Shown: one piece after another, positions 1-33,668 of the stretch
Position numbering within the stretch: position 1 is the first letter of the stretch
How the letters are laid out: each line of letters begins with the position of its first letter
NCBI GenBank assembly: GCA_903881585.1
Contig: CAIRTW010000205.1
Location: 1-33,668 of the forward strand
Direction of reading: 5' to 3'
Source of the DNA: an uncultured Bacteroidota bacterium
GTDB taxonomy: Bacteria; Bacteroidota; Bacteroidia; Chitinophagales; Chitinophagaceae
Length of the DNA: 33,668 nucleotides
Made by a program: the position numbers and the translations under genes
The notes under the pieces: model-generated
Told to the model about the DNA's origin: nothing
Seen by the model: the letters and a program-made list of their open reading frames with translations, nothing else
The model's database searches: none

Positions 1-9
1 AACACAATT

Positions 10-81
10 GGCCTCGTAGTACAATGGATAGTATAAGAGTTTCCGAAGCTCCAGATCCAGGTTCGATTCCTGGCGAGGCCA
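10..81 (+). tRNA. tRNA-Arg (anticodon CCG)
   Basis: A full cloverleaf can be folded. The 7-bp acceptor stem is GGCCTCG/CGAGGCC with discriminator A. The D arm is GTAC/GTAT with GG in its loop. The anticodon loop TTCCGAA gives anticodon CCG, which reads CGG arginine codons. The variable loop is AGAT and the T arm is CCAGG-TTCGATT-CCTGG. The anticodon stem has one A-C mismatch at its outer pair. No CCA is encoded, as is usual in Bacteroidota. A rho-independent terminator follows directly, so this is a single-tRNA transcript or the end of one. Confidence 0.93.
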
Positions 82-96
82 CTGATAACAAGCAGA

Positions 97-137
97 AACG
101 CCCTGTAGCATTACGTTACAGGGCGTTATTCTTTTTT
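97..137 (+). terminator. Rho-independent terminator of the tRNA-Arg gene
   Basis: A perfect 11-bp inverted repeat (AACGCCCTGTA at 97-107 with TACAGGGCGTT at 117-127) and a 9-nt loop are followed by a T-rich tract at 129-137. It lies 15 nt after the tRNA and would end its transcript. Confidence 0.85.
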
Positions 138-218
138 GGTTTAAACATGGTTTAAACAAAAGATTTATTTTAGCCGTAGGCAAGTATAATTACAAACAAG
201 TGTCCTACAGATTAATAA

Positions 219-322
219 TTATTTTTTCTTGCGTTCTTTATCACTGGGTGGCTGCACTTTTAATATTGGCTTGCCTTTTACCTTTTCGGATGTGAAGAGT
301 TGAGCAAGACGGGTAATTCCGG
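219..322 (-). pseudogene. Possible C-terminal gene remnant, lysine-rich tail
   Basis: A short open minus-strand frame runs from an in-frame stop near 322 to a stop at 219-221. It encodes about 33 residues ending SDKERKKK. It has no start codon and meets the truncated plus-strand frame at 304-702 head to head. The composition, with a basic lysine-rich C-terminus, resembles a real protein end, so it may be what is left of a gene broken at about position 310. It could equally be chance. No family is recognised. Confidence 0.2.
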
Positions 323-702
323 CTTATCAAAACCATTCAGAAATTGCGCCTCTCGGTATAATTCTATGCGCACCTGTGGATTTTTACGGTGCACTTGCCA
401 AAATAGTAACTGTAAGCGATGCCGGTTCAGTAATTACCAAAGATCACTGTGTAAAGATCCTTATAAAGCTCTGCGCGGTAAAACAATATGCAGCCGATGC
501 TTTTGCATTGCTAGTGGAGCAAATTCTCAACAGCCCGCCTAATCAAATGCCAACCTATGCAGAGGGTGCAATGCCTTTTGTAAATGATAATAACAAAGCT
601 GCCCTTATCAAGGCGCTCACCTCCAGATTGGGAGATATAGAGTCTGATACCAAACGGAAGCGCGTAGAAAAAGTGCTTGCAAAACTGGCCGCTAAGAAAT
701 AG
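304..702 (+). pseudogene. Truncated HEAT-like alpha-helical protein, C-terminal part only
   Basis: The frame is open from just after a stop at 301-303 to a TAA at 700-702. There is no ATG, and the first usable start is a GTG at 376, inside what already reads as coding sequence. The product is helical and rich in Ala, Lys and Leu, in two or three helix pairs, and ends VEKVLAKLAAKK. This resembles the last repeats of small HEAT-repeat proteins common in Bacteroidota. The N-terminal half is missing, so it is most likely a remnant left by a rearrangement next to the tRNA gene. A short GTG-started protein of 108 aa remains possible. The HEAT assignment is by general pattern only. Confidence 0.4.
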
Positions 703-704
703 CA

Positions 705-1319
705 TTATTCATCTCCTTCAAACGTCCTGAACACCATTTTCGCCTTTTCCATGGCTATTACTGCATGGTTAGGATATTGACCCTGGACCACTGAATTGGA
801 ACCAACAATATTGTTGATGCCTAAGATAGTGCCGCCCAGTATGGCTGCACCAACACCGATCCAGGTGCCGTCTTTGATGTGAATTGGAATGCCTTTTTGG
901 TTAGGCTGCTGTATGATCGGCACGTTGGGATGGGCCGAAGAGTGATTATTATCGCCGATGAACACACGTTCTGCTATAGTGCAGTTTTTGCCAATGATGA
1001 TTGAGTTGGTACACGAGATAAATAAATTGCGCTGTATCTGGGTTTCATTCTCTATCCTGATGGACGACTCAAAAATGTACTGCTCCTTTTTGAAATCGGC
1101 CAGGTACTTTTTATCAATGTAGTTCATCAGCTCCGAGGTATCCCAGTAGGCGTGCATGTATGCAAACTCACGGATGCTCACGCGGTCGCCAATGTAGATA
1201 TTCTGGGGGTTCAGAATTCTGTATGGAGGTAGTATCTTGGCGTTCTCCCCAAAATAAGCAAACTTCTTTTTGTCTTCGCTGGTCAGCGGTTCGTTCTTCT
1301 CAATTAATACGTTGGCCAT
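705..1319 (-). CDS. Left-handed beta-helix (hexapeptide repeat) acyltransferase
   Basis: A 204-aa protein with hexapeptide repeats. Imperfect [LIV]-G-x4 turns are seen at about residues 40-50 and 85-175 (for example IIIGKNCTIAERVFIGDNNH). His126 in the GDNNH segment sits where the catalytic His of xenobiotic/virginiamycin-type and sugar O- or N-acetyltransferases lies. A loop at about residues 52-80 interrupts the helix, as in that subfamily. Such enzymes are trimeric, cytosolic and move an acyl group from CoA or a carrier protein to a sugar or amino sugar. It is the last gene of a five-gene minus-strand operon, 12 nt after the carrier/phosphopantetheinyl transferase fusion. That context suggests a donor other than plain acetyl-CoA, which is inference. 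Confidence 0.85.
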   Translation of the reverse strand: MANVLIEKNEPLTSEDKKKFAYFGENAKILPPYRILNPQNIYIGDRVSIREFAYMHAYWDTSELMNYIDKKYLADFKKEQYIFESSIRIENETQIQRNLFISCTNSIIIGKNCTIAERVFIGDNNHSSAHPNVPIIQQPNQKGIPIHIKDGTWIGVGAAILGGTILGINNIVGSNSVVQGQYPNHAVIAMEKAKMVFRTFEGDE

Positions 1320-1331
1320 TTCCTGATTATT

Positions 1332-1967
1332 TTATCCGTTTACCATACACAAAACAACTGCAGTGGCCATCTTTTCGGTATGGCTGATGCTTAGCTTCAA
1401 TACAACATTAGTCACTGGGCTTGGCAGCTCCAGGTAGGGAGCGCCATCGCTATCATGTTTCACGCAGATGTTCTTCATTTCTACGCCCGCAAATAGCTTA
1501 TTGCTTTTGATCAGCGCTTCCTTTGCGCAGAACATACCACATAAGTGTATCCTCGGATTTTTTGCTGCTATAGCATACCTGATCTCTTCCGGCTGGAAAA
1601 CCGATTGATAAAAATCATCGTTTAAATAATCAGCCGACTCAGGCAGGTTGTCCAGCTCTTCAATATCCGTCCCGATAGAAATATCGACCCCTGCTGGCTT
1701 GCCCATGGTGCGCGCGGGTGCAGGCGTAGCCTGTAAAGCTGCCTGTGCCGGGGCGGCACCGCCCAGTTGGCTGAGTACATCACTAACCAGCGAATCTGGC
1801 GTGATCGCCGGAATTTTCTTCCCGGTTTCTTTTTCCAGTTGCCGGTGCAGCCTTATCAGCTTTATCGAAGAACTAAGCCCGATAGATTTGAACGTTTGCC
1901 CTGCAGTAACTGCCAGCGAATCTATATTCGCGAAGTGGCAAATGACCTGTATGATCTTGTTTTCCAT
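1332..1967 (-). CDS. Acyl carrier domain fused to AcpS-type 4'-phosphopantetheinyl transferase
   Basis: A 211-aa two-domain protein. Residues 1-68 look like an acyl carrier domain. Ser33 in the GLSSSIKLI segment stands where carriers have the Ser of GLDSL that takes phosphopantetheine; the preceding Asp is Ser here. An Ala/Pro-rich linker (about 70-92) joins it to an AcpS-like domain (93-211). That domain has Asp101 of the (I/T)D(I/V)xE motif, Lys149-Glu150 in FCAKEALIK and the SISHT segment at 193-197, which are the Mg-CoA site and core of holo-ACP synthases. The enzyme half would transfer phosphopantetheine from CoA to the carrier half. The start codon directly abuts the E2 stop codon and has a strong AGGAGG ribosome site. 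Carrier and synthase in one chain is unusual, because the two are normally separate genes. Confidence 0.85.
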   Translation of the reverse strand: MENKIIQVICHFANIDSLAVTAGQTFKSIGLSSSIKLIRLHRQLEKETGKKIPAITPDSLVSDVLSQLGGAAPAQAALQATPAPARTMGKPAGVDISIGTDIEELDNLPESADYLNDDFYQSVFQPEEIRYAIAAKNPRIHLCGMFCAKEALIKSNKLFAGVEMKNICVKHDSDGAPYLELPSPVTNVVLKLSISHTEKMATAVVLCMVNG

Positions 1968-3248
1968 TTAATAACCTCCTGAACAAATATGACAGATATA
2001 ATTTTGCTTTCCTTTCTCATCCACATTCACATACATCACAGCCTCATTCTTGTAGTACTCGTGAAGTGTTTTCACGTCAGTGAAGCATTTGCTGCACACA
2101 ACTTCACTTGCGGCATCCGGGTTTACGTTTTCACCGGTCGAATATTTCGATAAACGGAATTTCAGCTGGTTCAGGAAATTGGAGATCGCAGCACCCGAAT
2201 GAACTTTATGGTCAAATACCATGGTCAGTGTCATTGGCTTACCCGGCAAGTCCGAATCCATCCCTATACCCAGTATTGCGCTCTGCAGCCCATTGATAAG
2301 CGGCTGAAAGCTGAAGATGTTTTCGCCAGAAAGGTCTGTTACCGTGAATGAACCGGCGGTGAGGTCTTTGTAGGAGAATTTGTTATCGAGATAACAATCG
2401 ATAAAATAAGCAATTTTTTGCTCCAGGTCAGCAATGCTGAGCCCATCGGCTTTTTGTATTACAGGCACCTTTAGCTGGTTGTCCAGGTCGAGTGCTACGC
2501 CTATGTTTACCTCGTCGTAATAATATACCTTCTTGCCATCGTAATATGAACACATAGCCGGGTTTTCCCTCAGCAACTGCGCCAGCTCAAACAATATAGT
2601 TGGCAACCGGTCATGCGGGCTGAACAGGCGTTCTGTATTTAGTTGTACCGTGAGCGAACTGCTGATATTATCTCTTTGGCCCGCTTCAAGCTGTGCTATT
2701 TCAAACAGCTTCGATGGAGAAACGTCCGTATTTCTGTATTTATCGTTATCCGCCGAAGCAGGTGATACCTGGCTCTTCTCATTTTCGGATTTCTTAGGAG
2801 CGTCTTTTTTATTTAGCTTGGCTAAGATAGTCCGCTTTGTGACAAGCCCCTGCAATCCGAGGTTTTCAAGGTTAGGATTGTGTTCCTCTATATATGCCTT
2901 TGCGTCGTCCGAATATCTTACAAAACCGGAAACGACTGCTTGTTTTTTCTGTTTCTTTTCTGCCGTCTGCCCAGCGCTCGCCCCAGTGGAAACATACTGG
3001 TTTAGCTCCTCCACAGTCGAAAAAAGATAGCCAATCACCGCACCAATAGCAACTGTTTCCTCTTCGGCAGATGATTGCTTAACAAAACCATCATGCTCCG
3101 CCTCAAATTCAAACGTAGCCTTTGAGGTTTCAAAATCAACTATGATATCGCCCTTGCGCACTGCTGCCCCATCCTTCACATACCAACGTAATATTTTTAC
3201 GTAGTCGTCATTGGAATTTACCTTTGGAACGCTTAAATCAATTCTCAT
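1968..3248 (-). CDS. 2-oxoacid dehydrogenase E2-like lipoyl acyltransferase with C-terminal zinc ribbon
   Basis: A 426-aa protein. Residues 1-78 form a lipoyl domain with Lys43 in ETSKA as the lipoylation site. Residues about 105-147 resemble a peripheral subunit-binding domain, after a Lys/Gln-rich linker. Residues about 175-370 match the E2 acyltransferase core. Its active-site segment reads DHKVHSG (346-352): the catalytic His347 is kept, but the usual DHRxxDG has Arg to Lys and Asp to Ser changes. Residues 385-422 add a Cys-x2-Cys / Cys-x2-Cys pair, a likely zinc ribbon not normal for E2 enzymes. It would accept an acyl group from the E1 encoded upstream (11-nt overlap) and pass it to CoA or to the phosphopantetheine of the next gene's carrier domain. 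No E3 gene is nearby. Confidence 0.85.
   Translation of the reverse strand: MRIDLSVPKVNSNDDYVKILRWYVKDGAAVRKGDIIVDFETSKATFEFEAEHDGFVKQSSAEEETVAIGAVIGYLFSTVEELNQYVSTGASAGQTAEKKQKKQAVVSGFVRYSDDAKAYIEEHNPNLENLGLQGLVTKRTILAKLNKKDAPKKSENEKSQVSPASADNDKYRNTDVSPSKLFEIAQLEAGQRDNISSSLTVQLNTERLFSPHDRLPTILFELAQLLRENPAMCSYYDGKKVYYYDEVNIGVALDLDNQLKVPVIQKADGLSIADLEQKIAYFIDCYLDNKFSYKDLTAGSFTVTDLSGENIFSFQPLINGLQSAILGIGMDSDLPGKPMTLTMVFDHKVHSGAAISNFLNQLKFRLSKYSTGENVNPDAASEVVCSKCFTDVKTLHEYYKNEAVMYVNVDEKGKQNYICHICSGGY
1975..1980 (-). promoter_or_regulatory. Consensus Shine-Dalgarno AGGAGG for the carrier/AcpS fusion gene
   Basis: On the minus strand AGGAGG lies 7 nt before the ATG at 1967. The bases also encode the last codons of the upstream E2 gene. 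A full consensus site is uncommon in Bacteroidota, where most genes in this window have none. It fixes the start and suggests high or coupled translation. Confidence 0.55.
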
Positions 3249-5172
3249 TAATCAGTTCTTTTATCAGGGAAATAATCTTTGTTTTACCCGGCAATACTTC
3301 TTTCTCCATTTGGCCGGAAGAAGGAATACATACAGCCGGAGGGTTTATTCTTTTTATCTTTTTCAGATGCCCGGGAAGTTGCTCAGACAATTGCGCGATA
3401 AGCTCCGATCCAAATGCCGCAAACCCCTGCCCTTCCTCTATGATCACCAATGCCTCGCTTTGCTCAAAAACATCGAGGTACTTGCTCACATGAAACGGGT
3501 AGATCTTCGTGGGGCAAAACACTTGTGCCACTATGCCATGCTGCTGGAAAAGCTCATCCACAATTTCCGGGAGCATGGTTGACAGACCACCATAGGCAAC
3601 AATCGTCACATCTATAGCAGCGCTTGCAGGCTTGATCAGGCTTACCGGGAACATTTCTACGGAGGCCTCATTTGAAAACCCTTCAGGAAGCGACTGCAAT
3701 AAATTAGCTCCGTAAAGCTGCTTGTTTTCTATTAATAAAAAGGGGCCGAGGTTTTTACTTTTTATAAGGCTCTTGTATATAATTCCGGGGTCAGACAGGT
3801 GGTTGATGGCCACGACCGTAAGGCCGGGTATGCCCAGGAAGTGTTTTTCCAGAGTCTGGCTGTGTGTAGGCCCGTAGCCACGCCCACCGCCCATTGGCGT
3901 GCGTATGATCATGTTCACTTTCACGTGGCCATGATACATCATTTCAAATTTGCTGATGTGGTTCAGTATCTGGTCGAATGTGAGGGAGATAAAATCACCG
4001 AACATGATCTCCACCAGCGGAAAAAACCCTTCCAGCGCCAGGCCACAGCCTATGCCGGCAATAGTACTTTCCGAAATGGGCGTATTGAATACCCGCTCCG
4101 GGTACATGGCCGACAACTCATTCGATACTTTGAATGCACCACCGTATGGCGACATTACGTCCTCCCCAAGGAAAATGACCCGGTCATCCTCACCCATCGC
4201 TTCTTTAAAAGCGGCATTGATCACATTTACCACACGCTTATTCTGCAGCTGGCCCACTTGCTCCCACGGCACCAATGCAGACTCGACAAGGTCTGCCGGA
4301 ATAGGGGAATAGCCATGCTGCTCCGCTTTTTCAACGGACATTTCGATCAGCTCATCTATTTTTGATTCCTCAGCGCGAATGTTATTTTCATTTGCCTCCA
4401 GAATTTTTGTAAGCGGGTCTAAAGACTCGTAATGGCTTACTTCACTTTTATCCCTGTTATCATCTCCTTTTGAGTGGGCTTTTAGGCGGTAAGTATTTAT
4501 CAGCAGGAAAACAGGCTTTACCTCATTTCTTACAATGTCAAACGCCTGCTGCGTTGTTTCTGCAAGCTGCTCCCAGTTCCAGGTATCACCTTCAAATGTA
4601 GTTATACCAAAAGCCTTTGCCCGGTCTGTTATGCTGCCGGCCATTGTCTCCTTGATAGACGTGGACTGGGCATACTGGTTATTTTCCAGTATTACCAGCA
4701 TCGGCAGACTCCACTTAGAGATTATGTTGAATGTTTCATACACACTACCCTCGCCCAATGTACCATCGCCGATAAATGCAATGGACATATTTTTCTGACT
4801 ATTGAGCTTGAACGCAAACGCACAACCAGCCGCAGTAGGCAGGATACCTCCCTGAATACCACTGGAGAAAAATTTGTCTTTATACAAATGCTGGCTCCCA
4901 CCCCATCCGCGGCAAACGCCCGACTCCTTGCCTATTATCTCACTGATCAGCCCGTCAATATCATTGGTGTATGATAAAAAATGCCCGTGGCAGCGGTGAT
5001 TGGAAAAGATCGCATCTCCGCTATGAATAAACTCAGATACCACCGCCCCGCTGAATTCCTGCCCGATACATGTATGCACCGTTCCGCTTAGCTTCCCTTC
5101 ACCAAAAAGGCTAAGCAAACGGTTTTCCACTTTCCGCGATAGTAATGCTTTATGAATAATTCTGTCTCTCAT
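3238..5172 (-). CDS. Thiamine-diphosphate 2-oxoacid dehydrogenase E1, alpha and beta subunits fused
   Basis: A 644-aa protein from the ATG at 5172; a TTG at 5196 would add 8 residues. The alpha-type half (about 1-300) has the thiamine-diphosphate motif, GDGTLGEG at 135-142 ending in NN at 164-165. The beta-type half (about 310-644) has LGEDV and GPTHSQ, typical of E1 beta of pyruvate, branched-chain and acetoin dehydrogenases. It would decarboxylate a 2-oxoacid and reductively acylate the E2 lipoyl arm. Fused alpha/beta E1 proteins are known in Bacteroidota, usually for branched-chain acids. Here the gene is linked to a glycosyltransferase, a carrier and a sugar-type acyltransferase instead of E3. 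The substrate cannot be read from the sequence. Its 3' end overlaps the E2 start by 11 nt. Confidence 0.92.
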   Translation of the reverse strand: MRDRIIHKALLSRKVENRLLSLFGEGKLSGTVHTCIGQEFSGAVVSEFIHSGDAIFSNHRCHGHFLSYTNDIDGLISEIIGKESGVCRGWGGSQHLYKDKFFSSGIQGGILPTAAGCAFAFKLNSQKNMSIAFIGDGTLGEGSVYETFNIISKWSLPMLVILENNQYAQSTSIKETMAGSITDRAKAFGITTFEGDTWNWEQLAETTQQAFDIVRNEVKPVFLLINTYRLKAHSKGDDNRDKSEVSHYESLDPLTKILEANENNIRAEESKIDELIEMSVEKAEQHGYSPIPADLVESALVPWEQVGQLQNKRVVNVINAAFKEAMGEDDRVIFLGEDVMSPYGGAFKVSNELSAMYPERVFNTPISESTIAGIGCGLALEGFFPLVEIMFGDFISLTFDQILNHISKFEMMYHGHVKVNMIIRTPMGGGRGYGPTHSQTLEKHFLGIPGLTVVAINHLSDPGIIYKSLIKSKNLGPFLLIENKQLYGANLLQSLPEGFSNEASVEMFPVSLIKPASAAIDVTIVAYGGLSTMLPEIVDELFQQHGIVAQVFCPTKIYPFHVSKYLDVFEQSEALVIIEEGQGFAAFGSELIAQLSEQLPGHLKKIKRINPPAVCIPSSGQMEKEVLPGKTKIISLIKELINEN

Positions 5173-5240
5173 TTCATTAAATATAATTCCTGCCAAAAAA
5201 CACGTGATCTATAAACAGGCCTCAACCATACGGGTGGAGA

Positions 5241-6200
5241 TCACATGTTTAATTTCTTGTCCACAATAAAATGGGGTCTGTTTTTAGTCTGTAAGAATAT
5301 CTTACCTATGTAGGCGCCAATAATACCCGTACTCATCAGTATCAACCCTGTATTAAAAATGATCAGCACTGCCAAGCTTGCCCACCCGGGGCTGAACCCA
5401 TGTGTGAACCGCAAATATACTATATAAATGATCAACAGGAAACCGATGATGGAAAACGACATGCCCGTAAAAATAGAGATAGTGAGCAGCCTGTTCGTCT
5501 GAGATATGATACCATTCACGGAGTGCATTATCAACTTCTTCAAGGTATATGAGCTCTTCCCTTCAAAACGCTTATCATGCTCTATCTCCACATAAGTATG
5601 GGTGAACCCAAGTATCTTCAGCATGGATAAATAAGGCCGGTAAAAGTCATTCAACCTGTTGTACTCCTCCTGCACTTTTTTCGTAATGAGGGAATAGCCC
5701 CCGATCTTCAGATTATTGTTCAGCGACTTATCATCAAGCAGCCAGTTGAATATCTTGGACCAGAAAAATGAAATGAAGTTCTTGATGAAATTATGGTTCC
5801 TTGTATTTTTGTAGGTATATACTATATCATTCCCTTCTTCCGCTTTATCTATGAGCGTTTTGATATACTTTGGGTTGTCCTGCAGATCGCAATCCATAAC
5901 AATAAGATAATCTCCTGTGGCCAGGTAAAGCCCCGCTGCGATCGCATTGTGCTGTCCAAAATTTCTGCTCAGCCTTACCCCTTTCACTTTATCATTCACT
6001 TTGCATATTGCCTCTATTTTCTGCCACGACCTGTCTGGACTGTTATCTTCAACCAAAAGGATCTCATAATTATTAGTAATAGCCACCATTGCGTCAGTGA
6101 TCTGCTTCACAAGCTCGTCCACGATCTTCTCCGCGCCATATACCGGGCTAATGATGCTGATAAATTTACTATCCATGTTTTGCATTGTAAGTAATTTCAT
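5241..6200 (-). CDS. GtrB/ArnC-like polyprenyl-phosphate glycosyltransferase (GT2)
   Basis: A 319-aa membrane glycosyltransferase. The GT-A domain starts with ISIISPVYG and has the acidic pair ED at 51-52 and the metal-binding DCDLQDNP at 103-110. The RF-x-GKSSYT segment (211-219) is typical of the DPM1/GtrB/ArnC group. Two transmembrane helices follow at about 239-264 and 275-302. These enzymes move a sugar from a nucleotide sugar to undecaprenyl phosphate at the cytoplasmic face. It is the first gene of the operon with the E1, E2, carrier and acyltransferase genes, 68 nt before the E1 ATG. Met9 (6176) is an alternative start that fits the family better. The sugar is unknown. Confidence 0.9.
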   Translation of the reverse strand: MKLLTMQNMDSKFISIISPVYGAEKIVDELVKQITDAMVAITNNYEILLVEDNSPDRSWQKIEAICKVNDKVKGVRLSRNFGQHNAIAAGLYLATGDYLIVMDCDLQDNPKYIKTLIDKAEEGNDIVYTYKNTRNHNFIKNFISFFWSKIFNWLLDDKSLNNNLKIGGYSLITKKVQEEYNRLNDFYRPYLSMLKILGFTHTYVEIEHDKRFEGKSSYTLKKLIMHSVNGIISQTNRLLTISIFTGMSFSIIGFLLIIYIVYLRFTHGFSPGWASLAVLIIFNTGLILMSTGIIGAYIGKIFLQTKNRPHFIVDKKLNM

Positions 6201-6316
6201 TTAAAATCCAATCCCCCAAACCTCGCTTCGCTCATTTCGCTCTTCCGTGAAAACTGGAATTAAAGCTTGATAAACGGCCGCTCTACCCTATAATACGATG
6301 CTAATGACATCATAGC

Positions 6317-6324
6317 CAAATATA
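6317..6324 (-). promoter_or_regulatory. Candidate -7 promoter element for the glycosyltransferase/E1/E2 operon
   Basis: The minus strand reads TATATTTG, a full match to the Bacteroidota -7 consensus TAnnTTTG, 117 nt before the glycosyltransferase ATG. No clear TTTG -33 box is seen at the usual distance. The rest of the 6201-6711 gap holds no convincing gene; a 96-aa minus frame there has no family features. Confidence 0.35.
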
Positions 6325-6610
6325 GTGAGTTAATGGGAAAAGATAAGTACCTGCCACCAACGCAACTGCAGGTGAATATCTCCTGCCACAGATATAGGAA
6401 ATTATAGCGGTTGGCAACCTGTTAAATTGGTCGCAAATGTAGCCATAAATTGCGAATTTCAGGTTAACAAGCTGAAAAACCGGGTGCTGAAAAACTTTAT
6501 GATTTAGCCAGTTATATGCAAATACGAAAGGATAGAATTCGCGGCAAAAGCCTGATCTTAAACCTCTTCCCCCCCCTAAACGAATGAATAATTGCAGCAT
6601 TGTAATACCA

Positions 6611-6653
6611 GAAAGATTGAGCTAAAACCAAAAAGGTTTTAACTCAATCTTTC
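6611..6653 (-). terminator. Long hairpin downstream of the DJ-1/PfpI gene
   Basis: A 19-bp inverted repeat with one mismatch (6611-6629 with 6635-6653) and a 5-nt loop lies 58 nt after the DJ-1/PfpI stop. No long T tract follows on the minus strand, so it is either an imperfect terminator or a stabilising hairpin. Confidence 0.5.
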
Positions 6654-6711
6654 CGATCGTTTTCTTAGTAATGATAGGAGTTCATTCCAGTAAGATAATC
6701 CAGCACCTTCT

Positions 6712-7266
6712 TTACTTTCCATCATGCGGCCCCTCGGCTATCTCTTCTACCATTTTTTTACAAAAGGCAGGCAGGTCGTGTGGGTCTCTGCTGGTCACAA
6801 GGCCGTTGTCCACTACTACTTCTTTGTCCACCCAGTTTGCACCCGCATTGGTAATGTCTGTTTTCAGCGAAGGATATGAGGTTAAGGTCCTACCCTTGAG
6901 CATACCGGTTTCTATCAGTGTCCATGGCGCATGGCATATCGCGGCAACAGGTTTCTTAGCTTCCAGAAAGCTGCCCACAAATGCAACAGCGTCTTTATTC
7001 CGGCGAAGCTGATCGGGATTCATCACACCGCCAGGCAATACCAGCGCGTCATAGTCCCGGGCATTAACTTCACTAACTACTTTGTCCACTGCAACCTCGT
7101 CGCCCCAGTTCTTATCCTTCCAGCCTTTTATTTTGCCTGCTTCAAGGGACACCACATGAACCTCGGCGCCTGCTTCTTTTAATGCCGCTACCGGCTTTTC
7201 AAACTCGGATTGTTCGAAGCCACTTGCCGCGAGCACCGCTACTTTCTTTGAATTTAATTTTTGCAT
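6712..7266 (-). CDS. DJ-1/PfpI family protein (type 1 glutamine amidotransferase-like)
   Basis: A 184-aa protein starting at the ATG at 7266; an upstream in-frame start would only add an atypical basic segment. The nucleophile elbow AICHAPW puts Cys111 next to His112, and Glu18 in GFEQSE is the partner acid of the YhbO/PfpI group. Members act as glyoxalase III/deglycase-type stress enzymes or as proteases, in the cytosol. The related regulator at 8959-9930 carries the same fold as its sensor half. It is the last of four small same-strand genes (NTF2-like, VOC, DinB, DJ-1). A terminator separates it from the DinB gene. Confidence 0.9.
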   Translation of the reverse strand: MQKLNSKKVAVLAASGFEQSEFEKPVAALKEAGAEVHVVSLEAGKIKGWKDKNWGDEVAVDKVVSEVNARDYDALVLPGGVMNPDQLRRNKDAVAFVGSFLEAKKPVAAICHAPWTLIETGMLKGRTLTSYPSLKTDITNAGANWVDKEVVVDNGLVTSRDPHDLPAFCKKMVEEIAEGPHDGK

Positions 7267-7332
7267 GGTATTTGTTTTTGTTTTCGAAAACAATAAAACC
7301 ATACCATTAATGCAGCGACAACTATTTCTCTG

Positions 7333-7360
7333 AAAAGAAAAAGCGCCCGTTACGAGCGCC
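7333..7360 (-). terminator. Rho-independent terminator after the DinB gene
   Basis: On the minus strand a 7-bp GC-rich stem (GCGCTCG/CGGGCGC, one G-T pair) with a TAA loop is followed by TTTTTCTTTT, 26 nt after the DinB stop. Confidence 0.85.
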
Positions 7361-7385
7361 TGTATTCATTTAATTAAATTGCGAT

Positions 7386-7874
7386 CTATTTAAAAGACAT
7401 TGCTTCCTTACCTATCATCTTACGCAGCATACCCAGCTGACCGATGTGGTATGCCTCGTGCGAAACCAGGAACGAAACCAGGCCACGCATAGTATCATCG
7501 GCTATTGGCGCCTGTACGGGCGACTTTGTCGCCAACACTTCTTCCGGTATATTGCTGATGCCGTTACTGATGGCTGCCGCAGTAGCCTCCCACTTTGCCT
7601 TGATCTCATCGATAGGCGGGTACGTTGCGTTAGGATCATATGAATTACCTCTGCCGAATTGGGCGTTATACGATTCGTCCGGGGCCAGGCCCGCAACTTT
7701 GCTCAGGTTTCCGAGGCGCGTATTCAGCAGATGCCCGGCTATCCATTTCATATTGTTGATCTGCTCTGATTTACGGGTACCCGATTCGTCCTCGGTGACA
7801 CCTTCTGTGACATTGTTAAAAAGGCGTGTATGCAGGTCGAATTGCGCTTTGAGCGATGCTGTTGCTGTTGACAT
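7386..7874 (-). CDS. DinB superfamily metal-binding protein
   Basis: A 162-aa four-helix-bundle protein of the DinB/YfiT type. The three metal-binding histidines are in place: His48 (AGHLL) and His139/His143 (SHEAYHIGQ). Members are small cytosolic proteins, many of them thiol-dependent transferases (bacillithiol or mycothiol S-transferase-like) or of unknown role, and often stress-linked. It lies between the VOC gene and the DJ-1/PfpI gene and is flanked by terminators on both sides, so it may be transcribed on its own. Confidence 0.88.
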   Translation of the reverse strand: MSTATASLKAQFDLHTRLFNNVTEGVTEDESGTRKSEQINNMKWIAGHLLNTRLGNLSKVAGLAPDESYNAQFGRGNSYDPNATYPPIDEIKAKWEATAAAISNGISNIPEEVLATKSPVQAPIADDTMRGLVSFLVSHEAYHIGQLGMLRKMIGKEAMSFK

Positions 7875-7898
7875 AATTTTGATTTTTTTAAATGAGAT

Positions 7899-7934
7899 AA
7901 AAAGAGCCCGCCAGAATTAAATGCAAGCGGGCTC
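7899..7934 (-). terminator. Rho-independent terminator after the VOC gene
   Basis: A perfect 8-bp stem (GAGCCCGC at 7904-7911 with GCGGGCTC at 7927-7934) is followed on the minus strand by TTTTTAT. It starts 23 nt after the VOC stop and lies 25 nt before the DinB ATG. Confidence 0.82.
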
Positions 7935-7957
7935 CGCATTTGTTAGCCGTACATTTA

Positions 7958-8341
7958 TCAGTTCCCCGAATGCAGCGCTACCGCATTCCCTTCCGAGTCC
8001 ATGAAAAAACCCATGTAACCTATTTCATCGCTGATCTTAGTTTTTGGCATTGTTACTTTGCCGCCAGCCGCTTCTACTTTTCCGAGAGCAACTCCCATAT
8101 CCGGGTTGCCATTGAAGTATATCTTGGCGCCGTCTGCGCTTGGTTTGTGCATCTGGCTTTCCACCAGCGCACCTGATACTTTACCATTCATGTTTTCTGA
8201 TGGGAACATGGCCATTTTCATGCCCATCATTTCCATTTGTTCCAGCTTTGTGTCGAAGATGGCCTCATAAAATTTCGTTGCCCTGGCTATATCGCTTACG
8301 GATATTTCAAACCAGTTGATCGCATTTGCGTTCTTGTCCAT
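7958..8341 (-). CDS. VOC family (glyoxalase/bleomycin-resistance fold) protein
   Basis: A 127-aa protein starting NAINWFEISVSDIARATKFY, the classic opening of a VOC domain. It contains two beta-alpha-beta modules, and the C-terminal GFFMDSEGNAVALHS matches the end of this family. The fold serves glyoxalases, dioxygenases and resistance proteins. The substrate cannot be told from the sequence. It lies 62 nt after the NTF2-like gene, and a CCTGCC/GGCAGG hairpin sits in that gap. Confidence 0.88.
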   Translation of the reverse strand: MDKNANAINWFEISVSDIARATKFYEAIFDTKLEQMEMMGMKMAMFPSENMNGKVSGALVESQMHKPSADGAKIYFNGNPDMGVALGKVEAAGGKVTMPKTKISDEIGYMGFFMDSEGNAVALHSGN

Positions 8342-8359
8342 GATGTTTGTTTTTTGTTA

Positions 8360-8375
8360 CCTGCCTACCGGCAGG
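8360..8375. repeat. Short palindromic element CCTGCC-TACC-GGCAGG
   Basis: A perfect 6-bp inverted repeat with a 4-nt loop, 19 nt before the VOC start. A related hairpin lies between rpsJ and rplC (32955-32978). It resembles the short GC-rich palindromes often scattered through Bacteroidota intergenic DNA. Confidence 0.45.
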
Positions 8376-8403
8376 CGGGGTTAAAAATTGAATTGAATAA
8401 TGA

Positions 8404-8757
8404 TCAATAAAAAAATTGCTCTGCTACTATTTTGCCGTCCTTTACTTCGTACATAGACAGTTCTTCCAGCAGTTGCCTGCCCCGGCCTTTCATTGTTGCA
8501 TCAAGGGTTGTAGGTACGCAAAAGAAACGGCCATTCACCACCGGATCGCCAAACGCGCCGCCATGGCGCTCTTCGATCATACTGGCAAACATCTTGCCTT
8601 TTTCAATTACGGCCGTCTTGCCTTGTGTAAATGGCATGGGTGAATGTGAAGGCTCTGTGCAAGCGATGTCATCGCCATACAATTCTTCCTGGGCTTCGAA
8701 TATCTGTCCCTTACGGCAGAGTTCCACTAAGCGGTCTGCTACTTGTTGTGTCGTCAT
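8404..8757 (-). CDS. NTF2-like / SnoaL-like domain protein
   Basis: A 117-aa protein with the cone-shaped NTF2-like fold pattern. An N-terminal helix (residues 4-25) leads into ELYGDDIACTEPSHSP, then a helix and a beta-rich half ending YEVKDGKIVAEQFFY, the hallmark of the family. NTF2-like proteins include isomerases, cyclases and dimerisation modules. No catalytic pair can be assigned. It is the first of four small minus-strand genes and faces the AraC-type regulator across a 201-nt gap. Confidence 0.82.
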   Translation of the reverse strand: MTTQQVADRLVELCRKGQIFEAQEELYGDDIACTEPSHSPMPFTQGKTAVIEKGKMFASMIEERHGGAFGDPVVNGRFFCVPTTLDATMKGRGRQLLEELSMYEVKDGKIVAEQFFY

Positions 8758-8881
8758 TTTCTTTGGTTTTTGTTGATGATTGAAATTAGTTTTAAAACTC
8801 TTCCTAAGGAATTAAGTAATTGTGAACGATCACGTATTTCCCAATTCCAATGCAAACGTACTGTCATTAACCGACAATAGC

Positions 8882-8897
8882 GGCGTGTAAATACGCC
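8882..8897. promoter_or_regulatory. Candidate operator palindrome between the divergent NTF2-like and AraC-type genes
   Basis: The inverted repeat GGCGT-6 nt-ACGCC lies 35 nt before the regulator's -7 box. Another imperfect palindrome, GTGAACGATCAC, is at about 8821-8832. Either could bind the DJ-1/AraC regulator. This rests on symmetry only. Confidence 0.25.
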
Positions 8898-8931
8898 AAT
8901 CTCAGGGGGTGATCGCGACAACAATTTGACC

Positions 8932-8939
8932 TAGATTTG
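8932..8939 (+). promoter_or_regulatory. Candidate -7 promoter element for the AraC-type gene
   Basis: TAGATTTG matches the Bacteroidota TAnnTTTG consensus fully and lies 19 nt before the ATG, implying a short leader. No clear -33 TTTG is present. Confidence 0.4.
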
Positions 8940-8958
8940 CATAATAAAATCAGGATGT

Positions 8959-9930
8959 ATGAAACACGTATCTATCATAGTGCCACAGGGAGACAGTATT
9001 CTGAGCAGCATTATCGGCCCGTTCAAAGCATTGAACGCAGCAAACGACTATCTGCAGAAAACAGGCCGCGGTCCAATGTTCGACATACATCTTGTTGGGT
9101 TAAGCGATGAGACCAAGCTGTACGGCGGGCTGTTTTCCGTTCACCCCGACACCATGATGAACACCGTAAAAAAAACAGACCTGATCATTATCCCTGCATT
9201 GAACCCGAAGTCACTATCCGTAAACCAGGACTTTATACCCTGGATCACAGACCAGTACAAGCGTGGCGCTGAAGTGGCGAGCCTTTGTGTAGGGGCGTTC
9301 CTGCTGGCATCAACCGGCCTCATTAAGGGCAAAGCATGCACCACACATTGGATGGCTGCTGATGCGTTCCGGCAAATGTTCCCTGATGTAAAGCTGGTGC
9401 CTGAGAAAATAATAATAGACGACAACGGCATCTACTCCAGTGGCGGCGCTTATTCATTTATCAACCTGGTGCTGCACCTCATCGAGAAACACTGTGGGCG
9501 CGATGTAGCTGTATTTGTATCCAAGGTGCTGGAAGTGGAAATAGAGCGAAAGAGCCAGTCTCCATTTACCATCTTCATGGGCCAGAAGGAGCATGAAGAC
9601 GACCCGATAAAAAAAGCACAGGAATACATAGAAAGCAATGTAGCCGAGAAAATATCTGTTGACTACCTGGCTGGATTGTCGCTCATAAGCAGGCGCAACT
9701 TTGAACGACGATTCAAAAAAGCAACGGCAAATACACCGGTGGAATACCTGCAACGTGTAAAAATTGAAGCCGCCAAGAAAAGCCTCGAATCGGGAAGGGA
9801 AAATATTAACGAGGTAATGTATGCCGTCGGCTACTCTGATAGCAAGGCGTTCCGCACTACATTCAAAAAGATAACAGGACTTTCGCCACTGGATTATCGT
9901 AAAAAGTATAACAGGGAAATGGTGAGTTAA
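8959..9930 (+). CDS. AraC-family regulator with N-terminal DJ-1/PfpI-like domain
   Basis: A 323-aa protein. Residues 1-200 form a GATase1/DJ-1-like domain with Cys110 in SLCVGAFLLA at the nucleophile elbow. Residues about 218-320 hold two helix-turn-helix units of AraC type, ending AVGYSDSKAFRTTFKKITG, with the typical Pro-x-x-Tyr-Arg tail. It belongs to the FtrA/GlxA-like group of transcription regulators. It is transcribed away from the NTF2/VOC/DinB/DJ-1 genes, so it is a likely regulator of them and of itself. That link is inferred from position only. Confidence 0.93.
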   Translation: MKHVSIIVPQGDSILSSIIGPFKALNAANDYLQKTGRGPMFDIHLVGLSDETKLYGGLFSVHPDTMMNTVKKTDLIIIPALNPKSLSVNQDFIPWITDQYKRGAEVASLCVGAFLLASTGLIKGKACTTHWMAADAFRQMFPDVKLVPEKIIIDDNGIYSSGGAYSFINLVLHLIEKHCGRDVAVFVSKVLEVEIERKSQSPFTIFMGQKEHEDDPIKKAQEYIESNVAEKISVDYLAGLSLISRRNFERRFKKATANTPVEYLQRVKIEAAKKSLESGRENINEVMYAVGYSDSKAFRTTFKKITGLSPLDYRKKYNREMVS

Positions 9931-9962
9931 TCAACTAAATAATTATTTTCGTAAATTGCAGC

Positions 9963-10163
9963 ATGACTAACGCCCAGTTATATAAAGATCTATCCTCGCT
10001 GCCTGATTCACTAAAGCAGGAGGCTGGTGATTTTATTGCGTTTCTCAAACAAAAAGTACAGCCCAAAAAAGAAAAAAAACGCCCACTAGGTTTAGCAAAA
10101 GGCAAAATAGTTATTAAGGATAATTTCGATGACCCTATTCCAGGCTTTGAAGCATATCAGTAA
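9963..10163 (+). CDS. DUF2281-like antitoxin of a VapBC-type pair
   Basis: A 66-aa protein. The N-terminal half (YKDLSSLPDSLKQEAGDFIAFL) resembles the helical DUF2281/antitoxin family. A Lys-rich middle follows, and the tail (LGLAKGKIVIKDNFDDPIPGF) matches the segment by which such antitoxins occupy the PIN toxin. It ends 1 nt before the toxin start (TAATATG), so the two are translationally coupled. It would neutralise the toxin and repress the pair. Confidence 0.82.
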   Translation: MTNAQLYKDLSSLPDSLKQEAGDFIAFLKQKVQPKKEKKRPLGLAKGKIVIKDNFDDPIPGFEAYQ

Positions 10164-10164
10164 T

Positions 10165-10548
10165 ATGGCATTCCTCCTTGATACCCACACCTTACTTTGG
10201 GCGATTCTTAATGATAAAAATCTTTCTTCAAACGCAAAAAAGTATTTATCGGATACAGCTCATATAGTTTACTATAGCCCCGTTTCTCAATGGGAGATTA
10301 CTATAAACCATTCTTTAGGCTCTTTAGACCTCCGCATAACGCTGGACGAATGTTTTGACATTATTACTAAAACGGGCTTTATTGAATTACCCCTGCATAG
10401 TGATCAATTTATTACACTGAGCAAATTGCCGCATCATCACAAAGATCCATTCGACAGAATGCTTGTTGCACAAGCAATATGTAATAATCTTAGAATTATT
10501 ACCAAGGACAGTATAATTCCCAAATATGATGTTGAAACAATCTGGTAA
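10165..10548 (+). CDS. PIN-domain ribonuclease toxin (VapC-like)
   Basis: A 127-aa PIN domain from the ATG at 10165; an upstream GTG/ATG-type extension would overlap the antitoxin. Acidic residues of the metal site are present: Asp6 (LLDTHTLLW), Glu44 (WEI), Asp94/Asp97 (KDPFDRML) and Asp115 (TKDSII). It belongs to the group with the DTHTLLW signature, a type II toxin-antitoxin toxin. It would cleave RNA under Mg. Its antitoxin is encoded immediately upstream. Confidence 0.9.
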   Translation: MAFLLDTHTLLWAILNDKNLSSNAKKYLSDTAHIVYYSPVSQWEITINHSLGSLDLRITLDECFDIITKTGFIELPLHSDQFITLSKLPHHHKDPFDRMLVAQAICNNLRIITKDSIIPKYDVETIW

Positions 10549-10557
10549 GCCTGGTTT

Positions 10558-11082
10558 ATGGAACAAGTAATACTAGTCGATCAGCACGACAATGAAACGG
10601 GCACAATGGAAAAGCAGCAAGCCCACATAGAAGGCCTCCTGCACCGCGCGATCTCCGTTTTCATATACAACACAAAAGGTGAAATGCTGTTACAGCAGCG
10701 CGCTGCGGATAAATACCATTCTGCAAACCTATGGACCAACACTTGCTGCAGCCATCCGCGCCCCGGCGAAACGGCTGGCGATGCTGCAACACGCAGGCTG
10801 CGTGAAGAGATGGGTATGACGTGTGAACTAACAGAGGCCTTTAACTTTATATACAAAGCAAAGCTGGACAATGACCTCACCGAACATGAATATGACCATG
10901 TATTTACCGGCATTACTGATAACATCCCAAAACCAGACCCGGCTGAGGTTGCCGCATGGAAATACATCGAACTTGCTCAACTTGAAAAAGATATTGACGA
11001 CCAACCTGGAAAATATACCGAATGGTTTAAAATATGCCTGCTAGACTGGAGGGATAAATTGTATGCACTCAAATCCGACTAG
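10558..11082 (+). CDS. idi: Isopentenyl-diphosphate delta-isomerase, type I
   Basis: A 174-aa Nudix-fold enzyme that interconverts isopentenyl and dimethylallyl diphosphate for isoprenoid (quinone, undecaprenyl, carotenoid) synthesis in the cytosol. The opening VDQHDNETGTMEKQQAHIEG, the catalytic Cys64 in WTNTCCSHP, the Nudix-like RRLREEMG and the catalytic Glu111 in EHEYDHVF are all present. Its length fits the family. It starts 10 nt after the toxin gene and is followed by a short gap before the outer-membrane protein gene. Confidence 0.95.
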   Translation: MEQVILVDQHDNETGTMEKQQAHIEGLLHRAISVFIYNTKGEMLLQQRAADKYHSANLWTNTCCSHPRPGETAGDAATRRLREEMGMTCELTEAFNFIYKAKLDNDLTEHEYDHVFTGITDNIPKPDPAEVAAWKYIELAQLEKDIDDQPGKYTEWFKICLLDWRDKLYALKSD

Positions 11083-11145
11083 CGCATTTTCAACCCTTAA
11101 CAAGTTAGAGAATAATTAAGGTAATTCTGACTTAAACCTTTTCGC

Positions 11146-11153
11146 TATATTTC
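11146..11153 (+). promoter_or_regulatory. Weak -7 promoter candidate before the beta-barrel gene
   Basis: TATATTTC differs from TAnnTTTG at one base and lies 28 nt before the ATG. No clear -33 box was found. Confidence 0.25.
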
Positions 11154-11181
11154 CGTCTTACTTGCTATCAGAAATAACACC

Positions 11182-14121
11182 ATGCTCCAACGATTTGCGC
11201 TTGTACTTGCTATCTTATTGATCTCATCCACTTCTTTCGCTCAAACTTATTCCATTAAAGGCCGTATTGCCGACTTTAAAGATACATCTGCGCTCATTGG
11301 TGTATCTGTGGTGCTGAAAGATGGCAACGACACCAGCGAGAAGACCGGGCTGGGAGATGTAACGGACGTCACCGGCAATTTCAATGTAAAAGGAGTTAGC
11401 CCAGGCAAATATCTGCTTCACATCGAATACCTCGGCTACAGATCGCAGAACAAAATGCTTACCGTTACCGACCGCGATTTTTTTGTTGGCACGCTGGCAA
11501 TGAAGGCAAGCACTAATGAGCTGAAAGGCGTAACGGTTGCCGGCAAGCAGATACGCGCCGAGCAAAACGGCGATACCACCGCATTTCATGCAGACGCCTT
11601 CAAGGTGAACCCGGATGCAACTGCCGAAGACCTCATCAACAAAATGCCCGGCGTATCATCAGACAATACAGGCGTAAAAGTGAATGGAGAAGCGGTGCAG
11701 CAAGTGTATGTAGATGGCAAGCCTTTCTTCGGCACAGACCCTACCCTGGGTGTGCGAAACCTGCCTGCCGAAGTGGTGGACAAAGTAGAGATATTCGACC
11801 AGCTCAGCGATCAGTCGCTCTTCACTGGCTTTGATGATGGCAACTCCCAGAAGACCATGAACTTTGTTACCAAGAGGGACAAGCGCGAAGGTGAGTTTGG
11901 CAAGATATACGGGGGCTATGGCACCGATGGTACTTTCCTGGGTGGCGAGAGCTTTAACTCTTTTCAGGGAGACCGCAGAATATCTATCATAGAGCTTTCC
12001 AATAACATCAACCAGCAAAATTTCAGCTCACAGGATCTGCTGGGCATATCCGGCGGTGGCGCTGGTGGCGGCAGGGGTGGCGGCGCCTTTGGCGGCGGCG
12101 GAGGGGGCGGCGGTTCCAGCAACTTCCTTACCGGCCAGCAATCAGGCATTACTACAACACACTCAGCCGGCATCAACTACAGCGACCAATGGGGTAAAAA
12201 AATAAAGGTCTCTGCCAGCTATTTCTTCAACTATTCTGATAACGTAAACAGCACCGAAACAAGCCGCAATTACAGTTTCCCCACAGATGCACCGCTTGAC
12301 AGTAACCAGGTGGGACTATACAATGAAAAAGACATCAACAACACTAAGAACTTCAACAACAGGTTCAACCTGCGTTTTGAATATACCATTGATTCTTCCA
12401 ACTCGCTGATCGTAACCCCCAACATCAGCCTGCAGGAAAACTACGCCACGGCAAGCCAGATAGACAGCAGCTACTCTCAAAGAAACCAGCTTCTAAGCAA
12501 CTCTAATAACAGCAGCATTGCTAACAGCTCAGGTTATTCGTTCTCCAATAACATTTTGTTCCGCCACAAAATGCAGAAGAAGGGAAGAACGTTTTCCATC
12601 AATGTAGGCACATCATTAAATGAAAAGACCGGCGATGGTATTACCAACACTATCACCGAAAGTGCAGATTCCACTGGGGTATACCCCACCACCCCAACCC
12701 AGGTGGACCAGCACTACAACCTTTATAACAACAGCAATACTATCTCGTCCAACGTAAACTATACCGAACCTATAGGCGAGAAAAGCCAGCTGATGTTCAA
12801 CTACAATCCGTCTATTACCAACAGCAAATCTGATAAGGCTACCGATACGCTAAGCGCAACTTCATCACTGCTGCAGCCCGACCCTATACTCTCTAATAAA
12901 TACACCAGCACCTACACTACGCAGCGTGGCGGCATCAGCTACCGGGTAGGCGATAAGAAAATGAACCTCATGTTTGGCGCCAATGTGCAGTATGCAGTGC
13001 TGGATGGCAACCAGGATTTCCCCTCTGCTATGACCATCAGCCCTAAGCCATTTGTAAATGTACTGCCCATGGTGTTCTTCAATTACAAATTTAAGAATGG
13101 CAAAAACCTGCGAATCAGCTACCGCACCAACATCAGTCCGCCGGGTATTACCCAGTTGCAGAACGTAGTGAACGTTAGCAACCCACTACAACTGAGCACC
13201 GGCAATGACAGTTTAAAACAGGATTATGAACAAACTTTACTGGTGCGGTATGGCCTTACCCGTGGAAAATCGCAGCACAATTTCTTCCTCTATGCCTATG
13301 CCAATTACATAACCAACTATATAGGCACGGCCACCTACTCTACGCTAAAGGCCGATTCTACTATAGCTAATGGCATCCTGCTAACACGAGGCGCACAACT
13401 TACCGCACCGAAAAACCTCAACTACTATTCAAACAACAAGATATTTGTAACCTACGGCATCCCCACTGATTTCATTAAGAGCAACCTGAACCTTACCGGG
13501 GGGCTTAACTACACGCACACACCGGGTCTGATAAACAACGCAGCCGACTATTCGAATGATCTTGTTCCTTCGGCGGGAATCGTGATCAGCAGCAACGTAA
13601 GCCAGAACCTTGATTTTACACTTTCCTATACCGGCACTTACAATTTTGTTAAGAATTCACTGCAAGGGGCCGCCAATAATAATTATTACAATCACACTGC
13701 CTCCTTCAAGATCAACTGGATATTCCTGAAAGGGTTTGTCTTCAATACAAACATTACCCATGCTTATTACAGCACACTAAGCTCATCTTCCGGCAATATC
13801 GACTTTTTGTTATGGAATGCTTACGTGGGCTACAAATTCTTCAAAAACCGGTCTCTCGAAGCAAGGATCAGCGCATTCGATATACTTAAGGAAAACAAGA
13901 GCGTCACACGCACCATTGGCGCCAACTATGTAGAAAATGACCTGACCAATGTGCTGCAGCAATACTTCATGCTCCAGCTCACCTATACGCTCCGGCACTT
14001 TAAAGGAATGACTATGCCAACCGAGGAAGGCAACGAAAGAGGGAATATGCCGGGCGGCCCTCCCGGAGGAATGCCACCTGGTGGCGGCCACTGGCACGAT
14101 GGCGGCGGTGGAGGTATGTAA
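11182..14121 (+). CDS. Outer-membrane beta-barrel protein with carboxypeptidase-like N-terminal domain (TonB-receptor relative)
   Basis: A 979-aa protein. A signal peptide (1-20, ending SFAQ) precedes a carboxypeptidase-regulatory-like beta-sandwich (about 22-110). A plug-like segment follows (about 115-235, with MPGVSSDNTGVKVNGEAVQQ and VYVDGKPFFG). The rest is alternating barrel strands, as in the OMP_b-brl_3 group of Bacteroidota. Residues 290-313 are almost all Gly, and the C-terminal 35 residues are Gly/Pro/His-rich (GGPPGGMPPGG), which is odd for a barrel end. The classic TonB box is not seen. The role is probably uptake or export across the outer membrane, with unknown substrate. No SusD partner is adjacent. 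Confidence 0.9.
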   Translation: MLQRFALVLAILLISSTSFAQTYSIKGRIADFKDTSALIGVSVVLKDGNDTSEKTGLGDVTDVTGNFNVKGVSPGKYLLHIEYLGYRSQNKMLTVTDRDFFVGTLAMKASTNELKGVTVAGKQIRAEQNGDTTAFHADAFKVNPDATAEDLINKMPGVSSDNTGVKVNGEAVQQVYVDGKPFFGTDPTLGVRNLPAEVVDKVEIFDQLSDQSLFTGFDDGNSQKTMNFVTKRDKREGEFGKIYGGYGTDGTFLGGESFNSFQGDRRISIIELSNNINQQNFSSQDLLGISGGGAGGGRGGGAFGGGGGGGGSSNFLTGQQSGITTTHSAGINYSDQWGKKIKVSASYFFNYSDNVNSTETSRNYSFPTDAPLDSNQVGLYNEKDINNTKNFNNRFNLRFEYTIDSSNSLIVTPNISLQENYATASQIDSSYSQRNQLLSNSNNSSIANSSGYSFSNNILFRHKMQKKGRTFSINVGTSLNEKTGDGITNTITESADSTGVYPTTPTQVDQHYNLYNNSNTISSNVNYTEPIGEKSQLMFNYNPSITNSKSDKATDTLSATSSLLQPDPILSNKYTSTYTTQRGGISYRVGDKKMNLMFGANVQYAVLDGNQDFPSAMTISPKPFVNVLPMVFFNYKFKNGKNLRISYRTNISPPGITQLQNVVNVSNPLQLSTGNDSLKQDYEQTLLVRYGLTRGKSQHNFFLYAYANYITNYIGTATYSTLKADSTIANGILLTRGAQLTAPKNLNYYSNNKIFVTYGIPTDFIKSNLNLTGGLNYTHTPGLINNAADYSNDLVPSAGIVISSNVSQNLDFTLSYTGTYNFVKNSLQGAANNNYYNHTASFKINWIFLKGFVFNTNITHAYYSTLSSSSGNIDFLLWNAYVGYKFFKNRSLEARISAFDILKENKSVTRTIGANYVENDLTNVLQQYFMLQLTYTLRHFKGMTMPTEEGNERGNMPGGPPGGMPPGGGHWHDGGGGGM

Positions 14122-14124
14122 CGG

Positions 14125-14625
14125 TCACGAATTGATGACATTGGTATAAGCAGGATTCTTGTTCCTCAGGTCCAGGCCACCCTCCAGCACCGATTTGATA
14201 TTGCTGTGGTAGAATGCCCAACCTGTTGAGCAGCCCACATGAAAGTCTGATCGGCTTTTTTCATCTGTGGGTATCTGGCTCTGGGTTAGCACCATCTCCG
14301 TTATATTGCCATGATCTGTGAGTTGTATGGTTACTACACCCGCCTTACCAAACACAAAAGCAAACCGGTCTTTGCCATTCGCTTCTGTCACTGCGCCATG
14401 CTCTGTAGTAGTATCCGGATGCCCGTGCCACAGCCACTCATAAGTATCGCCCGCCTGCACGGCGCTGTTGTCATCCCGTATTTCCCCCTCAGGCGATTTG
14501 AATTCCGCTTTTCTCAGAAACCAGCTTTCCAGGTTAGCTCTTGTAGTCCATGCATCATATACCCTTTGCATCGGCACGCTGATATAAATTTTCTGCGAAA
14601 ACGTGCTCCAATCGTATTGAGACAT
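14125..14625 (-). CDS. SRPBCC / AHSA1-domain protein
   Basis: A 166-aa protein of the START-like fold. The N-terminus KIYISVPMQRVYDAWTTRAN and the following WF are typical of the AHSA1 (activator of Hsp90 ATPase homologue) group. The end (FHVGCSTGWAFYHSNIKSVL) is the long C-terminal helix that closes the cavity. Bacterial members bind small hydrophobic ligands or act in stress, and most have no known function. It converges on the beta-barrel gene with only 3 nt between stop codons. It diverges from the small secreted protein at 14683. Confidence 0.88.
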   Translation of the reverse strand: MSQYDWSTFSQKIYISVPMQRVYDAWTTRANLESWFLRKAEFKSPEGEIRDDNSAVQAGDTYEWLWHGHPDTTTEHGAVTEANGKDRFAFVFGKAGVVTIQLTDHGNITEMVLTQSQIPTDEKSRSDFHVGCSTGWAFYHSNIKSVLEGGLDLRNKNPAYTNVINS

Positions 14626-14645
14626 GGAATTGATTTTACAATAAA

Positions 14646-14677
14646 TTTAGTAAATCGAACGGAAATAATTATTTTTG
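14646..14677 (+). promoter_or_regulatory. Candidate promoter of the small secreted protein gene
   Basis: TATTTTTG (14670-14677) matches TAnnTTTG. A weak -33-like TTTA (14646-14649) stands 20 nt upstream. The ATG follows after 5 nt, so the transcript would be nearly leaderless. Confidence 0.35.
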
Positions 14678-14682
14678 GGATA

Positions 14683-15237
14683 ATGATGTACCGTAAAGCA
14701 TACTTGCCGCTTATCATTTTGTTAACATTGATCGGCCTTAGATTACTGGCACAACAAAACGCCGGAAAGAAACCGCGCGTTTTCATCCCTCCTGTTTACC
14801 TCGGCCACTCAGATCTGAAAGGCGGGCCAATAAAAAAAGATCAGTTCAATTCATTATTAAAGCAAGGTATCAGTTGCCATGACTCCGCCGGCAACAAATA
14901 CCGGATCGTGTCTTTTGATTTTGGATATTCCGAGCGCAGGCTTTATGAAGATTCTGTTGGCAATATGGTAACCATGATGGATTACAGCGCTGAGTTCTGC
15001 ATGGGCGACACCGTGGGCACAGATATATCCACAACCCGCATCCCCGCAGTTAAAGACCCCTACTTTGGTGACCAGGACAGCAGCGATATCTCTAAAAGCA
15101 TCTATGAGCGCGTGAAGCCCGGCGATACGGTATATATATCTCATGTAGTAGTGGCAAAATATCTTGATGCCACCACATCACTTCCCGACAGTTCCGGCAT
15201 CAGGGCCGCGAGTATGAAATTTTACTTTGTTAAGTAA
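14683..15237 (+). CDS. Hypothetical exported protein
   Basis: A 184-aa protein of unrecognised family. The frame is open far upstream, but the stretch before 14683 is the antisense of the SRPBCC gene, so the ATG pair at 14683/14686 is preferred. It gives MMYRKAYLPLIILLTLIGL, a signal peptide (cleavage near LLAQQ). The mature part is mixed beta and contains DSAGNKYRIVSFDFGYSERR and YERVKPGDTVYISHVVV. The alternation of a secreted beta domain with a GDTVYI strand faintly recalls C-terminal domains of gliding proteins such as GldM, but this is not enough to name it. Confidence 0.7.
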   Translation: MMYRKAYLPLIILLTLIGLRLLAQQNAGKKPRVFIPPVYLGHSDLKGGPIKKDQFNSLLKQGISCHDSAGNKYRIVSFDFGYSERRLYEDSVGNMVTMMDYSAEFCMGDTVGTDISTTRIPAVKDPYFGDQDSSDISKSIYERVKPGDTVYISHVVVAKYLDATTSLPDSSGIRAASMKFYFVK

Positions 15238-15260
15238 GGAATGGCGACAAAATCCCAAGC

Positions 15261-16208
15261 CTAATTCAGCAGCAGCAGATTCACACTGCGCTGCAATATA
15301 TTGAATGCAATTTCTGCCATTAGATTTTCCTTATCCAGCGTCGGGTTCACTTCAGCTATCTCGAAACAGCAGATCTTGTGATGCTGCATGAATGATGCAA
15401 CCAGGTCTTCCGCCTCACGCTCCTTTAGCCCATTGCTTACCGGCGTTCCAGTGCCGCGCGATATAGAGCTATCCAGGCAGTCCACATCAAACGACACATA
15501 AATATCATCGCAGTTGGATAGATGCAGGAATGTTTGCCTTACCACATTCTCCACACCCTTGCGCCGTACTTCGGCCACAGGTATCACTTTTATATTTCCT
15601 TTCTTAATGATCGCCTCTTCTTCTTTTTCAAAATCACGAAGCGCTATGAACACTATATCTTCCGGCGCAATTTTAGGTTCTATTTTCCCCAGCGACTTTA
15701 GCTTGTTCCAGAACTCCAGCGTCTTGGCGTCCGGGTTATGTACCTGGTTATCTATGTTATCATCTGCCAGCGATATAGACAGCGGCATACCGTGCATGTT
15801 GCCAGATGGTGTAGTATAGGGCGAGTGCATATCCGCATGGGCATCTATCCACACCACGCCAAGGCGGCGTTTGGGACGGGCCATTTTAAGCCCCGCTATG
15901 GTGGCCCCTGCCGTACTGTGGTCGCCGGCAAGCACCAGTGGAAAAAGCCCCGACTTTACTGTATCACATACGGCCTTAGACACCCGGTCATACATTGTAT
16001 ATATGCCCTGTATGCGCTTGGCATACGGAGATGCTATGGGCTCATACAGCAGCCTGTTCTCATTTTCTATCACATCAGATGGGAAGTTCACGAAAAGATT
16101 GCTCATAAAATCGAGCGCAGCTATCTTGATAGCGTCAATGCCCAGGCTGGCGCCACGTGTTCCCGCCCCTATCTCCGACCGTACTTCTATGATCTTTATG
16201 TTCCGCAT
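15261..16208 (-). CDS. Arginase / ureohydrolase family enzyme
   Basis: A 315-aa enzyme that hydrolyses arginine to ornithine and urea, or a related guanidino compound. All six Mn ligands are visible: His97 (GDHS), Asp122, His124 and Asp126 (DAHAD), and Asp241 and Asp243 (SFDVDCLDS). The EVNP segment with the metal-proximal Glu is near residue 284. Length and domain order fit arginase more than agmatinase. It lies between a convergent secreted-protein gene and the TamL-like gene on the same strand (102 nt away). Confidence 0.92.
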   Translation of the reverse strand: MRNIKIIEVRSEIGAGTRGASLGIDAIKIAALDFMSNLFVNFPSDVIENENRLLYEPIASPYAKRIQGIYTMYDRVSKAVCDTVKSGLFPLVLAGDHSTAGATIAGLKMARPKRRLGVVWIDAHADMHSPYTTPSGNMHGMPLSISLADDNIDNQVHNPDAKTLEFWNKLKSLGKIEPKIAPEDIVFIALRDFEKEEEAIIKKGNIKVIPVAEVRRKGVENVVRQTFLHLSNCDDIYVSFDVDCLDSSISRGTGTPVSNGLKEREAEDLVASFMQHHKICCFEIAEVNPTLDKENLMAEIAFNILQRSVNLLLLN

Positions 16209-16310
16209 AGAGCCAAAGGTAAGAGATAAGGTGATAAGTTGATAAGAGGCAAGATGATATGTTAGCGGATGATTCGCATTGATGCAAGGCTGCAGTTACG
16301 ACTTATGACT

Positions 16311-18728
16311 CTAAAACGGATACCCTATCGAAATATTGAAGATGATGTTATTGGATCGCCATGAAGAATTCCAGGGATCGATCTGGTTAAATACCCAACC
16401 GCCATCAGTAAAAACGTATGGTTTTTTCACCGGCATGGCCACGTCTATGCGCAAGGTAAGAAATGAGGCTATGTCAAAACGGGCTCCAGCACCCACATCC
16501 GCCGCTATATCCTGCCCAAGCGTATTAAACGAAAATTCACCGCCGGGATAAACCGGATCTTTTCGTGCCAGCCATATATTCCCCGCATCCGCAAATATGG
16601 CGCCGTTCATTTTCACAGCGCCCGCAAAAAGCGGCGTTATGGGAAACCGGTATTCACCATTCCATTCCAGTTTTATATCGCCGGTTCTGTCTATAGTTAC
16701 ATTTGCATTTTTACCCGTATCGGAGGTACTTAAAGAACTGCCGGGCCCCAGGGTGCGTATACGCCATCCGCGCAGGCTGAATGGCCCTCCCGCAAAATAT
16801 TGCTTTATGTAGGGCAATGCAGTGGACGTTCCGTATGGCAGGCCAATGCCACCATAAAAATGAAACGCAAAAACAGAATGAGGCAAAGTAAAATAGTGCC
16901 GGGCATCAAAGTCGAACTTGGTATATTCTGCAAATGATTTTGTTATGTAAGTGTCTATAAATGCGTTGCCAGTCTGATTAAGCGCACTGAGCAGACCTCC
17001 CGCCTCTTCTATAGACAGTTTGAGGAAAGAATAGTTTCTGCCGTGTTTTACATCATGATTATCAAACGTAAATGAAAGGCTTTCCCCCTCTATGAACGTA
17101 GCCTTATAGCTGTTGGTCAGATACTCATTGCCTGCCAGCACTTTCCTGAAGGAATCCGTTTCCTTCACATTTATGACATTTACAAACACCGGCGAAAAGT
17201 TCCAGGTTTTTGTTGGCGATTCCTTCCAGCTATACGATAAGTTGGCGCTACTATTTTCCAACCTGAAATAATTGACCCTGTCTATTACATTTTCACCAAC
17301 GCTCAGGATGGTATGCGGCAAGTTGCCGTTGCCAAACAGATCAGATGGAATAGGGGCAATAAACTTCGGAAAATCTATACTTGCATTGACGCCGTAATAC
17401 TTCGTGAGCAAGGTCAGATCGTTAAAAAATTCGCCGGCTTTATTGGGGCCAAGTTCTATACCTCCGTTCACGCCCACAGTCAGTAAATTGGCTCCTTTTG
17501 CAAAATTTCTGTTCCGCACATTCACACCCACCGAGCTACCCAAAGAATACGTGGACCCACTTGACACTACCGGGTTAACTGTAAAATCAAGTTTTTTTAC
17601 TTTGCTCAGGAAAATGTAACAATCGAGAACCCCTTTTTCTCCCACCCTTTCCCTGAACTCTGGCTTGATGTATTGAAATATATTAAGATCATTCAGCTTG
17701 AGAACAGTTTTATCACAGTCGGCTTGTGAATAGATTTGCCCCGGCGCCAGGTAAATATGCTCAAACAGCACCCGAGGGTGTATATACTCGTTGTGATATT
17801 TAAACAACACACTGTCTACCGTTTCGCTGAGCATAGAGTTATCGGCCACATCCTTATTGCTCACAAAATCGGGATACACGGTCACACTTGCAATTGTGAA
17901 TTTCTGGTACGCTTCTGTATCGTCCTCACGCCTTATCTTGCCTAGTATATCTATTTCATGTTCCTGGCTTCCTTTCACCGGTGAAATAAAATTGATGGCG
18001 TTCTCAAAAGGGCTTTCCACATTTTTGAAGATCGTTTTATCCACCGTATCTAATCCATGGATAAAATTTACGTTCTCCTGGGTGAAATTGTAGTAGCCAT
18101 TATTGCGCACCAGCTGCGTAATTCTGCTGCGTTCATCGTCAATCAATCCCCAGGTGAAATCTTTATTCTTTTCCAGGGCCGTCTCATCGATCGAAGACTG
18201 CACTATACGGGCAATAGCGCTGTCGTCCACATCATAGCTCACGTTATTAATACGGTAATTGATGCCAGTGGTGATATCGTATGCAGGGTATGCCTTCTTT
18301 TTCGCAAACGTAACCGTGTCCTTTACCCTGGCATAAAAATACCCCTGGAAATTCAGGTAGTTCTTCATATTCTCAGCAGACTTCACCATCTTGGACGAGT
18401 CAAATATCTCCGGCCTTTCCACTGATTTAGGAAGTGAGGTATCCGGCAACTCATGCAGCCGATAGTAGTGCCGGTTATAAAACACCAGCTTGAAGGGAAT
18501 TCCAAACAGCGTACTGTTGCGCTTCTGGATCATATAGTGGCCAAGGTTATCCTTCAGTTCCCCCTTATTCGTTATCTTTTTCTCCGACTTAAGTGTGAGC
18601 TTGTTTTTGCGCACCAGGTATTGCTTGTCGTCGAGATGTTTTGTTGTATTGCATGCCGCCAGCAGGGCAAAGGCGACCAGCAGTAAGTGAAAAAAAATCG
18701 TCCTGTTATCAAATAATCTTTTGCCCAT
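16311..18728 (-). CDS. BamA/TamA-family outer-membrane lipoprotein (TamL-like)
   Basis: An 805-aa protein. The ATG at 18728 is chosen because it gives a lipoprotein signal with lipobox LAAC (Cys26); the longer open frame upstream is the antisense of the methyltransferase gene. Residues about 40-400 are POTRA-like repeats. From about 440 on it is an Omp85 barrel with the LRGW form of the conserved (V/L)RG(F/W) motif in a GGPFSLRGWRIR segment and a terminal Phe. Lipidated TamA homologues (TamL) are the Bacteroidota form and act with TamB in outer-membrane assembly and lipid traffic. No tamB-like gene adjoins it here. Confidence 0.88.
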   Translation of the reverse strand: MGKRLFDNRTIFFHLLLVAFALLAACNTTKHLDDKQYLVRKNKLTLKSEKKITNKGELKDNLGHYMIQKRNSTLFGIPFKLVFYNRHYYRLHELPDTSLPKSVERPEIFDSSKMVKSAENMKNYLNFQGYFYARVKDTVTFAKKKAYPAYDITTGINYRINNVSYDVDDSAIARIVQSSIDETALEKNKDFTWGLIDDERSRITQLVRNNGYYNFTQENVNFIHGLDTVDKTIFKNVESPFENAINFISPVKGSQEHEIDILGKIRREDDTEAYQKFTIASVTVYPDFVSNKDVADNSMLSETVDSVLFKYHNEYIHPRVLFEHIYLAPGQIYSQADCDKTVLKLNDLNIFQYIKPEFRERVGEKGVLDCYIFLSKVKKLDFTVNPVVSSGSTYSLGSSVGVNVRNRNFAKGANLLTVGVNGGIELGPNKAGEFFNDLTLLTKYYGVNASIDFPKFIAPIPSDLFGNGNLPHTILSVGENVIDRVNYFRLENSSANLSYSWKESPTKTWNFSPVFVNVINVKETDSFRKVLAGNEYLTNSYKATFIEGESLSFTFDNHDVKHGRNYSFLKLSIEEAGGLLSALNQTGNAFIDTYITKSFAEYTKFDFDARHYFTLPHSVFAFHFYGGIGLPYGTSTALPYIKQYFAGGPFSLRGWRIRTLGPGSSLSTSDTGKNANVTIDRTGDIKLEWNGEYRFPITPLFAGAVKMNGAIFADAGNIWLARKDPVYPGGEFSFNTLGQDIAADVGAGARFDIASFLTLRIDVAMPVKKPYVFTDGGWVFNQIDPWNSSWRSNNIIFNISIGYPF

Positions 18729-18748
18729 GTAGGTAACTACAATTATTA

Positions 18749-18756
18749 TAGTTTTG
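18749..18756 (+). promoter_or_regulatory. Candidate -7 element of the RNA methyltransferase gene
   Basis: TAGTTTTG matches TAnnTTTG fully and ends 6 nt before the ATG at 18763. The gap to the divergent TamL-like gene is only 34 nt, so the two promoters must overlap the coding starts. Confidence 0.35.
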
Positions 18757-18762
18757 CAGCGT

Positions 18763-19503
18763 ATGCTCTCTAAAGCGCAAAATAAATACATTCGCTCGTT
18801 ATCACAGCCTAAATTCCGCAATGAATATAAGGTATTTATTGCGGAGGGCGAAAAGATAGCCCTCGAATGGATGTCTGCCGGTACAAGCATACAAACGATA
18901 GTTACAACAGCCGGATGGGCGCAGTTACACCAGGCTGCAATTGCCCGCCACCCGGAAGCAGAATTGCACATTGTTAACGACTCCGGGTTGGCCGGCTTGT
19001 CTTCTTTGCAAACACCCAACAATGTGCTCCTTGTAGTGCCATTCCCCGCAAAAAAAGACATTCCTGTCTTAAATGAGTGGTATATTGCATTAGACGACAT
19101 ACAAGACCCCGGCAATATGGGAACCATCATCCGCATTGCCGACTGGTTTGGCATTAATAATATTATTTGCTCACTTGGCTGTGTGGATGTCTATAACCCA
19201 AAAGTAGTGCAGAGCGCAATGGGCGGGCATTTGAGGGTTAATATTCACGAAGCTGATGTGGTTACATTTCTCTCAGAAACCGGGTTACCTAAAATAGCTG
19301 CAACTTTGCATGGCAGCAATGTCTATGAAATGAAGCGGTTGGAAGCCGGAGTATTGATAATAGGCAATGAGTCGAAAGGTGTGTCGGAGAAAGTTGCTGC
19401 GCTGGCAACAGAAAGAGTGACCATTCCACGCCGCGGTGGCGCGGAGTCTTTGAATGCAGGGGTTTCAGCAGGGATATTGTGCGCACTGTTACTTCCGTGT
19501 TAA
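18763..19503 (+). CDS. TrmH/SpoU-family RNA 2'-O-methyltransferase
   Basis: A 246-aa SPOUT enzyme that methylates ribose 2'-OH in tRNA or rRNA with S-adenosylmethionine. A short N-terminal substrate-binding domain (LSKAQNKYIRSLSQPKFRNE) precedes the knotted catalytic part. Motif 1 is LDDIQDPGNMGTIIRIADWFG (Asn and Arg present), motif 2 is IGNESKGVS and motif 3 is IPRRGGAESLNAGVSAGI. The ATG at 18763 is preferred over a TTG 9 nt upstream. The target nucleotide is unknown. It diverges from the TamL-like gene. Confidence 0.93.
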   Translation: MLSKAQNKYIRSLSQPKFRNEYKVFIAEGEKIALEWMSAGTSIQTIVTTAGWAQLHQAAIARHPEAELHIVNDSGLAGLSSLQTPNNVLLVVPFPAKKDIPVLNEWYIALDDIQDPGNMGTIIRIADWFGINNIICSLGCVDVYNPKVVQSAMGGHLRVNIHEADVVTFLSETGLPKIAATLHGSNVYEMKRLEAGVLIIGNESKGVSEKVAALATERVTIPRRGGAESLNAGVSAGILCALLLPC

Positions 19504-19524
19504 AAAACCAACTTTAAAAATGTG

Positions 19525-19550
19525 CGTTAAACGCTGCGAGGCGTTTAACG
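19525..19550 (+). terminator. Hairpin after the RNA methyltransferase gene
   Basis: A perfect 10-bp inverted repeat (CGTTAAACGC/GCGTTTAACG) with a 6-nt loop starts 22 nt after the stop codon. No T tract follows on the plus strand, so termination may be weak. Confidence 0.5.
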
Positions 19551-19573
19551 TCTAAAAACAATAAGATCATTTT

Positions 19574-20353
19574 ATGAAACAGTCATTGCTCCTTCTCCTG
19601 CTTTTGATAGCAGGCCTCGCGACAGCATCAGCACAGTCTATGTTAAAAGTTCGCCTGGCTAATAACGCACAGCTCAATGTAGAGGTAGATGGCCGCTATT
19701 TTAATAAAAGGGGCACTTCTGTAACCGTGGGCGACCTGCCGCCGGGCCGGCACAGATTTACCATCTACACCGTGCAGCAGGACCGTACCGGCAGGGGCCG
19801 TGAAGCAGCCATCTACTCTGGTAAAATTGCAACGCAAAACGGCTACGTATCCATAGTCACCTACGACCCCGACAGCCGGGAATTACTTAAACAGGAACAG
19901 GATATAACCAGTTTCCAGCAGAATATGCCACCTGCCGCCAATGGCATGGGAACCTACGGCCCAAACCAGGCACCACAGGTGAACAACAACAATAACGACT
20001 ATGGCAATGACAACAAATACATTGCCCCATCCTCACCTGTAGCATCACCAGTGGCATCCGGCACACTTACAGATGCCAAAACAAATGACCTGAAAACCAC
20101 GGTAGCCGGCAAAAAAACCGATACCGAGAAATGGAATGCGCTTAAAGACGGGCTGAAAAATGAAACAATGACCACCGACCAGGTAGGCGCTATAATGGAC
20201 TGGTTCAATTTTGAAAGCACCAAAGTGGACTTTGCAAAATGGGCTTACCCTAATACTGTTGACAAGGAAAACTTCCCGAACCTGGACAATAAGCTCTCCT
20301 ACAAAAATTATGTGGACGACCTTGATAAGTTTATCAAGGATAATAACAGGTAA
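19574..20353 (+). CDS. Exported DUF4476-domain protein
   Basis: A 259-aa protein with a clear signal peptide (1-20, ending TASAQ). A beta-sandwich-like N-terminal domain (about 22-110) resembles the PEGA-like folds often paired with DUF4476. A low-complexity Asn/Pro/Ala linker spans about 118-165. The C-terminal DUF4476 domain (about 180-257) has repeated helical segments around WFNFESTKVDFAKWAYPNT. Such proteins are frequent in Chitinophagaceae and relatives and are thought to be periplasmic or surface-located, with no known activity. Confidence 0.85.
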   Translation: MKQSLLLLLLLIAGLATASAQSMLKVRLANNAQLNVEVDGRYFNKRGTSVTVGDLPPGRHRFTIYTVQQDRTGRGREAAIYSGKIATQNGYVSIVTYDPDSRELLKQEQDITSFQQNMPPAANGMGTYGPNQAPQVNNNNNDYGNDNKYIAPSSPVASPVASGTLTDAKTNDLKTTVAGKKTDTEKWNALKDGLKNETMTTDQVGAIMDWFNFESTKVDFAKWAYPNTVDKENFPNLDNKLSYKNYVDDLDKFIKDNNR

Positions 20354-20375
20354 TCAGGGGAAATTCCAAAAAAGA

Positions 20376-20453
20376 AAATTCCAAATTCTAAATTCCAAAT
20401 TCCAAACTTAATTATTTTGGAGTTTAAAAAGTGGGCTTTGTAATTTGGAATTT
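20376..20453. terminator. AT-rich repeat/hairpin between convergent DUF4476 and PAP2 genes
   Basis: Several direct copies of AAATTCCAAATTC fill 20376-20406. AAATTCCAAATTCCAAA (20390-20406) pairs with 20437-20453 at 16 of 17 positions. It sits between two convergent stop codons and could end both transcripts. Related AATTCCAAA/TTTGGAATT strings occur before rplK and after rpsJ. Confidence 0.5.
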
Positions 20454-20458
20454 CAGCT

Positions 20459-21049
20459 TTAGGATTTTGTCCCGGAATTTAACGGAAAGTATCTGTTAAA
20501 CACCATTCCTGTCCCCACTCCTATCATCGCTCCCAGCAGTGCCCCGCAGGTCACATCCAGCGGATAATGTACTCCTACATATACCTGGGCCATTGCTACT
20601 ATTACAGCCCACAATATGGCCGCGGGCCACACCCACGTTGCCAGCCGCCCCAGTGTCATAGCCGTAAAAATACCCATAGCGAAATGGTTTGCAGCATGAG
20701 AAGACGGAAAGCTATACCCGCCGCCACACGGCACTATAAGATGAATGATGCTGGCGAGTACAGGATTATTGCATGGCCGCACGCGGTGAAAACAGGGCTT
20801 CATAAATGTAGCGCTTACCTGGTCTGCGATGATGAACGAGACAATGAAAAAAACGCACCATAGCCACCCCTTCCTTCCAAATTTACCCGTCATGAACAAT
20901 AAGAGAAACAAATACAGCGGCGCCCAAAACCATTGGTTCCTCAGGAACGGCTCTACCCTATCCAGGAATGAATTATGCCACTGGGTATTGAGGTAATACC
21001 ACGCCACATGGTCATAATACAATATCGCCTCTCTTATGGATCTAGGCAT
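20459..21049 (-). CDS. PAP2-family membrane phosphatase
   Basis: A 196-aa protein with about five transmembrane helices and the three PAP2 motifs: KPCFHRVRP (Lys-x6-Arg-Pro), PSSHAANHF (Pro-Ser-x-His) and YVGVHYPLD (catalytic His and Asp). It would remove phosphate from a lipid such as undecaprenyl diphosphate or phosphatidate in the inner membrane. Its start overlaps the methyltransferase gene's 3' end by 8 nt, so the two are co-translated. Confidence 0.92.
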
Positions 21050-21776
21050 ATCTCTTTTTGAAGATCATAATTAGCCGGGGTGAGTGTATCGGGTCATACG
21101 GCCCCAATTGATAATTCCCGAAAGTGCTTACCAAATGCATATCTGCCTGCCTGAATATTTTCACAAAGTCAGATTGCGTAAAGGCCGCCACACGCTCAGT
21201 ATATTGCCGCTGCTTCTTGTCGGCATCAATAAAGTTTATCTCCTTTATTATGTGCTGGCGTTCCAGTTTTCTCTTTATGTGGAATGTGTAACTGCCGCGC
21301 ACTATTGTCTCTTCAGGCACAAAGTTGGCCAGCACCTGCTCTGCGTTCAGATAGTCGATCACCAGTATGCCGTCATTCTTCAACGCACCGGCAAACGACC
21401 GCGCCGCAAGTGCATGGTCGCGGTCATGGGCGAAATAGCCAAAGCTGGTAAAAAAATTAAAAGCGAAGTCGAAGTAGTTGATATAAAATGGCAGCCGCAT
21501 ATCCTGCACAAAAAACTGCAGGTCAGGCCCTTCAAATGCCTTGGCCTTTTCTATGCTTGGGTGCGAAATATCTATGCCGGTTACATCAAAGCCATGCTCT
21601 GCAAGCTGTTTTGCAAACCGGCCCTCGCCACAGGCAATATCCAGCATGGCGCTGCCAGCGGGTGGCTGCAGGTAGGCCAGCAGGCTTTCCACAAACTCCT
21701 GCGCTTCCACCTCATCCCGGTTCTGGTACAGTATCTTATAAAACGGGGACCCAAACCAATTTTCGAACCAGCTCAT
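21042..21776 (-). CDS. Class I SAM-dependent methyltransferase
   Basis: A 244-aa protein with the Rossmann motif [16 protein letters not shown] (about 43-57), the acidic motif II end GIDIS and the post-I segment [10 protein letters not shown]. An aromatic stretch ([12 protein letters not shown]) follows. The type is that of small-molecule methyltransferases (Methyltransf_11/25). The substrate is unknown. It overlaps the PAP2 gene that follows it on the same strand. Confidence 0.9.
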
Positions 21777-21898
21777 TTATTATGATCTCAGCCACCTTTA
21801 TGAAGCTGGGTTCAAAAATAGTTTATAGTAGCTAGTAAACAGCACTATATACCCGATAAATTAATGATTTCATCCTGCAGGGGGACAACATAGATCTT

Positions 21899-21922
21899 GG
21901 GGCAATCCCTTGCGGTTGCCCC
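21899..21922 (-). terminator. Hairpin after the 44-aa basic protein gene
   Basis: GGGGCAA/TTGCCCC, a 7-bp stem, lies 22 nt after the stop of the gene at 21945-22079 in minus direction. No T tract follows. The rest of 21777-21944 shows nothing recognisable. Confidence 0.4.
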
Positions 21923-21944
21923 GGCTGGCGATTATGATACACAA

Positions 21945-22079
21945 TTACAACCCACCCATGGTTGGTGTTCCGGCGCCGATGATCGCAGCATCAAGCATGC
22001 TTATTTTTTTCAGCTTTTTTACCCTTTCGGTCTTTTTTGCTGCTATTTTCTTCGGGGATGTTTTCTTTACTGGTCTCAT
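21945..22079 (-). CDS. Short lysine-rich basic protein (44 aa)
   Basis: An ATG at 22079 opens a 44-codon frame: MRPVKKTSPKKIAAKKTER, then VKKLKKIS and a hydrophobic/glycine tail IIGAGTPTMGGL. It lies 35 nt after the 49-aa gene on the same strand and is followed by a hairpin. The basic N-terminal half looks like a nucleic-acid-binding tail. No family is recognised. Plus-strand frames over this region are its shadows or vice versa; the minus reading is preferred for its coherent composition. Confidence 0.5.
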   Translation of the reverse strand: MRPVKKTSPKKIAAKKTERVKKLKKISMLDAAIIGAGTPTMGGL

Positions 22080-22114
22080 AGGTACCGGTTCTAAGTATAA
22101 AAAAAGCTATGTTG

Positions 22115-22264
22115 TTATCTACGCTTAAAATACTGAATTTCCTGCTCATGTTTCTTTGCCCCCTCTAATGTTTCAAAAGTCCCCAGGTTTCGTCTCTTAT
22201 GAGTCTTCGCATCTATCTTTCTTGAATAGATACGATATTCACCTGTTTTTAGCTTCCTTATCAT
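22115..22264 (-). CDS. Small conserved basic protein (49 aa), KxGxYRxYSRK...RRNLGTF type
   Basis: A 49-aa protein: MIRKLKTGEYRIYSRKIDAK, then THKRRNLGTFETLEGAKKHE and a tail QEIQYFKRR. The pattern (K-x-G-x-YR-x-YSRK ... RRNLGTF ... A-x-KHE-x2-(V/I)QYFKR) is one I recognise from small uncharacterised proteins in many bacteria. It may be a stand-alone beta-beta-beta-alpha module like the N-terminal arm of integrases, and likely binds nucleic acid. Both the recognition and the fold are from memory and pattern only. Confidence 0.7.
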   Translation of the reverse strand: MIRKLKTGEYRIYSRKIDAKTHKRRNLGTFETLEGAKKHEQEIQYFKRR

Positions 22265-22392
22265 TTTTACACATTCTCTGCCATATATGCCTAAAAACCG
22301 TGCCAGATTTTGCTATGCTTTTTTAACAAAAAGATGCAGCATTACAAAGAGCACATTAATACCAAAAATGCCTTGATCTCAGAAAAAACAAG

Positions 22393-22400
22393 TAAATTTG
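22393..22400 (+). promoter_or_regulatory. Candidate -7 promoter element of the ParE/RelE-type toxin-antitoxin operon
   Basis: TAAATTTG matches TAnnTTTG fully. A partial -33-like TTGA lies at 22373-22376. The antitoxin ATG is at 22419. Confidence 0.4.
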
Positions 22401-22418
22401 TTACAAACAATATACAAT

Positions 22419-22655
22419 ATGATCAATGTAGCAATAAGGCAGCAATTGCATCAATACATAGATGTTACGGACGATAAAAAAATAGAGGCACTTTACACAC
22501 TTCTTCAAAATGACATTGATCCCTCCTACTCAATTTCTGCTGATGAAATGGACATGTTGCACAAACGTGCCGAAAAATACCTGAAAGGTGACGCACTTAC
22601 GTATACAGTTGAAGAAGTCCACAATAGGATAAGGCAACAAAAAAAGAGAGCATGA
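22419..22655 (+). CDS. Antitoxin partner of a ParE/RelE-type toxin
   Basis: A 78-aa protein from the ATG at 22419; a TTG 21 nt earlier is less likely. It is mostly helical: VAIRQQLHQYIDVTDDKKIE is followed by a C-terminal region (LKGDALTYTVEEVHNRIRQQ) typical of the toxin-wrapping tail of small addiction-module antitoxins. Its stop overlaps the toxin start (ATGA). It would bind and inhibit the toxin. Confidence 0.78.
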   Translation: MINVAIRQQLHQYIDVTDDKKIEALYTLLQNDIDPSYSISADEMDMLHKRAEKYLKGDALTYTVEEVHNRIRQQKKRA

Positions 22656-22927
22656 GCTATGTTTTAAAGATGGCTCCTGAAATAGAACAGGAAGAAAATT
22701 ACTATGAAAGTAACCGGGGCGGTTTAGGAGAAGATTTTCTATCGGAGCTAAATAAATGCTACAATAAAGTTATTGAAAATCCATTCTATTATGGATACCT
22801 GGAAAAATCAACTCTGCTCCGCCATATAAGAGTTAACCGCTTCCCCTACATTGCCATTTACATTGTTTCAGGAAGCATCATTACAATGCTTTCAGTAAGA
22901 AACACGCATAGACGACCGTATATTTAA
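22652..22927 (+). CDS. RelE/ParE-family toxin
   Basis: A 91-aa protein of the RelE/ParE fold. Helices with APEIEQEENYYESNRGGLGE and FLSELNKCYNKVIENP precede strands LLRHIRVNRFPYIAIYIV and ITMLSVRNTHRRP, the usual end of this family. ParE-like members act on gyrase and RelE-like members cleave mRNA; the sequence does not decide which. The start overlaps the antitoxin stop by 4 nt. Confidence 0.85.
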   Translation: MSYVLKMAPEIEQEENYYESNRGGLGEDFLSELNKCYNKVIENPFYYGYLEKSTLLRHIRVNRFPYIAIYIVSGSIITMLSVRNTHRRPYI

Positions 22928-22978
22928 AATAACCAGCCAATTAAATTTAGTGTATTTGCTATATAAATTTATAATAGC

Positions 22979-23149
22979 ATGTGCAATCCAATAACAATTC
23001 AAGAAGCTGAGGAAATATGTAAGGAAGTTCCTGCTATGACCGATACGATGAAGCTAAATGAGATTTTGCAAAGACTCAACCAAACGGTCGTAAGTTTGCC
23101 GCCAGGGAATGTGTATAGCAAACTCAGAGCAATTGCTCTCCGAGATTAA
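22979..23149 (+). CDS. Possible small protein (56 aa)
   Basis: An ATG-to-TAA frame encoding MCNPITIQEAEEICKEVPAM and continuing KLNEILQRLNQTVVSLPPGN. It has helix-forming segments with balanced charge and no low complexity, and starts 52 nt after the toxin gene on the same strand. It could be a third member of that operon or chance. The family is unknown. The remaining gap to 23320 holds no other signal. Confidence 0.35.
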   Translation: MCNPITIQEAEEICKEVPAMTDTMKLNEILQRLNQTVVSLPPGNVYSKLRAIALRD

Positions 23150-23323
23150 ACGATTTACAGAAAAAATAAAATCTTAAAATAGCAACATACTTCGCAGCCC
23201 GTAAATCTCCAATAACCCAATAGCTATTTCGTCTTGGAGCGTATCCCTTTATTGCAAATTTTCGTACCGGCATGTTGGAGTATAAACTGAGAAATCATAA
23301 CATCAAAAAATATTTTTTCTCAT

Positions 23324-23357
23324 TTTGAATTTTGAATTTCAAATTCCCTTACCTTTG
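23324..23357 (+). promoter_or_regulatory. Promoter of the rplK operon
   Basis: TACCTTTG (23350-23357), followed by CACTCC, is a full Bacteroidota -7 box. TTTG copies stand 22 nt (23324-23327) and 15 nt (23331-23334) upstream. The same TACCTTTGCACTCC string recurs before rpsJ, as expected for ribosomal promoters. The leader would be about 105 nt. Confidence 0.7.
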
Positions 23358-23411
23358 CACTCCAAATTCTAATAAAGCTCTTTTTACAAGGTTGAATTGG
23401 AAGAAACAGTA

Positions 23412-23436
23412 CCCTTCGACTCCGCTCAGGATGACA
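23412..23436 (+). repeat. Dispersed intergenic motif in the rplK leader
   Basis: A 25-nt string beginning CCCTTCGACTCCGCTCAGG lies in the leader between the rplK promoter and start codon. I recognise it as a motif seen many times in intergenic DNA of Bacteroidota and other bacteria. Only one copy is in this window. Confidence 0.4.
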
Positions 23437-23469
23437 AGGTGAAAATTCGTTAACACCAAAAATTAAACA

Positions 23470-23922
23470 ATGGCTAAAGAAATCAGTGGCTTCGTGAAGC
23501 TACAGGTAAAAGGCGGCGCTGCAAACCCAGCCCCACCAATCGGCCCGGCGCTCGGCTCTAAAGGCGTCAATATTATGGAGTTCTGCAAGCAGTTCAACGC
23601 TCGCACACAGGACAAAGTAGGTAAAGTACTTCCAGTAACACTTACCGTTTACACAGACAAGTCTTTCGATTTCGTGATCAAGACTCCTCCGGCTGCTATA
23701 CAGCTTATGGAGCTCGCAAAGCAGCCACATGGCTCTAAAGAACCAAACCGCCAGAAGGTGGGTAAGGTGACCTGGGCACAGGTTGAAGAAATTGCCAAAG
23801 ACAAAATGCCTGACCTGAACTGCTTTACCCTTACCAGCGCTATGAGCATGGTAGCAGGTACTGCACGCAGCATGGGTTTCACTGTAGAAGGTACCCCACC
23901 GCAGGGCATCACCGTTAAATAA
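23470..23922 (+). CDS. rplK: Ribosomal protein L11
   Basis: A 150-aa protein of the large subunit stalk base, where it binds 23S rRNA with L10. The N-terminal domain has the Pro-rich helix segment [19 protein letters not shown]. The C-terminal rRNA-binding domain ends [12 protein letters not shown]. It is the first gene of a four-gene operon (rplK-rplA-rplJ-rplL). No nusG or secE precedes it, which is unusual since nusG normally lies just upstream. Confidence 0.98.
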
Positions 23923-23983
23923 GATCAGTTTCCCTGGTCTGAACAGACAAACTTTTGGTTCACTTTTAACTTTGACTTAAGTC

Positions 23984-24673
23984 ATGGCAATCACTAAAAA
24001 AAGAAAGGCTATTGAAGCCAAACTCGATAAAAATAAACAATACACACTGGCCGAAGCAGCTAATGTGGTGAAGTCTATTAACCTCACCAAATTCGACAGC
24101 TCGGTTGATGTACATGTTCGCCTTGGGGTTGACCCTAAGAAGGCTGACCAGGCTATACGCGGTACAGTTACCCTGCCGCACGGCACCGGTAAAACAAAGC
24201 GTGTACTGGTTCTTTGCACACCTGATAAAGAAGCAGAAGCAAAGGCAGCCGGCGCCGATTTCGTAGGCCTGGATGAATTTGTATCTAAGATAGAAGGCGG
24301 ATGGACTGATGTGGACGTTATCGTTGCCACACCGTCTGTAATGCCTAAGATAGGCCGCCTTGGTAAGATCCTCGGCCCTCGTAACCTGATGCCAAACCCT
24401 AAGACCGGTACGGTAACTAATGACGTGGCTAATGCAGTAAACGAAGTGAAAGGCGGTAAGATCGCGTTCAAGATAGACAAGGCGGGTATCATCCACGCTT
24501 CTATCGGCCGTGTGTCTTTCGCTCCTAACAAGATCGCTGAAAACGCACAGGAGCTTATTAATACGCTCGTACGTCTGAAACCAGCAACTGCAAAGGGCGC
24601 TTATTTAAAAGGTATCAGCCTTGCCTCTACCATGAGCCCGGGCCTGATGATCGATACTAAGACTGTCGCATAA
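23984..24673 (+). CDS. rplA: Ribosomal protein L1
   Basis: A 229-aa protein of the L1 stalk, involved in tRNA release from the E site. The signature [20 protein letters not shown] is present, and both domains are full length. It lies 61 nt after rplK. In many bacteria L1 represses its own operon by binding a leader that mimics its rRNA site; no such site was identified by eye here. A 155-nt spacer with inverted repeats follows. Confidence 0.98.
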
Positions 24674-24677
24674 TTGT

Positions 24678-24823
24678 AATGTGCAAATGTGAGGCTGTGC
24701 AAATGTGCAAATTCACAACGCGAAATGATAAAATTGAAAATTGATTAATAACTTTTTGAAGATCAAGGAAATCATAAACTGAGTGCCATTTGCACATTTC
24801 CTCATTTTCAAATTTTCAAATTA
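24678..24823. repeat. TGTGCAAAT inverted repeats in the rplA-rplJ spacer
   Basis: The left arm (24678-24713) holds three copies of TGTGCAAAT. The right arm (24785-24803) holds CCATTTGCACATTTCCTC. GAGG and GTGCAAATG on the left pair with CATTTGCAC and CCTC on the right, across about 80 nt of AT-rich DNA. The following spacer of the same operon carries the same design. Confidence 0.7.
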
Positions 24824-24828
24824 ACAAC

Positions 24829-25341
24829 ATGACACCTGCTCAAAAAAATGAAGCAATAGAAGTACTGAAAAGTAAATTTACCCAGTACGACAACTTTTAC
24901 CTCACCAACACCGAATCATTAACGGTTGCACAGGTGAGCAAGCTCCGCGGGCTTTGTTTCGAAAAGAATGTGGAAATGAAGGTAGCTAAGAACACCCTTA
25001 TCAAGAAGGCCCTTGAGAGCTTTAATGATGAGAAATATGCCGGCGTTTACGAATCCCTGCATGGTGTTACTGCGCTCATGTTCTCCGATTCTCCGAAAGA
25101 ACCAGCAATGATCCTTACCTCTTTCCGCAGGACAAACAAGGAAAAACCACTTTTGAAGGCTGCCCTCATCGGCACCGATGTTTTCACCGGCGACAACCAG
25201 CTGAAAGCGCTTACCAACATTAAGACGAAGAACGAGCTTATCGGCGAAGTTATCGGCTTGCTGCAGTCACCTGCAAAACGCGTTCTGGCTGCACTGTTGC
25301 ACCACCACGAGCAGAAAGAAGGCGCAGAAGCTACCGCTTAA
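24829..25341 (+). CDS. rplJ: Ribosomal protein L10
   Basis: A 170-aa protein that anchors L7/L12 dimers to the ribosome. The ATG at 24829 gives MTPAQKNEAIEVLKSKF; the upstream 13 in-frame codons come from the repeat region and are rejected. The rRNA-binding domain includes LRGLCFEKNVEMKVAKNTL, and the C-terminal helix for L7/L12 is acidic with a short His cluster (LLHHHEQKEG). The spacers on both sides are long (155 and 205 nt) and repeat-filled. Confidence 0.97.
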   Translation: MTPAQKNEAIEVLKSKFTQYDNFYLTNTESLTVAQVSKLRGLCFEKNVEMKVAKNTLIKKALESFNDEKYAGVYESLHGVTALMFSDSPKEPAMILTSFRRTNKEKPLLKAALIGTDVFTGDNQLKALTNIKTKNELIGEVIGLLQSPAKRVLAALLHHHEQKEGAEATA

Positions 25342-25346
25342 TTTGA

Positions 25347-25445
25347 AAATGTGCAAATGAAAAATGTGCAAATTCCCTTAGCGAGAATTGAAAGTGAATT
25401 AAATTATTAAACAGGAAATGAGTGAATTTGCACATCTGCACATTT
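25347..25445. repeat. TGTGCAAAT inverted repeats in the rplJ-rplL spacer
   Basis: The left arm (25347-25375) has two copies of ATGTGCAAAT. The right arm (25424-25445) reads GAATTTGCACATCTGCACAT. ATGTGCAAATTC (25364-25375) pairs perfectly over 12 bp with 25424-25435. The loop is AT-rich. This is the sister of the element in the rplA-rplJ spacer. The rest of the 205-nt gap shows no clear promoter. Confidence 0.7.
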
Positions 25446-25546
25446 ATTAATTTCCACATTAACCACAGGCTTCCAAGTCCAATATATAGTTACACAGTAC
25501 GAGTACAAGTAAACAATTTTAAAAAACAAACTAAAAAAATCATACA

Positions 25547-25921
25547 ATGGCAGACGTAAAAGCATTAGCCGAACAATTAGTAGCCCTTACTGTAAAAGAC
25601 GTACAGGAGCTGGCAAACGTATTAAAATCTGATTATGGCATCGAGCCAGCTGCAGCTGCAGTTGTAATGTCTGGTGGTGGTGGCGACGCGGCTGCTGCTC
25701 CGGTTGAGAAGACTGCATTCAATGTAATATTGAAAAACGCAGGCCCTTCTAAGCTGAACGTTGTAAAAGCGGTGAAAGACCTTACCGGCCTTGGCTTGAA
25801 AGAAGCTAAAGAACTGGTAGATGGCGCTCCTAAGAACGTGAAAGAAGGCGTAAGCAAAGCTGAAGCTGAAGACATCGCAAGCAAGCTGAAAGAAGCTGGC
25901 GCTGAAGTTGAGATCGCTTAA
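25547..25921 (+). CDS. rplL: Ribosomal protein L7/L12
   Basis: A 124-aa stalk protein that recruits translation GTPases. It has an N-terminal dimerisation helix pair (1-35), an Ala/Gly-rich hinge (about 36-52), and a C-terminal domain with the factor-binding segment [20 protein letters not shown]. It is the last gene of the operon. A strong terminator follows 18 nt later, so rpoB is not co-transcribed here. Confidence 0.98.
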
Positions 25922-25938
25922 TTAAAGATCATAGTACA

Positions 25939-25980
25939 AACTAACAAAACCCTGCTCTTGCGGGGTTTTGTTAGTTTTGT
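25939..25980 (+). terminator. Rho-independent terminator of the rplKAJL operon
   Basis: A 14-bp perfect stem (AACTAACAAAACCC with GGGTTTTGTTAGTT) and a short GC loop are followed by TTGT. It lies directly after the rplL stop. Confidence 0.88.
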
Positions 25981-26004
25981 CACAGCCATTGAATTCACAA
26001 CTGT

Positions 26005-26238
26005 ATGGAGATTACTTCGATCACAGCCTTTCTTGACTACTTCGAACGTGTACGCGAACGTACATTGCGCCTTATAAATGTCGTTCCGGAGGCAGCTATG
26101 GACACGTCTTATAAACCGGGCAAGTTCACCATAGCCGATATGGTCCGGCACATAGCAGCTACAGAGCGGTATATCCCCACCCCACCCATATTCGGGCTGA
26201 CAGCCGAAGAAGTGCAGCAACGCAGTCTGAAAAATTGA
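26005..26238 (+). pseudogene. Truncated DinB-superfamily gene, N-terminal half
   Basis: A 77-aa product: FLDYFERVRERTLRLINVVP, the KFTIADMVRHIAATERY segment with the first metal-binding His, then a divergent tail ending QQRSLKN. DinB proteins are about 150-170 aa. The second half with the His-x3-His pair is missing, and no continuation is found in other frames before the next gene starts 18 nt later. It is most likely a deletion remnant; a functional mini-protein is less likely. Confidence 0.55.
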
Positions 26239-26256
26239 TCAAAAACAGGCAGGAGC

Positions 26257-26859
26257 ATGAAAAAAGTACCATCCATAAAAGACGGAGATATACTCAGCGA
26301 CATGATTTTTGAGCCACTCTCGAAAAAAAACTGGCCGCTTTTTGTGCAGCTATTCGGCGAGCGCGGCGCCTGTGGCAATTGCTGGTGCATGTACTTCCGC
26401 CTGAAGAAGGACGACTTTGTGCAAGGAAAGGAAAATGACGGCAATAAAGAGCGCATGAAGGAACTGGTATGGTCAGATGCACCGACCGGCGTACTGGGCA
26501 TCTATGAGAGCCGGGCTATAGGCTGGTGTGCGTTTGCACCACGGGAAGATCACCTAAAGCTGGAACACTCGAGGGTGCATAAGCGGATAGATGATTTGCC
26601 GGTATGGTCCATTACTTGCTTCTTTATTGATAAGAGTTTCCGAAGAATGGGCGTGTCTGTAGCCATGCTTAAGGGATTAATCGACGTTGCCAGGAAACAA
26701 AAGATAAAAGTGATCGAAGCCTACCCTACTATCCCCACACAAGAAAAACTCGCGGATTCTTTTGCCTGGATCGGCTTGTACCGGTCATTTGAAGATGCTG
26801 GGTTCAAGATCGTGGATCGCACCTCTAAAAACAGGCCGATGGTAAGATATAACTTGTAG
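26257..26859 (+). CDS. GNAT-family N-acetyltransferase
   Basis: A 200-aa protein. The Cys-rich GACGNCWCMYFR (about 38-49), the central IGWCAFAPRED strand and the acetyl-CoA motif A segment ITCFFIDKSFRRMGVS (Arg-Arg-x-Gly) match a GNAT subgroup often annotated in Bacteroidota and Firmicutes. The substrate is unknown. A later in-frame ATG (codon 16, MIFEPLSKKNW) would also give a complete domain. It converges with the MORN-repeat gene (3-nt gap). Confidence 0.85.
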   Translation: MKKVPSIKDGDILSDMIFEPLSKKNWPLFVQLFGERGACGNCWCMYFRLKKDDFVQGKENDGNKERMKELVWSDAPTGVLGIYESRAIGWCAFAPREDHLKLEHSRVHKRIDDLPVWSITCFFIDKSFRRMGVSVAMLKGLIDVARKQKIKVIEAYPTIPTQEKLADSFAWIGLYRSFEDAGFKIVDRTSKNRPMVRYNL

Positions 26860-26862
26860 TGC

Positions 26863-28347
26863 CTAGTGTATGCCAGGATAGCCATCTTTAGGTTTGTCTT
26901 TCTCAAAATTTCCTGAATAGACCATCTTTCCATCCTGCATAAAACACTCGCCCTTACCGCTCTTCACACCGTCTTTCCAGTAGCCCTTATATACCTTGCA
27001 CTTCTTGCAATAGCTAATACTTCTTTTGGCTTTTTTAGAGCTGATGGTATAGGTACCGTAGCCGTTCTTTCGGTCATTGTCAAAATGCCCCTCATACCTA
27101 TCGCCTACTTTCCAGTAAAAGATACCTTCGCCGTTTTTCTGGTCGTGGAGCCACTCGCCTTCATACGCATCTCCGTTATTGTAGTAGTAGCTACCGTGGC
27201 CGCTGCGCTCGTTGTTCACAAAGTGGCCTATGTATTTGTCCTTGTTTGTCCAGTAATAAGCGCCCTGCCCCGTCCGAATATTGTTCTCATAATGCCCGTC
27301 ATATTTTTCGCCGCTTTTCCAGTAGCAAATGCCGTGTCCGTTTAGCTGGTTATTCAGGAAGCCGCCAGTATAGCTGTGGCCCACGGCCCACTGAAAAGTG
27401 CCAGTACCATTCTCCAGGTCATTCTTCCACTCACCATGATATATATCCCCGTTCTCAAAATAAAAGCTTCCCTGCCCCGACTGCTTATCATGCTCAAAAT
27501 GCCCTACATATCTGTCGCAGCTGGCCCAGTTGAAAACGCCCTCACCCGATTGCTCCCCCTTCTCATAATGCCCCTCATACTCATCCCCGTTTTTCCAATA
27601 GAAGTGTCCTATGCCATCCTTCAGGCTGTTTTTCCACTCGCCCTCATACCTGTTGCCGTTAGCAAAGTAAAGAATTCCTTTGCCTGACAATTCGTTGTCC
27701 TCCACTTCCCCTTCATAGCGGTCTCCGGTTATCCAGTAAAACACGCCGCTACCCCACTGTCCATCATTTTCCCAACTGCCCTCATACCTGCTGCTGTCGC
27801 GGTAATAAAAGATGCCCTGACCCGACTTCTCCCCGTTCAGGAAATTGCCAAAATATTTATTACCACTATCATATTCCTGTGTTCCGTAGCCATCAGCAAT
27901 ACCAAGTGTACCGCCATTTTGAATCAATATCTGTTGTGCATCCTTATGATTGTACTCCATGGCCCAGTATAACGGGGTGGTTTTGGAGTCGACTGTAATA
28001 CAAAAGGCATTCACGGGCACACCTCCCTTCAAACAACGGTTAATAAGCGCAGTATCGCCCTGGAAGGCTGCTTCATGCAGCAGGGTCCAGCCCTGTTTGT
28101 TGGCATCGGTGATGTTAGCGCCTTTGCTCAGAAGGTCACTCATTACATTAAGGTCAATAGGTGGGTCTTTTTCCAGCTCTGCTTTATAGAGCTCAATGGC
28201 GACTCTCTTCTTATGCTCAGGTGTGCTGTTGGAGTCTATTTCTGGCTTATTGACAGGCTTCTTAGCTTTCACGTTTTTTTGAGCCGCAGCCGAAAAACTC
28301 AGAAACATCAGTAACACAATAAAGAGTCTCAGCACACTGTAGCTCAT
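26863..28347 (-). CDS. Exported ankyrin-MORN repeat protein
   Basis: A 494-aa protein. A signal peptide (1-22, ending SAAAQ) is followed by a charged region and an ankyrin-like block of about three repeats (about 60-150; GWTLLHEAAFQGDTALINRC). About 13 MORN repeats of 23 residues follow (about 165-485), of the form YEGxxxNxxxxGxGxFYWxxGDR. MORN repeats form an extended beta sheet that binds lipids or proteins. In bacteria their role is poorly known. The repeats are well kept at protein level (69-bp DNA period). A CKKC pair lies near residue 445. The start is the ATG at 28347, preceded by a terminator-like hairpin. Confidence 0.9.
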   Translation of the reverse strand: MSYSVLRLFIVLLMFLSFSAAAQKNVKAKKPVNKPEIDSNSTPEHKKRVAIELYKAELEKDPPIDLNVMSDLLSKGANITDANKQGWTLLHEAAFQGDTALINRCLKGGVPVNAFCITVDSKTTPLYWAMEYNHKDAQQILIQNGGTLGIADGYGTQEYDSGNKYFGNFLNGEKSGQGIFYYRDSSRYEGSWENDGQWGSGVFYWITGDRYEGEVEDNELSGKGILYFANGNRYEGEWKNSLKDGIGHFYWKNGDEYEGHYEKGEQSGEGVFNWASCDRYVGHFEHDKQSGQGSFYFENGDIYHGEWKNDLENGTGTFQWAVGHSYTGGFLNNQLNGHGICYWKSGEKYDGHYENNIRTGQGAYYWTNKDKYIGHFVNNERSGHGSYYYNNGDAYEGEWLHDQKNGEGIFYWKVGDRYEGHFDNDRKNGYGTYTISSKKAKRSISYCKKCKVYKGYWKDGVKSGKGECFMQDGKMVYSGNFEKDKPKDGYPGIH

Positions 28348-28357
28348 TGTATGAAAT

Positions 28358-28384
28358 CAAAAAAACGCCCGCAAAGCAGCGGGC
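28358..28384 (-). terminator. Terminator-like hairpin in the leader of the MORN gene
   Basis: On the minus strand GCCCGC-6 nt-GCGGGC is followed by G and seven T. It ends about 11 nt before the MORN gene ATG, so it may act as a second stop for the upstream T9SS gene or as an attenuator in the MORN leader. Confidence 0.65.
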
Positions 28385-28450
28385 AAAATAAAGTTAGCTA
28401 AGTTAATGAAACAAATGTTAACGATAAGAAAACGAACATTAATGTCTTGC

Positions 28451-28485
28451 AAAAAAATAGCGGCCCAAATGTTGAACCGCTATTT
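28451..28485 (-). terminator. Rho-independent terminator of the T9SS cargo gene
   Basis: AAATAGCGG (28455-28463) pairs with CCGCTATTT (28477-28485). Read on the minus strand it is followed by a run of T, 21 nt after the stop codon. Confidence 0.85.
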
Positions 28486-28506
28486 GTAAATGAATTTCAA
28501 CAGGTA

Positions 28507-29538
28507 TTACTGTATCTCTATTTTCCTTGTAATTGTCTCCTCACCAGACTGCAGGCGGAGCAGGTATAACCCTTTTGCCAGCCCACTGGTATTATAAGTT
28601 ATATTTTGGGCTATCTGGCCATCTGCTATTACCGCAACCTGTCTGCCAAGCACATCTATCAATGTAATGCGGACATTGCCATTTGTCTTATTATCATACC
28701 CGATATTCAGCTCATCGTGCGCGGGATTAGGATATACGGTCAGCAAAGAAGCTGCGCCGGCAACAAGAGGTACACCAGCCGCACGCACCTGCATGGGTGC
28801 ATACGATACCAGCTGATAGCTGGATGATGAAGCGCCAAACTGCGTTACATAGCTAATAGTAAGTACAGCGGTATGATAACCCGAGTCATACCAGGTATAG
28901 GTGCTGATATTAAAAGTATCTATAGTAGGCGTTCCAAAAAGGTCCGTACTGTCTGTAAACACCTGTGTGCTGTGCACCCTTAATACATTGGGAAAGATAA
29001 CACTGCCCGGCAGGTGCAAAGAGCCATACGCATCACACACCACATGCACAGAGCCGATTTCATTGGCTGTTGCAAGGGAAAAAGTAAGTGTGCCCGAATA
29101 GCTGTCATCAAAAGAGTCCAGGTAAGTAAAAGGATAACGGATCTCATCCATCGGGTCAGTAGAGAGTACCAGGTTTGTATCGGCAGCCTGGTAGTAGCCC
29201 ACCTGTGACAATTTAGTGCTATTAGCCTCAATATACTGTATCAGGTCTGACTGAGGTGATGTAACAGCCAGTGTGGTACCGGAGAACATAGCGCAATGCG
29301 TAGTAGTAAAACAGGACACAGCATTACCTGTATCGAGAGATGTTGTAACGAGAGAGGTAAAGTCCCACGTTTGGGCCGGGCCGCCATTTCGGGCCGTTAC
29401 CGTATCTGGTACACAATTTACAATAGCAAAGGCATCTCCGATCTGGGGATTAAGGTTAGCGCCTGTCAGCGTTGACTGGGCATAAGACGCAACGGTGCAT
29501 CCTATTAAAATTAGCGAGGGCAATAGTTTTTTGTACAT
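28507..29538 (-). CDS. Secreted protein with type IX secretion C-terminal sorting domain
   Basis: A 343-aa protein with a signal peptide (1-20, ending ASYAQ) and a beta-rich, Thr/Ser-rich body without a recognised domain (about 22-255). The C-terminal type A sorting domain (about 262-343) has VYPNPAHDELNI, then LIDVLGRQV, GLAKGLYLLRL and the final KIEIQ strand. Such proteins cross the outer membrane by the type IX system and are anchored or released. The body resembles other Bacteroidota cargo of unknown function. It has its own terminator. Confidence 0.9.
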   Translation of the reverse strand: MYKKLLPSLILIGCTVASYAQSTLTGANLNPQIGDAFAIVNCVPDTVTARNGGPAQTWDFTSLVTTSLDTGNAVSCFTTTHCAMFSGTTLAVTSPQSDLIQYIEANSTKLSQVGYYQAADTNLVLSTDPMDEIRYPFTYLDSFDDSYSGTLTFSLATANEIGSVHVVCDAYGSLHLPGSVIFPNVLRVHSTQVFTDSTDLFGTPTIDTFNISTYTWYDSGYHTAVLTISYVTQFGASSSSYQLVSYAPMQVRAAGVPLVAGAASLLTVYPNPAHDELNIGYDNKTNGNVRITLIDVLGRQVAVIADGQIAQNITYNTSGLAKGLYLLRLQSGEETITRKIEIQ

Positions 29539-29614
29539 AATATGGGTTTAAAATTAATCAATAGGCAAAGGTACGAAATAACACCGTCATATGACCTGAA
29601 AGTTTAAAAACGGT

Positions 29615-30247
29615 TTATTTACTCCACTTCTTAAAATCATGCTCCATATCTCCTAAAACATTGTAGAAACTCTTTGCCCAGTAGTTCCGGAAACCGAAGC
29701 CGCCCGAGCCGCCCGTCATTTGGTTGGTAAGCAGCACTTTCTTGCTGCCCATATCAACAAAAGTAACCCACATGGAGGCTTCCACCTTATCCTTGCTCAT
29801 ACCTTCCACAAAAAATAACAGCCCGATGCCGGTTTTGCCTTTGAAATCGTAACCTGCTACCAATGTTGAGATCATATCTGCATTGAGCAACTGGTAGTCA
29901 TCTGCCTTTTCGGTAAAATATTCAGCAGTTGATTTGTCATTTGCGTTTTGCGTTATATCTGAAGCGTAGCTTACCTTATCGCGATGCACAGCCCCAGCTA
30001 CATCGTACTTCTTTTGCTCGGCAATGAACAGATTATTCCAGGCCGGGAAATATTTGGACCGCATGTCGCCATTGGTGATCGTTCCTGCGTCCTTGAACTG
30101 CGCAGCATTGCCAATAAACTTCAGATGTGTAAAATCAAGCCCCAGCCATGTTATGGGCGCATCACCAAAAATGTCGGCTTTTGTCTGGCCATTGCCGTTT
30201 AATGAGAACCCAATTGCTAACAGGACAAAAAGTAGTGTTTTTTTCAT
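29615..30247 (-). CDS. Exported protein, copy 1 of a tandem paralogous family
   Basis: A 210-aa protein of unrecognised family with a signal peptide (1-20, ending GNGQ). Blocks shared with the copies at 30335-30997 and 31690-32344 are TKADIFG.APITWLGLDF.HLKFIG near the mature N-terminus, LLFFVEGM.KDKVEASMWV and TFVDM.SKKVLLT in the middle, and GFRNYWAKSFYNVL near the end. The conserved WLGLDF/HLK and the FFVEGM core suggest one compact mixed alpha/beta domain. It is probably periplasmic or surface-located. The function is unknown. Confidence 0.8.
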   Translation of the reverse strand: MKKTLLFVLLAIGFSLNGNGQTKADIFGDAPITWLGLDFTHLKFIGNAAQFKDAGTITNGDMRSKYFPAWNNLFIAEQKKYDVAGAVHRDKVSYASDITQNANDKSTAEYFTEKADDYQLLNADMISTLVAGYDFKGKTGIGLLFFVEGMSKDKVEASMWVTFVDMGSKKVLLTNQMTGGSGGFGFRNYWAKSFYNVLGDMEHDFKKWSK

Positions 30248-30334
30248 TTTGTGTTGTTTTTATACCGTGAGAAAATATCCTTGAAGACGCTAAATTATTG
30301 AATATTTGAAAATCCGGGCTATCATGAACAAAGA

Positions 30335-30997
30335 TTACAAATTTATAAAAAGGGAATTTCTATTCACGACACTCCGCCATTCATAGAATTCTTTCCCCGT
30401 GTTCCAGAGCACATTGGAAAATGACCGCGCCCAGAAGTTCCGGAACCCTGCTCCGCCGGCTACACCGGTCATTCGCTCGGCCAGCAGTACTTTTTTGCTG
30501 CTCATATCCACAAAGGTCACCCACACGGATGTTTCTACTTTGTTTCTATCCATTCCTTCTACAAAGAATAGCAGGCCGATACCTTTTTTTCGCCCAAAAT
30601 CGTATCTGGCAATAAATTCAGAAATGCTGTCTGCAGTCAGTAATTGATATTCGTTCGCGTTGTCTGTAATATATGTTCCGGTTAACTTGTTGTTCTCCTT
30701 TTGGGTTATATCCATAGCATAACCCACAAAGTCGCGGTGAACGGCTGCGGCAACGTTGAATTTATCCTTTTCGTTGAAGATCAGGTTGTTCCATGAGGTG
30801 AAGTAGTCTGTCTGCAGATCAGCGTTGGTAATAAGGCCAGTATTGTTATGTTGGCTGGCTTTTCCAATGAATTTTAAATGAGAGAAGTCCAGCCCAAGCC
30901 ATGTTATAGGGGCATTGCCAAAGATATCGGCTTTGGTTTGTGCGTAGCCGCAGGTAGTCATCAAAGCAGCAAGAAGAATGAGTAGGCCTTTTTTCAC
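30335..30997 (-). CDS. Exported protein, copy 2 of the tandem paralogous family
   Basis: A 220-aa protein with a signal peptide (ending GYAQ) and the same conserved blocks as copy 1 (PITWLGLDFSHLKFIG, FFVEGMDRNKVETSVWV, GFRNFWARSFSNVL). It starts at a GTG at 30997, as no in-frame ATG precedes it. The C-terminus carries about 12 extra residues (VVNRNSLFINL). It is separated from copy 1 by 87 nt and diverges from the hicB gene, 47 nt away. The function is unknown. Confidence 0.8.
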   Translation of the reverse strand: MKKGLLILLAALMTTCGYAQTKADIFGNAPITWLGLDFSHLKFIGKASQHNNTGLITNADLQTDYFTSWNNLIFNEKDKFNVAAAVHRDFVGYAMDITQKENNKLTGTYITDNANEYQLLTADSISEFIARYDFGRKKGIGLLFFVEGMDRNKVETSVWVTFVDMSSKKVLLAERMTGVAGGAGFRNFWARSFSNVLWNTGKEFYEWRSVVNRNSLFINL

Positions 30998-31032
30998 ATC
31001 CGCTTTTTTCAGAAAAGTAATAAATATTTGGG

Positions 31033-31040
31033 TAAATTTG
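31033..31040 (+). promoter_or_regulatory. Candidate -7 promoter element of the hicBA pair
   Basis: TAAATTTG matches TAnnTTTG fully and ends 4 nt before the hicB ATG. Confidence 0.35.
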
Positions 31041-31044
31041 TTTT

Positions 31045-31272
31045 ATGAATCATTGTCAATTCTCCGCACAGATAGAGCGGGACAGGGAAACAGGTGTGTA
31101 TGTTGCTTATGTGCCTGCTTTGCCGGGTGCTCACACGCAGGCTGAAAGCCTTGATCAATTACAAATTAATTTAAAAGAAGTAATTGAGCTTTGTCTTGAA
31201 GAGTTAAGCGCCGAAGAAATTGCTGCTTTACATGAATTCATTGGGGTGCAACAAATAGCTGTTGATGTATGA
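31045..31272 (+). CDS. hicB: HicB-family antitoxin
   Basis: A 75-aa protein with the HicB partial RNase H-like fold: FSAQIERDRETGVYVAYVPA, then LPGAHTQAESLDQLQINLKE and a helical end. The C-terminal DNA-binding domain of longer HicB proteins is absent, as in the short subtype. It normally masks the HicA toxin's active site. The stop overlaps the hicA start (ATGA), giving the hicB-first order. Its partner is frameshifted. Confidence 0.85.
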   Translation: MNHCQFSAQIERDRETGVYVAYVPALPGAHTQAESLDQLQINLKEVIELCLEELSAEEIAALHEFIGVQQIAVDV

Positions 31273-31497
31273 GCAAGCTACCGGTAACAGATGCTAAAGC
31301 GTTAGAGAAAATCATTTTAAAACTTGGCTTTAAACTGGTGAGGCAAAAGGGCAGCCATAGATTCTACAGGCATGTAGATGGCAGGTACAACAATCCCGCA
31401 TCATGGGAATGTTGACCTTGGCAGGCCACTTATCCGTGAAATTTTAAAGCAAATAGAAATCTCCCCTGAAGAATACCAGGAAATGTTAGGTGAGTAA
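31269..31497 (+). pseudogene. hicA: hicA toxin gene with a frameshift
   Basis: The ATG at 31269 starts MSKLPVTDAKALEKIILKLG and the frame keeps GSHRFYRH with the HicA catalytic His. Around 31386-31391 the frame shifts by one base. The original frame ends at a TGA at 31413-31415 (48 aa). The other frame goes on with IPHHGNVDLGRPLIREILKQ and ends at 31497, which together give a normal-length HicA. It is either a real inactivating mutation or a sequencing error. The truncated form lacks the C-terminal strand and helix of the dsRNA-binding-like fold. Confidence 0.8.
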
Positions 31498-31518
31498 ATG
31501 GAACAAGGCAGACGCTCA

Positions 31519-31633
31519 TTGCAGATTCCGACTGCAAAACCGAAAGATCCGAGGTATCAGAGAGTCCCCGCTGAAGGGCGGGAGACAAGCAGAGGACGTA
31601 AGCCGGCGCAATCAGGTTGCGCTGCTGCGGCTT
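31519..31633. other. GC-rich non-coding stretch with three consecutive hairpins
   Basis: The 192-nt gap 31498-31689 has no convincing gene. It holds three stem-loops in a row: TTGCAG/CTGCAA (31519-31537), GTCCCCGC/GCGGGAGAC with a bulged A (31564-31586), and a two-part stem AAGCCGGCGCAA with TTGCGC-5 nt-CGGCTT (31600-31633). A hand count gives about 62% G+C at 31561-31640, well above the AT-rich spacers around it. It could be a structured RNA, an element end or a decayed insertion. No known RNA class is recognised. Confidence 0.45.
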
Positions 31634-31689
31634 GCCAATAACGTAGACAATAACATGGTTGTGTGGTTTCTATGGCCTTGAACGTGATC

Positions 31690-32344
31690 CTACTCTGGCA
31701 GGCCCTCACCTGTGATCCGCATAACGTTGTAAAAACTCTTCGCCCAATAATCATCAAACCCTGCCCCTCCTGCCGCACCAACAATACGTTTGGTGCGCAA
31801 TACTGTTCTATTTTTCATATTCACGAAGGTGACCCACATTGAAGCTTCCCCCTTGTCTTTATTCATGCCTTCCACAAAGAACAGTAAGCCTATTCCAGTT
31901 TTATGATTGAAGTCGTAATTTGAAACCAGCGAATAAATGGTTTTTTCCGTCAGCAACTGATAGTCACCTTTTTTACCTCTAAAATTTATGTTGGTTTGCC
32001 CGGAGAAAAAATCTTTGACTGAGTTGTAGTTTACCTTATTAGTTACCTCTGTACCGCAGATAGGTAGCCATCGGTATGGGTTGCCATTTTCGTAACTTTC
32101 CTATAATCTCCCTCGTCCCCCCGTCGCAGAACATGTTACTCCACTTCTGAAAATAATAAAAGAGGACTTGACTCGAAACATCGCCAGTGTCACTTAGCTG
32201 TGTCGCGCTGCTGATATATTTCAAGTGGCTGCAATCCAATCCTATCCAGGTTATCGGGTTATTGCCATCAATATCTTCTTTCGTTTGGGCGGACAGAAAA
32301 GTGGCCATAAAAACCACCAATAAAACAAGTATCGCTTTCTTCAT
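31690..32344 (-). pseudogene. Copy 3 of the exported paralogous family, frameshifted
   Basis: The N-terminal frame from the ATG at 32344 gives a signal peptide (LLVVFMATFLSAQ) and TKEDIDGNNPITWIGLDCSH, as in copies 1 and 2, but ends at a stop at 32039. The family continues in another frame from about 32045 down to 31690: TNKVNYNSVKDFFSG, GDYQLLTEKT, LLFFVEGMNKDKGEASMWV and DYWAKSFYNVM. A G6 run near 32118 and the segment 32045-32060 are the likely sites of one or two indels. The end is also shorter than in the other copies. It is most likely non-functional. Confidence 0.75.
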
Positions 32345-32412
32345 TTTTAGGGATTTTGAAGAAAAGTAAGCCATTATAGCGAATTTATGCGCACAAGTTT
32401 GAAAAATTCCCC

Positions 32413-32420
32413 TACCTTTG
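32413..32420 (+). promoter_or_regulatory. Upstream promoter candidate (P1) of the rpsJ operon
   Basis: TACCTTTG followed by CACTCCC is the same -7 string as before rplK. The nearest TTTG is only 11 nt upstream, so the -33 part is weak. Confidence 0.45.
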
Positions 32421-32504
32421 CACTCCCTTTAAAAGTTGCTGATCTCAATACTGGCAATACTTTAGAGGGGTGGAGAAAAGAATTTAAAATTTCTCAAAGA
32501 AAAG

Positions 32505-32535
32505 TTTGCTGAATCAAAACAACTCATTACCTTTG
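32505..32535 (+). promoter_or_regulatory. Main promoter (P2) of the rpsJ operon
   Basis: TTTG (32505-32508), exactly 19 nt, then TACCTTTG (32528-32535): a full match to the Bacteroidota -33/-7 promoter. The leader to the rpsJ ATG is about 95 nt and holds an imperfect hairpin GAGAATAC/GTATCTC at about 32556-32581. Confidence 0.75.
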
Positions 32536-32634
32536 CAGTCCCAAATTTTGGGGGATAGAGAATACCATTAAAAGTATCTCGTCCGTAAGAATAAAGTTGG
32601 AGTTTAAAGCTCTTTACATAAAAAGCAAGAAAAG

Positions 32635-32940
32635 ATGTCACAGCGTATCAGAATAAAGCTAAAATCTTACGACCACAACCTGGTTGATAAATCAGCAGAT
32701 AAGATCGTTAAGACTGTTCGTAATACAGGAGCAGTGGTTACCGGCCCTATTCCGTTGCCTACAGAGAAGAAGATCTTTACCGTATTGCGCTCTCCGCACG
32801 TAAACAAGAAGAGCCGTGAGCAGTTCCAGTTGTGTACGCACAAGCGCCTGCTGGACATCTACACTTCTTCTTCACGCACAGTGGATGCGCTTTCGAAGCT
32901 CGATCTGCCAAGTGGCGTGGAAGTGGAAATAAAAGCATGA
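32635..32940 (+). CDS. rpsJ: Ribosomal protein S10
   Basis: A 101-aa small-subunit protein that also joins the NusB antitermination complex. The signature segment [20 protein letters not shown] is present, and the length is normal. It is the first gene of the S10 operon here, with its own tandem promoters. The usual fusA or tuf gene is not directly upstream; a decayed secreted-protein gene is there instead. rplC follows after 173 nt. Confidence 0.98.
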
Positions 32941-32954
32941 TGAGTGGAATTAGG

Positions 32955-32978
32955 AACCTGCCTGCCAGTACGCAGGTT
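32955..32978. repeat. Palindromic element in the rpsJ-rplC spacer
   Basis: AACCTGC/GCAGGTT with a 10-nt loop containing CTGCC, related to the CCTGCC palindrome at 8360-8375. Flanking GGAATTAGG and TGGAATTTGG strings resemble the AT-rich repeat at 20376-20453. Confidence 0.4.
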
Positions 32979-33065
32979 TGGGATTAGGAATTGGTTCCCT
33001 GGAATTTGGTTTTTGATCTTTGGTTTTTAATTCATAGTTCTTTAAAAAATTGAAAAACAGTTTAT

Positions 33066-33090
33066 CCCGGCCCACACAAAAGGCTCCGGG
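33066..33090 (+). promoter_or_regulatory. Hairpin before rplC
   Basis: CCCGG/CCGGG with a 15-nt loop ends 23 nt before the rplC start. It is a possible leader structure. No T tract follows, so termination is unlikely. Confidence 0.3.
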
Positions 33091-33113
33091 CGCTGAACTA
33101 AAATATAATAATA

Positions 33114-33668
33114 ATGAAAGGTATTATTGGTAAAAAAATCGGTATGACCAGCATATTCGAAGCGAATGGCAAGCAAACAGCTTGTACCATTATCGAAGCT
33201 GGACCATGTGTGGTTACCCAGAAGAAGACCGTTGTTACAGACGGCTACGACTCCCTGCAGATAGCTTTTGGTGAGGCTAAAGAAAAGAATACCACCAAAG
33301 CGATGATCAATCACTTCGCAAAGTCAGGCTCTACTCCTAAGAGCATTGTAAAAGAATTACGTAATTGTTCCATTGATAAGAATGTAGGTGAAAGCATCAC
33401 CTGTGAAATATTTACCGAAGGCGAAAAGGTAAGTGTTGTCGGCACTACCAAGGGTAAAGGATTCCAGGGTGTTGTAAGGCGCCACGGTTTTAGCGGTGTG
33501 GGTGAAGCAACCCATGGCCAGCATGACCGTTCGCGTGCTCCGGGTTCTATCGGTGGTTCATCATACCCCAGCCGCGTATTCAAAGGAATGCGCATGGCGG
33601 GCCGCATGGGCACTGATCGTGTTAAGATCAAGGCGCTGCGCGTAGTAAAAATATTCCCTGAGCAGAAC
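33114..33668 (+). CDS. rplC: Ribosomal protein L3 (3' end beyond window)
   Basis: The first 185 codons of L3, one of the first proteins to assemble on 23S rRNA near the peptidyl transferase centre. It starts MKGIIGKKIGMTSIFEANGK and contains the family signature GTTKGKGFQGVVRRHGFSG, then the ATHGQHDRSRAPGSIGGSS loop. It is cut by the window end, with about 20-30 residues missing. It is the second gene of the S10 operon, downstream of rpsJ. Confidence 0.97.
   Translation, partial: MKGIIGKKIGMTSIFEANGKQTACTIIEAGPCVVTQKKTVVTDGYDSLQIAFGEAKEKNTTKAMINHFAKSGSTPKSIVKELRNCSIDKNVGESITCEIFTEGEKVSVVGTTKGKGFQGVVRRHGFSGVGEATHGQHDRSRAPGSIGGSSYPSRVFKGMRMAGRMGTDRVKIKALRVVKIFPEQN

Follow-up and report, generated by a model that had tools for sequence, protein, structure and literature searches.

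The window analyzed here, namely positions 1 to 33,668 of contig CAIRTW010000205.1 (assembly GCA_903881585.1, an uncultured member of the Chitinophagaceae), carries five minus-strand genes between positions 705 and 6200, whose products and recognizable domains are as follows.

5241..6200, minus strand: GT2 glycosyltransferase, PgfS/ArnC-like (polyprenyl-phosphate type), a member of the group by position only
3238..5196, minus strand: fused alpha-beta E1 (ThDP enzyme) of the putative glycolyl-carrier clade, with a possible ATG start at 5172
1968..3248, minus strand: E2, with lipoyl domain, linker, divergent acyltransferase domain and C-terminal CxxC-CxxC extension
3030..3227, minus strand: lipoyl domain of E2, with lipoyl Lys43 in ETSKAT
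2142..2603, minus strand: acyltransferase (CAT) domain of E2, in which the DHRxxDG motif reads DHKVHSG
1983..2096, minus strand: C-terminal putative zinc ribbon of E2 (CxxC...CxxC)
1332..1967, minus strand: ACP-AcpS fusion, a carrier domain joined to its own phosphopantetheinyl transferase
1866..1868, minus strand: codon of carrier Ser34, the proposed phosphopantetheine site
1395..1679, minus strand: AcpS domain
705..1319, minus strand: hexapeptide (left-handed beta-helix) acyltransferase, WbbJ-like, proposed to perform the last step

The original prediction had described these five genes with their close spacing, and this observation is confirmed: 44 nt separate the GT2 gene from that of E1 (68 nt if E1 starts from the ATG at 5172, which is as likely as the TTG at 5196), E1 and E2 overlap by 11 nt, and the following gaps are of 0 and 12 nt. 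Pfam searches returned, all above cut-off, E1_dh, Transket_pyr and Transketolase_C for E1, Biotin_lipoyl (1.5e-8) and 2-oxoacid_dh for E2, ACPS (2.8e-11), Hexapep (1.2e-10) and Glycos_transf_2 (1.5e-26). The carrier half of the fusion is weaker, its PP-binding score of 20.2 bits lying just under the cut-off of 20.8, and three fusions from other loci (L031, L059 and L079) gave no PP-binding match, although Ser34-Ile35 of the carrier and D101, K149, E150 and K154 of the AcpS domain are invariant in 8 of 8 fusions. More specific family assignments remain below their cut-offs, with the GT2 scoring 180 bits against PgfS (cut-off 500) and 138 bits against ArnC (cut-off 529), and the hexapeptide enzyme 80 bits against WbbJ (cut-off 243). 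Models of the hexapeptide enzyme and of ACP-AcpS predicted with AlphaFold without alignments were uninformative (mean pLDDT 32.1 and 36.0), while promoter and terminator scans gave about what shuffled sequences gave.

The E1 protein does not group with ordinary 2-oxoacid dehydrogenases. Its best match is RenH of the renieramycin cluster (52.8% identity over 99% of its length), followed by the best Bacteroidota hit, at 52%, from locus L059 of genome G502 (which is 7% contaminated) and by same-genus relatives at 41-47%. In a phylogenetic tree of E1 proteins, 22 cassette E1s lie on one side of a branch (SH-aLRT 100) against 26 ordinary E1s, and the window E1 groups with RenH and L059 with equally full support (100). 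The cassette side includes E1s of NRPS/PKS clusters whose layout matches the published Qnc/Scl cassette, reported or proposed to make glycolyl-ACP from a ketose phosphate; however, the assayed NapB and QncN sequences were not part of this comparison, and the link thus runs through RenH and similar clusters for which we know of no assay. The E2 proteins, of which the closest to ours is RenI, split in the same way (98). Both trees are quick searches with SH-aLRT support only, without bootstrap or AU test, and both carried long-branch warnings, one ordinary E1 (L005) being a very long branch. The E1 tree left out rows L001, L003, L006, L007, L008, L051, L054 and L055, which were split, partial, longer or not fitted, as well as the Nonomuraea E1, in which the beta part was not found.

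The clade can be correlated with specific protein signatures. Sixteen positions of E1, chosen because they discriminate, are fixed in 22 of 22 cassette sequences and rare (0-2 of 26) in ordinary ones, though the ordinary E1 of C. difficile also has Thr at position 39 and Lys at position 243. In E2, the Asp of the DHRxxDG motif is present in 6 of 6 ordinary proteins and in 0 of 12 cassette proteins, whereas the lipoyl Lys43 is invariant in the 12 E2s aligned. The C-terminal CxxC...CxxC extension, which like the altered E1 and E2 residues had not been mentioned in the original prediction, is found in 8 of 8 Bacteroidota E2s of the window's type and in 0 of 4 E2s of the other cassettes aligned.

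In our survey, which was restricted to Bacteroidota, this E1 clade was found in 18 genomes, mostly in surface-polysaccharide clusters, and with one of two partners: E2 plus ACP-AcpS, as in the window (type A), or a lipoyl-like domain fused to a PglD/NeuD-type sugar N-acyltransferase (type B). The type A arrangement E1-E2-ACP-AcpS recurs in 7 other loci and is present in all 8 uncut loci of this type, window included; a further type A locus, L032, is cut by the contig end and was left out of the partner counts. The C-terminal half of the type B fusion matches TIGR03570 (PglD/NeuD/WbpD-type sugar N-acyltransferases) in 9 of 9 members at E 1e-5, one member scoring 122 bits, under the cut-off of 160.8, and its gene adjoins that of E1 in 8 of 9 loci. 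This protein differs from PglD, NeuD and WbpD by its N-terminal lipoyl-like domain, for which Pfam gave no lipoyl match in loci L033 and L057 and a sub-cut-off one in L034, and its donor is presumably not free acetyl-CoA. In a sample of 395 genomes the E1 clade is present in 7; full-length ACP-AcpS was seen in 3 of these and no other, and the full-length lipoyl-PglD fusion in the other 4 and no other. Because the profiles were built partly from these very genomes, finding the partners there is by construction and the test lies in their absence from the other 388, an absence that is not absolute since only the best few candidates per genome (3 to 8) were scored. A plasmid search with the lipoyl-hexapeptide protein found nothing, phage hits of E1 (14 records) are all at 31.2% identity or less, and a search of genome contigs with E1 gave a single hit of 20% identity (L009), which was not used.

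Of the 17 other loci, 12 lie among glycan genes, which include glycosyltransferases, a flippase, gmd/fcl, nucleotide-sugar dehydrogenases, PseB/PseC/PseF and NeuB-like genes. Among the 7 other type A loci this applies to six, five by family search and L078 by shared gene order only, while the remaining one, L030, has no glycan genes beside it in the 20 kb read, though its contig ends close by. The window operon itself is not inside a large glycan cluster, only a GT2 and a hexapeptide gene adjoining the cassette. A hexapeptide protein is nearby or fused in 16 of 17 uncut loci, window included, but such enzymes are common in glycan clusters and their presence near type A loci may be due to chance.

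These results support the original prediction only in part. Its proposal that the acyl group is loaded onto the adjacent carrier and then used on a surface glycan is supported by context and homology, and remains probable rather than proven. Conversely, the five genes do not hold as one conserved set, a point that had been set beforehand as a test: E1, E2 and ACP-AcpS form the conserved cassette, the GT2 has no homologue (blastp 1e-3) in the other 17 loci, and the hexapeptide enzymes near type A loci are only 22-29% identical to that of the window, thus recurring only as a type. The lack of an E3 gene, which had been considered distinctive, is confirmed for the operon, but the genome has a single true E3 on another contig (C174) and we rejected this feature as discriminating. 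The designation as 2-oxoacid dehydrogenase is not supported, given the grouping of E1 with those of NRPS/PKS clusters resembling the ketose-using glycolyl-ACP type. Finally, the set had been presented as one that could not be named as a known system, whereas its carrier-loading half has a published precedent.

This precedent is the glycolyl-ACP cassette of NRPS clusters (Peng 2012), comprising NapB/C/D, QncL/M/N, SclQ1-4 with SclP, and DinS/T/U, to which RenH and RenI can be added on the basis of sequence. As in these systems, the window encodes a ThDP E1, with the same signature residues as the cassette E1s compared, a lipoyl-bearing E2 acyltransferase beside it and a dedicated carrier, with a PPTase as in scl; Streptomyces NBC_01136 shows the same gene layout, ACP-E1a-E1b-E2 beside NRPS genes, as in scl. 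It differs in that carrier and PPTase are fused in one protein, E2 has the CxxC-CxxC extension, the neighbors are sugar enzymes and no NRPS or PKS gene was seen among the ORFs of the window, whose translations were read by eye. With the 2-oxoacid dehydrogenase complexes (PDH, BCKDH, acetoin dehydrogenase) the proteins share the E1, lipoyl and E2 acyltransferase folds, the lipoyl Lys and the catalytic His motifs of E1, but they lie on separate branches, show the fixed changes in E1 and the loss of the DHRxxDG Asp in E2, and have a dedicated carrier protein.

The explanation we favor, with a probability of roughly 0.55, is that the operon is a glycolyl-carrier cassette redeployed for sugar acylation. 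In this view, E1 would take a two-carbon unit on thiamine diphosphate, most likely the glycolaldehyde unit of a ketose phosphate in a transketolase-like manner rather than a decarboxylated 2-oxoacid, and transfer it with oxidation to the lipoyl arm of E2 as glycolyl-dihydrolipoyl. The divergent acyltransferase domain of E2 would then pass the glycolyl group to the phosphopantetheine arm of ACP-AcpS, whose AcpS half would prime the carrier, while the housekeeping E3 would reoxidize the lipoyl arm. The adjacent hexapeptide enzyme would move the glycolyl group to a sugar of a surface glycan, by N- or O-acylation, and the GT2 may handle that sugar on a polyprenyl carrier. Gene content, domains, homology, clade membership, co-occurrence and the glycan context in relatives are established by our analysis; the donor, the product, the loading of the carrier, the acceptor and the roles of the GT2 and the hexapeptide enzyme are inferred without biochemical evidence for any Bacteroidota member, and the clade may have changed its donor.

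A more far-reaching possibility, which we consider tentative and somewhat less likely than not, is a distinct acylation route for bacterial surface sugars in which the acyl-dihydrolipoyl thioester charged by a pyruvate-dehydrogenase-type E1 is itself the donor for the fused PglD-type N-acyltransferase (type B), or is relayed through a self-priming carrier (type A), with no free acyl-CoA, so as to make N-glycolyl amino sugars from central-carbon ketoses. The lipoyl-acyltransferase fusion would then be, as far as we know, a new way of donating an acyl group, from the swinging lipoyl arm straight to a sugar. More generally, the cassette would tie a central-carbon enzyme family to the chemistry of bacterial surface sugars, give a bacterial source for N- or O-glycolyl groups on glycans, show a natural-product module moving into cell-envelope biosynthesis and correct annotations that call these E1s pyruvate or 2-oxoacid dehydrogenases. 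Searches of open-licence PMC papers showed no description of such a system in the titles and abstracts listed, which were only part of the matching papers in most cases; PMC9570651 proved not relevant, and a search for the role of RenH listed no useful paper.

Among the alternatives, the one that survives best, though unlikely, is that the cassette loads its carrier as above but with an acyl group from a 2-oxoacid (pyruvate, 2-oxobutyrate, a branched 2-oxoacid or hydroxypyruvate), as originally supposed, since E1 and E2 retain the folds and catalytic His motifs of 2-oxoacid dehydrogenases. However, E1 groups with none of the 26 ordinary E1s, and the aromatic residue at position 39, which lines the pocket and is W, F or Y in 25 of 26 ordinary E1s, is Thr in 22 of 22 cassette proteins, even if the C. 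difficile enzyme shares this Thr; moreover, acetyl from pyruvate would duplicate acetyl-CoA.

It is more doubtful that the operon makes a glycolyl-carrier for a secreted small molecule or lipid, with the GT2 and hexapeptide genes as incidental neighbors. The best E1 hit does come from a natural-product cluster, and both the isolation of the window operon and locus L030 are consistent with this possibility, but the lack of visible NRPS or PKS genes among the ORFs of the window, as read by eye, and the location of 12 of the 17 other loci among glycan genes (L078 by gene order only) are against it.

Least likely is that E1 and E2 form ordinary acyl-CoA with E3 in trans, ACP-AcpS being a separate activity, for although the E2 acyltransferase fold normally uses CoA and one E3 is present in the genome, E1, E2 and ACP-AcpS occur together in all 8 uncut type A loci, the full-length fusion was not seen apart from this E1 in the 395 genomes, and the E2 of the window is divergent, scoring 115 bits against 273-296 for the three other E2s of the genome.

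The five genes on the minus strand are present as described in the original prediction, with the coordinates and spacings that it gave, and Pfam supports the assignment of each. The open reading frame of E1 begins with TTG at position 5196, but an in-frame ATG at 5172 is as likely a start; the gap between GT2 and E1 is 44 nt, or 68 nt when measured from the ATG. In the ACP-AcpS fusion the carrier domain is marginal in Pfam (20.2 bits against a cut-off of 20.8), whereas the AcpS domain is clear (43.9 against 25). The window is one whole contig (33,668 bases) of a 4.85-Mb draft genome with 5.23% contamination.

To define the nature of the E1 protein, we first compared it with plasmid records, in which the best hits are RenH (with RenI overlapping its end) of Candidatus Endohaliclona renieramycinifaciens, 52.8% identical over 99% of the query. 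The best match in Bacteroidota, found in locus L059 of a genome (G502) that is rated 7% contaminated, is 52% identical, while relatives of the same genus reach 41–47%. A sequence from another phylum being closer than those of the same genus suggests horizontal transfer, although this remains an inference. Further plasmid hits at 37.6–39.3% identity belong to Streptomyces NBC_01384, Streptomyces NBC_01136, in which ACP-E1a-E1b-E2 lie beside NRPS genes, S. cattleyicolor, and Nonomuraea, where the stretch is almost unannotated. The same parts are carried by a PKS cluster of Paenibacillus (36.8% identity):
6447-11873 (+) of locus L067, a Paenibacillus polymyxa plasmid: PKS cluster with E1a, E1b, E2 and two ACP genes of the same cassette type.

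In a phylogenetic tree of 48 E1 sequences, the 22 cassette E1s are separated from 26 ordinary ones with an SH-aLRT value of 100, and the proteins of the window, RenH and L059 group together at 100. This tree was obtained by a quick search without bootstrap, and the program warned that long branches, such as those of L061 (a Bacteroidota locus with a split E1) and of the Thermus row, may meet falsely. The placement with RenH rests on this tree, in which the L059 sequence was included. The two groups also differ in specific residues: T39, T42, S65, N66, Q102, Q115, T146, G148, Y153, G187, F196, K243, D246, S362, R439 and Y441 are the same in 22 of 22 cassette E1s and rare (0–2 of 26) in ordinary ones, and five more positions are the same in 21 of 22, the columns having been chosen because they discriminate. 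At position 39, ordinary E1s have W, F or Y in 25 of 26 sequences. The exception, an E1 from a C. difficile plasmid with a full E2/E3 operon, has Thr there and Lys at 243, so that these two residues alone do not mark the clade. That the changes make room for a hydroxylated or phosphorylated donor is inferred. Sequence relatives of E1 in the PDB at E 1e-20, searched also with the alpha half, are named PDH, BCKDH or 2-oxo acid dehydrogenase.

A precedent for the cassette lies in the scl cluster, in which SclQ1-4 belong to a type of cassette reported or proposed to make glycolyl-ACP from a ketose phosphate, and whose published gene table also lists a PPTase, SclP; in the same paper a deletion of sclQ1-4 left residual product, which its authors attribute to other glycolic acid. 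Homologues of napB and napD with the same role have been described (PMC7570522), with reference to Peng 2012 (PMC3365175), and ketose phosphates are said to be incorporated into naphthyridinomycin (PMC9268379). A role of RenH in glycolyl supply is taken here as background and not as a result of the present analysis.

The E2 of the window has a lipoyl domain that retains the Lys, a divergent acyltransferase domain, and a C-terminal CxxC-CxxC extension that is seen in 8 of 8 Bacteroidota E2s from loci with the E1-E2-ACP-AcpS arrangement (hereafter type A) and in 0 of 4 others aligned, namely RenI and the E2s of NBC_01136, Paenibacillus and S. cattleyicolor. The Asp of the DHRxxDG motif is replaced by S, E, T or N in 12 of 12 cassette E2s, whereas it is Asp in 6 of 6 ordinary ones. 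In a tree of 18 E2 sequences the 12 cassette proteins form one side of a branch with a support of 98, again with a warning on long branches. The genome has three other E2s, which score 273–296 bits against 115 for the E2 considered here, and one true E3 at 552 bits, the next match being at 51. A possible dedicated E3 was noticed in one related locus:
4985-6745 (-) of L059: protein of 586 aa overlapping the end of the ACP-AcpS gene, with a Pyr_redox_2 match and an E3-like CINYGC motif, which may be a dedicated, divergent dihydrolipoyl dehydrogenase.

In the alignment of 8 ACP-AcpS fusions, Ser34-Ile35 and the AcpS residues D101, K149, E150 and K154 are invariant, even if PP-binding was not matched in three of the loci, L031, L059 and L079. 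Six of the 8 fusions (L030, L031, L056, L078, L079 and L080) have, as judged by eye, an apparent hydrophobic C-terminal tail that could anchor the carrier in the membrane and that is absent from the fusions of the window and L059.

Searches with E1 gave 18 genomes, that of the window included: 6 of 149 (20 passed the threshold, the other 14 at 28–32% identity), 7 of 395 (16 passed, one of the 7 having a split E1 that was recognised on reading its locus, L061), 7 of 396, and 1 of 244; these samples overlap, and the first three include the genome of the window. Type A is found in the window and in loci L030, L031, L056, L059, L078, L079 and L080, while L032 is cut by the end of its contig. A second arrangement (type B), in which E1 is accompanied by a fusion of lipoyl and hexapeptide domains, is found in L033, L034, L057, L058, L060, L061, L081, L082 and L083. 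In L033 the fusion lies about 3.4 kb from E1, whereas in the other eight loci it adjoins.

We next examined the co-occurrence of these partners with E1 on the same sample of 395 genomes. Full-length ACP-AcpS (233–312 bits; next match 90 bits, without the carrier part) is in genomes G000, G213 and G502, whereas the full-length lipoyl-hexapeptide fusion (480–577 bits; next match 146 bits, without the lipoyl part) is in G159, G343, G425 and G444. Together, these are the 7 genomes that have the E1 clade. Because the profiles were built partly from these same genomes, their detection is by construction, and what is tested is that no full-length partner appears in the other 388, among the 3 to 7 candidates scored per genome.

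With respect to the link with glycans, all 9 lipoyl-hexapeptide proteins match the NeuD/PglB/VioB family of sugar acetyltransferases at E 1e-5 (at least one of them under the curated cut-off), and 4 of 9 also match E2-type families. Pfam finds Biotin_lipoyl, PglD_N and a hexapeptide model above cut-off in L060, L061 and L081, but only the hexapeptide in L033 and L057, and in L034 the lipoyl match is under cut-off; in these loci the lipoyl reading rests on the alignment, in which Lys42 is invariant in 9 of 9 sequences, and on a blastp match of the L057 protein to a type A E2 (2.8e-10). In L057 the gene sits between an aminotransferase plus E1 and a Gfo/Idh-like dehydrogenase (the aminotransferase and Gfo/Idh matches being under curated cut-offs), together with a nucleotide-sugar dehydrogenase, an L-2-hydroxyglutarate oxidase and a flippase-type protein, a position equivalent to that of the WbpD N-acetyltransferase in the Wbp pathway. 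Neighbours in type B loci include the following:
6391-7581 (+) of L057: the L-2-hydroxyglutarate oxidase within the amino-sugar cluster, with a look-alike in L058, which by inference may recycle 2-hydroxyglutarate made by the Gfo/Idh sugar oxidase.
6819-8546 (-) of L033: FkbH_N protein next to the type B E1.
17156-18742 (-) of L034: FkbH_N protein next to the type B E1; elsewhere this family functions in glyceryl-ACP loading.

Among the remaining loci, L060 has PseB and PseC, and L081 has PseB, PseC and PseF, above cut-off; L031 and L079 have gmd and fcl, and L080 has gmd. NeuB-like genes in L059 and L060 are under the curated cut-offs. Of 10 neighbours chosen because they looked like glycan genes, 9 matched a glycosyltransferase or flippase family and one, from L078, matched none. 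The glycan context is weak or lacking in L030, L032, L034, L061 and L082. As to the conservation of the five genes together, a point that had been set beforehand as a test and that is not supported, a hexapeptide protein is within the stretch examined in 6 of the 7 uncut type A loci other than the window, at 22–29% identity to that of the window, whereas the GT2 of the window has no homologue at E 1e-3 in the other 17 loci (263 ORFs, those of the window included).

On the basis of these results, the most likely mechanism is that E1 forms a glycolyl-lipoyl on E2, which passes it to the fused carrier, from which a hexapeptide acyltransferase would move it to a sugar. In type B the lipoyl-like domain is part of the acyltransferase itself, which suggests direct use of the acyl-lipoyl thioester. 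Whereas the genes, their domains and their distribution are observed, the donor, the product and the acceptor are inferred. We consider the loading of the carrier likely, a surface glycan as acceptor somewhat less so, and the glycolyl nature of the acyl group probable but the least secure of the three; the whole reading has a probability of about 0.55, these estimates being correlated. The carrier-loading module is already known, but its use on surface sugars and the lipoyl-PglD fusion did not appear in a limited search of open-licence papers, which leaves out most subscription papers.

Elsewhere in the window, reading of the translations by eye showed these additional features:
26863-28347 (-): ORF of 494 aa made largely of MORN-like repeats.
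29615-30247 (-) and 30335-30997 (-): two adjacent, similar ORFs of 210 and 220 aa, probably a tandem duplication.
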